From positions 1 to 47,239 of the forward strand of contig DAIDHW010000012.1 of NCBI GenBank assembly GCA_027451865.1: a stretch of 47,239 nucleotides of DNA, read 5' to 3'. The position numbers and the translations under genes are program-made. A model generated the notes under the pieces. It did no database searches. It saw nothing but the letters and a program-made list of their open reading frames with translations, and was not told the origin of the DNA. This DNA comes from Leptolyngbyaceae cyanobacterium clean351. GTDB lineage: Bacteria > Cyanobacteriota > Cyanobacteriia > DAIDHW01. This document shows, piece after piece, positions 1 through 47,239 of this stretch (position 1 is the first letter of the stretch; the number at the start of each line of letters is the position of its first letter).

Positions 1-165
1 TTGTAGCCTCTGGGGTTGTAGCCTCTGGGGTTGTAGCCTCTGGGGTTGTAGCCTCTGGGGTTGTAGCCTCTGGGGTTGTAGCCTCTGGGGTTACGGCTTC
101 TGGGGTTACGGCCTCTGGGGTTGTAGCCTCTGGGGTTGCGGCCTCTGGGGTTGTAGCCTCTGGAG
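1..165 (-). repeat. 15-bp tandem repeat, about 11 units, in frame in ycf66
   Basis: Eleven head-to-tail 15-bp units of the form TTGTAGCCTCTGGGG (plus-strand reading), with a few variants (TTACGG, TTGCGG). Read on the minus strand they encode TPEAT or TPEAV pentapeptides. The array continues beyond the left edge, so the true copy number is not known. Confidence 0.95.
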
Positions 166-595
166 TGGGAGCTTCAGTCCCACCTGTGCGAATATAAACT
201 GGCTGCTTGGGGCGCCGGAACAGTTTGATCCCAGCTGTCAATCCCTTACCAAAGGCCTGTAAAATCTTCAGGACTAGGCCCAGGAGCCACCCCCCCAAGC
301 TGGCTAGTTTAACCAACCAACCAGGTAACCGGGGACGTTTTTGTTCGGGCACTAGTTGCCACCGGAGGGTCACTACCTGCCAACCGAGCCAACTTATCAG
401 GACTACGCTAGTGGTCTCAGCAAGCAAAGTACTCCGGTCCTGGGGGGCAGACAGGGCTAGGCCGAGGGCATAAAAAAGCCCCACCCCCGCCCAAACCAGA
501 TCGTACTGGCGGTAAAGCTCAGAAAAAATAAAAACTGTAAAAAACAGAACTAAGCTGCCTAGGCCGACTACAGACGCAAGGAAATATTCCAGCAT
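1..595 (-). CDS. ycf66: Ycf66 family protein, 3' end cut by window edge
   Basis: The reading frame starts with ATG at 595 and stays open to base 1, so the C-terminus lies outside the window. It begins MLEYFLASVVGLGSLVLF, a membrane segment, followed by a second hydrophobic stretch (LVWAGVGLFYALGLAL) and the motif SVVLISWLGWQVVTLRWQL. This is the typical N-terminus of Ycf66, a conserved cyanobacterial and plastid membrane protein of unknown function. After about residue 137 the protein becomes a low-complexity tail of TPEAT pentapeptides, encoded by a 15-bp tandem repeat. Family assignment is from memory of the family pattern. The tail length is unknown because the gene is truncated by the window edge. 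Confidence 0.8.
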   Translation of the reverse strand, partial: MLEYFLASVVGLGSLVLFFTVFIFSELYRQYDLVWAGVGLFYALGLALSAPQDRSTLLAETTSVVLISWLGWQVVTLRWQLVPEQKRPRLPGWLVKLASLGGWLLGLVLKILQAFGKGLTAGIKLFRRPKQPVYIRTGGTEAPTPEATTPEAATPEATTPEAVTPEAVTPEATTPEATTPEATTPEATTPEATTPEAT

Positions 596-942
596 GGCTC
601 CCCAATTGCCCATCGCAGATTTGAAAGTCGATCTACATCTTAACTGTGGTAGTTTACCCACCTCAGCAAAATTAGACCAATTGGCTAATCCTGGCCCCCA
701 GTTAGAATTAATTCTCGCAGATCTAACCCGGCATAGCCCGAGGGACGATCGGTGTTGAGCTTAGGCGCTTTTAATCTAGCAGGTTTTTAGATCCCCTCCG
801 GCGGCGACCGGAGGCCGGGGGTAGGTCTGAACAGAAGACCCAAGTTCCCAGAGCTGAGATTTAATCTATTCTTCCAGGGCATCCCTAAGCCAATCAGGCT
901 ACCCTAAAGGGGAACTCGGCCTACAGTTGACTAAATATAACC
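596..942. other. Intergenic region between divergent ycf66 and gnd
   Basis: About 350 bases with no convincing gene. It must hold the divergent promoters. A perfect 7-bp inverted repeat (CCTCCGG at 795-801, CCGGAGG at 808-814) is the only clear structure. A 54-codon open frame at 594-758 overlaps the ycf66 start and is not supported by anything else. Confidence 0.5.
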
Positions 943-2358
943 ATGGCACAGCAAAGTTTTGGCGTAATTGGTTTGGCAGTCATGGGAGAGAACCTAGCTC
1001 TAAATGTGGAGCGCAATGGCTTCCCCGTGGCGGTCTATAACCGTACTGCTGAGAAGACTCATACTTTCATGGCCCAGCGGGGAGAAGGCAAGAACATCAA
1101 GCCCACCTACTCCCTAGAGGAGTTTGTCGCTTCCCTGGAGCGGCCCCGGCGGATCTTGATTATGGTCAAAGCAGGAGCCCCAGTAGACGCCGTCATTCAA
1201 CAACTCAAGCCGCTCCTGCAACCGGGTGATGTGCTCATCGATGGGGGCAATTCTCTATTCACCGACACGGCTCGGCGGGCCCAAGAGTTGGAGGCGGCTA
1301 GCTTCACGTTTATTGGTATGGGAGTCAGCGGCGGGGAAGAGGGAGCCTTGAATGGTCCTAGTTTAATGCCCGGAGGGACGGAGACTGCCTACCGCGCCCT
1401 AGAGCCGATTCTGACTAAGATCGCCGCCCAAGTAGATGATGGCCCCTGTGTCACTTACATTGGGGCTGGCGGGGCCGGCCACTACGTCAAAATGGTACAC
1501 AACGGCATTGAGTACGGCGACATGCAATTGATCGCCGAAGCCTACGACCTTTTGGCTAATGTCCTGAGGTTAGAAGCTCCCCAGCTGCAGGCAGTTTTTG
1601 CCGATTGGAACAACACTGCCGAATTAAACTCCTATCTAATTGAGATCACCGCGGATATTTTCCGTAAGCTGGACCCAGATACCCAAACCCCCCTAGTGAA
1701 CCTGGTCATGGACGCCGCGGCCCAAAAGGGCACTGGTCAATGGACAGTGATGAGTGCCCTCGAGCTCGGGGTCCCCATCCCCACCATTATTGCGGCAGTC
1801 ACGGCCCGGGGCATGTCAGCCCTCAAGCCAGAGCGGTTAGCAGCAGCCAAGCTGTTGTCTGGCCCGGAGTCAAGCATGACCCCCCCAGACCAGGAGGCGA
1901 TGATTGCCAAGATTCGCGATGCCCTCTACTGCTCCAAGATGTGCTCCTACGCCCAGGGGATGGCCCTACTGCACCGGGCTTCCCGGGAGTACGACTGGCA
2001 GTTGGACTTAGGGGAAATCGCCCGGATTTGGAAGGGGGGCTGCATCATCCGCGCCGGCTTCTTGAATAAGATTAAGAGCGCCTTTAGCCAAGACCCAGAG
2101 CTAGCCAACCTGCTCCTAGCACCGGAGTTCCGGCAAACCATCCTTGATAAGCAGAGTGCTTGGCGCGAAGTGGTAGCTCTAGCAGCCCAGATGGGCATTG
2201 CTGTGCCTGCCTTCAGTGCTTCCCTAGATTACTTCGATAGCTACCGGCGGGCCCGGCTGCCCCAAAACCTTACCCAAGCCCAGCGGGATTACTTTGGCGC
2301 CCACACCTACCTGCGAGTAGATAAGCCTGGGGTATTCCACTCCGAGTGGGGTTCCTAG
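943..2358 (+). CDS. gnd: 6-phosphogluconate dehydrogenase (decarboxylating)
   Basis: 471 residues, the usual length for the long NADP-dependent form. It oxidatively decarboxylates 6-phosphogluconate to ribulose 5-phosphate in the cytosolic oxidative pentose phosphate pathway, the main night-time NADPH source in cyanobacteria. The N-terminal Rossmann fold has GLAVMGENLALN (residues 10-21). The family signature HYVKMVHNGIEYGDMQ lies near residue 180, with the catalytic Lys and His-Asn. The C-terminal helical domain is complete. The ATG at 943 (CCATGG context) agrees with homologues. The radical SAM gene follows after 10 bp, so co-transcription is likely. Confidence 0.97.
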   Translation: MAQQSFGVIGLAVMGENLALNVERNGFPVAVYNRTAEKTHTFMAQRGEGKNIKPTYSLEEFVASLERPRRILIMVKAGAPVDAVIQQLKPLLQPGDVLIDGGNSLFTDTARRAQELEAASFTFIGMGVSGGEEGALNGPSLMPGGTETAYRALEPILTKIAAQVDDGPCVTYIGAGGAGHYVKMVHNGIEYGDMQLIAEAYDLLANVLRLEAPQLQAVFADWNNTAELNSYLIEITADIFRKLDPDTQTPLVNLVMDAAAQKGTGQWTVMSALELGVPIPTIIAAVTARGMSALKPERLAAAKLLSGPESSMTPPDQEAMIAKIRDALYCSKMCSYAQGMALLHRASREYDWQLDLGEIARIWKGGCIIRAGFLNKIKSAFSQDPELANLLLAPEFRQTILDKQSAWREVVALAAQMGIAVPAFSASLDYFDSYRRARLPQNLTQAQRDYFGAHTYLRVDKPGVFHSEWGS

Positions 2359-2368
2359 GCAAGCCCCC

Positions 2369-3955
2369 TTGAGTCCCTCTTTGTTTACCGCTGAGCGCCT
2401 CCTGTTCACCCCAGCTGTGCCCCGGGCAGATGCCACCCCAGTGGTGTTTGCCTTCCCTAACCAGTACCAGGTAGGGATAACCAGCCTGGGGTACCAGGGT
2501 TTATGGGCGGCCCTCGCCAGTCGCACCGACGTGGCGGTCAGTCGCCTGTTTACCGACGGCCATGAGCCCCTCCCCCGCCAGCCAGCCCTGGTGGGCTTTT
2601 CCCTCTCTTGGGAGCTAGACTACAGCCACATTTTTGCCCTGCTTGAGCTTCTTGGTATCCCCCGTCGCTCCCAGCAACGTCAGGAATCAGACCCGCTGGT
2701 GTTTGGTGGTGGGTCAGTCTTGACAGGTAACCCAGAACCGCTGGCGGATTTTTTTGATCTGGTGTTGCTAGGAGATGGGGAAAAACTCCTCGGAGACCTC
2801 ATCAGCACCTACCGGGACCTGGAGAACGCCAGCCGATTCCAAAAACTCCAGGGCCTAGCCCAGGTGCCTGGCATCTACGTCCCCAGTCTCTACCAGGTAA
2901 CCTACGACGGTCCCACGGGCCCAGTGACGAGGATTGAAGCCCAGGGGGCCCCCCCCCAAGTACACAAGCAAACCTACCGGGGGAGTGTCCTCTGTGCTTC
3001 CACCGTGGTTACTGCAGCGGCCGCCTGGGAAAACATCTACATGGTGGAAGTGGTACGCAGCTGCCCAGAGATGTGTCGTTTCTGTCTGGCAAGTTATCTC
3101 AACCTTCCCTTTCGCCCCGCCAGCTTGGAGTCCCTGATCGACGCCCTAGAACGGGGGCTAAAGGTCACTGACCGACTAGGACTCCTAGGAGCCTCCATCA
3201 CCCAACACCCGGAGTTTGAGGCTCTTTTGGATTTCCTTGACCTGCCTAAGCACGACGGGGTGAGGTTGAGCTTGGCCTCTGTGCGCACTAATACCCTCAC
3301 CGAGCGGCTAGCCGCCCTCCTGGTTAAACGCCACAGTCACTCGGCCACCATCGCCATCGAAAGCGGTTCCCCCCACATCCGCCAACTGGTGAATAAGAAG
3401 CTAGAAGATGGGGAAATCCTCCAGGCAGCCGTCAACGCCAAGGCGGGGGGCCTCACTAATCTTAAGCTCTACACCATGGTAGGGGTGCCCGGGGAAACCA
3501 CCTCTGACCTGCAACAAACCGTTGACCTGGTAATGGCGATCAAAAGGGCAGCCCCAGGGCTACGGCTAACCCTAGGGTGCAGCACCTTCGTCCCCAAGGC
3601 CCACACCCCCTGGCAGTGGTACGGGGTGCGCTCGGCGGCCCAAAAACGTCTCCCCTGGCTGCAAAAACAGCTCCAGTCCCAAGGCGTGGAGTTTCGCCCC
3701 GAGAGCTATCAATGGTCCGTTATCCAAGCCCTAATCTCCCGGGGGGACCGCCGGGTGAGCCATATCTTAGAGCAAAGCTGCAGCTACGGCGACTCCCTGG
3801 GCAGTTACCGCCGCGGGGCTAAGGACCTACGGGCTCAAGTGCCGGACCTGGACTACTACGTCCACCAGGATTGGCAACCGGGGGTGGTCCTACCCTGGAG
3901 CCATCTGCAAGCCGCGATGCCAGAATCCACCCTGCAAAAACACCTGGCCCTATGA
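2369..3955 (+). CDS. Radical SAM protein with B12-binding-like N-terminal domain
   Basis: 528 residues from a TTG start. No ATG is available nearer the N-terminus that keeps the conserved FAFPNQYQVGITSLGYQGLW segment. Residues 20-200 resemble the cobalamin-binding-like Rossmann domain seen in many radical SAM enzymes. The 4Fe-4S cluster motif CPEMCRFC places cysteines at 232, 236 and 239. The downstream AIESGSPHIR and LKLYTMVGVPGET stretches are typical of the radical SAM barrel. Proteins of this family are common in cyanobacteria but the substrate is unknown, and I do not assign one. The gene overlaps nnrD by ATGA, so the two are translationally coupled. Confidence 0.85.
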   Translation: MSPSLFTAERLLFTPAVPRADATPVVFAFPNQYQVGITSLGYQGLWAALASRTDVAVSRLFTDGHEPLPRQPALVGFSLSWELDYSHIFALLELLGIPRRSQQRQESDPLVFGGGSVLTGNPEPLADFFDLVLLGDGEKLLGDLISTYRDLENASRFQKLQGLAQVPGIYVPSLYQVTYDGPTGPVTRIEAQGAPPQVHKQTYRGSVLCASTVVTAAAAWENIYMVEVVRSCPEMCRFCLASYLNLPFRPASLESLIDALERGLKVTDRLGLLGASITQHPEFEALLDFLDLPKHDGVRLSLASVRTNTLTERLAALLVKRHSHSATIAIESGSPHIRQLVNKKLEDGEILQAAVNAKAGGLTNLKLYTMVGVPGETTSDLQQTVDLVMAIKRAAPGLRLTLGCSTFVPKAHTPWQWYGVRSAAQKRLPWLQKQLQSQGVEFRPESYQWSVIQALISRGDRRVSHILEQSCSYGDSLGSYRRGAKDLRAQVPDLDYYVHQDWQPGVVLPWSHLQAAMPESTLQKHLAL

Positions 3956-5547
3956 ATTGCCTGGGAGACCCGGTAGTTACCGCTGCCCAGATGCGCCAGA
4001 TTGAGGATCGGGTGATCGCTGCCGGCATGCCGGTAGCAGCCCTGATGGAAAAAGTGGCCAACCTAATCACGGCTCGCATTGTCGCCCTGGGCACCCCCCC
4101 GGGGGTGGCGGTCCTAGCTGGACCAGGGCACAACGGGGGTGATGCTCTAGTGGTAGCCCGGGAACTCTGGCAGCGGGGTTATAGGGTCCAGGTATGCTGT
4201 CCCCTGCCCAGCCTTAAACCCCTCACCGCCAGTCACGCTGCCTACCTCCGACACCTGGAGGTCCCCTGGGTAGAGCGAGTCGAGGAGCTGGGCTCCCACG
4301 AGGTGTTAGTAGATGGCCTGTTTGGTTTTGGCCTGGAGCGCTCCCCCACGGGGTTGGCGGCTGAGCAGATCGCCGCCGTCAACCAGGGGGGGGCCCAGGT
4401 TATCAGCATTGACCTCCCCTCGGGTCTGCACACGGACACGGGAGAAGTTCTAGGCACGGCGGTGCGGGCTGACCACACCCTCTGTCTGGGACTTTGGAAG
4501 GCGGGGCTGCTGCAGGAGTGCAGCTTAGATTGGGCTGGGCAGGTGGAGTTGGTAGGTTTCCATTTGCCCCCCAAGGACCTTCAAGCAGTACTGGGGACCA
4601 CCCCGGCCATCCAGACAATCACCCCCGGGGGGGTGCGGGACCTCCTGTGCCAAGCCCGGCCCCGGACGGCCCACAAGTACCAGCTAGGCCATCTGCTGTT
4701 GATTTGTGGTTCCCAACGGTACCCGGGGGCAGCGCTCCTAGCTGGGATGGCCGCCCAGACCACCGGGGTGGGCATGCTATCGGTAGCTGTGCCAGCCTCG
4801 ATAAGCACCCTAATCACTAGTCACCTCCCGGGCGCCCTAGTGGTTCCCTGTCCGGAAACCGACTCCGGAGCTTTGACCTGGCCTGCTAGCCTGGAAGCCC
4901 AGGTGCAGGAGGGGAAATTTACGGCTATCGCCTGTGGGCCTGGCCTGACCCGTGAGCCCCGACCCCTAGTTGAGGCTATCTGTCGCGTGGGGGTGCCCCT
5001 GGTCTTGGACGCGGATGCTTTGAACATTGTGGCTGAGCTCGGCCCGGCCCGGTGCTTGGGCGCTCGCCAGGCCCCCACGGTGCTCACCCCCCACCGGGGC
5101 GAATTTGCGAGGCTTTTTCCCCACTTATCCTTGAACTCCCCCTGGGAAGCAGTCCGCGCCGCTGCCCGGTTGACCAGGGCAGTAGTCCTCCTCAAGGGGG
5201 CCAGAACCGTGATTGCTGATCCGGAGGGGAACTTGGGGATCAACCCTGAGAGTACTGCGGCCCTAGCCCGGGGGGGTACTGGCGACGTGCTCACCGGCCT
5301 AGTCGGAGGGCTAGCAGCCCAAGGGGGAGACAACTGGCTGACCCTGGTGGCGGCCGCCGTCTGGTGGCATTCCCAGGCAGGCCTGCGGGCTGCGGCCCAG
5401 CGAACCGAACGGGGGGTCGACCCCCAAACCCTGGGGGAATTTCTGTTGCCGGTGCTGCGGGACCTGACACGGGCTCACCCCCAGGGCGCCGGTGCTGCGG
5501 GACCTGACACGGGCTCACCCCTAGGGCGCCGGTGCCGCGGGACCTGA
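3952..5547 (+). CDS. nnrD: Bifunctional NAD(P)H-hydrate epimerase / dehydratase
   Basis: 531 residues. It repairs hydrated NAD(P)H: the N-terminal YjeF/NnrE domain (about 1-220) epimerises NAD(P)HX, and the C-terminal NnrD domain (about 240-510) dehydrates it with ADP or ATP. Visible motifs are GPGHNGGDALVVAREL in the first domain, ACGPGLTREPR, LDADALN and the signature GGTGDVLTG near residue 441. An upstream ATG at 3871 exists, but the start at 3952 overlaps the preceding stop (ATGA) and fits the family N-terminus (VTAAQMRQIE). The last 30 or so residues are encoded by a 40-bp tandem triplication that has shifted frame, so the tail is not native. Confidence 0.93.
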   Translation: MNCLGDPVVTAAQMRQIEDRVIAAGMPVAALMEKVANLITARIVALGTPPGVAVLAGPGHNGGDALVVARELWQRGYRVQVCCPLPSLKPLTASHAAYLRHLEVPWVERVEELGSHEVLVDGLFGFGLERSPTGLAAEQIAAVNQGGAQVISIDLPSGLHTDTGEVLGTAVRADHTLCLGLWKAGLLQECSLDWAGQVELVGFHLPPKDLQAVLGTTPAIQTITPGGVRDLLCQARPRTAHKYQLGHLLLICGSQRYPGAALLAGMAAQTTGVGMLSVAVPASISTLITSHLPGALVVPCPETDSGALTWPASLEAQVQEGKFTAIACGPGLTREPRPLVEAICRVGVPLVLDADALNIVAELGPARCLGARQAPTVLTPHRGEFARLFPHLSLNSPWEAVRAAARLTRAVVLLKGARTVIADPEGNLGINPESTAALARGGTGDVLTGLVGGLAAQGGDNWLTLVAAAVWWHSQAGLRAAAQRTERGVDPQTLGEFLLPVLRDLTRAHPQGAGAAGPDTGSPLGRRCRGT

Positions 5548-5567
5548 CACGGGCTCACCCCCAGGGC
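5448..5567 (+). repeat. Three tandem copies of a 40-bp unit at the 3' end of nnrD
   Basis: Copies at 5448-5487, 5488-5527 and 5528-5567 differ at only one or two bases. Because 40 is not a multiple of three, each copy is read in a different frame, and the stop (5545-5547) arises within copy three. With a single copy the gene would end HPQGEA at the TGA at 5574-5576. Confidence 0.95.
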
Positions 5568-5583
5568 GAGGCCTGACTGTTCC

Positions 5584-6036
5584 CTAGGAAACGCCGAGCA
5601 GTTCTACATCGAAGACCAGGGTGGCATTGGGGGGAATTACTCGCCCCGCCCCCCGGGCCCCGTAGCCCAAGTTGGGCGGGATGATCAGTTCTCGTCTTCC
5701 TCCAACTTGCATGGTGATTACCCCCTCATCCCAGCCCTTGATCACTTGGCCGACACCGATACGGAACTGAAAGGGCTCACCCCGATCCCGAGAACTATCA
5801 AACTTGGTGCCGTTCTCAAGGGTGCCAGTGTAGTGGACCTTAACGTTTTGGCCCTTTTGGGGCGTGGCACCAGTACCCACCACCAAGTCTTTGTACTGCA
5901 GTCCGGAAGGAGTGGTCACGGTTTCGCTCATGGCAATAGGCTCAGAATGTTGGTCAGCGGCGGTAGCTGGAGGGGCAAGCACAAGTAGTAGGCTCACCAG
6001 AGCTACCCCCAAACAAAGGGCGAAAAATTTCACCAA
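5584..6036 (-). CDS. Secreted FKBP-type peptidyl-prolyl cis-trans isomerase
   Basis: 150 residues. An N-terminal signal peptide ([20 protein letters not shown], then PATAA) predicts export to the periplasm or thylakoid lumen. The FKBP domain occupies about residues 48-150: [63 protein letters not shown] and VFDVELL, covering the conserved active-site aromatics. It should catalyse proline isomerisation in exported proteins. The start is either TTG at 6036 or GTG at 6033; neither has a strong ribosome site. It converges on nnrD with a 36-bp gap. Confidence 0.92.
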
Positions 6037-6150
6037 GATGCACCAGAAACAACCTAGGGTGATCTTACCCTGAGGCTGGTAGCGAGGAATTTAAGGGCCA
6101 GGTTTTTAACCACCATCACCCAGAATCCCGCTTGCCGTTCCCGGGAGCTA

Positions 6151-6234
6151 GGGAGTAAGTACCAGTGTTGAGGGTAGGATTTTATAGTCCTTAGCCTATG
6201 ATGAGCTTGAACAGAGTAAGGCTCCTGGACTCCC
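6151..6234 (+). promoter_or_regulatory. Structured leader upstream of the MntP/YtaF-type gene
   Basis: GGGAGT (6151-6156) can pair with ACTCCC (6229-6234), enclosing an imperfect internal stem around AGGATTTTATAGTCCT. The helix ends 28 bases before the ATG at 6263. Genes of the MntP family are often preceded by a manganese (yybP-ykoY) riboswitch, but I cannot find that consensus convincingly here. This is a structure candidate only. Confidence 0.25.
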
Positions 6235-6262
6235 AACGTAATCTCTAAAGCGCAGTAGTTTT

Positions 6263-6841
6263 ATGGACCATATAATCTCTTATCTCTTGCTGGGGATAGC
6301 CACCAACATTGATAACCTGACGGTTGGGACTAGTTACGGTATTCGGGCAAGGAATATTTATTTCCGCTTCAATGTGCTGATCGGGGTTCTTAATGCTACC
6401 ACCACCTTCCTATCCATGCTCCTCGGGAATTACCTCCGGGAGTATATTTCCGAGCAGGTGGGGGACATAGTCGGCAATGGAGTATTTTTGGTCTTGGGGG
6501 TGATCACCCTGGGGGAATTCTTGGTCATCAGGGACCAGCAACCGGAACAGGAACCTGTCATCCGAGGCCAAGTAGGTTGGCGGGAAGCGGCGTTACTTGG
6601 GTTGAGCCTCTCCTTTAGCAATCTTGCCAGTGGGGTAGGCGCCGGGATTGTTGGTCTAGATATCCCTATTTTGACCTTGATTATGTTTGGGATGAGTATG
6701 CTACCCATATCTCTGGGGCAGTGGGTAGGCCAAAAGGTCGGGATGCTTTTTTCCGTCCGACTTTCACGGTTGTTATCTGGTTGTGCCCTGGTAGGCCTAG
6801 GTCTGTGGCGCCTAGCTGAGACTTTTATCGGTGGCGCCTAG
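6263..6841 (+). CDS. MntP/YtaF-family membrane protein, putative divalent metal exporter
   Basis: 192 residues with about six hydrophobic segments arranged as two similar halves. The first half holds LLLGIATNIDNLTVGTSYGI and the second LLGLSLSFSNLASGVGAGI, matching the paired repeats of the MntP/YtaF (DUF204-like) fold. MntP proteins export manganese. The YtaF branch, which this resembles more, is uncharacterised in transport terms. The Asp in the first half (NIDN) is present; the corresponding position in the second half is Asn (FSN). It stands alone between the FKBP gene and the convergent groEL gene. Confidence 0.65.
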   Translation: MDHIISYLLLGIATNIDNLTVGTSYGIRARNIYFRFNVLIGVLNATTTFLSMLLGNYLREYISEQVGDIVGNGVFLVLGVITLGEFLVIRDQQPEQEPVIRGQVGWREAALLGLSLSFSNLASGVGAGIVGLDIPILTLIMFGMSMLPISLGQWVGQKVGMLFSVRLSRLLSGCALVGLGLWRLAETFIGGA

Positions 6842-6875
6842 TCTATCTCACCCATCCTCCACCCAACTAACCACG

Positions 6876-6902
6876 AAAAAGGCCGGGGAGTTCCCCCCGG
6901 CC
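6876..6902 (-). terminator. Rho-independent terminator of groSL
   Basis: On the minus strand an 8-bp perfect stem (GGCCGGGG / CCCCGGCC) closes a short loop and is followed directly by TTTTT. It lies 36 bases beyond the groEL stop codon, correctly placed to end the groES-groEL transcript. On the plus strand the stem lacks a T-tract, so it would not work well for the converging gene. Confidence 0.85.
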
Positions 6903-6937
6903 CTGCTACTTAGTTGGTCCTGACTGAGCTGCCAGGA

Positions 6938-8608
<1,671 letters not shown>

Positions 8609-8624
8609 TTACTGATTGAGAGGT

Positions 8625-8936
8625 CTAGGGGATAATGGCCAGGACGTCTTTTTCAGACAGGAGCACGTACTCTTCAGTACCAAGCTTGATATCGGTGCCA
8701 GCGTACTTGGAGTAGAGGACCCGGTCCCCAACTTTGATTTCCATTTCCTGACGAGTCCCATCATCATTGCGCTTGCCAGGGCCTACCGCTGCCACCTCTC
8801 CCACCTGAGGCTTTTCCTTGGCTGTGTCCGGTAGCAGGATGCCGCCGGCGGTCTTCTCTTCGGAAGCACTCACCTTGACGAACACCCGGTCGCTCAGGGG
8901 CTTAACCGTAGAAACATTCAAAGTCATCGCTGCCAT
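8625..8936 (-). CDS. groS: Co-chaperonin GroES (10 kDa)
   Basis: 103 residues. [17 protein letters not shown], the mobile loop [17 protein letters not shown] and [15 protein letters not shown] are all typical of cyanobacterial GroES. The heptameric lid closes the GroEL cavity. The ATG at 8936 ([14 protein letters not shown]) matches the N-terminus normal for cyanobacteria. It is the first gene of the operon, preceded by a CIRCE element, so HrcA control is expected. Confidence 0.98.
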
Positions 8937-8970
8937 ACACAGTTCTCCACTCTTAACATTAGCTGGGGAG

Positions 8971-8997
8971 CTAGCACTCTCATCCCCTGAGTGCTAA
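8971..8997 (-). promoter_or_regulatory. CIRCE operator (HrcA binding site) upstream of groESL
   Basis: TAGCACTC, nine bases, GAGTGCTA: a perfect inverted repeat matching the CIRCE consensus TTAGCACTC-N9-GAGTGCTAA except for C at 8971. It lies 34 bases upstream of the groES start. HrcA represses chaperonin operons through this site in many bacteria, including cyanobacteria. Confidence 0.95.
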
Positions 8998-9069
8998 TTT
9001 AGTTGACCCAAACCCCGCTCAGCAAGCTGGAAGTATGTACGGATTCCCGCACTAAGGTGTAGCTCACTT

Positions 9070-9429
9070 ATGAAAACCATCCTCACTACCGTCATCCTCC
9101 TAGTCATCTCCAACACCTTCATGACCATCGCCTGGTACGGACATCTGAAGCGGCCCCACAGTGCTCTAATCCCCACTATTCTCGCGTCCTGGAGTATTGC
9201 CCTGCTAGAGTACGCCTTCCAAGTCCCAGCTAACCAGATCGGTTTTTCCCGCCTGAGTCTGACTCAACTAAAGATCCTCCAAGAGTGCATCACCCTGGTG
9301 GTATTTCTGGTCTATGCCCACACCGTATTTCAGGCGCAGTTGCGCTGGAACACCCTAGTGGCCATGGGGTTGGTGCTGCTAGCGGTAGTCTTTGCCTTTT
9401 GGGGAGGGCTTCCCGGGGTAAAGCGCTAG
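9070..9429 (+). CDS. DUF486 family small membrane protein
   Basis: 119 residues with four predicted membrane helices: residues about 1-22 (LTTVILLVISNTFMTIAWY), 32-50, 68-88 and 94-115. The opening MKTILTTVILLVISNTFMTIAWYG and FQVPANQIG are typical of the DUF486 family, which is related to small DMT-type transporters. No substrate is known. It is divergent from groES across the CIRCE region. Two near-identical hairpins follow it. Confidence 0.85.
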   Translation: MKTILTTVILLVISNTFMTIAWYGHLKRPHSALIPTILASWSIALLEYAFQVPANQIGFSRLSLTQLKILQECITLVVFLVYAHTVFQAQLRWNTLVAMGLVLLAVVFAFWGGLPGVKR

Positions 9430-9433
9430 GGGC

Positions 9434-9483
9434 CCAAGATTAAGTTTCTTGGTCTCAGGAGCCTAAGATTAAGTTTCTTAGGC
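9434..9483. repeat. Twin hairpins sharing one 15-bp core upstream of the P450 gene
   Basis: Two successive inverted repeats, CCAAGA...TCTTGG (9434-9452) and GCCTAAGA...TCTTAGGC (9461-9483), contain the same 15-base core AAGATTAAGTTTCTT and differ only in compensatory flanking bases. They end 31 bases before the P450 start. A tandem operator or a pair of RNA hairpins is possible. There is no T-tract to make a classical terminator. Confidence 0.7.
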
Positions 9484-9514
9484 TATATTGGGGTCCGTAG
9501 CTTGACCCCGGTTC

Positions 9515-10879
9515 ATGGTTTACCCCCGCCTCATCAACGAACCCGTGCCGCTGCAGTTTTGGCGGTGGGTTACAGACCCCTTAGGCTACATGGACCGAGC
9601 TGTCAAAGACAATCCGGACTTGTTTACAGCCCAGCTGTGGAGGTTCGGGAGTACCCTGATTTTTGTCCACCACCCCGAGGGAGTCCAACAGATCCTCACC
9701 AGCGACCGTAAGGTCTTTTCCGCCCCAGGGTCAGTCAACAGAATTATCGAGCCCCTCATGGGCAGCGGGTCCCTGATCATGCTGGAGGGAGAGCGGCACC
9801 GCAAGGAGCGGCAATTAATAATGCCCTCCTTCCATGGGGAGCGCGTGCGCCTGTACGGCCAGTTGATCTGTGATGCCACCCACCAAGTCCTCGCCAAACT
9901 GTCACCCCAACAACCCTTCACCGCCCGGAACATCTCCCAGAGAGTCTCCTTACGGGTAATTTTGACCGCGGTTTTTGGCCTGCACCAAGGGGAGCGCTAC
10001 ACCGAAATCAGTCAGCGGGTCGCGCGCATGGGTAATACCTTCAATGCCCCCCTCGCCTCCCTACTTTTATTCTTTCCGGCTCTACAAAAGGACCTAGGTC
10101 CCTGGAGTCCCTGGGGGAAATTCTGCCGCAACCGTGACCGGGTCGACCAGCTTCTGTATCAGGAAATAGCAGAGCGCCGGGCTGCTCCTGACCCAGAGCG
10201 CACCGACATCCTTTCCCTACTGATGAAGGCCCGGGATTCAGAGGGGAAAGCCCTCGGAGATGAGGACCTGCGGGACCAGCTCATGACCTTGCTCTTTGCC
10301 GGTCACGGAACTACCGCCACTGCCATTGCCTGGGCCCTGTACTGGATCCATCGTCTTCCCCAGGTCAAAGACAAGCTCCTGCAGGAATTGGCCCAGGTCG
10401 GAGATGATCCAGTACAAACAGCCAGGCTGCCCTACCTAGGTGCTGTGTGCAACGAAACCCTGCGCATCTATCCCGTTGGCCTGCTCACCTTTCCCCGGGT
10501 AGCCCAAGAACCAGTCAACCTTCTGGGCTATCCCCTAGAACCAGGTGCCATTGCTGCCCCGTGCATTTACCTGCTGCACCGGCGGCCAGAACTCTACCCA
10601 GACCCAGAGTCTTTCCGGCCGGAGCGCTTCCTAGAGCGCCAGTTTGGGCCCTACGAGTACCTGCCCTTTGGCGGGGGAGCCCGGCGATGCATTGGTGAGG
10701 CCTTAGCAATGTTTGAGATGAAGTTAGTAATCGCCACTATCCTCACCCACTACGAATTGGATTTAGCCAGCTCAGACCCAGAACGAGTCCAGCGGCGGGG
10801 CCTCACCCTCGCCCCCGCCAAGGGAGTAGAAATGATCTTCAAGCGTCAACGGGAGCGGGTCCTAGCCCCTCAAACCTAG
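9515..10879 (+). CDS. Cytochrome P450, CYP110-like
   Basis: 454 residues, full length. The oxygen-binding I-helix FAGHGTTATAIAW lies near residue 260, the K-helix ETLRIYP follows, and the haem loop PFGGGARRCIG has its axial cysteine at 392. The N-terminus lacks a membrane anchor, so it is probably soluble. Overall resemblance is to the cyanobacterial CYP110 group, which oxidises fatty acids and terpenoids; the substrate here is unknown. The ATG at 9515 gives the expected proline-rich start. The frame at 9502 is a shadow. Confidence 0.92.
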   Translation: MVYPRLINEPVPLQFWRWVTDPLGYMDRAVKDNPDLFTAQLWRFGSTLIFVHHPEGVQQILTSDRKVFSAPGSVNRIIEPLMGSGSLIMLEGERHRKERQLIMPSFHGERVRLYGQLICDATHQVLAKLSPQQPFTARNISQRVSLRVILTAVFGLHQGERYTEISQRVARMGNTFNAPLASLLLFFPALQKDLGPWSPWGKFCRNRDRVDQLLYQEIAERRAAPDPERTDILSLLMKARDSEGKALGDEDLRDQLMTLLFAGHGTTATAIAWALYWIHRLPQVKDKLLQELAQVGDDPVQTARLPYLGAVCNETLRIYPVGLLTFPRVAQEPVNLLGYPLEPGAIAAPCIYLLHRRPELYPDPESFRPERFLERQFGPYEYLPFGGGARRCIGEALAMFEMKLVIATILTHYELDLASSDPERVQRRGLTLAPAKGVEMIFKRQRERVLAPQT

Positions 10880-11402
10880 GGCGAGGTCAGGGCCCCGGAT
10901 TGAAAACCCCAGGTATGCCCTTGAGGTTGACCATCGAAAAAACTACCCGCCGGGGGGTAGGATAACAGACCAAAACCCTACTAAGTGCATCCTCAGAGCT
11001 GGCAGCACCGACAACAAATCTGACCGGGGGCTGGAGACCGGCGCCCCCGGGGCCTAGGAGGTGGGCTAAATCGGTCCGGGAGTGGGTGCCTGGACAGCAT
11101 CCTCGGTTTCCAGGGTAAACACCCCGGCAGCGGCCACCAAAAATCGATCCACTGCAGCCCCCAGGCAAGCCTAGGGATTTGAACTGAACCATGGCAAAGT
11201 CATGGGCCAGCGCTGTCGTGCTCTATAGTCCGCTCCAAGGCGAGCTTCACCCACCCATCCCCCGGGCGCCCCCACCAGATTGGCGGTGATATGGGCAGTG
11301 AATATTTCGGACTGCTCAGGGGATGGCCTAGCTTAATACCCGCGATGTGATGGGTGGTCAACCGGACCTGACAGCGCATTCCCGCACTCCTGGGAAGTCA
11401 GT
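10880..11402. other. Gene-poor spacer after the P450 gene
   Basis: About 520 bases without a convincing gene. A 101-codon minus-strand frame (10887-11192) has biased composition and no recognisable family. A different minus-strand frame, around 11073-11156, reads plausibly protein-like (VDRFLVAAAGVFTLETEDAV) but has no start or extension. This may be a decayed gene. Confidence 0.4.
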
Positions 11403-11630
11403 CTACAACTTGCTTTCCAGGTCACTGACTTCTGAGTTGATCCAGTTGTTGGCGTCTTGGTCAACTTCTGTGTTCAAGGCTTGTTCGATGGCATCTCCAC
11501 CAGGGACGTGGGAGACTAAACCGTCGACGGCCTGGTTAATAAACCCATCTGCTGCGTTGTCAATGCCGGCGTCGACGGCGAAGTTGCCAGCTTGCTGAAT
11601 CAGGTTGGGGTCGGAATTGGGGTCAGCCAC
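11403..11630 (-). CDS. Small acidic protein of unknown function
   Basis: 75 residues from a GTG start at 11630, preceded on the minus strand by GAGGAG at a workable spacing. That site is the main reason to accept the gene. The protein is acidic and Asn/Asp/Ala-rich (NFAVDAGIDNAADGFINQAV), probably helical, with no Cys and no membrane segment. I do not recognise the family. It stands alone between the P450 gene and the chlG operon. It could be a short stress or regulatory protein, but nothing in the sequence shows this. Confidence 0.55.
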   Translation of the reverse strand: MADPNSDPNLIQQAGNFAVDAGIDNAADGFINQAVDGLVSHVPGGDAIEQALNTEVDQDANNWINSEVSDLESKL

Positions 11631-11802
11631 GGTGGATGTCTCCTCAAACAGGATGTTGACCTGTTTATCCTATCGGAAAATTAATCAGGGCAAAAGAGGG
11701 GCGGGAGCTCTCCAAGGCGTCTCCCAAGGCCACCTCTGAACCTGCCTAGGGGTCGATCCAGGTTCACAAATATTTTCATATTTTCGATCCTGGTCCCTGA
11801 GC

Positions 11803-12762
11803 CTAAAGGGCGTGACGACCTAGAGCTAGGGCAGCCACCAGCATCCCCAAGACTAAAAAGGGCTGGGCACTAGCCTGGTACTTGACGTCGTTGCCTAGGG
11901 GATCACGCAGAAAGTACATATCTTGGAAGGTGATCTGGGGAATCACCAGCAACAGTAACAGTGAAGCATACAGGTGCTCTCCTAGAGATACCAGGTAGAT
12001 GGCAATGGTAATCTGGAATAGGTCGATCATAGTAACACAGATCTGGGCCGCCCTATCTACCCCAAACATTACCGGCAGGGATTGGAGACCCAGTTGCCGG
12101 TCTCCCTCCACGCTTTTGAAGTCGTTCACCACCGCGATGCCCAGCCCCGCCAAGCTATAGATCAAGGTCCAAAACATTACCTCAGGGGTGAGGGTACCAA
12201 AGAGGGCCTGACCCGCCCACCAGGGGAGGGCAATATAGCTTGCCCCCAGGGCGTAGTTCCCCAGCCAGCCATTGCGCTTGAGCTTGAGGGGAGGAGCGGA
12301 GTAGATGTAGGACACAAAGGCCCCCCCCAGGGTCAGGGCACTCATCACCGGCCAAGGGTGCCCTGCCCAGCGGTCAAGAAGGAAAGCTGCCCCCAGGCCC
12401 CCCGCTAGGAGGATCCAAATCTGGGCTACTACCTGCCCGAGGGGAATTGCCCCCGAGGGGATGGGCCGGTAGGGTTCGTTGATGGCATCAATCTCTCGGT
12501 CGTAGTAGTCATTCATGGTCTGGGTGTAACCCGCCATTAGAGGACCCGCCAGGAGCATACACAGGGAAGACTCAAGGACATGCTCCCAGGTCCAAGTGAA
12601 GTGGCCAGAAGATGCGGCCCCACACACCACCCCCCAGATCAGGGGGATCCAGGTGATCGGTTTCATCAGCTGCAGGCGCAGTTTCCACAGGGATGTGGTT
12701 TGGTGAGCCCCCTTCATCCCCAGCAATTGTCGGGGGTCAGGAGTGGGGGAAGAGTCAGCCAT
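11803..12762 (-). CDS. chlG: Chlorophyll synthase ChlG
   Basis: 319 residues, a UbiA-type polytopic prenyltransferase with eight to nine hydrophobic segments. It esterifies chlorophyllide with geranylgeranyl or phytyl diphosphate in the thylakoid membrane, the last step of chlorophyll a synthesis. The Asp-rich diphosphate/Mg site NDYYDREIDAINEPYRPIP lies near residues 105-125, and the second motif DFKSVEGDRQ sits in the second half. It is last in a tight minus-strand operon, starting 5 bp after the Get3-like ATPase gene, which suggests a functional or regulatory link between the two. Confidence 0.97.
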   Translation of the reverse strand: MADSSPTPDPRQLLGMKGAHQTTSLWKLRLQLMKPITWIPLIWGVVCGAASSGHFTWTWEHVLESSLCMLLAGPLMAGYTQTMNDYYDREIDAINEPYRPIPSGAIPLGQVVAQIWILLAGGLGAAFLLDRWAGHPWPVMSALTLGGAFVSYIYSAPPLKLKRNGWLGNYALGASYIALPWWAGQALFGTLTPEVMFWTLIYSLAGLGIAVVNDFKSVEGDRQLGLQSLPVMFGVDRAAQICVTMIDLFQITIAIYLVSLGEHLYASLLLLLVIPQITFQDMYFLRDPLGNDVKYQASAQPFLVLGMLVAALALGRHAL

Positions 12763-12767
12763 AGGAG

Positions 12768-13859
12768 TTAGGCAAAGGAGATGACAAGATAACCATCCTG
12801 AAATTTAGCACCGGCAATCTCCCGGTGCCGCAGCGGCACCGGCAGGACTAGATTACGCCGTTGGTCGGCCGCCTCTATAGTCAGCCCAAGCACCTGCTGG
12901 GTCAGCTTGACCTGTTTTTTGTCTAGGCCAGGCAGAAACACCGACACCTTAGCCGCGGCCACATCTACAACCAGGGGAGCAGGGCCACTACTGTGCAGCA
13001 GGTCAGGCAGAGCTTGGGCGAGGGGCTGCCAGTCTCTCGGGGAGTAGGGGAGGGGGGTGATGGGCAGGGGGGCAAAGTTGCCGGGGGGAGCATCCTCACC
13101 GGGCTGGGTGTGGTTTAGCAGCACTCCCTTGACCGTCAGGCTGACCTGCTGAGCACTACCCCAGAGGTAGAGGGCTTGGGCGACGGCAGCCCGGTCAGGG
13201 CTAGTCACCAGGAAGGCAGCTACTCGCTCCGGGTCATGAACTGCCTGCCGGCCGCGCTCGAGCATTTCTCCGGCCTGGTGAGCGGGTTGGGTAAAGGTAT
13301 CGCCCCCAGAACCGAAGTTTACCACAGTGCTGACAATGGGCTGGACCAGGGGAACAAGACTCCCCAAATCCGACTCGGCAAATACCTGGGCGGCTTTGTC
13401 CAGGTACCACTTGAGGATCTCGGGCATCCCCAAGAGGCGGAGGGTAGCCTGGGAGGCCTGACCATCGTAGAGGATCACGTCGTAAAGACCGCTGGCCTCA
13501 AGCTCCCGCAGGGCATTGAGGACTAAGGCCCCATCCATGCCGGGGAGGATACCCAACTCCTGGGCATAGATTGAATGGAGCAAAGGGGTGCGCAGGTACT
13601 TGGACTCCTGCTGCTTTAGGGATTCCCAGTGGCGACTAATCGCCTCGGTTGCCTGGAGTTGACACACGTGCAGGTTAGGCGACAGCTCCTGGGTACCGGG
13701 GCTTAAGGGAGTGCCCAGGACCAACCCCAGACCCGGACCTGAGTCGTCAGTGGCGAGCAGCACCCTCTGACCTTGGCTTGCTAGTTGCCGGGCAGCAGCT
13801 GCCGCCACTGTTGTGCGTCCCGTGCCGCCCTTACCCAAAAACGTCAGAATCTTGGCCAT
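12768..13859 (-). CDS. Get3/ArsA-like protein with degenerate ATPase motifs and C-terminal alpha-crystallin-like domain
   Basis: 363 residues. The N-terminal part has the Get3/ArsA fold, but its deviant Walker A reads GKGGTGRTT, so Arg15 replaces the P-loop lysine. The switch I DPAHS motif is replaced by DDSGP (38-42), and switch II (normally SAPTG) reads DGQASQATLR. ATP hydrolysis is therefore doubtful. The last 65 residues (SVFLPGLDKKQ to GAKFQDGYLVISFA) resemble the alpha-crystallin/Hsp20-like domain described for Get3d of cyanobacteria and plastids. It lies between DUF2862 and chlG with 5-bp gaps on both sides. A pseudo-ATPase chaperone for membrane or pigment proteins is an inference. 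Confidence 0.85.
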   Translation of the reverse strand: MAKILTFLGKGGTGRTTVAAAAARQLASQGQRVLLATDDSGPGLGLVLGTPLSPGTQELSPNLHVCQLQATEAISRHWESLKQQESKYLRTPLLHSIYAQELGILPGMDGALVLNALRELEASGLYDVILYDGQASQATLRLLGMPEILKWYLDKAAQVFAESDLGSLVPLVQPIVSTVVNFGSGGDTFTQPAHQAGEMLERGRQAVHDPERVAAFLVTSPDRAAVAQALYLWGSAQQVSLTVKGVLLNHTQPGEDAPPGNFAPLPITPLPYSPRDWQPLAQALPDLLHSSGPAPLVVDVAAAKVSVFLPGLDKKQVKLTQQVLGLTIEAADQRRNLVLPVPLRHREIAGAKFQDGYLVISFA

Positions 13860-13864
13860 AGAGC

Positions 13865-14065
13865 CTACTGCCGCACCAGCTCTACTTCATCCTCAAAAAA
13901 CCAGGTAGTGGCTTGGTCGTCAAATTTCACCATCACCCCGATCCCGCTGCCATCGACCATTTTGTAGCCCTGCACGGTGCCCAATTTCCCTAGCTTTTCG
14001 ATGACGGCCGGCCCGACTCGGTCCCGCAAGCGCCGGACACGCACTTTCTCGCCAATTTCCATCAC
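13865..14065 (-). CDS. DUF2862 family protein
   Basis: 66 residues. It reads as a small SH3-like beta barrel: EKVRVRRLRDRVGPAVIEKL, then GTVQGYKMVDGSGIGVMVKF and TTWFFEDEVELV. This matches the DUF2862 family found in cyanobacteria and plants; function unknown. It is the first gene of the operon with the Get3-like gene and chlG (5-bp gap) and is divergent from the winged-helix gene at 14220. Confidence 0.85.
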   Translation of the reverse strand: MMEIGEKVRVRRLRDRVGPAVIEKLGKLGTVQGYKMVDGSGIGVMVKFDDQATTWFFEDEVELVRQ

Positions 14066-14219
14066 AATCCTACGTCCTTATCCAAATTGTCTTAGAACCC
14101 TTAAAAGCCTACCACAAACCGGACTAGGACTCCGGGACCAATTGCTGAGGCATAATGGCTGGTATAAAGTCAGGCTTTTTAGTTTAATCTTTTGGGTATC
14201 CTTAGCGTGTTCACCAGCC

Positions 14220-14516
14220 ATGCCAGCTGAGTCCGACCCCACTCCTGAAGTCAGATCCCCTGGCATGCTCGATGTACTCGAGTTAACCCCCCAGGAGCGG
14301 CGCCTAGTGACCTGGTTTCTGCGGGCCGGCCGGGCCACAACCCCCCAGGTGGCAGCCCAGCTCAAGACTGACCCAGAAACCACCCAAACCCTCCTGCAGA
14401 CTCTGGTAAGCCGGGGTTTTTTGCGTACGGAAATAACCGAACAGGAAACTTACTACCGGGCTGGTCTGCGACCCAATCCCTCCCAACTGCCGCCACAGCT
14501 GTGGGATTCCCTGTGA
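14220..14516 (+). CDS. Small winged-helix DNA-binding protein, MarR/ArsR-like
   Basis: 98 residues from ATG 14220. The open frame extends upstream to 13977 but there overlaps the divergent DUF2862 gene and reads implausibly, so the shorter start is chosen; a third option is ATG 14265. Residues about 20-75 form a winged helix (LTPQERRLVTWFLRAGR, TPQVAAQLKTDPETTQTLLQ, LVSRGFLRT). It is probably a transcription factor. Its position divergent from the DUF2862-Get3-chlG operon suggests it could regulate it, which is inference only. Confidence 0.65.
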   Translation: MPAESDPTPEVRSPGMLDVLELTPQERRLVTWFLRAGRATTPQVAAQLKTDPETTQTLLQTLVSRGFLRTEITEQETYYRAGLRPNPSQLPPQLWDSL

Positions 14517-14566
14517 GAGCCTGGCAATAGGCTAAGATTTAGGGGTGACTTAAACTCTTCAAAATT

Positions 14567-14809
14567 ATGAGCGCTCCCCTTGCCCTAACCACGGAAAATG
14601 TTGAGAACGTCTTGGACGAGATGCGTCCATACCTGATGGCCGACGGGGGAAATGTAGAACTGGTAGACATCAGCGGGCCTGTGGTAAAGCTCCGCCTCCA
14701 GGGGGCTTGCGGCGCCTGTCCCAGTTCCACTATGACTCTGCGCATGGGCATTGAGCGCCGTCTACGGGAGATTATCCCGGACATCGCCGAGGTGGAGCAG
14801 GTCCTCTAG
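14567..14809 (+). CDS. nfu: NifU-like C-terminal domain Fe-S scaffold (Nfu)
   Basis: 80 residues, a stand-alone Nfu domain. Cysteines 48 and 51 in GACGACPSS form the CxxC that binds a 4Fe-4S cluster bridging a dimer. The N-terminal helix ([22 protein letters not shown]) is diagnostic. In cyanobacteria this protein is the principal Fe-S scaffold and supplies photosystem I. It precedes the GH57 gene by 12 bp. Confidence 0.95.
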
Positions 14810-14821
14810 GCTGCCTCCTCC

Positions 14822-17044
14822 ATGGCCTATCCCCTCTACGTCGCCTTTATTTGGCACCAACACCAACCCCTGTACCGCAGCCAAATCAACTTCCCGGGGG
14901 GAGCCTCACCCGGTAAGTACCACTTGCCCTGGGTGAGGTTGCACGGGGTCAAAGACTACCTGGATATGGTCCTGCGGCTGGCCCGCTATCCCCGCCTGCA
15001 CCAGACCGTCAATCTAGTCCCCTCCCTAGTCCTGCAACTCCAGGACTACATTCAGGGGGAGGCCTTTGACCCCTACTTGGCCCTGGCCCTCACCCCCACT
15101 GAGAACCTCAGTCGCGATAACAAAGCCTACATCCTACGCTACTTCTTCGATGCCAACGCCCAGCGGATGATCGCCCCCCATCCCCGCTACCGGGAGCTCT
15201 ACGAACGACGCCAAGAGGAAGGGGTAGACAAGTGCCTAGAAACTTGGGGAGAGGAGGACTACGGCGACCTGCTAGCTTGGCACAATCTAGCCTGGTTTGA
15301 CCCCCTGTTTTGGGATGACCCCCAGATAAGCACGTGGCTTGAGCAGGGCTGCGGCTTCACCCTCAGTGACCGGCAGCGGATCTACAGCAAACAGCGGCAA
15401 ATCCTGGCCCAGATTTTGCCCTACCACCGACAGCTCCAGGACACCGGCCAACTGGAGGTGACCACCTCCCCCTACACGCACCCGATTTTGCCTCTACTTG
15501 CCGACACGGACGCCGGCCGCGTCGCCGTCCCCCGGCTGAGCTTACCGGCCCAGAGATTCCACTGGCCCGAGGACATTGGTCGCCACCTGCAGCGCTCCTG
15601 GCAACTGTACCAGAAGTGGTTTGGCTGTGACCCCCGGGGCCTCTGGCCCTCGGAGCAGGCGGTCAGCTCGGCTATCCTTCCCTACGTGGCCCGGCAAGGC
15701 TTCAAGTGGTTGTGCAGTGACGAGATGATCCTCGGCCAGAGTTTGGGACACCTGTTTCAGCGAGACCCCCGGGGGAACCTCTACACCCCCGAGGTGCTCT
15801 ACCAACCCTACCGCCTCACCACCAAGGCGGGGGACCTGGCAATCGTCTTTCGGGACCACCGTCTCTCAGATTTGATTGGTTTTACCTACGGCAGTATGCC
15901 CCCCGCTCAGGCGGCCGCCGATCTGGTCCATCACCTAGAGGAAATCTCCTACTCCCTGCAGGCACGCCAGGGGACCGCAAGTTTAGACCGCCCTTGGCTA
16001 GTGACTATCGCCCTAGACGGGGAAAATTGCTGGGAATTTTACGAGCAAGACGGCCAAGAATTTTTTGAATCCCTCTACCAATCCCTCAGTTATCACCCGG
16101 CCTTAAAACTGGTGACAGTAGCTGAGTTTATCGACCAGTATCCCCCCCGAGAGACCCTCGGTTACCTCCACACGGGCTCCTGGATCGATGGCTCCCTCAC
16201 CACCTGGATTGGCGACCCGGTCAAAAACCAGGCCTGGACCTATCTCGCTGCTGCCCGCCAGATGCTCGCTGAACATCCGGAGGCGACGGAGGCAACTAAT
16301 CCGGCCGCTTGGGAAGCTCTCTACGCCGCCGAAGGTTCCGATTGGTTCTGGTGGTTTGGCGAGGGACACACCTCCAACCAGGACGCCATCTTCGACCAGT
16401 TATTTCGGGAGCATCTAGTTGCCCTTTACCAAGCGCTCCAGGAAGCCCCCCCCAAGTACCTAGCCTTCCCCCTCGAACCCCATGCCCCCTCAGGCACCCA
16501 CAACCCCCAGGGGTTAATTCATCCCCTAGTTGATGGCCAGGGAGATCGACAGGCTTGGGACAAGGCCGGCCGAATTGAGATTGGCGGGGCCCAGGGCGTG
16601 ATCCACCAGGCCAGCCCCGTCCAGCGAGTTTGGTACGGAGCTGACCACCTCCACTACTACCTACGCTTTGACCTGCAGCCAGGAATACCCCCGGACCTGC
16701 ACCTGTGCTGGTTTTACCCCCATCAACCCCTCTACAACAGCCCCATCGATGAACCCCCACTACCGGATTTCCCTCCCCTCAACTACCGCTTCCACCATCG
16801 ACTACGGATCAAATTCCCTCAGCCGGAACTGACTTTAGCAGTTGCCGAGCCGGAGAACCGCTGGAGAAAGTGCCCCACCACCGCCCGGGCCGCCTGGGGT
16901 GAGTGCTTGGAAGTGGCCATCCCCTGGGGTGACCTGCCTGTGCACCCTGGCTGGTCCTTGCAGTTAGTGGTTTTTCTCTCCCAAGAGGGTTGCTTCCAGA
17001 GCTACCTGGGAGAAGCAGGCCTGATCGGCGTCCACGTCCCTTGA
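14822..17044 (+). CDS. Glycoside hydrolase family 57 enzyme
   Basis: 740 residues. The N-terminus VAFIWHQHQPLYRS is GH57 motif 1. A probable nucleophile Glu sits in GLWPSEQAVS (near residue 275), and the acid Asp in ALDGENCWEFYEQDG (near residue 400). This motif set is that of the amylopullulanase or alpha-amylase-like branch, acting on alpha-glucans such as glycogen. The C-terminal 180 residues form an extra beta-rich domain. No signal peptide, so it is cytosolic. It is common in cyanobacteria, with the exact activity (hydrolase or transferase) unassigned. Confidence 0.9.
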   Translation: MAYPLYVAFIWHQHQPLYRSQINFPGGASPGKYHLPWVRLHGVKDYLDMVLRLARYPRLHQTVNLVPSLVLQLQDYIQGEAFDPYLALALTPTENLSRDNKAYILRYFFDANAQRMIAPHPRYRELYERRQEEGVDKCLETWGEEDYGDLLAWHNLAWFDPLFWDDPQISTWLEQGCGFTLSDRQRIYSKQRQILAQILPYHRQLQDTGQLEVTTSPYTHPILPLLADTDAGRVAVPRLSLPAQRFHWPEDIGRHLQRSWQLYQKWFGCDPRGLWPSEQAVSSAILPYVARQGFKWLCSDEMILGQSLGHLFQRDPRGNLYTPEVLYQPYRLTTKAGDLAIVFRDHRLSDLIGFTYGSMPPAQAAADLVHHLEEISYSLQARQGTASLDRPWLVTIALDGENCWEFYEQDGQEFFESLYQSLSYHPALKLVTVAEFIDQYPPRETLGYLHTGSWIDGSLTTWIGDPVKNQAWTYLAAARQMLAEHPEATEATNPAAWEALYAAEGSDWFWWFGEGHTSNQDAIFDQLFREHLVALYQALQEAPPKYLAFPLEPHAPSGTHNPQGLIHPLVDGQGDRQAWDKAGRIEIGGAQGVIHQASPVQRVWYGADHLHYYLRFDLQPGIPPDLHLCWFYPHQPLYNSPIDEPPLPDFPPLNYRFHHRLRIKFPQPELTLAVAEPENRWRKCPTTARAAWGECLEVAIPWGDLPVHPGWSLQLVVFLSQEGCFQSYLGEAGLIGVHVP

Positions 17045-17060
17045 ACTGTCACCATCACCC

Positions 17061-19151
17061 ATGAATTCCCCCTTGCGTTTTTTGATGTGCCCACCTGAGC
17101 ACTACGATGTAGACTACGTGATCAATCCCTGGATGGAGGGGAACCTACACAAGTCCTCTCCAGCTAGGGCCCGGGAGCAGTGGCAGCAACTCTACCAGCT
17201 AGTCCAAGCCCACGCTCAGGTGGATCTAGTCACTCCCCAAGCGGGCTGGCCCGACATGGTGTTCACCGCTAACGCAGGACTAGTCCTAGGGCAGACGGCG
17301 GTTTTGAGCCGTTTCTACCACCCGGAACGCCAAGGGGAAGAACCCTACTTTAAGCAGTGGTTTCTCGAGCAGGGCTATCAGGTACGGGAGATGCCCCAAG
17401 ACTTACCCTTTGAGGGAGCCGGGGACGCCCTACTAGACCGGGAAGGGCGCTGGCTATGGGCCGGGTATGGATTTCGCTCAGAACTAGATTCCCACCCCTA
17501 CCTAGCCCGCTGGCTAGACATCGAGGTGCTTTCCTTGCGCCTGGTAGACGAGAGATTCTACCACCTAGACACCTGCTTTTGTCCCCTCCAGGGTGGCTAC
17601 CTGCTCTACTACCCCTCTGCCTTTGACGCCTACTCGAATCGCCTGATCGAGCTGCGTGTCCCCCGGGAAAAAAGAATCATGCTCGAGGAGACTGACGCAG
17701 TGCAGTTTGCGGCCAATGCTGTCAACATCGGCCAGATCGTGATCCTTAACCAGGCCAGCGACCCCCTGAAGACTCACCTACAGCACCACGGCTTCCAAGT
17801 CCTCGAAACTCCCCTGACAGAGTTTCTCAAGGCCGGGGGAGCATCCAAGTGTCTTACTTTGCGGGTGACCGAGCCGGTCATGGAAACCTCCCAGGCCAAA
17901 GCCGGGGTAGCCAGTCGAGTGATCTATCTAGAAGGGCACCTGTTGGACTCAGGTCTGATCAATCGGGCCCTAGATTTGGTTGTGGAAGGGGGGGGAAGCT
18001 TCCAGATTTTAAATTTCCAGTTGGGTCTGCAGCGCCAAAGTACCTCCAGCGCTGAAGTGAAGGTGTCCGCCCCCTCCGGGGAGGTGATGGAAACCCTCAT
18101 GGCCCAGCTCATTGACCTGGGGGCCGCCGCTAGACCCCAGGAGGAGCAAGACGTCTACCTAGAACCAGTCACCCAGGCTGGTACCGCCCCGGAGGATTTT
18201 TATGTCAGTACTATTTATCCCACCGAGGTGCGGGTGGAGGGCACCTGGATCCGTGTCCAGCACCAGCGCATGGATGCGGCCATCGTGGTGGACCGGTCTA
18301 ACCGGCGGGCTAGCTGTAAGCTATTACGAGACCTAGTGGTGGGAGAAGAAATTGTAGTGCGCGTGGAGGGAATCCGGACCGTGCGCAAGCCGGAATCCCG
18401 GGAAGCCAAGCCAGCCCAAGAATTTAGCTTTATGGGGGCTGGGGTTTCCAGTGAGCGCCGGGTAGAACTGGTAGTGGAGCAAATTGCCTGGGAACTGCGC
18501 CACATCCGGGACCAGGGGGGTAGGGTAGTGGTGACGGCCGGTCCTGTGGTGATCCACACCGGGGGGGGAGAGCACTTAGCGCGGCTGATTCGGGAAGGCT
18601 ACGTCCAGGCTCTCCTAGGGGGGAATGCTATCGCTGTCCACGATATCGAGCAGGCCCTGCTCGGCACCTCCCTGGGGGTGGATATGCAGCGGGGGATTTC
18701 GGTCCACGGTGGCCACCGCCATCACCTCAAGGCGATCAACACCATTCGCCAGGCCGGCGGCATCCGCCAGGCAGTCCAGCAGGGCCTCCTCACTCAAGGG
18801 GTGTTCTACGAGTGCGTCCAGAGGGGAGTACCCTTTTCCCTGGCCGGGTCCATCCGCGATGACGGCCCCTTGCCCGATACCTGGATGGACCTGATTCAGG
18901 CCCAGGCAGACTACGCCCGACTTCTGGAAGGGGCAGACTTAATCCTGATGCTTTCCTCGATGCTCCACTCCATTGGCGTAGGCAACATGACCCCGGCCGG
19001 AGTCAAGTTAGTTTGCGTAGACATCAACCCGGCGGTAGTCACCAAACTCAGTGACCGCGGCTCCGTTGAGTCGGTGGGGGTGGTAACTGATGTGGGGTTA
19101 TTCTTAAGCCTGCTCGTGCGTCAGTTAGACCGTCTCAACCTACCCGCCTAA
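17061..19151 (+). CDS. argZ: Arginine dihydrolase / ornithine cyclodeaminase-like enzyme (ArgZ/AgrE)
   Basis: 696 residues, the normal length. The N-terminal arginine dihydrolase domain (about 1-280) converts arginine to ornithine, CO2 and ammonia. The residues known from Synechocystis ArgZ fall at the same numbers here: Asn71 (TANAGLV), His168 (HLDTCFC) and Cys264 (ASKCLTL). The C-terminal part (about 285-690) is the LOR/SDH-like region that in Anabaena AgrE makes proline from ornithine. It remobilises nitrogen from arginine and cyanophycin in the cytosol. Starts 16 bp after the GH57 stop. Confidence 0.95.
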   Translation: MNSPLRFLMCPPEHYDVDYVINPWMEGNLHKSSPARAREQWQQLYQLVQAHAQVDLVTPQAGWPDMVFTANAGLVLGQTAVLSRFYHPERQGEEPYFKQWFLEQGYQVREMPQDLPFEGAGDALLDREGRWLWAGYGFRSELDSHPYLARWLDIEVLSLRLVDERFYHLDTCFCPLQGGYLLYYPSAFDAYSNRLIELRVPREKRIMLEETDAVQFAANAVNIGQIVILNQASDPLKTHLQHHGFQVLETPLTEFLKAGGASKCLTLRVTEPVMETSQAKAGVASRVIYLEGHLLDSGLINRALDLVVEGGGSFQILNFQLGLQRQSTSSAEVKVSAPSGEVMETLMAQLIDLGAAARPQEEQDVYLEPVTQAGTAPEDFYVSTIYPTEVRVEGTWIRVQHQRMDAAIVVDRSNRRASCKLLRDLVVGEEIVVRVEGIRTVRKPESREAKPAQEFSFMGAGVSSERRVELVVEQIAWELRHIRDQGGRVVVTAGPVVIHTGGGEHLARLIREGYVQALLGGNAIAVHDIEQALLGTSLGVDMQRGISVHGGHRHHLKAINTIRQAGGIRQAVQQGLLTQGVFYECVQRGVPFSLAGSIRDDGPLPDTWMDLIQAQADYARLLEGADLILMLSSMLHSIGVGNMTPAGVKLVCVDINPAVVTKLSDRGSVESVGVVTDVGLFLSLLVRQLDRLNLPA

Positions 19152-19156
19152 CCCCC

Positions 19157-19873
19157 ATGTCCGACTCCCTCAAAAGCCGTCAACACCCCCTGATCCGCTC
19201 CCTGGCCGAGACCCTTGAGGCCACCTGGCAGCAATACCTGGACCTGAGCCCCTACCCCCTGCCGGAGGCGATGGGGTTTGTGGAGGGCCGTCTGGAGGGG
19301 GAAAGGCTGGTGATTGAAAACCACTGCTACCAAGCCCGGCAATTTCGCAAGCTCCACCTGGAGTTAGCCCAGGTTGGCCAGAACCTGGATATCCTCCACT
19401 GCGTCATGTTCCCCCACCCCCAGTACGATCTACCCATGTTTGGGGCAGACCTAGTGGGGGGCCGAGGACAGATCAGTGCCGCTATTGCTGACTTGTCGCC
19501 CCTCGGGGGCCCCCTGCCACCAACCTACCAAGAACAGCTGCAGTCCCTCCCGCCCCTGAGTTTTCAGCAGCCGCGCCTACTGCCCGAGTGGGGCCACATC
19601 TTCTCGCCCTTTTGCCTGTTTGTGCGACCCATGGGAGGGTTGGAGGAGGAGCAGTTCCTCGAGCGGGTGAGGACCATGGTGACGATCCACTGCCAAGCCG
19701 CCCAGGCAGCCCAAGTGGTCTCCCCAGAGCGGGCCGCCCAGATCCACCAAGGCCAGCAACTGTACTGCCAGCAACAACAAGAAAACGACAAGACCCGGCG
19801 GGTCCTGGAGAAGGCCTTCGGGGAAGCCTGGGCCGAGACCTACATGACTACAGTCCTCTTTGACGTAGTCTAG
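19157..19873 (+). CDS. pcyA: Phycocyanobilin:ferredoxin oxidoreductase
   Basis: 238 residues, a ferredoxin-dependent bilin reductase that reduces biliverdin IXalpha by four electrons to phycocyanobilin, the phycobilisome and phytochrome chromophore. The active-site His and Asp (His88/Asp105 in Synechocystis numbering) correspond to His81 and Asp98 here, with the same 17-residue spacing, in ILHCVMFPHPQYDLPMFGAD. It starts 5 bp after argZ and ends overlapping the convergent DUF3007 gene by 4 bp. Confidence 0.96.
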   Translation: MSDSLKSRQHPLIRSLAETLEATWQQYLDLSPYPLPEAMGFVEGRLEGERLVIENHCYQARQFRKLHLELAQVGQNLDILHCVMFPHPQYDLPMFGADLVGGRGQISAAIADLSPLGGPLPPTYQEQLQSLPPLSFQQPRLLPEWGHIFSPFCLFVRPMGGLEEEQFLERVRTMVTIHCQAAQAAQVVSPERAAQIHQGQQLYCQQQQENDKTRRVLEKAFGEAWAETYMTTVLFDVV

Positions 19874-20169
19874 GATTTAGGTTCGGCCTGGGACTGTAGT
19901 TGTGCTAATTCTTCGGGGGTGAGTTCCTCAAGCCGTTTTTGCAGTACGGCCTCTTCGTAATCCCGCCGCTGCTGATGGTAGGTCATGCGTTTACTACCGA
20001 CCCGCCACAGGTAGGTGGACAACCAGCCCAGAAGCACCAGGGTAAAGACTCCCTGAACCCCAATCCCCGCCCAGGGAGAGTCCACTCCCAGCAGGGTTAG
20101 GAGCACGTACAGCCCCAGACCACCGCCAGTTAGACCAAGGGCAATGAGGACTAGATCTAGCCGCCGCAT
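19870..20169 (-). CDS. DUF3007 family membrane protein
   Basis: 99 residues with two membrane helices (LVLIALGLTGGGLGLYVLL and GVFTLVLLGWLSTYLW), followed by a charged tail with RRDYEEAVLQKRLEELTPEE, the hallmark of DUF3007. The family is restricted to cyanobacteria and plants. Function unknown. It lies 9 bp after ndhL on the same strand, an adjacency I recall from other cyanobacteria, which suggests a role near thylakoid NDH-1. Confidence 0.88.
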   Translation of the reverse strand: MRRLDLVLIALGLTGGGLGLYVLLTLLGVDSPWAGIGVQGVFTLVLLGWLSTYLWRVGSKRMTYHQQRRDYEEAVLQKRLEELTPEELAQLQSQAEPKS

Positions 20170-20178
20170 CCTCTCCCC

Positions 20179-20406
20179 CTAAACCACTGAGCGGGGGCGG
20201 GGCCGGAAGTTTAAAAAAGGCGCCCACAGTAGTAGACCCGGGAAGAAGAGGAAGACCAGGAAGTACAGTAGCAGCCGCTCTACAGAACTAGCCACGTACC
20301 AGCGGGCCCGCAGGTAAAAGTACAGCATTAGGGGCAGGACCAGCAGGTAAGCCCCGGCCAGGGCCAGGTAAAGACCCGGCAGTAGGAAATCAGTTGTGGC
20401 AGGCAT
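20179..20406 (-). CDS. ndhL: NAD(P)H-quinone oxidoreductase subunit L
   Basis: 75 residues from ATG 20406. The open frame continues upstream to 20538, but the extra 44 residues do not fit the family and would overlap the divergent ictB region. Two membrane helices flank the conserved loop [20 protein letters not shown], followed by PRPRS. NdhL is an oxygenic-photosynthesis-specific subunit that anchors the hydrophilic arm of thylakoid NDH-1, which drives cyclic electron flow and CO2 uptake. Confidence 0.93.
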
Positions 20407-20575
20407 AGTGAATACTGAGTGGGGATAATAACTGCTCCTTCCAGGGTAAACGGTTTGGCCCGCGAAGTGACGCAGAGTTTTTTGATGGTAAGTAAAGCGG
20501 CTAGTCAATAGCTCCCGCACCCTGGGCTGACCCTCCATGGGTTATAATCTCCACGCCGCCCACAATTCCCACCCT

Positions 20576-21985
20576 ATGAAGAATTGGCAACTGCTAACCC
20601 TTAACGGCCTCCCCATCCCCCAGTGGCGCCAGTCTAGCTACCTCAATCACCTGGTCGGCCTGCTAGAACCTTGGCGGCAGGGGAGTTGGCTGATGCGGTG
20701 GGCCGAACCCCTTGGGGTTCTCTTGGTGAGTGCTGTATTTGCGGCCGCCCCCTTCATTGCCAATGACTTTACCGGCCTGCTCCTGCTATCCTGTGCGGGT
20801 TACTGGGTAATCCTTACCCTCTCAGACCCGCTCCCCCGGCTGCCGCGGGGGATGACCGCTACTCACCTGATTATCTTGTTGTACTGGGGAATTAACTGCG
20901 TGGCAGCTGCCTTCTCGCCTGTCAAGCGGCCCGCCTTCATCGGCCTGGGCAAGCTAACCTTGTACCTGGTTCTGTTTGCCCTGTTGGCCCGGCTGTTTCG
21001 CTCGGCCCGGGCCCGAGCCTGGGTAGTCACGGTTTACCTCCTAGCTGCCCTAGTGGTGAGCCTACACGGAATCAACCAGTGGTTCTCTGGGGCAGCGGCC
21101 TTGGCTACCTGGGTCGACCCCGAATCCCCCCTGGCCAATATTACCCGGGTCTACAGTTTCCTGGGTAACCCCAACCTCCTGGCAGCCTACCTGGTGCCGG
21201 CCATTGGCCTGAGCGCGGTGGCTATTCTGGCCTGGCCTGGAGTAGTCACCAAGGTACTGGCGGTGCTGATGCTAGGGGCTAACACCACGTGCCTGGTCTT
21301 CACCTTTAGTCGGGGGGGCTGGATTGGCGCCGTGGTCACCCTAGCCCTACTGCTGCTCGGCCTAGTGTACTGGTACAGTGACCGCCTCCCGGCCTTCTGG
21401 CGTCTCTGGGCTCTGCCAACGGTGATCGCCGGGCTTGGGGCTGTGCTGCTGGTGGGGTTATTACTCGTTCCCAGCCTACGGGAGCGGGTCCTGAGCATTT
21501 TTGCCGGTCGCCAGGACAGTAGCAACAACTTCCGGATCAATGTCTGGGAGGCGGTCCTGGCAATGATTCGCCACAGCCCGGTTCTGGGTTATGGCCCTGG
21601 CAACCAGGTCTTCAACCGGATCTACCCCCTGTTTCAGCACCCCCGCTTCAACGCCCTAGGCACCTACTGCATCCCCTTGGAAATTGCCGTCGAAAGTGGT
21701 CTGGTGGGGTTGGGAGCCTTTCTGTGGGCCCTGGCCGCCACGGCTCACCGGTGGTGGCTGCAGTTGACAGAAGCTAGGGCCCGCCAGGACCAGGAGGCCC
21801 TATGGTTAATTGCGGCGGGAGCGATTTTGGTGGGTATGATGGCCCATGGCCTGGTGGACACAGTGTGGTATCGACCAGAGGTAAATACCCTGTGGTGGAT
21901 GCTCATGGCCCTGGTGGTGAGTTATCGGGTGCCGAGACAGGCGGGGTCAAGGATAAACACCGCCTCTGTGCGTCCCCCCTCTTGA
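20576..21985 (+). CDS. ictB: IctB family membrane protein (O-antigen ligase-like)
   Basis: 469 residues from ATG 20576 (the longer start at 20537 is unsupported), the usual IctB length. About ten membrane segments and the Wzy/O-antigen ligase-type region VYSFLGNPNLLAAYLVPA and VFTFSRGGWIGAV are visible. IctB was linked to inorganic carbon accumulation in Synechococcus, but its biochemical role is still debated and it may be a ligase. It is divergent from ndhL, and its 3' end overlaps the convergent cheW gene by 64 bp. Confidence 0.92.
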   Translation: MKNWQLLTLNGLPIPQWRQSSYLNHLVGLLEPWRQGSWLMRWAEPLGVLLVSAVFAAAPFIANDFTGLLLLSCAGYWVILTLSDPLPRLPRGMTATHLIILLYWGINCVAAAFSPVKRPAFIGLGKLTLYLVLFALLARLFRSARARAWVVTVYLLAALVVSLHGINQWFSGAAALATWVDPESPLANITRVYSFLGNPNLLAAYLVPAIGLSAVAILAWPGVVTKVLAVLMLGANTTCLVFTFSRGGWIGAVVTLALLLLGLVYWYSDRLPAFWRLWALPTVIAGLGAVLLVGLLLVPSLRERVLSIFAGRQDSSNNFRINVWEAVLAMIRHSPVLGYGPGNQVFNRIYPLFQHPRFNALGTYCIPLEIAVESGLVGLGAFLWALAATAHRWWLQLTEARARQDQEALWLIAAGAILVGMMAHGLVDTVWYRPEVNTLWWMLMALVVSYRVPRQAGSRINTASVRPPS

Positions 21986-22380
21986 GCCACTAGGGCCACG
22001 TGGCTGGCGATGCCGAGGGTGTCAGAACGCCGGTAGGAGGGAGGAATCTGCCGGACCTGTTCTCGGGGACAGTCTAGGAGGGTGGGCAGCTCGGGGACCG
22101 GCACCCCAAAGAACTCACCCCCGAGGCCCCGGACCACAATCAAGTATCCCTGGGCCGGCAGCTCCCCTTCCCGGCGGAAGATAGCTTGGTGGAGGTCAAG
22201 GACCGTTAGTTCTTGGTCCTCCAGGTGGGCCACCCCCGTGTAGGAAAGACCACTGGCGGAGGTGAATGCTTGGGGGATAATTTTCTGAACCGCCGCCAAC
22301 GGAAAGCCCAGGGTCAGATTGCCCACCGGGAAAGCCAACAGGCGCAAGGTCAGGGACTGGTCAGTGAGGGAGGTTGCCAT
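21922..22380 (-). CDS. CheW-like domain protein
   Basis: 152 residues, a single CheW domain: LRLLAFPVGNLTLGFPLAAVQKII, GVAHLEDQELTVLDLHQAIF, YLIVVRGLGGEFFGVPV and LDCPREQVRQIPP. CheW proteins couple receptors to CheA kinases. No CheA, CheY or receptor gene is in the window, so this is an orphan, perhaps acting in phototaxis or pilus signalling. The 3' end overlaps that of ictB. Confidence 0.85.
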   Translation of the reverse strand: MATSLTDQSLTLRLLAFPVGNLTLGFPLAAVQKIIPQAFTSASGLSYTGVAHLEDQELTVLDLHQAIFRREGELPAQGYLIVVRGLGGEFFGVPVPELPTLLDCPREQVRQIPPSYRRSDTLGIASHVALVAQEGGRTEAVFILDPACLGTR

Positions 22381-22440
22381 GGGGATTTAATTGCCTCCGA
22401 TCCAGGAGAGGAGTTTAAGGGAAATTGTCGGCGCTGGCCT

Positions 22441-23235
22441 CTACTCTAACCATACCGGGTCCCCGCGGGTAACAGTACCCCCCGCCACCACGGCAGCACG
22501 TACCCCTGCTACGGCCTGATTATGTTCGACGGTAGTGCCTAGAATCCCCGGGTCTGCCGGCAGCCCGGGCTGGGGGAGAGTGGTGACTACACAGCGACGG
22601 CAGGGCCGCTCCAGACGCAAGCGCACCTCGTCGCCGAGGGCCAGGGTCTTACCGATCCAGGCCTGCTCTGGAAACCCTGGCCCAGCCACCCGGAGGAGAA
22701 AATTAGGTCGGAACCGGACGGGAGTAAAATCCCCTGGAGGATAAAGAGCTCCCAGGATCTCCAGGGTAGCCGTGGTAATCAGATGCACCAGCGAGGAATC
22801 AAAGAAGGTCCCTGGGGGCATAAACAACTGGGTAACCTGGTCCTGATGGTCTAGACCTGGCAGGGGCGGCCAGTACTTATCCAGACTGGCCTGGGGCGGG
22901 GCACTGGCCCACAGTTGGACTGGCCGGCCGAGGAACTCCCCCAGAGCCCTCTCATCCATCTCCCCGGTCGGCCCCCAAATCTGCACCGGCGGCAGGGGCT
23001 CCCCTAGGACAGGAGCGGCGGCGAACTGGGCCTGGAGTTCCAGCAGGCGCCGCCAGCGCTGGGGATACTTAGCACTAGCGACCCGACCCGTTTGCAGGTC
23101 CCCGAGGGCGTAGCCCCGGTCCCCGAGGACTCCCTGGTCCCCCACTAGGGCCACCGCTAATTCTTCCCCCTGCATGGATTTGACCGGGTAGCGCCATAGA
23201 CGCTCCACCACCCCCAGGGGAGGATTGATTAACAC
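22441..23235 (-). CDS. MOSC domain-containing protein
   Basis: 264 residues. The N-terminal MOSC beta-barrel region starts VERLWRYPVKSMQGEEL. The C-terminal MOSC domain carries the conserved cysteine in RPCRRCVVTTLPQPG and ends GVRAAVVAGGTVTRGDPV. Proteins of this type bind or transfer sulfur to molybdenum cofactor. Without a ferredoxin domain or a neighbour the substrate is unclear. It is in the same orientation as cheW, 60 bp upstream of it. Confidence 0.88.
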   Translation of the reverse strand: MLINPPLGVVERLWRYPVKSMQGEELAVALVGDQGVLGDRGYALGDLQTGRVASAKYPQRWRRLLELQAQFAAAPVLGEPLPPVQIWGPTGEMDERALGEFLGRPVQLWASAPPQASLDKYWPPLPGLDHQDQVTQLFMPPGTFFDSSLVHLITTATLEILGALYPPGDFTPVRFRPNFLLRVAGPGFPEQAWIGKTLALGDEVRLRLERPCRRCVVTTLPQPGLPADPGILGTTVEHNQAVAGVRAAVVAGGTVTRGDPVWLE

Positions 23236-23309
23236 CCCTTAGACACCCCTACCGCCGCTAACTGGGTGATTTCAGATTATCATGGCTCTCAGCTTTGGAC
23301 AGCACCACC

Positions 23310-23822
23310 ATGGACCTTAAGTCTCTCATCCGCGACGTGCCTGATTTCCCCCAGGCCGGGATCATGTTCCGGGATATTACCACCCTGCTAGCCGACCCCG
23401 GGGGCCTACGCTACACCCTAGACAGCCTCACCCAGAAGTGCGCCGGTCTGGGGGTAGACCGGGTGGTGGGGATTGAATCCCGGGGCTTTATTGTGGGAGT
23501 CCCCTTGGCAGAGAAGCTAGGGGTCGGGTTTGTGCCCGCTCGCAAACCCGGTAAGCTACCAGCGGCGGTCCACAGTATTGAGTACAGCCTTGAGTACGGC
23601 ACCGACCGCCTGGAAATCCACCAGGACGCCCTCCAGCCCGGCAATCGGGTCCTGATTGCCGATGACGTAATTGCCACCGGCGGCACCGCTCTAGCCGCCG
23701 CAGACCTAGTCGCCCAAACCGGCGCCATCCTCGCGGGCTTTGCTTTCGTGATCGAGTTAGCTGGTCTCCAGGGCCGCTCACGACTGCCCCAAGTGCCGAT
23801 TATTACCCTAGTGGAATACTAG
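23310..23822 (+). CDS. apt: Adenine phosphoribosyltransferase
   Basis: 170 residues from ATG 23310 ([20 protein letters not shown]). The frame also opens at TTG 23295, but the ATG fits the family. It salvages adenine to AMP using PRPP. The PRPP-binding motif [17 protein letters not shown] is intact, as is [18 protein letters not shown]. The ABC permease gene follows after 20 bp. Confidence 0.97.
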
Positions 23823-23842
23823 GGGGGGACACTAGCCGGCCC

Positions 23843-24805
23843 ATGGCACCGTTCCTCAAGCGCCTCCTCCAGGCCCTGCTGACCCTACTTTTAGCCTCGG
23901 CTTTGAGTTTTCTGCTCATTCAGCTAGCGCCGGGGAACTACCTGGAAACCCTGCAGCAAAACCCCCACATTTCCCCGGAGCGGATTGAACAGCTGCGGCA
24001 GCAGTTCGGCCTGGACCGTCCCTGGCCGGAGCAGTACCTGCGCTGGCTCTGGCAAGCCCTCCATGGTAACTTCGGCACCAGTTTTGTCTACCAGCGACCG
24101 GTGGGCAGTCTCTTGCTAGAGCGCGTCCCCGCCACCTTGCTGATGACGGTCACTTCCCTTATGTGTACCTGGGGAGTAGCTATTCCCCTGGGAATTCTGG
24201 CGGCGGTGCATCAGAACCGCTGGTTAGACCGGAGCCTGAGCGTCCTGAGTTATCTGGGTCAGGGGCTCCCTAGCTACGTGGTGGCCCTGGGATTGTTGTT
24301 GCTAGCCCAGGATAGCGCCCCCCTCCTCCCGGTAGGGGGGATGACAAGTATTGACTTTGACCAGTTTTCCCCGGGTGGCAAACTCCTAGACCTGGCCTGG
24401 CATTTGCTGCTGCCGGTAGTGGCCCTGAGCGTGACCAGTTTCGCTGGGCTGCAGCGGATCATGCGGGGGGAGCTCCTAGACGTACTCCGGCAAGACTACA
24501 TCCTCACGGCCCGGGCCAAGGGCTTGTCGGAAACTAGGGTGGTCTACGTCCATGCCCTGCGCAACGCCCTCAATCCCCTGATCACCCTGCTGGGATTTGA
24601 GTTGGCAAGCCTGTTGGGGGGAGCCTTCGTGACTGAATTCATCTTTAATTGGCCCGGCTTGGGCCGGCTGATCCTCCAGGCGGTCAAGGCCCAGGACATC
24701 TACCTAGTAATGGCTAGTCTGGTAATGGGTGGGGTGATGCTGATCCTAGGCAACCTGATTGCTGACCTGCTGCTGCGGCTGGCGGACCCGCGGATCCACC
24801 CCTAG
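23843..24805 (+). CDS. ABC transporter permease, DppB/OppB type
   Basis: 320 residues, six membrane helices, with the N-terminal region FLLIQLAPGNYLETL typical of the dipeptide/oligopeptide/nickel permease family. The EAA loop that contacts the ATPase is DYILTARAKGLSETRVVYVH, near residue 220. No partner permease (DppC), ATPase or binding protein is adjacent, so the rest of the transporter is encoded elsewhere. The substrate is probably a peptide, but this is not shown by the sequence. Confidence 0.9.
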   Translation: MAPFLKRLLQALLTLLLASALSFLLIQLAPGNYLETLQQNPHISPERIEQLRQQFGLDRPWPEQYLRWLWQALHGNFGTSFVYQRPVGSLLLERVPATLLMTVTSLMCTWGVAIPLGILAAVHQNRWLDRSLSVLSYLGQGLPSYVVALGLLLLAQDSAPLLPVGGMTSIDFDQFSPGGKLLDLAWHLLLPVVALSVTSFAGLQRIMRGELLDVLRQDYILTARAKGLSETRVVYVHALRNALNPLITLLGFELASLLGGAFVTEFIFNWPGLGRLILQAVKAQDIYLVMASLVMGGVMLILGNLIADLLLRLADPRIHP

Positions 24806-24808
24806 GGC

Positions 24809-25729
24809 CTAGAGCCGATCGGCGGGGGTCTCCGGGAGGGTAAACTTTTGGCTGGCGGTAGGATTGAGACTAATGAGGGCCGCTAGGTTTTGCCTGAGGG
24901 TATTGCAGAGGATGTCTAGGGGCAGGTCGTTGACGTCCCCATCAAAGGGGTTCTCAATTTCCACACCAATTTCTTCGACCCCAAGCAGGGTGAAGCTAAC
25001 CAGAATCGTCACCACTATCGTCCAGGGCCCCAGGCGGCCGACGATCTCAAAGGGTAATGTCAGGCAGTACACCAACAGTAGTTGCTTAATGTGAATAGCG
25101 TAGACCAAGGGAATTGGGGTCTTGGCAATCCGCTCACAGCTGCCTAGATAGGCAACTAGGTTATCTAGGAGCTGGTTAAGATCATTCATCTGGTAGACAC
25201 TCAGGCAACCCCGCTCGTACTGGGCGTGGAGGTACTCACCGATCCAGAAGGCCAACGCTAGGGGGGGGTGAGGATGGTGTACCAGAACCTGATACTGACT
25301 TGGGGGGACTAGGCTGGCCAACTCGTGGTCGACCGGGCGATGCCGCAGGTGAAGTTTAGTGGCCACGGCAAAGGCGACCGTCATCTGCAGGACCCGGACT
25401 TTAGCCTGCCGGTCTTGGGGGGTATGCTCCTCCACCTCCACCCAGACCCGCCGGCTCAGGTTGCGGGTGGCGTTGACGATATTGCCCCACTGCTTGCGGC
25501 CCTCCCAAAAGCGGTCGTAGGAGGTGTTGGTGCGAAATACCAGCAGCAGACTGAGCACCACAGAGGGGGCAACCTCCAAACCAGCGGGCCAGTCCGGGAG
25601 CACAGCAAAGCCCCGCAGCCCTAACGCCACCACCGCCACCGCGCCGCAAAGGAATATCCGCGGTAGGGTCGCCGGCAGGATGGAAGCGCGCAGATTAAAG
25701 GCCAGGCCAAGCCAGGAATTTTGCTTCAA
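24809..25729 (-). CDS. Bestrophin-like ion channel (UPF0187 family)
   Basis: 306 residues with four membrane helices. The conserved segment FRTNTSYDRFWEGRKQWG near residue 70 and the C-terminal FTLLGVEEIGVEIENPF mark bacterial bestrophins, pentameric anion or cation channels. Related thylakoid bestrophins conduct chloride and bicarbonate. Whether this one does is unknown. Its 3' end is 3 bp from the convergent permease gene. Confidence 0.9.
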   Translation of the reverse strand: MKQNSWLGLAFNLRASILPATLPRIFLCGAVAVVALGLRGFAVLPDWPAGLEVAPSVVLSLLLVFRTNTSYDRFWEGRKQWGNIVNATRNLSRRVWVEVEEHTPQDRQAKVRVLQMTVAFAVATKLHLRHRPVDHELASLVPPSQYQVLVHHPHPPLALAFWIGEYLHAQYERGCLSVYQMNDLNQLLDNLVAYLGSCERIAKTPIPLVYAIHIKQLLLVYCLTLPFEIVGRLGPWTIVVTILVSFTLLGVEEIGVEIENPFDGDVNDLPLDILCNTLRQNLAALISLNPTASQKFTLPETPADRL

Positions 25730-25896
25730 GGTAGATTATAGTGCCTTTGTTCAGAAAGTCTGAGGGGGCCTAGGCAAGGTACACTGGAAAGGATAGTTCC
25801 TAAGGATCTTACAGTCATTAGGTCACCAAAGGACTTCCCCAAAAGCTGGGGATTGGCCTCAAGGAGTTTTGCACCCCGGATTTTTAGGTACTGATC

Positions 25897-27075
25897 ATGC
25901 GTGTAATCCTCTTAACGGGGAAAGGCGGCGTCGGTAAAACCTCCGTCGCCGCGGCCACGGGTCTGCGCTGTGCGGCCATGGGATATCGGACCCTAGTCCT
26001 AAGCACCGACCCGGCTCACTCCCTGGCTGACAGTTTTGACCAGGAGCTAGGCCACGACCCCCGGCTGATCAAGCCCCACCTATGGGGGGCAGAACTAGAC
26101 GCCCTCAGGGAACTAGAAAGCAACTGGGGAGCGGTCAAACGCTATATTACCCAAGTTTTGCAGGCCCGGGGCCTAGATGGGGTGGAAGCGGAGGAATTGG
26201 CGATCCTACCGGGCATGGATGAGATCTTTAGCCTGGTGCGCATGAAGCGTCACCAGGATGAGGGGGAGTTTGACGTGCTAGTGATTGACTCGGCCCCCAC
26301 CGGTACGGCTTTGCGACTTTTGAGCCTGCCGGAGGTGGCCGGGTGGTACATGCGCCGATTCTACAAGCCCCTGCAGAGAATGTCCGCGGCCCTGCGCCCC
26401 CTAGTAGAGCCAATTTTTCGGCCCCTGACTGGGTTTTCCCTGCCGGATAACGAGGTGATGGATGCCCCCTACGAGTTCTACCAGCAGATCGAAGCCCTAG
26501 CCCAGGTGCTAACAGACCCCACTCAAACAACGGTGCGACTAGTAACTAACCCGGAAAAAATGGTGATCAAGGAGTCCCTCCGGGCCCATGCCTACCTAAG
26601 CCTTTACAATGTGGCCACGGATATGGTGATCGCCAACCGAATCATCCCCGATGAGGTGACGGACCCCTTTTTCCAGCGCTGGAAGGTAGCCCAAGAGCGC
26701 TACCGCCAGGAGATCCATGAGGACTTTTGCCCCCTACCGGTGCGGGAGGTGCCCTTGTTTACCGAGGAGTTGTGCGGTCTGCCAGCCCTCGAGCGCCTTG
26801 CGCAGGTCCTGTACGGTGACGAGGACCCCACGCAGGTCTACTACAAGGAGACCACCATGCGGGTAGTCCAGGAGCAAAATCAGTACAGCCTTGAGCTTTA
26901 CCTGCCGGGCATTCCCAAGGACCGGGTGGAATTGGCCAAAAATGGCGACGAACTCACCGTCCGGATCGGCAATCACCGCCGGAATCTGGTCCTTCCCCAG
27001 GCCCTTGCCCTGCTGCAGCCCGCCGGGGCCAAGCTCGAGGATGACTACCTGAAGATTCGCTTCAGCGGCTCTTAG
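25897..27075 (+). CDS. Get3d-like ATPase with intact P-loop and C-terminal alpha-crystallin-like domain
   Basis: 392 residues. It has an intact deviant Walker [10 protein letters not shown], with signature Lys9 and P-loop Lys14, switch I STDPAHS (36-42) and switch [12 protein letters not shown]. The C-terminal 70 residues ([16 protein letters not shown] to [15 protein letters not shown]) match an Hsp20/alpha-crystallin-like domain, the feature that distinguishes cyanobacterial and plastid Get3d from tail-anchored-protein Get3. It is probably a chaperone-like cytosolic ATPase. The client is unknown. It is a clear paralogue of the degenerate protein at 12768. Confidence 0.9.
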
Positions 27076-27150
27076 GCTGGGCCTGTGCTATGATCCCTTA
27101 GAGAGCTAAACAAATCTTAAGGTTTTCCATGACGTTTCCCCACCTCGCCC

Positions 27151-27870
27151 ATGACTCAGGCTACCCCTAAGGTCGTCCTGATTACTGGCGCTGGGAGTGG
27201 CATTGGCAGGGCTGTTGCCCTAGCTTTTGCCCGCCCGGGTGTCCATCTAGTCCTCCTTGGTCGCTCCCTCCCTAAGCTAGAAGCGGTGGCGGCCCAGGGG
27301 TCCCTCGAGGGTGCTCAATGTACCGTCCATTCCCTGGACCTAGCCCAGGTGGACCGGGTCCGGCCTACCCTAGAGGCGATTAGCACCGCAGCTGGGGCGG
27401 TAGATGTGCTGGTTAATAGTGCGGGGATCGCCTACACCCAGAACCTGGCAGACACCCCCCTAGAGGCCTGGCAGCAGGTCCTAGACTTAAACCTAACGAG
27501 TGTGCTGCAGTGTATCCAGGGAGTCTTACCCACCATGCGTCGGCAGCGTCGGGGGACAATCATCAACATCAGCTCCATTGCTGGCCACCAGGTTTTTCCC
27601 CAGTGGGGCGCCTACTGCGTCAGCAAGTTTGGGCTCATGGCTCTAGGTAAGGCGCTTGCCCAGGAGGAGCGTCCCCACGGCATCCGCGTTACCACTGTTT
27701 GTCCTGGAGCTGTAGACACCCCCTTGTGGGACGCTGTGGCTGGAGATTTCAACCGGGCAGCCATGCTTTCCCCGGAATCTGTAGCTCAAGTGGTCTACAC
27801 CGCTTCCCTGCTGCCCCCTGAGGCCGTCCTCGAAGAAGTCACCCTCCTGCCCCAGGCAGGTACTCTCTAG
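27151..27870 (+). CDS. Short-chain dehydrogenase/reductase
   Basis: 239 residues, classical SDR. The cofactor motif [12 protein letters not shown], the catalytic Ser in [11 protein letters not shown] and the YCVSK tetrad Tyr/Lys are all present, with VCPGAVDTP after them. Resemblance is to YdfG- or sepiapterin-reductase-like oxidoreductases. It sits 22 bp before folE. A role in pterin metabolism is therefore conceivable (cyanobacteria make biopterin glucosides) but unproven. Confidence 0.88.
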
Positions 27871-27892
27871 TCCACTCCCTTCCACCCACCCT

Positions 27893-28573
27893 ATGAACGG
27901 CGCCCTTCCCCCTTTGAGCAAAGTCAATCCCGGCTCCGAGTCTCGCCCTGACCGCAACACCCTCAACGGCAAGGAGCCTAGGTTACAGGCTCCCTCACCG
28001 GAGCTGCTCCAAGAGATGACCGCTGCGGTAGAGCAGATTATTCGGGGGGTGGGGGAAGACCCCCAACGGGAAGGTTTGCTCAAAACCCCCAAACGGGTAG
28101 TAGAAGCGATGCAGTTTCTCACCAGTGGCTACCACCAGTCCCTCGAAGACCTGGTGAATAACGCCATCTTTGATGAGGGGCATAACGAGATGGTCCTGGT
28201 GCGGGACATTGACTTTTTTAGTTTGTGCGAGCACCACATGCTCCCCTTTGTGGGTAAGGCCCACGTGGCCTACGTCCCGAACCAAAAGGTGGTCGGCCTT
28301 AGCAAGCTAGCCCGGATCGTGGAGATGTACTCCCGCCGCCTCCAGGTCCAAGAGCGGCTCACCCGCCAGGTAGCCGAGGCAGTCCGCACCATTTTAGAGC
28401 CCCGGGGGGTAGCAGTGGTCCTAGAGGCCAGTCACATGTGCATGGTGATGCGCGGAGTCCAAAAACCCGGCTCCTGGACCGTAACCAGCGCTATGGTAGG
28501 GGTGTTTCAGGAAGACCAAAAGACCCGTGAAGAGTTCCTTAACCTGATCCGCCACCGGCCCGCTTTTTTGTAG
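27893..28573 (+). CDS. folE: GTP cyclohydrolase I
   Basis: 226 residues. It converts GTP to dihydroneopterin triphosphate, the first step of folate and pterin synthesis. Zinc ligands are visible in LCEHHMLPF (Cys112, His115) and in the later [15 protein letters not shown]. The first 40 residues are a variable extension, as in other cyanobacteria. It lies between the SDR gene and DUF3288 in a likely operon. Confidence 0.97.
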
Positions 28574-28588
28574 CCCCTGCCCCGAGCC

Positions 28589-28876
28589 ATGGCTGAACCT
28601 ACCCCAGACCTGTTTCACCCCCAAGCCCACCTGGACATAGGGATTGTCAACGCCCTCGGGGAGGGAGAGCCCACAGACTATAATTTAGCTGAACTGGCTC
28701 GGTTGCGGATCCGCTACCGGGGCTTTCCCGGGGCCCGAGAGATTCAGGCTGGCCTAGACCAGGCCCTCAAACGTTGGGGCTTGAGCGAGGAGGAGCTGTT
28801 TGCCCGGACCCGGGAAATCCACCGCCGTGGTCAGGTCTATCAGGACCGATCTAGCCGGCGCGACGACTGGAGCTAG
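28589..28876 (+). CDS. DUF3288 family protein
   Basis: 95 residues, soluble and helical: FHPQAHLDIGIVNALGEG, then NLAELARLRIRYRGFPGA, and a charged C-terminus. The pattern matches DUF3288, a small cyanobacterial family of unknown function. It follows folE by 15 bp and was probably co-transcribed with it. Confidence 0.82.
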   Translation: MAEPTPDLFHPQAHLDIGIVNALGEGEPTDYNLAELARLRIRYRGFPGAREIQAGLDQALKRWGLSEEELFARTREIHRRGQVYQDRSSRRDDWS

Positions 28877-28923
28877 GAGATGGATACTGTTAGTGCAGCT
28901 GATGTCCCGGGACCCTCTGACCG

Positions 28924-30222
28924 ATGTACTTTAACACTGCTATCTTCTACGACATCGAAAACCTCCTCAAGGGCTACAGCTTCTCCCAGCAGATGGCTGA
29001 CAATCTGTCCTTGCGCGACATCCTTGCGGATATTCGGGACACCAGCCGCCTAGGCCACATCGCCCTGCAGCGAGCCTACGCCAACTGGAGTGACCACCGC
29101 CTGAAGCTCCTACGTGGCCAGATCAACGAGCTGGGGATTGAGCCAGTCCAGGTGCTGGGATTTTCCCAGGACCCCAAAAAAAATGCCGCCGATATTCAGT
29201 TGGCCATCGATGCCATCGACATTGCCCATATCCGACCGGCCCTGAGCGTCTACGTGATCATCTCCGGGGACGGGGGCTTTGCCTCCCTGGCTAAGAAACT
29301 TCACGAGTACGGTAAAACTGTCATCGGCTGCGCTTACCGCAACGCCACTAACCGGGTCTTTCAGGCCGTGTGTGATGACTTCGTCTGGATAACTGACCCG
29401 GATGAGGCAGACCGGCCCGAGCGTACTCTCCCCGGCGACCTCACCTCCCCCCGGCCTCAGGTCAACGACCCGCGTAATGTCCGCCTTACCAAGGTGGTCA
29501 AGCGACTCAGTTCCCAGGAGACCGAAGCGGTATTAGCTAAAACCCACGAGGTGCTGCAGTGGTACGCCGCCGAGCACCACCACGACCTAAGCCGGCAGGG
29601 GATTGTCCTATCAGTGGTCCAGGAGGCCCTGAACTTCCTCATTCCTGAATTTCAACCCGCCCGCTACGGCTTCCCCAAGTTTATTGAGTATCTTCAGTAC
29701 GCCTGCACAGGTACACCCCTGTGTGTGGTGCGGCCTGCTAGTGGTCAGGTACACCTGAGCCTGCGCAACGGGGGGCGGGGGGGGGCGGAGGTCCTACCCG
29801 ACCTACAAGCCCGGGACCTCCACTCCCCAGAAGGGTACCGGGCAGTGTTGGCCGCCGGCACTGGTCCCCTGCGCCTGCCTCCTGGCCCCGAGCTCTCCAT
29901 AATCCTCCGCTGGCTGGTGGAGCACCCCCGCTCTGGGGTAGACGTGGGCACCATCTACGAAGAAGCCGAAGCCCAGCTAGGGAGTCTGCTGCCTCCAGAC
30001 TCAGTCAAGGCTGCCCTGATGAGCCTTATCTGGGCTGAGGCCTTTGAGCGCACCCCCGAGGGAGCTCCCCTGTCAGATCAACAGCTGACCCTGCGGCCGG
30101 AGCTTAACTCAGTAGCGGCCCTTACCCATCACCTGCGCAGTGCCGCCCGCCGCAAACTGACCCGCTCCTTGGCGGTGGTGCGGGAGGCAGTTTTGGAGGA
30201 AGTGATTCCCCTGGTGGAGTAG
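28924..30222 (+). CDS. LabA-like NYN (PIN-fold) domain protein with OST-HTH/LOTUS domain
   Basis: 432 residues. The N-terminal NYN domain (about 1-160) has the acidic residues of a PIN-like nuclease: FYDIENLL, DIQLAIDAIDIAH and ISGDGGFASLAKKL. Residues about 205-285 (GIVLSVVQEALNFLIPEF, ARYGFPKFIEYLQ) form an OST-HTH/LOTUS domain, which binds RNA in other proteins. A further winged-helix-like stretch follows near 330-400. The related LabA of Synechococcus acts in circadian output. An RNA-processing role is inferred from the domains. Confidence 0.85.
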   Translation: MYFNTAIFYDIENLLKGYSFSQQMADNLSLRDILADIRDTSRLGHIALQRAYANWSDHRLKLLRGQINELGIEPVQVLGFSQDPKKNAADIQLAIDAIDIAHIRPALSVYVIISGDGGFASLAKKLHEYGKTVIGCAYRNATNRVFQAVCDDFVWITDPDEADRPERTLPGDLTSPRPQVNDPRNVRLTKVVKRLSSQETEAVLAKTHEVLQWYAAEHHHDLSRQGIVLSVVQEALNFLIPEFQPARYGFPKFIEYLQYACTGTPLCVVRPASGQVHLSLRNGGRGGAEVLPDLQARDLHSPEGYRAVLAAGTGPLRLPPGPELSIILRWLVEHPRSGVDVGTIYEEAEAQLGSLLPPDSVKAALMSLIWAEAFERTPEGAPLSDQQLTLRPELNSVAALTHHLRSAARRKLTRSLAVVREAVLEEVIPLVE

Positions 30223-30302
30223 GGGACTCCATGGCTTACTATCTTCATGAGGCCACGGGGATCCTTGGCCATGGCTAGATGTATACACTTAGACATGCGA
30301 CC

Positions 30303-30929
30303 ATGAAGACCCTGGCCATTATCAGTCAAAAGGGGGGGGCGGGGAAGACGACCCTGGCCCTACACCTGGCGGTAGCGGCGGCGGCAGACGGTAAATCCGT
30401 AGCGGTTGTGGACATTGACCCCCAGGCCTCGGCGGCGGGTTGGGGGGATAGCCGCCCCAGAGATAACCCAGCTATCATCTCTGCCCAGCCCAGTCGCCTT
30501 GAGAAAGTGCTCCAGGCGGCCGCTGGGGGGGGTGCCCACCTGGTGATCATCGACACTGCCCCCCACTCAGAAAGCGCGGCCCTAGCTGCCGCCCGGGCCG
30601 CTGACTACATCCTGATTCCCTGTCGCCCGGCGATCCTAGACATCCGGGCCATCAGCCACACCATCGATCTAGTTAGGTTAGCCGGCCGCCCCGCCAGCAT
30701 TGTCCTTAACACTGTCCCCCCTCGGGGAAACCTAGCCAGCTTAGCGGCTACGGCCCTCGGCAACACCTACGACATCCCCGTTTGCCCGCTCCACCTTAGC
30801 CAGCGGGTAGCCTTTGCCCACTCCCTCACCGGGGGGTTGACGGCCCAGGAGTACGATCCCCAGGGAAAAGCCGCCCAGGAAATCCACCGGCTTTACGAGT
30901 GGACACGTAAGCATGTTGGCATGAAATAG
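30303..30929 (+). CDS. ParA-family partition ATPase, ParF-like
   Basis: 208 residues from ATG 30303 (an earlier ATG at 30279 is in frame). The deviant Walker A KGGAGKTT, VDIDPQASAAGW (Walker A') and VIIDTAP (Walker B) are complete. The short length without an N-terminal HTH is that of type Ib ParA proteins such as ParF of plasmid TP228 (about 206 residues). These ATPases move plasmids over the nucleoid. The next gene encodes the expected small ribbon-helix-helix partner. Confidence 0.88.
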   Translation: MKTLAIISQKGGAGKTTLALHLAVAAAADGKSVAVVDIDPQASAAGWGDSRPRDNPAIISAQPSRLEKVLQAAAGGGAHLVIIDTAPHSESAALAAARAADYILIPCRPAILDIRAISHTIDLVRLAGRPASIVLNTVPPRGNLASLAATALGNTYDIPVCPLHLSQRVAFAHSLTGGLTAQEYDPQGKAAQEIHRLYEWTRKHVGMK

Positions 30930-30974
30930 GGTAAATATGGATAGGCACAAACTAGCCGCCCTCGAGGAGCCCCC

Positions 30975-31238
30975 ATGGTCAAACCCCCTGATTTAGTTGC
31001 TGCCCTCAAGGGAGCAAGCGGCAACCCCCTGTACGAGCCGGAGCTACCACCCCCCACCCCCACCCGGGTACTGCCCCCTAGCCGCCGGGGCAAAAAGGCC
31101 ATCACTGGTCACTTTGACCCGGCTGTCGGTAAACAACTCAAACAGTTGGCCCTAGACCGTAACACCACAGTGCAGGCTCTCCTCCAGGAAGCCTTGAACG
31201 ATCTATTGAGTAAGTACGGCCGGCTGCCTTTGGCCTAG
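30975..31238 (+). CDS. Ribbon-helix-helix centromere-binding protein, ParG-like
   Basis: 87 residues. A proline-rich flexible N-terminal tail (PELPPPTPTRVLPPSRRG) is followed by a ribbon-helix-helix domain (AITGHFDPAVGKQLKQLA, then TTVQALLQEALNDLLSKYG). This is the layout of ParG-type partners: a mobile arm that stimulates the ParF ATPase and an RHH dimer that binds a centromere and represses the operon. It begins 45 bp after the parA stop. An antitoxin role is an alternative, but no toxin is adjacent. Confidence 0.75.
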   Translation: MVKPPDLVAALKGASGNPLYEPELPPPTPTRVLPPSRRGKKAITGHFDPAVGKQLKQLALDRNTTVQALLQEALNDLLSKYGRLPLA

Positions 31239-31257
31239 GAGAGGGGAGCTCGGCCAC

Positions 31258-32046
31258 CTAGTTAACCGTCGGCACGTAACCACCATCTACCCGGAGGTTA
31301 GCGCCGTTGATGTAGTCGGCCCTGGGACTGGCGAGGAAAACCGTAGCATTGGCAATCTCTTGGGGGAAGCCCGCCCGGCCTGCGGGATTAGGGGCGTACT
31401 GGGCAGCAATTTTGGCCCGGGTTCCCCGGTCTGGCTCCACCCCCATCCGGTCGAACATCTCGTCAGTCCCGGGGGTGAGGATAATCCCGGGACTAATGGC
31501 GTTGCTGGTTACCCCCGATCCACCCAGGCTCATGGCCAGGGAAACCGCAAGGTTAATGTTAGCGGCCTTGGTGGCACTGTAGGCGGGCATACTCCCCTGG
31601 GGCTTAGTGGCCACTCCACTGGCGATGGCAATCACCCGGCCCCACTGGCGCTCCTGCATCCCTGGTACTAGGCGATTGATCATCCGGACCATGGAGGCCA
31701 CATTGGTGTTATAGACATCGTTCCAAAGCTCGGGCAGCTCTGTGAACCAGCCCTGGGCCGGGTAGGCACCGGCATTATTAACCAGAATATCAATGGCACC
31801 AAAGGCGGCCAGGGCCGCCTCAGCTACCTGGTCGGCCCCAGCATCCGTGGCCAGGTCCCCCAGGGCGTAGGCAGCGGTACCCCCTGCCTGGGTAATCTGC
31901 GCTACCACCCGTTCAGCTTCAGCCAAGCGCCGCCCGTGGACCACTACTTTGACTCCTTCCTCAGCCAGGGTTTTGGCAATCGCTTCCCCAATGCCACTGG
32001 TACTGCCGGTGACCAGGGCCCGCTTATCCTGCAGTTGCAAATCCAT
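31258..32046 (-). CDS. Short-chain dehydrogenase/reductase (KR/FabG-like)
   Basis: 262 residues from ATG 32046, which has a perfect AAGGAGGT ribosome site 8 bases upstream. The longer frame to 32217 overlaps the upstream gene. Motifs: VTGSTSGIGEAIA, VNNAGAYPA, IAIASG, YSATKAA and a C-terminal INGANLRVDGGYVP typical of classical SDRs with C-terminal dimer contacts. Substrate unknown. It is second in a two-gene operon with another SDR, separated by 20 bp. Confidence 0.9.
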   Translation of the reverse strand: MDLQLQDKRALVTGSTSGIGEAIAKTLAEEGVKVVVHGRRLAEAERVVAQITQAGGTAAYALGDLATDAGADQVAEAALAAFGAIDILVNNAGAYPAQGWFTELPELWNDVYNTNVASMVRMINRLVPGMQERQWGRVIAIASGVATKPQGSMPAYSATKAANINLAVSLAMSLGGSGVTSNAISPGIILTPGTDEMFDRMGVEPDRGTRAKIAAQYAPNPAGRAGFPQEIANATVFLASPRADYINGANLRVDGGYVPTVN

Positions 32047-32066
32047 GGAAACTGACCTCCTTGAGC

Positions 32067-32774
32067 TTAGTAGGACACCACTTGCCGGTCTTGAAAGATC
32101 TTGCCACTCAAACTGGCAGAAGCTTCGGTGGCAAGCCAAATCACCGTATATGCTCCCTGTTCCGGGGAGCGGGGGGCTGAAGGGCCACCCATATCTGTGC
32201 GTACCCAACCGGGACATAGGGCGTAGACAGCAATCCCCTTTGGTTTGAGGGCCTCCGCCAGCATGATCGTAGCTCCATTTAAGGTCAACTTAGCCAGGCA
32301 GTAGCTCGGCACATTGCTCGATAGCCCCGCCAGAGTACCGTAGCCGCTAGAAACGTTGATGATCCGCGCTCCGGAGGCCTGTTCTAGAAGGGGGAGAAAC
32401 CCCTGGACCATTTTAATCGGACCGAAGGTATTGGTATTGAGGGCTTGGTGCAGCAGGTCCCGCCCAACGGTCAAGATATTCACTCCCTGGTCGGGATAGA
32501 TGCCAGCATTGTTAACTAGGACATCAATGTGCTTAAACTCCCATTGCACCCGCGCCGCCGCATCCAGAATCGAATTATCCCAGTCAACGTCCAGCACCAG
32601 GGGTGAGACTTGGGTAGACTCAAGCTGGTCCATAGCTGCCTGCGCCTTGTCCATGGATCTAGCTGCCAGAATCACACGGAACCCTGCCTGCAGCAAACCC
32701 CGGCAGACCGCCAAGCCAATTCCTCTATTACCGCCTGTGACTAGGGCAGTTTTACTTTGTGGGTGTGCGTCCAT
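32067..32774 (-). CDS. Short-chain dehydrogenase/reductase (carbonyl-reductase-like)
   Basis: 235 residues. ALVTGGNRGIGLAVCR, DVLVNNAGIYPD, INVSSGYG, YCLAKLTLN and CPGWVRTDMGG follow the carbonyl reductase-like subclass that accepts NADPH. The ATG at 32774 is preceded by TAGGAGA. It is first in the two-gene minus-strand operon. Its promoter must lie in the A/T-rich stretch above 32775. Confidence 0.9.
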   Translation of the reverse strand: MDAHPQSKTALVTGGNRGIGLAVCRGLLQAGFRVILAARSMDKAQAAMDQLESTQVSPLVLDVDWDNSILDAAARVQWEFKHIDVLVNNAGIYPDQGVNILTVGRDLLHQALNTNTFGPIKMVQGFLPLLEQASGARIINVSSGYGTLAGLSSNVPSYCLAKLTLNGATIMLAEALKPKGIAVYALCPGWVRTDMGGPSAPRSPEQGAYTVIWLATEASASLSGKIFQDRQVVSY

Positions 32775-34080
32775 GGAGATGTCTCCTACAAGTCACCAGA
32801 ATGATGTTGTTTTGGGTTTGAGGGTCAAACTATAAGGCCCGAGTGCTAAAACGCCTGTTTTAAAGTGAGGCCAGGGGACACACTAGCTAGACCGATTATG
32901 TCAGTTGATTGGTTGATCTTGGCACCGGTAGACTTATTTTTGATGTTTTGGTCAGCTTTAGTGAAACTTATCAATGGGCCTGGGAATAGGCCTGATTGCC
33001 CCGCCCTTTTAAAATAAAATTAGATGAAACTAGAACAAGCCTTTGATAATGCAAAATTACCTGATGTAGTCAACTGAATGTTACGCACTCTAGCTCGCTA
33101 CAGAAGAACTATAGACTACTCTTCCCTGTGAGCACTAACGCAGTCAACAATAACAGGATTTAGCTAATAATTACCAGTCGGGAGAATCCCCCTGCCAAAC
33201 CTCCTCCCCAACCCTTCTGCCTAGCCGTCGCTATCTAAGGTTTAAGGAATACCGAGACAGCAAAACCTTATAACTATAGACCAGGTGTGGGGTCTGATTC
33301 TTTAGCCGTTGGTAACCCTGAGGCTGCCCCCAATTTCCTAACCATCTCCGCCCTTTGCTTGTTTCCCTCGGCCCCGGGGATGGGGTGAAAGCCCTAGCCC
33401 GGTCAGCTAGCTGGCGTGTAGTAGTGTTGGCATGCAGGCAAGATAACAGCAACCCCAACTACACTAACTCCCTCATCCTCAGGAGAAGGGGATTATCATC
33501 AGGAATTCACGGGAAAGGAAATCACAATGAGAAATTCAAAATTAGATTATTCTCCTCCCACCATCACCTAACACCCACTTAGAGGTCTCAATCGGTTAGC
33601 TTATTTAGTTTTTCCCGCGCGACTAGAGGTAAAGAGGTTATTGGGGTTGGCGAGGATGGAGCGTTGTCCCCTGAGGGGCAGGCAAGTAATGTTAACGGTT
33701 TGAATTGAGCTTCAGTCAAGTTCCATTCGAATTCGCCCATTACGGAACCCACAGAATAAGTAGTAAGTAGTTTAAGTAGACTAATTTAATTTCTGTTCTA
33801 GATCCTGTGGCAAACAAGAGAGCGCCCAACGCAGTAGGGAAATGACAGAGGTTTGTGCTCGAACAAGAGTGCCTTTACCTAAAAGCTCGTAACTATTCGC
33901 CATCGACATGCGTATAGCGCCTTGTCTTAGAAGTTGTTCCCTTCTCTTGAGATATTTCTTAGGAGTACACTGTCACTCCAATCGGTCTTGTCATGTTGGT
34001 GTGAGTTTGGGTCATCCCTAGAGGGGATGCCAGCCTCGCAGTCACATACCCTGACCCAGCCTACTAGCCTACTACCACTC
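32775..34080. other. Long gene-poor, A/T-rich intergenic region
   Basis: About 1.3 kb with no supported gene. The part near 32850 has AAAAC-GCCT-GTTTT, an inverted repeat near the SDR promoter, and GGCCT...AGGCC near 32980. A 42-codon minus-strand frame at 33781-33909 reads protein-like (VISLLRWALSCLPQDLEQKL) but has no other support. The rest contains many stops in all frames and looks like decayed sequence. Confidence 0.5.
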
Positions 34081-34081
34081 C

Positions 34082-34480
34082 CTAGGGCTTATCTCCCTCT
34101 AGCTGCTCCCCCAAGGCTGCCAGCTCTGACCACAAAGCCTCGTTGTTAAGGCCGTAGTAGTCTGAATAGAGCGACTCACCCTCGGTCAGACCCAGCTGGG
34201 GATGACGGACAAAGGTTTCGCTATCAACGTAAACGTAGTACTCAGAAGGAGAAGGCTGACTGAGGTTCGACACGTCTGGGTACCGGCAACGTCGTTACTT
34301 TCAGACATAACTGAAGTCCATAAGGTTCCAGAAGGTCTCGTCGTCGGTGGAACCCTCGGCCGGGGGCTCGGCTTTGGACCCCTAGTCTGGAGAGGGATCG
34401 AGGCAATGGCAGGGCCTGACAACTCCAGCAGCCGCTTCAATAATTCCCAACCCTCTCTCGGTCCCACCCCTTGTCCTTAA
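34082..34480 (-). pseudogene. Remnants of two small overlapping genes (decayed cassette)
   Basis: The frame 34082-34273 is protein-like (YYVYVDSETFVRHPQLGL, ALWSELAALGEQLEG) but only opens with GTG after a frame change from an ATG at about 34308. That ATG overlaps the end of another frame, whose tail reads TDDETFWNLMDFSYV and carries an in-frame stop further upstream. Two small genes overlapping by a few bases is typical of toxin-antitoxin operons. The family is not recognised. Confidence 0.45.
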
Positions 34481-34490
34481 GTACCCAAGG

Positions 34491-34765
34491 TTATTTCAGC
34501 TGGCTATCTAGAACTTGTCTTAGGTGGGGCTCTAGGGCGGCTAGGTCAACCTTAGCTCCGAAGTACTGATAGGCCACCCGGTCAGATAGACCAACTATCC
34601 CCCGCCAGGGAAGACCGGGGAATTGGACCTTGAGGGCGGGGGAAACCCCCTGCCCACCTAGTCCGGAGGTCCGCCCCAAATTCCCGATAATTAATACGGT
34701 CGAGGTAGAGAGGGGCTCGGTGGCTGGCCTCGAGCATTACTAGGAGCAGTTCCCGGTCACCCAGG
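34491..34765 (-). pseudogene. HepT (DUF86, HEPN toxin) remnant
   Basis: Two frames together give a shortened HepT. The N-terminal piece is DRELLLVMLEASHRAPLYLD and INYREFGADLRTR. The C-terminal piece is FPGLPWRGIVGLSDRVAYQY, then FGAKVDLAALEPHLRQVL. Family members have PWREIIGMRNRLIHxYFGVD. The catalytic HEPN RxxxxH is destroyed (SDRVAY), the middle is deleted and the frame is broken. It lies downstream of an MNT remnant, as in intact MntA/HepT modules. Confidence 0.7.
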
Positions 34766-35057
34766 CCAAATATAGCCCAAGCCCTCGAGGATCCGGCTGG
34801 TTAGGTCCCGGTCAGGGATGTTGTCCACCGCGGCCCTACTCAGTACCGGGTGACCTAGGCAGGCTTCGAGGTAGTCACACAGATCGACAAAGCCTAGCCC
34901 CACCGGCTGGGCAAACTCCACCACCAACTCAACCCCTCTGGTCTCCGGGGGGGACGCCCTCCCTCAACAGGGCCAGCCTCTTGATGTAGTGGCGCTCCTG
35001 CAGGTAGGCCAGGTTCTGTCGCAGGTAGGTGATCACTGTTTCCCTAGTCGTCTTCAT
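34757..35057 (-). pseudogene. MntA-type nucleotidyltransferase antitoxin remnant
   Basis: The frame opens with ATG 35057: MKTTRETVITYLRQNLAYLQ, then ERHYIKRLALLREG, where an intact protein would read GLFGSYARGE. A frameshift follows, then ELVVEFAQPVGLGFVDLCDY and LEACLGHPV, the usual MNT continuation. The catalytic GSxAR and DxD are gone. The antitoxin of HepT adenylylates the toxin, and this copy cannot. Confidence 0.7.
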
Positions 35058-35233
35058 CGCCTAGCTTCTGAGTAAACTTCTTCATCTCGGGGCCTAGCAC
35101 AAGTGGTTAGGGATGGGGGCAATTCGTTCTGGTCCCTGAGCTCATCCTCAGGGTCGTTGCTAGTATACCTAAGCCAGATATCCAGGTTAGCGTTCCTGGC
35201 ACTCAGGTACTCTCGGCGGTCACTATAGTACAT
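35054..35233 (-). CDS. Short open frame overlapping the MNT remnant
   Basis: 59 codons from ATG 35233, ending in an ATGA overlap with the MNT remnant start. The protein would be charged (MYYSDRREYLSARNANLDIW, ending ARPRDEEVYSEARR). I do not recognise it. It may be part of the decayed cassette rather than a working gene. Confidence 0.2.
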   Translation of the reverse strand: MYYSDRREYLSARNANLDIWLRYTSNDPEDELRDQNELPPSLTTCARPRDEEVYSEARR

Positions 35234-35369
35234 TTCTACGATAACATGTAAGGTGATGACATCCCCCTATGGTCCGGACCCTCGCCGAGGAAGGTTGCAG
35301 GGGATAAGGACCGGCTAGGGGCTGATTGAGAAATTTTTTTGAAGCCGGCAAGTTTTCTGCAGGGTAGTA

Positions 35370-35382
35370 CCCATAACATGGG
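35370..35382. promoter_or_regulatory. Inverted repeat before the WYL gene, candidate operator
   Basis: CCCAT-AAC-ATGGG is a perfect 5-bp inverted repeat 21 bases upstream of the WYL regulator start, with weaker symmetry outside it. Its location suits an autoregulatory operator. The assignment is inference. Confidence 0.3.
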
Positions 35383-35403
35383 GAGTAGCTAATTTCAAAT
35401 CCT

Positions 35404-36369
35404 ATGTCACGACATTTGGAGCGGTTACTGGAGCTAGATGCCCTACTCAGGTGTGGTCAACCCTATACGGCGGCAAGGCTAGCTGAGGAACTAGAGGTCA
35501 GTGAAAGGACTATTCGCAATGACTTGGCGTTTCTGCGTGACCGCTTCCACGCTCCCATCAGTTCTAACAAGAAGCAAGGCTACCACTACACAGAGCCCAC
35601 GTGGCGATTACCGAGCATTTTCCTCTCCAAAGGGGAACTTTTTGCTTTGACCTTAGGGGCAAGAATGCTCCAGGCCTACTCAGGTTCTACCTACGCCCAG
35701 GACTTGCACTCGGCCATTGACCGATTAGCGGAGCGGCTCCCCGAGAAGACCTGGGTGGACCTGCAAGAGTTATCGCAAGAGCGGATCCTATTTCGTTCAG
35801 GGGCGCAGGTCGATTTAGACCCAGACATTTGGCACAAGCTAGAGGGGGCTTGCCAAAGACAAAAGACAGTAGAAATGATATACTACACTGCCAGTAGGGA
35901 TGCGGTTTCAACCCGCAAATTAGACCCCTACGTACTGCACATCTACAGGGGAACAAACCCCTATGTGATTGGCTACTGCCATCAGCGTCAGGAGATCCGC
36001 TGGTTTCGAGTCGACCGGATTAAGCAACTACAAGTCTTGGATAATGTTTTTGTATTAGATCCTACCTTTGATGCAAAGGATCATCTGGAGATGATATTTC
36101 AGCACGAGGCAGGTGGAGTACCTCAGACCATTATCGTCTGGTTCGATGCGCCCACTGCTCCTTATATTCGGGAACGTCGCTGGCACCGGACTCAGGAAAT
36201 CCAGGAGCATCCCGATGGTTCGTTGACCCTGAGGATGGTAGTAGGCGGGTTAAATGACCTCAAGCGCTGGGTGTTGGGTTATGGGAAGGGTGCAGTCGTG
36301 CGGGAGCCCCGGGAGTTGGTCGAGATGGTCAAGTCAGAGATTATTAGCATGAGTACATCGTACAGATAG
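35404..36369 (+). CDS. WYL-domain transcriptional regulator of the CRISPR-Cas locus
   Basis: 321 residues. An N-terminal HTH (about 5-60: LLELDALLRCGQPYTAARLA, VSERTIRNDLAFLRDRF) is followed by a WYL domain (about 140-215, with YVLHIYRGTNPYVIGYC and EIRWFRVDRIKQL) and a C-terminal WCX-like extension (residues 240-315). WYL regulators sense nucleotide or nucleic-acid ligands. Sll7009 of Synechocystis, of the same type, represses a CRISPR array. It lies 9 bp before cas6 in the same orientation, so it is probably the local regulator. Confidence 0.9.
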   Translation: MSRHLERLLELDALLRCGQPYTAARLAEELEVSERTIRNDLAFLRDRFHAPISSNKKQGYHYTEPTWRLPSIFLSKGELFALTLGARMLQAYSGSTYAQDLHSAIDRLAERLPEKTWVDLQELSQERILFRSGAQVDLDPDIWHKLEGACQRQKTVEMIYYTASRDAVSTRKLDPYVLHIYRGTNPYVIGYCHQRQEIRWFRVDRIKQLQVLDNVFVLDPTFDAKDHLEMIFQHEAGGVPQTIIVWFDAPTAPYIRERRWHRTQEIQEHPDGSLTLRMVVGGLNDLKRWVLGYGKGAVVREPRELVEMVKSEIISMSTSYR

Positions 36370-36378
36370 GGGCATGGG

Positions 36379-37038
36379 ATGAATTTTTTAGAGATTCAAT
36401 TCGGAATTAGTGGCGCCGCTAAGACATTACCTGCTGATCATGGCTATGCACTCTACTCAGCGGTTAAACGGGTGTTGCAAAGAGAAGATTTTGACCCAAA
36501 AGATATCCCCGTAGACATAAAGCTTTGCAGTGTATCAGGCATACCAAATCGTGACGGAAAAATTTACCTACATAGGCAGTCTAGAGTACGTGTACGATGT
36601 CTACCTGATAAAGTACAGATATGGTACAGATTGTTGCAAAATCAAGAGCTAAATATCCGGGGACACAAAGTTCGGTTAGTACGGCCACGATTGGCTTTAC
36701 CAGAGGCTTCAGAAGTAGTGCGGGCGAGAATGGTGACGTTTAAGCTAGAGAGGGTTGATCACCCAGAGTTACCCCACTATTTTCTAGACTCATGTCACAG
36801 AGGATTAGCACAATTAGAAATTACGGGGGGAAGCGTTTTTATCCCCAGTGATCGAAACGGGAATCTAGCTCGCAAGACACTACAGATCAAAGACAAGAAG
36901 ATTATTGGGTATGCCCTTACTGTAGAAGGATTAAACGCAGAAGACTCTTTGAAACTGCAATGGCATGGGCTGGGTGGACGACAACATTTTGGTTGTGGGT
37001 GGTTTTATCCCTATAAAGGAGAAGGTCATGGGATTTAA
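36379..37038 (+). CDS. cas6: CRISPR RNA endoribonuclease Cas6 (MYXAN type, Cmx6)
   Basis: 219 residues. It begins FLEIQFGISGAAKTLPADHG and ends with a glycine-rich loop, GLGGRQHFGCGWFYPY, as in the Cas6 RAMP fold of the MYXAN subtype. It cuts pre-crRNA at the base of the repeat hairpin. His26 or another near-N-terminal His may be catalytic, but I cannot prove which. The last 11 bases overlap the cas3 start, indicating translational coupling. Confidence 0.88.
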   Translation: MNFLEIQFGISGAAKTLPADHGYALYSAVKRVLQREDFDPKDIPVDIKLCSVSGIPNRDGKIYLHRQSRVRVRCLPDKVQIWYRLLQNQELNIRGHKVRLVRPRLALPEASEVVRARMVTFKLERVDHPELPHYFLDSCHRGLAQLEITGGSVFIPSDRNGNLARKTLQIKDKKIIGYALTVEGLNAEDSLKLQWHGLGGRQHFGCGWFYPYKGEGHGI

Positions 37039-39313
37039 TCCAATTCCTCCAGATCTAAAACCAAACCTTTTACTGGCAAAGTCCTCTATGCCAGGAATGC
37101 CCGACTGGAGCGGAAGCTGCCATCTGGTCGGTCATACAGCCTCAGTAGTCCAGTCGGTGACGCTGTTGGTGGACACGCTCAAGGACTTCTTGGTTCCACG
37201 GTTCGGCTTATCTTGTAGCTTTGAAGAATTACGGGCAACGGCTAGATTAGCGGCATATTTACATGATTGGGGGAAGGCAAATCATCACTTTCAGATGGTA
37301 GTGCGCAATGACCTGAGGTCGCTGGAGCCAATGTATCGTCGCAATCCCATAGAATTTCCCCAAATGATTCGTCACGAGGTAGCCTCAGTTCTGATGGCAT
37401 GGGATTTTCGCGAGTGGCTGCAACAATGTCCTCAAGCAGACCTGATGACGGCGCTAGCTGCTGCTGGTGGGCATCATCTGAAGATGGGTGGTAAGCAAGG
37501 TAAGGATACAAGCGAGTTTGGGGAATGGCGAGATGGCTCTGGTGATACCAGAATGCATTGGTATATTCAGCATCCCTTCTTTAAGAAGCTCTTGCGCTAT
37601 GGTATTAGAGCATTAGATTTACCACGCGAAATTAAAGTGCGAGGTGTTAAGGCATGCTGGGATGTTTCCATGGTGAAGGAGAAACGCCTAGAGATGCTCG
37701 ATCGATTTTTGGATTGGGAGCCAGACAAGTCAATGCTAGCGGCGGTCAAATCCCTGTTGATTGCTGGAGATGCTATTGGTTCTGCCTCCGCACAATCCAA
37801 GATTGATATTCAAGCCTGGATGGTCGAGGAATTAGAGCAACGATTATCGACTGATGATTTGCAAAAGGTAATTGATGCAAGGCGCGGTGAGTATGAACTA
37901 CGCGAATTTCAAGTTGACTTAGGTAAATCCAGTCGGCGAGTGACATTAGCGCGGGCGGGCTGTGGTACTGGAAAGACCTTGGGAGCCTACAACTGGGCAA
38001 AGACCCATGCGACTGGATGTAAGCTTTTTTTCTGTTATCCCACTACCGGTACCTCTACTGAGGGATTCCTCGACTATGTACAGGATGAAGTTGAATCAGT
38101 TTTGCTGCATTCCCGGGCGGCAATTGATCTAGAAATGGCTACCACAGGTGAAGAGAGCGAAAACGGTAGGGAATTAATTACATCCACCTACGTCGACGAA
38201 GCAGCTCAAAAGTTAGCTTCCTTCCAAGCCTGGGGTCCGAAGGTAAGTGTCTGCACTGTGGATACTGTGTTAGGGCTACTACAGTGTAACCGCCGGCCTT
38301 TGTATTGTTTTCCAGCGATTGCTCAAGCGGCATTCGTCTTTGATGAAGTCCACTGCTATGATGATGCCCTATTTGGAGCGCTGTTAAAATTTTTGGAGCT
38401 AGTAAAGGCTCCAGTGCTGCTAATGTCGGCGTCATTTTTACCTTGGCAGATTGAATTGATCAAAGGAGCTGTAGGTGAATCAATTGAGATTATACAAGGC
38501 CCGAAAGAAATTGAAGAACGGCCAAGCTATAGATTTCACCTTGTAGATCAGCCGGATTGGGAAAGAGTTGAAGTAGAGATGTCTAGGGATGGCAAGGTCC
38601 TGTGGGTGTGCAATCAGGTGAATGTCGCGATTGCAGTCTACCAAGAAGCTCGCAGACGAGGCTTTAATACCGTCCTATATCACAGTCGATTCCGCTATGA
38701 GGACCGAGTGGCACACCACCGAGCTGTGGTAGATGGATTTAAGGAGGGAAGCTCTCCTATTCTGGCAGTTACTACTCAGGTAGCTGAGATGTCCCTTGAC
38801 CTATCAGCTACACTGCTGGTAAGCCAAATTGCTAATCCAGCTAGTTTAGTTCAGCGCCTAGGACGACTGAACAGGAGATATTGCGGCCATGCATTAGATG
38901 CAATTTTCTATCCCCCAGAAAACCGCTACCCCTACGAACAGTCAGAATTGGATGCCGGAGAAGCACTGATTCGCGCCTTCAGTGGCGAAGTCAGTCAGGC
39001 AGAATTAGCAGTATGGTTAGAGCAGTCAGGTGCTCAGGGAGAACCCAAGACCTGCACAGTGTTGCTAGATGGAAAATGGCGGACCTACCCAGCTCCTTTG
39101 CGCCAGGCTGGTTACACAATTTCGGCACTTCTAGAAGTGGATAAGTCTAACTGGCAACACGCAAAGACGTCAGATTTAGACCGTTATGTGGTACCCCTGC
39201 CAACCCACCAGACTGGACGTTGGGGCCGCCATCGGAAGGGTTACTTGATCGCACCGAAGGAGGAATGGAGTTACAACCAACAGATTGGTGCTCAGGAGAT
39301 AAAAAATGTCTGA
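37028..39313 (+). CDS. cas3: Cas3 HD nuclease-helicase
   Basis: 761 residues from ATG 37028, preceded by AAGGAG. The frame opens earlier (36965), but that start would lie deep in cas6. The HD domain has His32/His36 and His79-Asp80 (YLHDWGK). The helicase has RAGCGTGKT (Walker A), FDEVHCYDD (DEVH box), LAVTTQVAEMSLDLSA and the arginine finger QRLGRLNRR. It unwinds and degrades the target strand after recruitment by Cascade. All motifs are intact. It overlaps cas8 by 8 bp. Confidence 0.95.
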   Translation: MGFNPIPPDLKPNLLLAKSSMPGMPDWSGSCHLVGHTASVVQSVTLLVDTLKDFLVPRFGLSCSFEELRATARLAAYLHDWGKANHHFQMVVRNDLRSLEPMYRRNPIEFPQMIRHEVASVLMAWDFREWLQQCPQADLMTALAAAGGHHLKMGGKQGKDTSEFGEWRDGSGDTRMHWYIQHPFFKKLLRYGIRALDLPREIKVRGVKACWDVSMVKEKRLEMLDRFLDWEPDKSMLAAVKSLLIAGDAIGSASAQSKIDIQAWMVEELEQRLSTDDLQKVIDARRGEYELREFQVDLGKSSRRVTLARAGCGTGKTLGAYNWAKTHATGCKLFFCYPTTGTSTEGFLDYVQDEVESVLLHSRAAIDLEMATTGEESENGRELITSTYVDEAAQKLASFQAWGPKVSVCTVDTVLGLLQCNRRPLYCFPAIAQAAFVFDEVHCYDDALFGALLKFLELVKAPVLLMSASFLPWQIELIKGAVGESIEIIQGPKEIEERPSYRFHLVDQPDWERVEVEMSRDGKVLWVCNQVNVAIAVYQEARRRGFNTVLYHSRFRYEDRVAHHRAVVDGFKEGSSPILAVTTQVAEMSLDLSATLLVSQIANPASLVQRLGRLNRRYCGHALDAIFYPPENRYPYEQSELDAGEALIRAFSGEVSQAELAVWLEQSGAQGEPKTCTVLLDGKWRTYPAPLRQAGYTISALLEVDKSNWQHAKTSDLDRYVVPLPTHQTGRWGRHRKGYLIAPKEEWSYNQQIGAQEIKNV

Positions 39314-40799
39314 ATACACACTGTCGATTCTTGACCCAAATACGTTGTTGCCCCATCGCGCGGGCATCGCTGGATTAGCCTTGGCCCTTTCGGTGATGAA
39401 GCAACAGGACGCCCCACTGACCTGGAAAGTGACTGAGGAGCAGGTGCAACTTGCCTGGCAGGGAAGCGACCACCAGGTTGTGAAGTGGTTGTTGAATGAA
39501 ACCTACCAGATCAGGGATGGCTACCTTGACGCACCTGCACTTAATCTGGATGACCAGGGAAAATACACATTCACCACGGGCATTCTGTCAACCTTCCTGC
39601 AACATCCTAGGCAACACAAGCGCGACAGTAACGAAGTAGACAAGGCTTTCACTATTGAAGAAGGACAACCAGAAATTCTGCTCAAGTTCAAGCCTCTGTT
39701 GAGTTGCTATTACACCGAGGACTTGAAGGAACCTTTTAATACAAAAGGTGCTTTTAGGGAAATGATAGAGCTGAAGGGACAGCATTTACCTGGGTTAGTA
39801 GAATGCTTTGTTAATGGGCCATACCAGGAGTCTCCCCAGAACTTTATCCCTCTCCTGTTTCTGCCGTTAGCTTGTCACTACTACGAGCTACCAGGTTTTC
39901 GATCGATAGTTTTAATCCCAGAGGTGACGAATCTCATAAAGTGGGTTAGGCGCCGACCGGAAATCTCTGGCCGTACCTATCGAGATTACCGCAGCAGTAG
40001 TGCCGGGGAATCGGCCCTGAAATTCCTCTTTCAGGAGAATATAGCCGATGATGCTAAACTAGAGCGTGTTGAGTACTGCGAAGTCTATCAATTGGGAAAG
40101 CAAACCTGGGATAGTAATCAACGCCACCTGAAACAGTCTGTTCGCCGTGTGGAATTGAAAGAGGGAGTCCTCAGACTTTACAGCCAAGCGACTCAGTTAT
40201 TTCCATCCAGAGTGGTTCAACCCAAAGTCGATGGACAGAATAAAGCAGGTCAACCCTGGTTAGCAACTTCGGCAACCTTAGCTTGGATCTGTGACAACTT
40301 GATTGCAGGGAAGGTTTGGTACGCTGGATTTTTTGAATTTCGGAAGCATCAGGAAATCTATGAAAGAGAGGGTCTAGTTAAAATGGCTGAGGAACTTACC
40401 GAACAGGAAAGAGTACTGTTCAATGCGGTGCAGGGAAGCTTTAGGGTTTACCTGGCTAGACAGGGGGAACAGGCTAGTAAGCAAGGTCGAGAAATGGATT
40501 ACGGACAAGTTACCGACAAGGTGGTTTATCGGATGCAGCGACCGAGTACTCAGCAGGAATTCGCAACTGCCTTGGTAGACTTCCTCAGCCAATTTCGGGG
40601 TAAGGCATCCCAGGGTGTTGGCCTAGATATTTACCAATGGATTCATCGGCAAGAAAACTGGCGCACAGCCAGAGACTTAACTCTATTAGCGATCGCTACC
40701 TATGTGGGGGTGGAAAAGGAGACAGGGCGAGCAGAATCGCCTAAGTCTCCTACCGAAGCGGACCAGGAGAACCCTGGAATGTACGAAATGCAGTTCTAG
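39306..40799 (+). CDS. cas8: Cascade large subunit Cas8 (MYXAN type, Cmx8/Csx13)
   Basis: 497 residues in one piece. Some relatives are split into N and C parts. The N-terminus SEYTLSILDPNTLLPHRAGI and TWKVTEEQVQLAWQG are typical of the DevT/Csx13 family. The large subunit recognises the PAM and docks Cas3. The last 138 residues are helical, with their own ribosome site and in-frame ATG at 40383, consistent with a Cas11 product. A single HIP1 palindrome lies at 40689. RBS AGGAGAT precedes the ATG. Confidence 0.88.
   Translation: MSEYTLSILDPNTLLPHRAGIAGLALALSVMKQQDAPLTWKVTEEQVQLAWQGSDHQVVKWLLNETYQIRDGYLDAPALNLDDQGKYTFTTGILSTFLQHPRQHKRDSNEVDKAFTIEEGQPEILLKFKPLLSCYYTEDLKEPFNTKGAFREMIELKGQHLPGLVECFVNGPYQESPQNFIPLLFLPLACHYYELPGFRSIVLIPEVTNLIKWVRRRPEISGRTYRDYRSSSAGESALKFLFQENIADDAKLERVEYCEVYQLGKQTWDSNQRHLKQSVRRVELKEGVLRLYSQATQLFPSRVVQPKVDGQNKAGQPWLATSATLAWICDNLIAGKVWYAGFFEFRKHQEIYEREGLVKMAEELTEQERVLFNAVQGSFRVYLARQGEQASKQGREMDYGQVTDKVVYRMQRPSTQQEFATALVDFLSQFRGKASQGVGLDIYQWIHRQENWRTARDLTLLAIATYVGVEKETGRAESPKSPTEADQENPGMYEMQF
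40383..40799 (+). CDS. cas11: Putative Cas11 small subunit from an internal start in cas8
   Basis: In-frame ATG at codon 360 of cas8, preceded by GAGAGGG with a 10-base gap. It would give 138 residues, the size of small subunits in type I Cascades. The stretch is predicted helical (MAEELTEQERVLFNAVQGSF, ATALVDFLSQF, TARDLTLLAIATYVG), as expected for Cas11. Internal translation of Cas11 from cas8 is established for types I-B, I-C and I-D. It has not to my knowledge been shown for this MYXAN lineage, so the call is inference. Confidence 0.55.
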   Translation: MAEELTEQERVLFNAVQGSFRVYLARQGEQASKQGREMDYGQVTDKVVYRMQRPSTQQEFATALVDFLSQFRGKASQGVGLDIYQWIHRQENWRTARDLTLLAIATYVGVEKETGRAESPKSPTEADQENPGMYEMQF

Positions 40800-40822
40800 A
40801 GAATTATTCAGGAGGGAAAACC

Positions 40823-41728
40823 ATGTCCAAGCATTTGTTTATCACTGTAGTCACGCCCACCGCCATCGCGGCAAATAATCGGGGAGAAGGTGACGGTAGC
40901 ACTCTGATGACGCTGCAAAAAATTACCCGGGGTAGTGACCAGTACACCACGGTAAGTGCAGAAGCTATTCGCTGGGGATTACGGGAGTATTTCCAAAATA
41001 CGGATGAGCCTCATACTAACCGTACTTTTGATCCCAATACAGATAAGTACACATTCAAGTCTGAGGCTGGTCAAGGTGGTAAGAGATTTGATCCCAAGGA
41101 ATATATTGACGATGACCTGTTTGGTTACATGGATGCTAGGAAGAACTCTGACAACCAAGATGTAACTACTAAGCGCCGTGGGGCTTTAGAAATCAGTCGA
41201 GCTATCAGTCTTGACCCCTATTGGGGTGATGTTGCCTTTGGCTCTACCGGTGGTGAGAAAGGCAAGACCTCTATTCACAGCACAGAGGTCCACTGTACAG
41301 CCTACCAGTATACCGCTGCCCTTACTCCTGAAAGTCTGAAGCAACCAAACCGTGCCCTTTTAGCCCTAGATGCAATTGCATCCGTACGGCATGTAGGGGG
41401 TAATCATTCTCGGTTCTTGTTCGACTTTCGACCCGAATCGATTGTAATTCGGATTACCGATGACCCCAGCCCTTGGATCATGAACTGTTTTAAGCGAGTG
41501 GGAGATGAAGTTGGTTGCAGTGACTTAGTGCGTCTAGTTGAAGTGGGGGATGTAAAGGCAAGTGAGTTAATTGTGGCCGGGGAAATTGCCGACACCCCCT
41601 ATGGGGGGCAGTTGAAACAGCTGCGGGTTAAGGTTTATCGGGGAGTGAAGGAAGCAATCACTCATGCCAAGAGTAACCTCCAAGAAAGCCCGAAGGCGGC
41701 TGAGGAATCTCTTGCGAAAGGAGGCTAG
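40823..41728 (+). CDS. cas7: Cascade backbone Cas7 (DevR/Cst2 family)
   Basis: 301 residues. It begins LFITVVTPTAIAANNRGEGD and contains VSAEAIRWGLREYFQNTDEP, typical of the DevR branch of Cas7. Several copies coat the crRNA spacer. A strong ribosome site (AGGAGGG, six bases before ATG) indicates high expression, as suits the most abundant subunit. The name DevR comes from the Myxococcus dev operon, where it also controls development. Confidence 0.93.
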   Translation: MSKHLFITVVTPTAIAANNRGEGDGSTLMTLQKITRGSDQYTTVSAEAIRWGLREYFQNTDEPHTNRTFDPNTDKYTFKSEAGQGGKRFDPKEYIDDDLFGYMDARKNSDNQDVTTKRRGALEISRAISLDPYWGDVAFGSTGGEKGKTSIHSTEVHCTAYQYTAALTPESLKQPNRALLALDAIASVRHVGGNHSRFLFDFRPESIVIRITDDPSPWIMNCFKRVGDEVGCSDLVRLVEVGDVKASELIVAGEIADTPYGGQLKQLRVKVYRGVKEAITHAKSNLQESPKAAEESLAKGG

Positions 41729-41733
41729 GCTTA

Positions 41734-42438
41734 ATGCAGCTTTATGTTGAGTGTCCGTGCACTAGTTTTCCTCGGAGTTTTGCTCGGGATTTCAAGGAGA
41801 CCTATCCCTACCCACCACCATCAACTGTTTACGGGATGCTCCTATCCTTAGTCGGTGAAGTGGATATGGTTGCCCATGTCGGCGTGAAATTGGCGATTGG
41901 AATGATTGGGCAGAATCCACCAATCTCCCGCATTGTTCGTAAACAGCGCCATCATAAATTTGCTATTGGTAGAACCGAAGGCAACAAACGAGTATCCAAA
42001 TATGGAGAAGGCATTTATCCAGCTAGTCAGTTTGCCAAACCCAACCATCAGGAGCTTCTGACTGACTTGAGGTTTGTCGTGAGGATTGATGCGGGTGATG
42101 AAACCAGAGTACTAACACTGGCTGACCGCGTTAGGGCTGCCCTGTCAACCCCTGAGCAGATCTCCCGCTTCGGGGGCCTGAGTTTAGGTGAATCTTGGGC
42201 GATGTTGAATGGAATTCGTATGTACCGTGAAGGTGATGGGTTGGTCCGTTGGCTAACCCTAGACAAGCGTGGTCTCATTGGTTTACCTGTTTGGATCGAC
42301 CGGCAGACAACCCAGGGCACATTTGCACGGTTTGCTTTTACTGATGACTTCACCGATGGTTGCTGGGTAAGTATTACTCCGCCAGAGGACACTCGAAAAC
42401 CAGTAAAGGTAGGTTCTCCGCGCAGGAAGAAGTCTTAG
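41734..42438 (+). CDS. cas5: Cascade Cas5 (MYXAN type, DevS/Cmx5)
   Basis: 234 residues. The start LYVECPCTSFPRSFARDFKE and YPYPPPSTVYGMLLSLVGEV are typical of DevS-like Cas5, with the glycine-rich loop later in the protein (RFGGLSLGESWAM). It binds the 5' handle of the crRNA. The ribosome site AAAGGAGG lies within the end of cas7, with the stop only 5 bp away. It is the last effector gene before the 552-bp gap. Confidence 0.93.
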   Translation: MQLYVECPCTSFPRSFARDFKETYPYPPPSTVYGMLLSLVGEVDMVAHVGVKLAIGMIGQNPPISRIVRKQRHHKFAIGRTEGNKRVSKYGEGIYPASQFAKPNHQELLTDLRFVVRIDAGDETRVLTLADRVRAALSTPEQISRFGGLSLGESWAMLNGIRMYREGDGLVRWLTLDKRGLIGLPVWIDRQTTQGTFARFAFTDDFTDGCWVSITPPEDTRKPVKVGSPRRKKS

Positions 42439-42990
42439 ACAAAGGCTAAGTTGAACCTATGAGTCAGGTCTAGAAGTTTCCCTCCGGTACCTGGGAGGCT
42501 CATGGTTTCAGGTGATCGACTCTGTGTCAATTTTGGATAAGTTGCCGAAGACACACGGTTTACTAAGGCTTCGGAGTCTTCTATGTGTGTTTAGACGTGG
42601 AAAATAGCTCGTTAGGGCTATTGTACGCAACTCACTCCAACCCCATGACAGGTAAAGGACCCCCGCCCAGAAGCGCCTCCTTTACCGTCGAAGAGAAGTT
42701 AACGTATCTCCCCCCCCACCTGTGGGCTTTCAACAGAAGACTCACTACCAACGCACTCTCAGGGATTCACTCTGAAGTGCTAGTGCTGCTGTCTCTGCTT
42801 AGATCTCCAGGCAAGACGAGCTGACGCAGTCAGGGGAGATACTCCAGAAATTACAACACGAGTCCGACCTCCTGGCGAGGGGTGGGGATTGGAGAAACCC
42901 TCGTTCCAGTAAAGAAATTTTGTAGGCGGAAACTATTTTGCCGGGTTGATGGCGCAAGGTAGACATAACTGACTTGGATAGAAACTAAAG
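42439..42990 (+). other. Structured non-coding gap between cas5 and cas4-cas1
   Basis: 552 bases without a supported gene in an otherwise tightly packed operon. It holds several inverted repeats: TGAACCTATGAG / CTCATGGTTTCA (42452-42463 and 42499-42510), CCGAAG / CTTCGG (42545-42550 and 42569-42574), the overlapping alternative GAAGAC / GTCTTC (42547-42552 and 42576-42581), and the perfect 9-bp GGTAAAGGA / TCCTTTACC around 42652-42687. It could be a small RNA, an attenuator or the site of a lost gene. Confidence 0.6.
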
Positions 42991-44688
42991 ATGAACGCAA
43001 TCACCTCTTTTCTTGACAGCCTGGAAGCGACGGCAAATTCGACCCTGCGTGTCTCCTCCCTCCATGCCTTGGCCTACTGCCCCCGCCTGTTTTACCTTGA
43101 GGAAGTTGAAGAACTTTATACCGAAGACGCGGCAGTTTTTGCCGGTCGTAGGCTGCATGCCGAACTAGAAAAGCAAGAGGACGAGGATTGGGAGGAACTG
43201 TTTTTAGAGAATGAAGAGCTCGGGTTGCGGGGACGGGTTGATGCCCTGCGAACCCGCGATGGCTGGGTGATTCCCTACGAACATAAGCGGGGCCGCAGCT
43301 ATCGGGATGAGCATGATCAACCCCAGGCGTGGGAGAGTGACCGCCTCCAGATTCTTGCCTACGCCTACCTCTTGGAGGTGACCTTGGGTGTACCGATTCA
43401 AGAAGGGCGGATTCGCTACCATGCGGACAACGTGTTAGTACACGTGCCGCTAGATGAGACAGGACGGCGGATGGTGCGGGAGGCAATTGCCCAAGCGCGG
43501 GCATTGCGCTGCTCGACCCATCGTCCCCCAGTGACGGAGAATGAGCGGTTGTGTGGGCGGTGTTCCCTCGCCCCTGTATGTTTGCCAGAGGAGGCACGGC
43601 TAGCCCACGACCAGGGGTGGCAGCCAGTGCGTTTATTTCCTGAGGATGACGACCGCCAGATCCTGCACATTCTTGAGCCGGGGACCAGTGTGGGACGAGC
43701 GGGAGAGCAACTGAAGATTACAGCCTGTCCCAACAGGTCTGCCGGCACGAAGCCCACGGTGGAAAAAGTCCCAGCCCGGCAGGTTGGACAGGTTGTGCTG
43801 CATAGTTTTGCCCAGATTTCTACCCAGGCGCTTCGTTTTTGTGCCGATCAGGGGATTGGCGTGCATCTTGTCTCAGGGGGCGGGCGTTATCTGGGGAGTT
43901 TTGATAGTCGCCAAGGGAGCATTCAACGACGTTTACGGCAGTACGAGGCTTTAAGTAACCCTGACTTTTGTCTGCAGCTGGCGCGGCGATTAGTAGCTTG
44001 TCGGGGACAGGGACAGCGTAAGTTTTTGATGCGTGGACGTCGAGGGGCTGGGGAGGCAACAGCGGCACTGGGAGTAGCCATCGACCAAATGAAGGCTGTG
44101 CTGAAGGGAGTGCCTAGGGCTGAATCCCTGGGTTCACTCCTCGGTCTGGAGGGCAATTTAGCAGCGTTATATTTTGGTGCTTTGGGGGAGATGATCAGTC
44201 CGGGAGTGCCTCAGGAATTACGGTTTGATCAGCGCAATCGACGACCGCCAAAGGACCGGTTTAATGCATTGCTAGGTTTTGGGTATGCATTACTACTGAA
44301 GGATGTCATGAATGCCATTCTGACTGTGGGTTTGGAGCCTGCCTTGGGGTTTTATCATCAGCCTCGGACTCAGGCACCACCGCTGGCACTCGATCTGATG
44401 GAGATTTTCAGAATCCCTTTGGTAGACATGCCAGTTGTTGGCTCTATAAACCGCAATCAATGGGATGCAGCAACAGACTTTACGGTGTGCGAGCAGCAAG
44501 TGTGGCTGAGTGATGATGGACGGCGCAAGTTTGTGGCCTTGTACGAACGGCGTAAGGAAGAGAGCTGGAAACACCCAGTGACAGAGTATTCGCTCACTTA
44601 CCGACGGTTAATGGAGTTGGAGGTGCGCCTATTGGAGAAGGAGTGGATGGGGGAAGGGGGACTTTTTGGACAGTTGATTATCCGGTAG
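42991..44688 (+). CDS. cas4-cas1: Cas4-Cas1 fusion integrase
   Basis: 565 residues. The Cas4 part (1-205) has Cys30 in ALAYCPRLFYLEEVEELY and the cluster ERLCGRCSLAPVC for the 4Fe-4S cluster, with the RecB-type GRVDALRTRDGWVIPYEHKR between. The Cas1 part (about 230-565) has catalytic Glu387 (GLEGNLAALYFG), His456 (GFYHQPRT) and Glu471 (ALDLMEIF). Cas4 trims and orients prespacers and Cas1 integrates them. Such fusions occur in MYXAN-type and type I-G loci. The start lacks a strong ribosome site. Confidence 0.95.
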   Translation: MNAITSFLDSLEATANSTLRVSSLHALAYCPRLFYLEEVEELYTEDAAVFAGRRLHAELEKQEDEDWEELFLENEELGLRGRVDALRTRDGWVIPYEHKRGRSYRDEHDQPQAWESDRLQILAYAYLLEVTLGVPIQEGRIRYHADNVLVHVPLDETGRRMVREAIAQARALRCSTHRPPVTENERLCGRCSLAPVCLPEEARLAHDQGWQPVRLFPEDDDRQILHILEPGTSVGRAGEQLKITACPNRSAGTKPTVEKVPARQVGQVVLHSFAQISTQALRFCADQGIGVHLVSGGGRYLGSFDSRQGSIQRRLRQYEALSNPDFCLQLARRLVACRGQGQRKFLMRGRRGAGEATAALGVAIDQMKAVLKGVPRAESLGSLLGLEGNLAALYFGALGEMISPGVPQELRFDQRNRRPPKDRFNALLGFGYALLLKDVMNAILTVGLEPALGFYHQPRTQAPPLALDLMEIFRIPLVDMPVVGSINRNQWDAATDFTVCEQQVWLSDDGRRKFVALYERRKEESWKHPVTEYSLTYRRLMELEVRLLEKEWMGEGGLFGQLIIR

Positions 44689-44695
44689 GGAGATT

Positions 44696-44989
44696 ATGGC
44701 GGAGTCGAAAAACTGGTATCTGGTGTGTTACGACATTCGCTGTCCTAGGCGTTGGCGTAAGGCGCACAAGCTTTTGCTGGGGTATGGGGAGGCAGTACAA
44801 CTGTCGGTTTTTCGTTGTCGGTTGAGTCAGCGAGACCGAGAGAAGTTACGTTGGGAACTAGAACAGATCTTGTCACAGGAGGACAAGATCCTATTGGTTG
44901 GCCTGTGCCATCGTTGTGTGGAGCGAGTGGAGCAATGTAACCGTGAGGACGCCTGGGAAACTGAGGAAGAGCGATTTAGAGCGATCTGA
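44696..44989 (+). CDS. cas2: Cas2
   Basis: 97 residues, ferredoxin-like fold, with WYLVCYDIRCPRRWRKAHKL. Asp13 is the conserved metal-binding residue. The Cas2 dimer bridges Cas1 in the integration complex. It starts 7 bp after cas4-cas1 with AGGGAG as ribosome site, and the leader follows it directly. Confidence 0.95.
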   Translation: MAESKNWYLVCYDIRCPRRWRKAHKLLLGYGEAVQLSVFRCRLSQRDREKLRWELEQILSQEDKILLVGLCHRCVERVEQCNREDAWETEEERFRAI

Positions 44990-45249
44990 TGCAAGCACCG
45001 GCGGATGGGCGGGTCGATTTGGAACAGAAGGTCTCGAAATGCTCTGTGGGACTTGATTACAACTGTTTGCGAGCCGACACAGATCCTTGCAATCGAGATA
45101 CAATGTATGCAGGACAACGGTTACGGCGATTTTGACGGGTGATAATTTGGAGAGATTGCAGGTGTCTTGCACAATTTTTCAAGTTAGAAGCCAAGTTGCT
45201 TGCAAAACCTGCCAGGAGTCCTTTTCTGGCAAGGGTTTTGAAGGTCGCC
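44990..45249 (+). promoter_or_regulatory. CRISPR leader region
   Basis: 260 bases between cas2 and the first repeat, with no gene. Array orientation is inferred from the repeat: read on the plus strand its hairpin is followed by an 8-nt 3' piece (TTGAGCAC), the type I 5' handle, so the leader is on this side. Promoter elements are weak (TTGACG at 45132, GATAAT at 45141). An imperfect inverted repeat ends 9 bp before the first repeat. Confidence 0.7.
45203..45240. repeat. Inverted repeat at the leader end
   Basis: CAAAACC-TGCCAG (45203-45215) pairs with CTGGCA-AGGGTTTTG (45226-45240), a 13-bp imperfect stem with a two-base bulge and a 10-base loop. No T-tract follows on either strand, so it is not a classical terminator. 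It lies 9 bp before repeat one, the place where leader-anchoring sequences for Cas1-Cas2 usually lie. Confidence 0.8.
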
Positions 45250-47230
45250 GTGTCCAAACCTCTGATGCCGTAAGGCGTTGAGCACAATCTAGTCCCGAAC
45301 AGATAAATACTTTGGTAACAGGTAGTGTCCAAACCTCTGATGCCGTAAGGCGTTGAGCACCCGAAAGAAGCTCGCCATCCCCCCAATGGACTCCCCGTGT
45401 CCAAACCTCTGATGCCGTAAGGCGTTGAGCACACCGAGGGGGAAAGAATTTCACGGGCTGCTGCTCTGTGTCCAAACCTCTGATGCCGTAAGGCGTTGAG
45501 CACCCCGATCTTCCTTCGATTTCCTGGGGGGGATTCTCGTGTCCAAACCTCTGATGCCGTAAGGCGTTGAGCACCAAAAAGAAGGGCCTAATGCCTTGCC
45601 TATTGTTGCTTGTGTCCAAACCTCTGATGCCGTAAGGCGTTGAGCACGAAATTCTCTGTTCTTGATCAGGACAGAAAACCAGTGTCCAAACCTCTGATGC
45701 CGTAAGGCGTTGAGCACATTTGATCGATGTCGCCATGAATATTGCCCGCGATTGTGTCCAAACCTCTGATGCCGTAAGGCGTTGAGCACTTCACCCGGCA
45801 GATCCATGAAAAAGAAGCACTCGGAGGTGTCCAAACCTCTGATGCCGTAAGGCGTTGAGCACAGCCAAGGATTGGGCAAGATGGCTGGCAATCAGAAAGT
45901 GTGTCCAAACCTCTGATGCCGTAAGGCGTTGAGCACGATCAATAATGGAAGTAATCCGCTGGCACCTGGGCGTGTCCAAACCTCTGATGCCGTAAGGCGT
46001 TGAGCACAACCCCTTCGCATCGGCCTGGTCAGTATTTGTCGAATGTGTCCAAACCTCTGATGCCGTAAGGCGTTGAGCACCCGGAAGCGAGGCAGAGGCC
46101 GAGAGGGTAGGGCAATGTGTCCAAACCTCTGATGCCGTAAGGCGTTGAGCACAATAGATGCAAGTGGGGAATTCCCCCCCCCTGCAATGTGTCCAAACCT
46201 CTGATGCCGTAAGGCGTTGAGCACGTTGGGCAATGAGCCTGTGGCGGTACCTCGCCAAATTAGTGTCCAAACCTCTGATGCCGTAAGGCGTTGAGCACGT
46301 GCTGAGGAAATTGAAGGCGGAGGGGTTATTTTAGGGTGTCCAAACCTCTGATGCCGTAAGGCGTTGAGCACTTGAGACTGCCAACCTCTTTCCATTCCCA
46401 ACTTTGTGTCCAAACCTCTGATGCCGTAAGGCGTTGAGCACTTAAGGTTTTGGAAGCGCAGATTCTCCTTGGGGGAGTGTCCAAACCTCTGATGCCGTAA
46501 GGCGTTGAGCACAGGTTCATGGCGCCTTTTGTCGCGCGAAAGGCCTTGTGTCCAAACCTCTGATGCCGTAAGGCGTTGAGCACTATTTAACAAGATTAAG
46601 GAGGTAATTCAATTAGAGCGTGTGTCCAAACCTCTGATGCCGTAAGGCGTTGAGCACGGACGTATCGCTCTTCTGAGATGCGGGTCAGCCGTGTGTCCAA
46701 ACCTCTGATGCCGTAAGGCGTTGAGCACACCAAGATTACGGTTGAAGCCTGGGTTTTAACTCAGGTGTCCAAACCTCTGATGCCGTAAGGCGTTGAGCAC
46801 GACAAATTTTTTAGCGATTGCGCGCGCTTCACTGCGTGTCCAAACCTCTGATGCCGTAAGGCGTTGAGCACTCTCGGCGACGGGCAGGGTTTAGGCCCCT
46901 GGACCCATTAGTGTCCAAACCTCTGATGCCGTAAGGCGTTGAGCACTACTGCCAAGGCCCCTTGGTATAGGTCAAGCCAGGTGTCCAAACCTCTGATGCC
47001 GTAAGGCGTTGAGCACCCGATGGATTCGAATCCATTTCACGAGCTTGCGAGTGTCCAAACCTCTGATGCCGTAAGGCGTTGAGCACAGTACGCTTGCTGA
47101 GGCTGCGTTATTAGTGGATGTGGTGTCCAAACCTCTGATGCCGTAAGGCGTTGAGCACTGGTACCGAAGTGCTGTAAGCCGGGATTCCTCCCGGGTGTCC
47201 AAACCTCTGATGCCGTAAGGCGTTGAGCAC
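45250..47230 (+). CRISPR. CRISPR array, 28 repeats visible, continues past window
   Basis: 28 repeats of 36 bp, all identical as far as I can read, starting GTGTCCAAACC and ending GGCGTTGAGCAC, with 27 complete spacers of 34-39 bp; no spacer is repeated. The repeat hairpin ATGCC-GTAA-GGCGT has a GNRA loop and leaves the 8-nt handle TTGAGCAC after Cas6 cutting. Spacing is regular. The last repeat is followed by nine bases of another spacer at the window edge. No worn terminal repeat is seen, so the distal end lies outside. Confidence 0.99.
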
Positions 47231-47239
47231 CTTCCCCCC

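Follow-up and report, generated by a model that had tools for sequence, protein, structure and literature searches.

A get3d gene with an arginine P-loop lies between petP and chlG in an old, conserved cyanobacterial gene cluster

The closest described relatives of the protein studied here are NosGet3d of Nostoc sp. PCC 7120 and AtGet3d of Arabidopsis. Get3d persists from cyanobacteria through to land plants, and its function was still given as undetermined when the structures were published in 2023 (PMC10248533). NosGet3d carries an arginine at the position of the Walker A lysine and a glutamate in place of the switch I aspartate, and it is without an A-loop; its arginine was called distinct from most cyanobacterial Get3d proteins (PMC10248533). 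ATP is hydrolysed by NosGet3d with a kcat of 0.28/min and a KM of ~0.35 mM, and kcat values of 1.10 and 2.7 per min were given for AtGet3d and yeast Get3. Crystals of NosGet3d showed a homodimer, and the protein captured a tail-anchored client, whose transmembrane segment is bound by a closed hydrophobic chamber; AtGet3d was likewise solved as a homodimer. A second cyanobacterial Get3 type, the Sll0086 type, was named in the same paper, in which the terms chlG, petP and synteny have no occurrence (PMC10248533). No report of a linkage of these genes was found in the accessible parts of PMC9342900, PMC5057469, PMC9958174 and PMC13421787; the accessible part of PMC13421787 gives the name PetP also to an unrelated protease.

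A stretch of 47,239 nucleotides from Leptolyngbyaceae cyanobacterium clean351 (contig DAIDHW010000012.1), referred to below as the window, was analysed. Three consecutive minus-strand open reading frames (ORFs), petP, get3d and chlG, occur in it in the same order as in the conserved cluster described below (Table 1). The petP ORF matched NCBIfam NF050003 with 107 bits (cut-off 65) and Pfam PF11061 with 97 bits. The get3d stop codon is separated from the chlG ATG (12762) by 5 bp, as an earlier reading of the DNA letters, the sequence-only reading, had stated, and the petP stop codon is likewise 5 bp from the get3d ATG. An acidic ORF of 75 aa (11403-11630, minus strand) follows chlG. A second Get3 gene of the window stands in another setting (25897-28573), where an SDR gene and a folE-like ORF (GTP cyclohydrolase I, judged by sequence) come after it.

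Table 1. Features of the petP-get3d-chlG locus and of the Get3 paralogue in the window
Feature	Position	Strand	Remarks
petP	13865..14065	minus	First cluster gene; DUF2862 = cytochrome b6f subunit PetP; likely start ATG at 14062
get3d (NosAFP / All4481 / Slr1794 type Get3 homologue)	12768..13859	minus	363 aa
Deviant Walker A / P-loop GKGGTGRTT, residues 9-17	13809..13835	minus	Signature K10 kept; canonical lysine = R15
Switch I equivalent DDSGP, residues 38-42	13734..13748	minus	Replaces DPAHS; D39 = family-majority Asp
Switch II equivalent DGQASQATL, residues 132-140	13440..13466	minus	D132 kept (94/104 in family)
C-terminal alpha-crystallin/HSP20-like domain	12774..12950	minus	PF17886 and conservation
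chlG, chlorophyll synthase	11803..12762	minus	TIGR02056 546 bits, cut-off 436
Sll0086-type Get3 paralogue	25897..27075	plus	P-loop and switches canonical; has an alpha-crystallin-like domain; unlinked to petP/chlG in the window

Comparison of the middle protein with NCBIfam NF050088 (NosAFP) yielded 481 bits (cut-off 325) over residues 1-362, and the general TRC40/GET3/ArsA model TIGR00345 yielded 96.8 bits, under its cut-off of 135. A phmmer search revealed All4481 of Nostoc (3igf/8egk) as the best solved relative (E 3.5e-109, residues 1-362) and Arabidopsis Get3d (8elf) as the next (E 3.7e-42); identity to NosGet3d is ~48% over the whole length. An AlphaFold model of the monomer, generated from 16 sequences, had a mean pLDDT of 77.9, with residues 89-106 and 171-189 poorly modelled. 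Foldseek searches with this model returned 8egk as the best match (TM 0.86), 8elf with a TM of 0.77 and archaeal Get3 with ~0.58. A tree of 69 rows was built from 60 of the 104 Get3d proteins identified below, with no family contributing more than four, and from 9 of the 31 Sll0086-type proteins; it kept the two groups wholly apart, with an SH-aLRT of 100 on the separating branch, and placed the window protein among the Get3d proteins, on a long branch. On the basis of family match, solved orthologue, fold and tree, it is virtually certain that the window protein is Get3d proper, of the type of NosGet3d, AtGet3d and Slr1794 of Synechocystis, and the product of the gene at 25897-27075 is of the Sll0086 type. 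The family model, the structure matches and the tree thereby rule out a dead relative of Get3d, as the sequence-only reading had described the protein. That reading had interchanged the two: the orthologue of Get3d is this protein, and the intact paralogue belongs to the other type. The alpha-crystallin/HSP20-like domain PF17886, which that reading had seen as retained, was detected at residues 304-362 (54 bits, cut-off 22.5). The translation contains a single cysteine and so has no CXXC zinc motif. Elsewhere in the genome of the window, a 632-aa frame (G000:C10:3957-5687; loci L002 and L003) matched ArsA_ATPase twice (158.8 and 134.3 bits), and its predicted product is a two-domain ArsA-like protein, a further kin of Get3d.

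The canonical Get3/TRC40 ATPase motifs, a P-loop lysine, DPAHS in switch I and DxAPTGH in switch II, were not found in the window Get3d, which has R15, DDSGP and DGQASQA at the respective positions and scores under the TIGR00345 cut-off. These deviations, read earlier from the letters alone, were all confirmed in the translation, as was the intact state of the paralogue. The switch I context is ATDDSGP in the window Get3d versus STDPAHS in the paralogue, and the switch II context is YDGQASQATLR versus a different stretch of ten residues; the paralogue further carries a 14-residue motif and DSAPTGT. Because K10, D39 and D132, which the sequence-only reading had left unmentioned, are all present, the nucleotide site of the window Get3d is, as far as the translation indicates, altered and not erased. 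The earlier label 'ATPase-dead' finds no support by analogy with NosGet3d, which has the same arginine and a worse switch I, with Glu for Asp, and nevertheless turns over ATP (PMC10248533). Slow ATP hydrolysis would be a better guess for the window protein than a dead site, because its site is less altered than that of NosGet3d.

Position 15 is occupied by R in 78 of the 104 cyanobacterial Get3d proteins, by C in 9, by K in 8, by Q in 7, and by P and S in 1 each; of 80 named best-hit loci, a sample biased to close relatives, 77 have the arginine, one row being counted after correction for an offset start. An arginine in place of the P-loop lysine appears from these counts to be the usual state of cyanobacterial Get3d and no oddity of Nostoc. 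The mismatch with the published statement on its frequency (PMC10248533) may arise from pooling with the Sll0086 type, in which the lysine and all ATPase motifs are invariant in 31 of 31 rows (the paralogue of the window is counted twice, and about 30 of the 110 matched genomes are covered). K10 is retained in 92 of the 104 Get3d proteins. The combination of signature lysine and K or R at position 15 is missing in 24/104, and a tree from which the P-loop columns had been left out implies at least 8 changes. Cyanothece sp. PCC 8801 provides an example of a natural Get3d that has no P-loop. Family-weighted conservation at the level of >=90% was found at 0 of 8 sites in switch I and at 26 of 66 sites in the alpha-crystallin domain, which is better conserved than any other part of the protein. 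This pattern, together with the P-loop losses, suggests that selection is firmer on the C-terminal domain and the fold frame than on the catalytic loops.

Profile searches in 291 genomes of the phylum revealed Get3d over the cut-off in 104, all within the class of the window, ChlG over the cut-off in 139, and PetP matches in 140 (139 over the cut-off). Genes were counted as linked when they were on the same strand and <3.5 kb apart. In 95 of the 104 genomes (27/29 families), petP immediately precedes get3d, and in 65 chlG follows it downstream; the complete petP-get3d-chlG order is present in these same 65 genomes, which represent 20 of 29 families. The conservation of the order DUF2862-Get3-chlG in cyanobacteria was thus borne out and is not confined to one genome. 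Neighbouring chlG was missing in 39/104 and neighbouring petP in 9/104, some of these cases being broken contigs. A neighbourhood control of 74 loci was performed by clustering all ORFs of 73 regions (up to 5.5 kb on each side, some contig-cut) and the window; 30 loci with 1.5 kb flanks were left out. It showed petP in 19/21 families and chlG in 13/21, and the next real neighbours, which we take from their sequence to be an ABC transporter ATPase and HisF, in 6/21 each. Some control clusters that ranked above the ABC ATPase resemble, in size and position, antisense shadows of petP, get3d or chlG. Of the 80 named public loci in the best-hit sample, 72 have petP upstream and 48 have chlG downstream; contig ends truncate several others.

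Since arginine is the majority state (78/104) and the order recurs in 20/29 families, both exceed what chance would give, and there is hardly any doubt that petP, get3d and chlG form an old, conserved cyanobacterial cluster. Earlier work had described the protein, the class of its structure and the unusual P-loop; the conserved neighbourhood is the new part of the finding. In the open-access literature, no report was found of the linkage, of the majority-arginine count, or of the deletion scar and the endosymbiont pattern described below. The state of the P-loop showed no simple correlation with chlG linkage across the 104 proteins: linked and unlinked loci numbered 54 and 24 for R15, 5 and 3 for K15, and 6 and 12 for other residues, the last unlinked rows being drawn from a small number of families, chiefly f13 and f19.

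Genomes with ChlG and without get3d numbered 36, and all of them belong to a single family, f20, presumably Cyanobiaceae (Prochlorococcus and marine Synechococcus). In 36/36 of these genomes, petP lies 35-130 bp from chlG, an adjacency that suggests an excision of get3d from the cluster of the ancestor. The Sll0086-type gene is present in 104/104 get3d-bearing genomes and absent from the same 36; its products are extremely conserved, being 72-87% identical across the class. Because the co-absence concerns one family and one or two events, it is no proof of a joint function or of a heterodimer of the paralogues, and the heterodimer suggested by the sequence-only reading is further unsupported by the homodimers of NosGet3d and AtGet3d. 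Get3 function is dispensable, since 36/36 f20 genomes keep PetP, ChlG and photosynthesis without either Get3 paralogue. A second PetP-like match elsewhere was observed in G101, G163, G203 and other small f20 genomes (for example, G163:C1:915007-915195). Genome G046 was without petP, get3d, chlG and petB, though its photosystem genes are intact and its completeness is given as 99; this gap probably reflects missing or masked sequence and was not counted as a loss.

The life of f20 without get3d is consistent with an alternative in which the linked genes merely share expression as a unit of housekeeping genes of the thylakoid. Get3d would then be a chaperone of general use, sHSP-like or lipid-binding, that is not specifically connected with PetP or ChlG and has a drifting nucleotide site. 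The broken P-loops with their repeated changes, the contrast between a variable switch I and a conserved alpha-crystallin domain, and the AtGet3d density consistent with phospholipid (PMC10248533) point in the same direction. The recurrence of one order in 20/29 families, versus 6/21 for the next neighbours, argues against a unit of this kind, and we consider it rather unlikely.

Four endosymbionts without intact PsaA/PsaB (EtSB, G141; RgSB, G177; G262; and G323) have an intact get3d with petP adjoining in all four. EtSB and RgSB are non-photosynthetic, and all chlorophyll genes of EtSB are dysfunctional, as stated in the accessible part of PMC5638926. PsaA/PsaB are absent in EtSB and G323 and broken in RgSB and G262, with most pieces full of stops. 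Among the three genomes examined (EtSB, RgSB and G262), PsbA/PsbD were detected only as fragments, most with stops, in EtSB and G262 and not at all in RgSB, and PetB was intact in all three. In EtSB, chlG (L081 4548-5416) is a frameshifted pseudogene directly downstream of the intact get3d. Its coding sequence is distributed among three ORFs of differing frame and has six insertions relative to G262, versus 0 indels in the full-length get3d (Poisson 0.0008). Pairwise dN/dS of get3d among EtSB, RgSB and G262 was 0.17-0.27, with the pairs that include EtSB at 0.22-0.27, near some functional neighbours; by comparison, linked genes gave 0.05-0.21, the Sll0086 type 0.06-0.09 and chlG, in the pair RgSB-G262, 0.26. 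Changes unique to the EtSB branch comprised 16 nonsynonymous and 9 synonymous ones, a ratio that cannot be told from neutrality (p = 0.10); the ratios of the Sll0086-type gene (6:16) and petB (2:13) are tighter. On the G262 branch, get3d changes were 8:17. The loose constraint in EtSB would be in keeping with a function that disappeared in part along with photosynthesis. By these comparisons, get3d outlasts chlorophyll synthesis, but the constraint on it may be weakening there. The smallest genomes of the endosymbiont family, G292 (1.49 Mb) and G293 (1.44 Mb), presumably UCYN-A, have intact PsaA/PsaB and keep petP-get3d; chlG was not found within the 7.1 kb covered.

The retention of get3d in EtSB, full length and free of indels beside a chlG with six insertions, weighs against a second alternative, in which a catalytically dead Get3d relative assists ChlG in pigment insertion and may form a heterodimer with the active paralogue. 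The petP linkage (95/104) also exceeds the chlG linkage (65/104), and NosGet3d, with the same arginine, hydrolyses ATP and is a homodimer (PMC10248533). In favour of a dead partner are Arg15 and the altered switches, the chlG gene at 5 bp in the window and adjacent in 65/104, the joint presence (104/104) and joint absence (36/36) of the paralogues, and the turnover of NosGet3d, ~ten times slower than that of yeast Get3 (PMC10248533). All in all, we regard it as improbable. The sequence-only reading had proposed a chaperone or pigment-insertion partner; a membrane-protein chaperone remains plausible, and the pigment-insertion part is weakened by EtSB, where get3d is intact, chlG is frameshifted and no intact photosystem core genes were found.

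Hlips, the small single-helix high-light-inducible proteins, end in a single membrane helix, and a role of Get3d as their cytosolic carrier to the ChlG-HliD-Ycf39-YidC complex appears very improbable. It could draw on the complex of ChlG with HliD, Ycf39 and YidC, described in the accessible part of PMC6175206, and on the tail-anchored helix bound by NosGet3d (PMC10248533), but matches to PF00504, a weak model for short Hlips with many matches below its cut-off, peaked in four get3d-less f20 genomes (7, 8, 10 and 15; 13 genomes searched), and the get3d-bearing endosymbionts EtSB and G323 had no match. The retention in EtSB and the many LHC-like matches in f20 make a role limited to pigment insertion or Hlip delivery less likely, and a strictly chlorophyll-related role is less likely than that of a thylakoid-biogenesis chaperone of transmembrane segments.

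The explanation preferred here, towards which we lean slightly, is that get3d of the NosGet3d/AtGet3d/Slr1794 type, in the middle of the cluster, encodes a transmembrane-segment carrier for thylakoid biogenesis; the activity as a transmembrane-segment chaperone, taken by itself and by analogy, would be an even bet. The window Get3d would act like NosGet3d as a cytosolic shield for hydrophobic single-span (tail-anchored or small) membrane proteins and would pass its clients to the thylakoid, probably to YidC/SecY. The insertase side is drawn by analogy: the accessible part of PMC12040988 describes binding of plant GET3B to ALB3/ALB4, and that of PMC6175206 binding of YidC by ChlG. PetP and the b6f complex would be the more constant genetic associate of Get3d, and chlorophyll synthase would accompany it frequently. 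The preserved parts would be the chamber and the alpha-crystallin domain, and ATP turnover would be slow and, in several lineages, probably dispensable. PetP has been described as a regulatory subunit of the b6f complex and not as a core one, so that co-transcription of petP and get3d need not mean co-assembly; a specific link of Get3d to b6f biogenesis is doubtful. It is a still more speculative idea that Get3d might be a dedicated thylakoid-biogenesis chaperone tying b6f (PetP) to chlorophyll supply (ChlG), a closed-chamber, alpha-crystallin-regulated holder of transmembrane segments whose slow turnover, lost in several lineages, would leave a nucleotide-independent carrier. The open-access literature yielded neither interaction nor phenotype data on a cyanobacterial Get3d. 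The cluster, the f20 scar and the retention in endosymbionts provide specific candidate partners and natural controls for the job of Get3d, which is now directly testable in laboratory cyanobacteria.

Compared with NosGet3d (All4481; 3IGF/8EGK), the window Get3d shares the arginine P-loop, the altered switch I, the lack of CXXC and the alpha-crystallin domain. The two differ in the P-loop (GKGGTGRTT in the window versus GKSGVARTK) and in switch I (Asp in the window versus Glu); activity and structure were measured for NosGet3d, whereas the window Get3d is known from its sequence and a predicted model. AtGet3d (At1g26090; 8ELF) has the same fold and domain order and is 29% identical in the structural match; unlike the window protein, it has the P-loop lysine (GKGGSGKTT) and is chloroplast-targeted. 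The Sll0086-type paralogue shares the Get3 ATPase and the alpha-crystallin-like domain and differs by its invariant ATPase motifs and by the absence of petP/chlG linkage in the window. Cytosolic Get3/TRC40 and ArsA share with the window Get3d the P-loop Get3 fold and a client-binding helical domain, but have canonical switches, in most Get3 proteins a CXXC zinc site, and no alpha-crystallin domain.

Follow-up and report, generated by a model that had tools for sequence, protein, structure and literature searches.

The window, by which we mean the whole 47,239-nt stretch of DNA analyzed here, harbors a CRISPR-Cas operon whose genes all lie on the forward strand. The gene at issue is cas8 (39306–40799, 497 amino acids), which encodes the Cas8a1/Cmx1 protein, the large subunit of a type I-B “MYXAN” Cascade. 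Its product scored 156.6 bits against the N-terminal family model TIGR03485 (cut-off 80.85; E = 6e-46) and 44.7 bits against the C-terminal model TIGR03486, just below that model’s cut-off of 47.4 (E about 2e-11). A phmmer comparison additionally matched residues 5–483 to chain I of PDB entry 8fcj (E = 1.3e-23). That chain is labeled “Type I-MYXAN CRISPR-associated Cas8a1/Cmx1”, which is also the NCBI family name of the window Cas8.

The partners expected of a Cas8a1/Cmx1 protein are all present. Upstream of cas8 are cas6 (cmx6; 36379–37038; TIGR02807) and cas3 (37028–39313; TIGR01587 and TIGR01596), the latter comprising a helicase and an HD nuclease. Downstream are a DevR-type cas7 (Cst2/DevR; 40823–41728; TIGR02585), a DevS-type cas5 (cmx5/DevS; 41734–42438; TIGR02586), a cas4-cas1 fusion with a MYXAN cas1 (42991–44688; TIGR03983 and TIGR00372), and cas2 (44696–44989; TIGR01573). 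The operon is thus a cyanobacterial type I-B “MYXAN” CRISPR-Cas system; the alternative of a I-B CAST, in which cas3 and the adaptation genes would be missing and Tns/TniQ genes present, was ruled out, as cas3, cas4-1, and cas2 are all there. The genes are followed by a CRISPR array with 28 copies of a 37-nt repeat (45249–47230, no strand assigned; Rfam RF01343, CRISPR-DR33), which extends to the end of the contig, so that its true length is probably greater. Directly 5′ of cas6 and adjoining the operon, a transcriptional regulator (35404–36369; Pfam WYL, WCX, and HTH_11) was found. Two related loci have such a regulator too (annotated in L035; 69% identity in L097), and this recurrence suggests that the regulator is part of the operon. 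All nine genes within 35404–44989 were thereby assigned, either as the WYL regulator or as Cas.

An earlier note on this DNA had claimed that cas8 conceals a second gene: an in-frame ATG at codon 360, with GAGAGGG upstream, would open a 138-residue frame at 40383–40799 that encodes the small subunit Cas11. Every one of these coordinates was correct. The internal ATG occupies 40383–40385, the Shine-Dalgarno (SD)-like GAGAGGG occupies 40366–40372 (leaving 10 nt between box and ATG), and the nested cas11 frame, 138 amino acids in length, closes with a stop codon ending at 40799, all on the forward strand. The energy of the duplex between the anti-SD sequence and this site was −6.5 kcal/mol, which places it in the top 9% of positions along cas8. 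The RNA at the start site is predicted to be less structured than 90% of the gene. As proof, scoring of ribosome-binding sites in a single sequence was indecisive: two of the seven in-frame ATGs, at codon 410 (−8.0) and codon 492 (−7.4), outscore the one at codon 360. Considered by itself, the internal site of the window does not stand above chance, and the evidence from this one sequence is modest.

The earlier note had also stated that the locus has no separate small-subunit gene, and our searches agree. In the 2.48-Mb assembly, a homology search, which a non-homologous small subunit would escape, returned no stand-alone relative of Cas11; the sole match was at 40383–40790, i.e. within cas8. 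The gap between cas5 and cas4-cas1 contains no plausible candidate for such a gene.

Much stronger evidence came from the relatives of cas8. Cas8a1/Cmx1 genes were gathered from cyanobacterial genomes and plasmids, and 97 distinct full-length copies, with identities to the window gene down to about 21%, were aligned; a search for a relative in viral contigs gave none. All 97 of these relatives, which are not statistically independent of one another, have a start codon at the column of M360 (91 ATG and six GTG). Among the 464 well-filled columns compared, the next best contained 54% start codons. Judged from this alignment, the conservation of a start codon at M360 is far above chance. Most relatives also have an aligned, purine-rich GAAAAGGA-like box at −17 to −10. 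Of the first 62 genes, 94% have an SD duplex energy of −5 or lower; the corresponding shares are 18% for background codons and 17% for the remaining in-frame ATGs. The median for the relatives was −7.15 (background, −2.2). The earlier note had listed, among the outcomes that would speak against its proposal, a lack of conservation of the ATG and ribosome-binding site in related cas8 genes combined with a fold unlike Cas11; the start codon proved to be invariant in the sense given above, and only five of the 97 fell short of an SD energy of −4.

Could this methionine be conserved merely for the sake of full-length Cas8, for instance as part of a linker into the C-terminal bundle, with no separate Cas11 being made? 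It belongs to a motif, R-x-G-L-x-x-M, that is kept at the protein level, and the purine-rich box follows in part from the codons of this motif. However, features of the nucleotide sequence argue against a need of Cas8 alone. First, the only residue that replaces the methionine among the 97 relatives is valine encoded by GTG; leucine, isoleucine, and valine encoded by any other codon never occur there. Elsewhere, about 21% of valine codons are GTG, although the six GTG cases represent few events, most of them from related genes. Second, the glycine codon located four before the start is skewed toward the synonymous codons GGA and GGG, which account for 75 of 84 instances, whereas their share in the remainder of the genes is 53% (p = 3e-12 at 90% redundancy). 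This purine bias remained evident when clusters at 60% identity were each represented by a single sequence (p = 5e-4) and was not significant at 45% clustering, where seven glycine-bearing sequences remain. Third, the local RNA structure predicted for the vicinity of the start is weaker than for the rest of the gene (Wilcoxon p = 5e-13 over the 97 related, and hence non-independent, sequences). These three signs point to selection for initiation and not for a methionine in Cas8. Moreover, three relatives (L094, L095, and L121) are devoid of the R-x-G-L motif and nonetheless keep the ATG, and a homologous free Cas11 chain is present in solved structures. We thus regard the conservation of the motif for Cas8 alone as a very improbable explanation.

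The identity of the nested product was examined at the level of its fold. AlphaFold2 modeled the 138-residue protein as a five-helix bundle (pLDDT 78, pTM 0.71) with a disordered C-terminal tail (residues 118–138), in keeping with the earlier note’s description of a helical protein of small-subunit size. When this model was compared to known structures using Foldseek, as the earlier note had recommended, it matched 8fcj chain I (probability 1.00) and 8fcj chain J, a Cas11 (probability 0.98, rmsd 2.2 Å, TM-score 0.78 on the target); no other match had a probability above 0.15. The small size and helical nature of the protein make the E-values of these two matches weak (0.1 and 1.4); it is therefore the probability, the TM-score, and an independent sequence match that carry weight. 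For the last of these, a profile built from 32 diverse relatives matched 8fcj chain J with E = 2.7e-34, from residue 1 and over nearly the whole length, with the start residues aligned. Full-length Cas8, modeled with four sequences as input, gave a structure of poor quality (pLDDT 43), which was therefore left out of the fold search.

Chain J of 8fcj, named “Type I-B CRISPR-associated protein Cas11”, is itself 138 amino acids long and is identical to the C-terminus of its Cas8 from M397 onward, a residue that aligns with M360 of the window protein. Free Cas11 of this type is represented by 18 chains over six PDB entries. Given the shared fold, the equal length, and the alignment of the start methionine with that of the solved protein, we conclude that the product is Cas11. 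The central claim of the earlier note, that an internal start in cas8 encodes Cas11, is strongly supported by this equal-length, aligned Cas11 of known structure, by the fold match, and by the conservation of the start codon and ribosome-binding site.

The same comparison bears on where, and how, the small subunit would arise. It is scarcely credible that the true internal start lies at a different in-frame ATG, for example that of codon 397 or codon 410: the latter does rank first in the window for SD energy (−8.0), but neither is a conserved start column, starts at these positions would cut into the predicted helical bundle, and the solved Cas11 begins at the column of codon 360. A proteolytic origin of Cas11 from Cas8 merits just as little credence, in that proteolysis would not require conservation of a start codon and an SD sequence at the nucleotide level, although fragmentation of Cas8b was formerly proposed for the I-B systems of Clostridium thermocellum and Methanococcus maripaludis (as cited in PMC11899642).

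The solved protein in question comes from PmcCAST, a type I-B2 CAST (PDB 8fcj, chains J and I, with sister entries 8fcu, 8fd2, 8fd3, 8ff4, and 8ff5). The two systems have in common a large subunit of the Cas8a1/Cmx1 family and a 138-residue Cas11 that equals the C-terminus of Cas8, starts at the same column, and adopts the same fold. They differ in that PmcCAST serves a Tn7-like transposon, whereas that of the window comes with its own Cas3, Cas4/1, Cas2, and array; also, the Cas11 part of the window protein is just about 20% identical to PmcCAST Cas11. The authors of the PmcCAST structure are said to describe Cas11 as an alternative translation product of cas8. The view of the earlier note that internal Cas11 had not been established for a MYXAN-type cas8 is contradicted by 8fcj and its five sister entries, which contain a separate Cas11 chain beginning at M397.

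Novelty for the MYXAN type is also countered by the “Myxan” type I-B Cascade of Synechocystis sp. PCC 6714 (PDB 8H67), in which an internal ribosome-binding site yields Cas11b (PMC11096372). This system resembles that of the window in being a cyanobacterial I-B system with an internal ribosome site in its Cas8 and a helical small subunit. Its large subunit is instead Cmx8 (Cas8b), which the Cas11-family profile of the window did not match at E-values up to 10; by this sequence comparison, the relationship of Synechocystis Cmx8 to the window Cas8 is apparently more distant, that of a parallel. In Haloferax volcanii, too, an in-frame internal start is found in a I-B large-subunit gene: Cas11b is made from M545 of cas8b, as tested by mutation and mass spectrometry (PMC11899642). 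The differences are that this system is archaeal, with a different Cas8b and a longer Cas11 (28.9 kDa as tagged in that study). More broadly, internal Cas11 starts are described as established for types I-B, I-C, and I-D in the summary given in PMC11899642 (for I-B, also in PMC11096372). According to the same summary, type I-C cas8c and type I-D cas10d likewise carry a nested in-frame Cas11 made from an internal ribosome-binding site, although these genes belong to other large-subunit families.

From these data, we consider it very likely that the 3′-terminal 417 bases of cas8 do double duty, being read once as part of full-length Cas8 and once as an internally started Cas11. What computation has shown is the internal ATG and its conservation, the signature of a ribosome site upstream of it, the fold of the product, and the homology of that product to a Cas11 of known structure. 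By analogy to the solved relatives, Cas11 would be translated in the window organism as follows: ribosomes entering at 39306 would produce full-length Cas8, and those engaging GAGAGGG and starting at the ATG at 40383 would produce Cas11, a free copy of the C-terminal helical bundle of Cas8. Several copies of Cas11, presumably three, the number found in both the PmcCAST entries and the Synechocystis I-B complex, would align with the C-terminal domain of Cas8 along the inner “belly” of Cascade. In the Synechocystis Cascade, three Cas11b subunits and the C-terminal domain of Cas8b constitute a belly, by which the non-target strand of the R-loop is supported (PMC11096372). A strand-holding role may likewise be expected of the window Cas11, i.e. 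its row of subunits would grip the displaced DNA strand when Cascade opens the target, and this would lead to recruitment of Cas3, the gene for which is in the window operon. Because the system has cas3, ordinary interference is the expected outcome.

The five relatives mentioned above as having a weak or absent SD (L094, L095, L121, L128, and L132) all keep the ATG. Since they do so, either the ribosome site is not strictly necessary or these genes initiate Cas11 weakly. Two of them, L128 and L132, have cas3 upstream and have in common an unusual Cas11 start, MKEST. Two loci, L094 (G064, 7077–16956) and L099 (G560, 8713–18104), consist of MYXAN-type cas6-cas8-cas7-cas5 without cas3. They are flanked by Tn7-like genes, namely separate TnsA and TnsB plus TnsC, with TniQ and TnsD also in L094; these loci are probably CASTs. 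The first of them, L094, retains the internal Cas11 ATG and has no SD. Loss of the SD as a simple marker of CASTs was a notion that we dropped, since cas3 immediately precedes two of the five SD-poor genes and an SD is retained at several cas6-cas8 loci. A broader conjecture, which we view as rather unlikely, is that the internal start is universal in Cas8a1/Cmx1 and that the ribosome site has been repeatedly relaxed or lost, including in the CAST lineage of L094, such that the dosage of Cas11 may differ between interference and transposition.

A few cas8 genes appeared odd. The “split” cas8 of G550 (L093, 9661–11159) looked like a natural separation of cas8 from cas11; it is instead due to a small frame shift near a run of T. 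The shift, possibly an assembly error, lies just upstream of the Cas11 start and leaves the Cas11 frame and its SD intact; if it is not an error, this gene is a natural test case. An “extended” Cas11 in L144 was traced to a run of N in the record. Finally, one genome (G109) has two similar truncated cas8 genes about 21 kb apart (L086 and L087, about 250 and 280 codons), each of which matches only the N-terminal half of the family.

We conclude with high confidence that the nested Cas11 frame of the window cas8 is real and that it is an ordinary instance of the known, internally encoded Cas11. What this analysis adds is how widely the start is conserved among the Cas8a1 genes of cyanobacteria, the evidence at codon level in these genes, and the few SD-poor exceptions that keep the ATG. 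In practical terms, reconstitution of the window Cascade in a foreign host calls for added Cas11 or for a check that the internal start is used, because a start of this kind can remain silent in E. coli, as does that of the Thermotoga maritima I-B1 system (PMC13199841). For the Cas8a1/Cmx1 CRISPR family, gene annotation misses a real protein. The conservation of the start codon across 97 genes supports the notion that Cas11 is a general, selected feature of cyanobacterial Cas8a1/Cmx1, one that would extend beyond a single solved transposon system.
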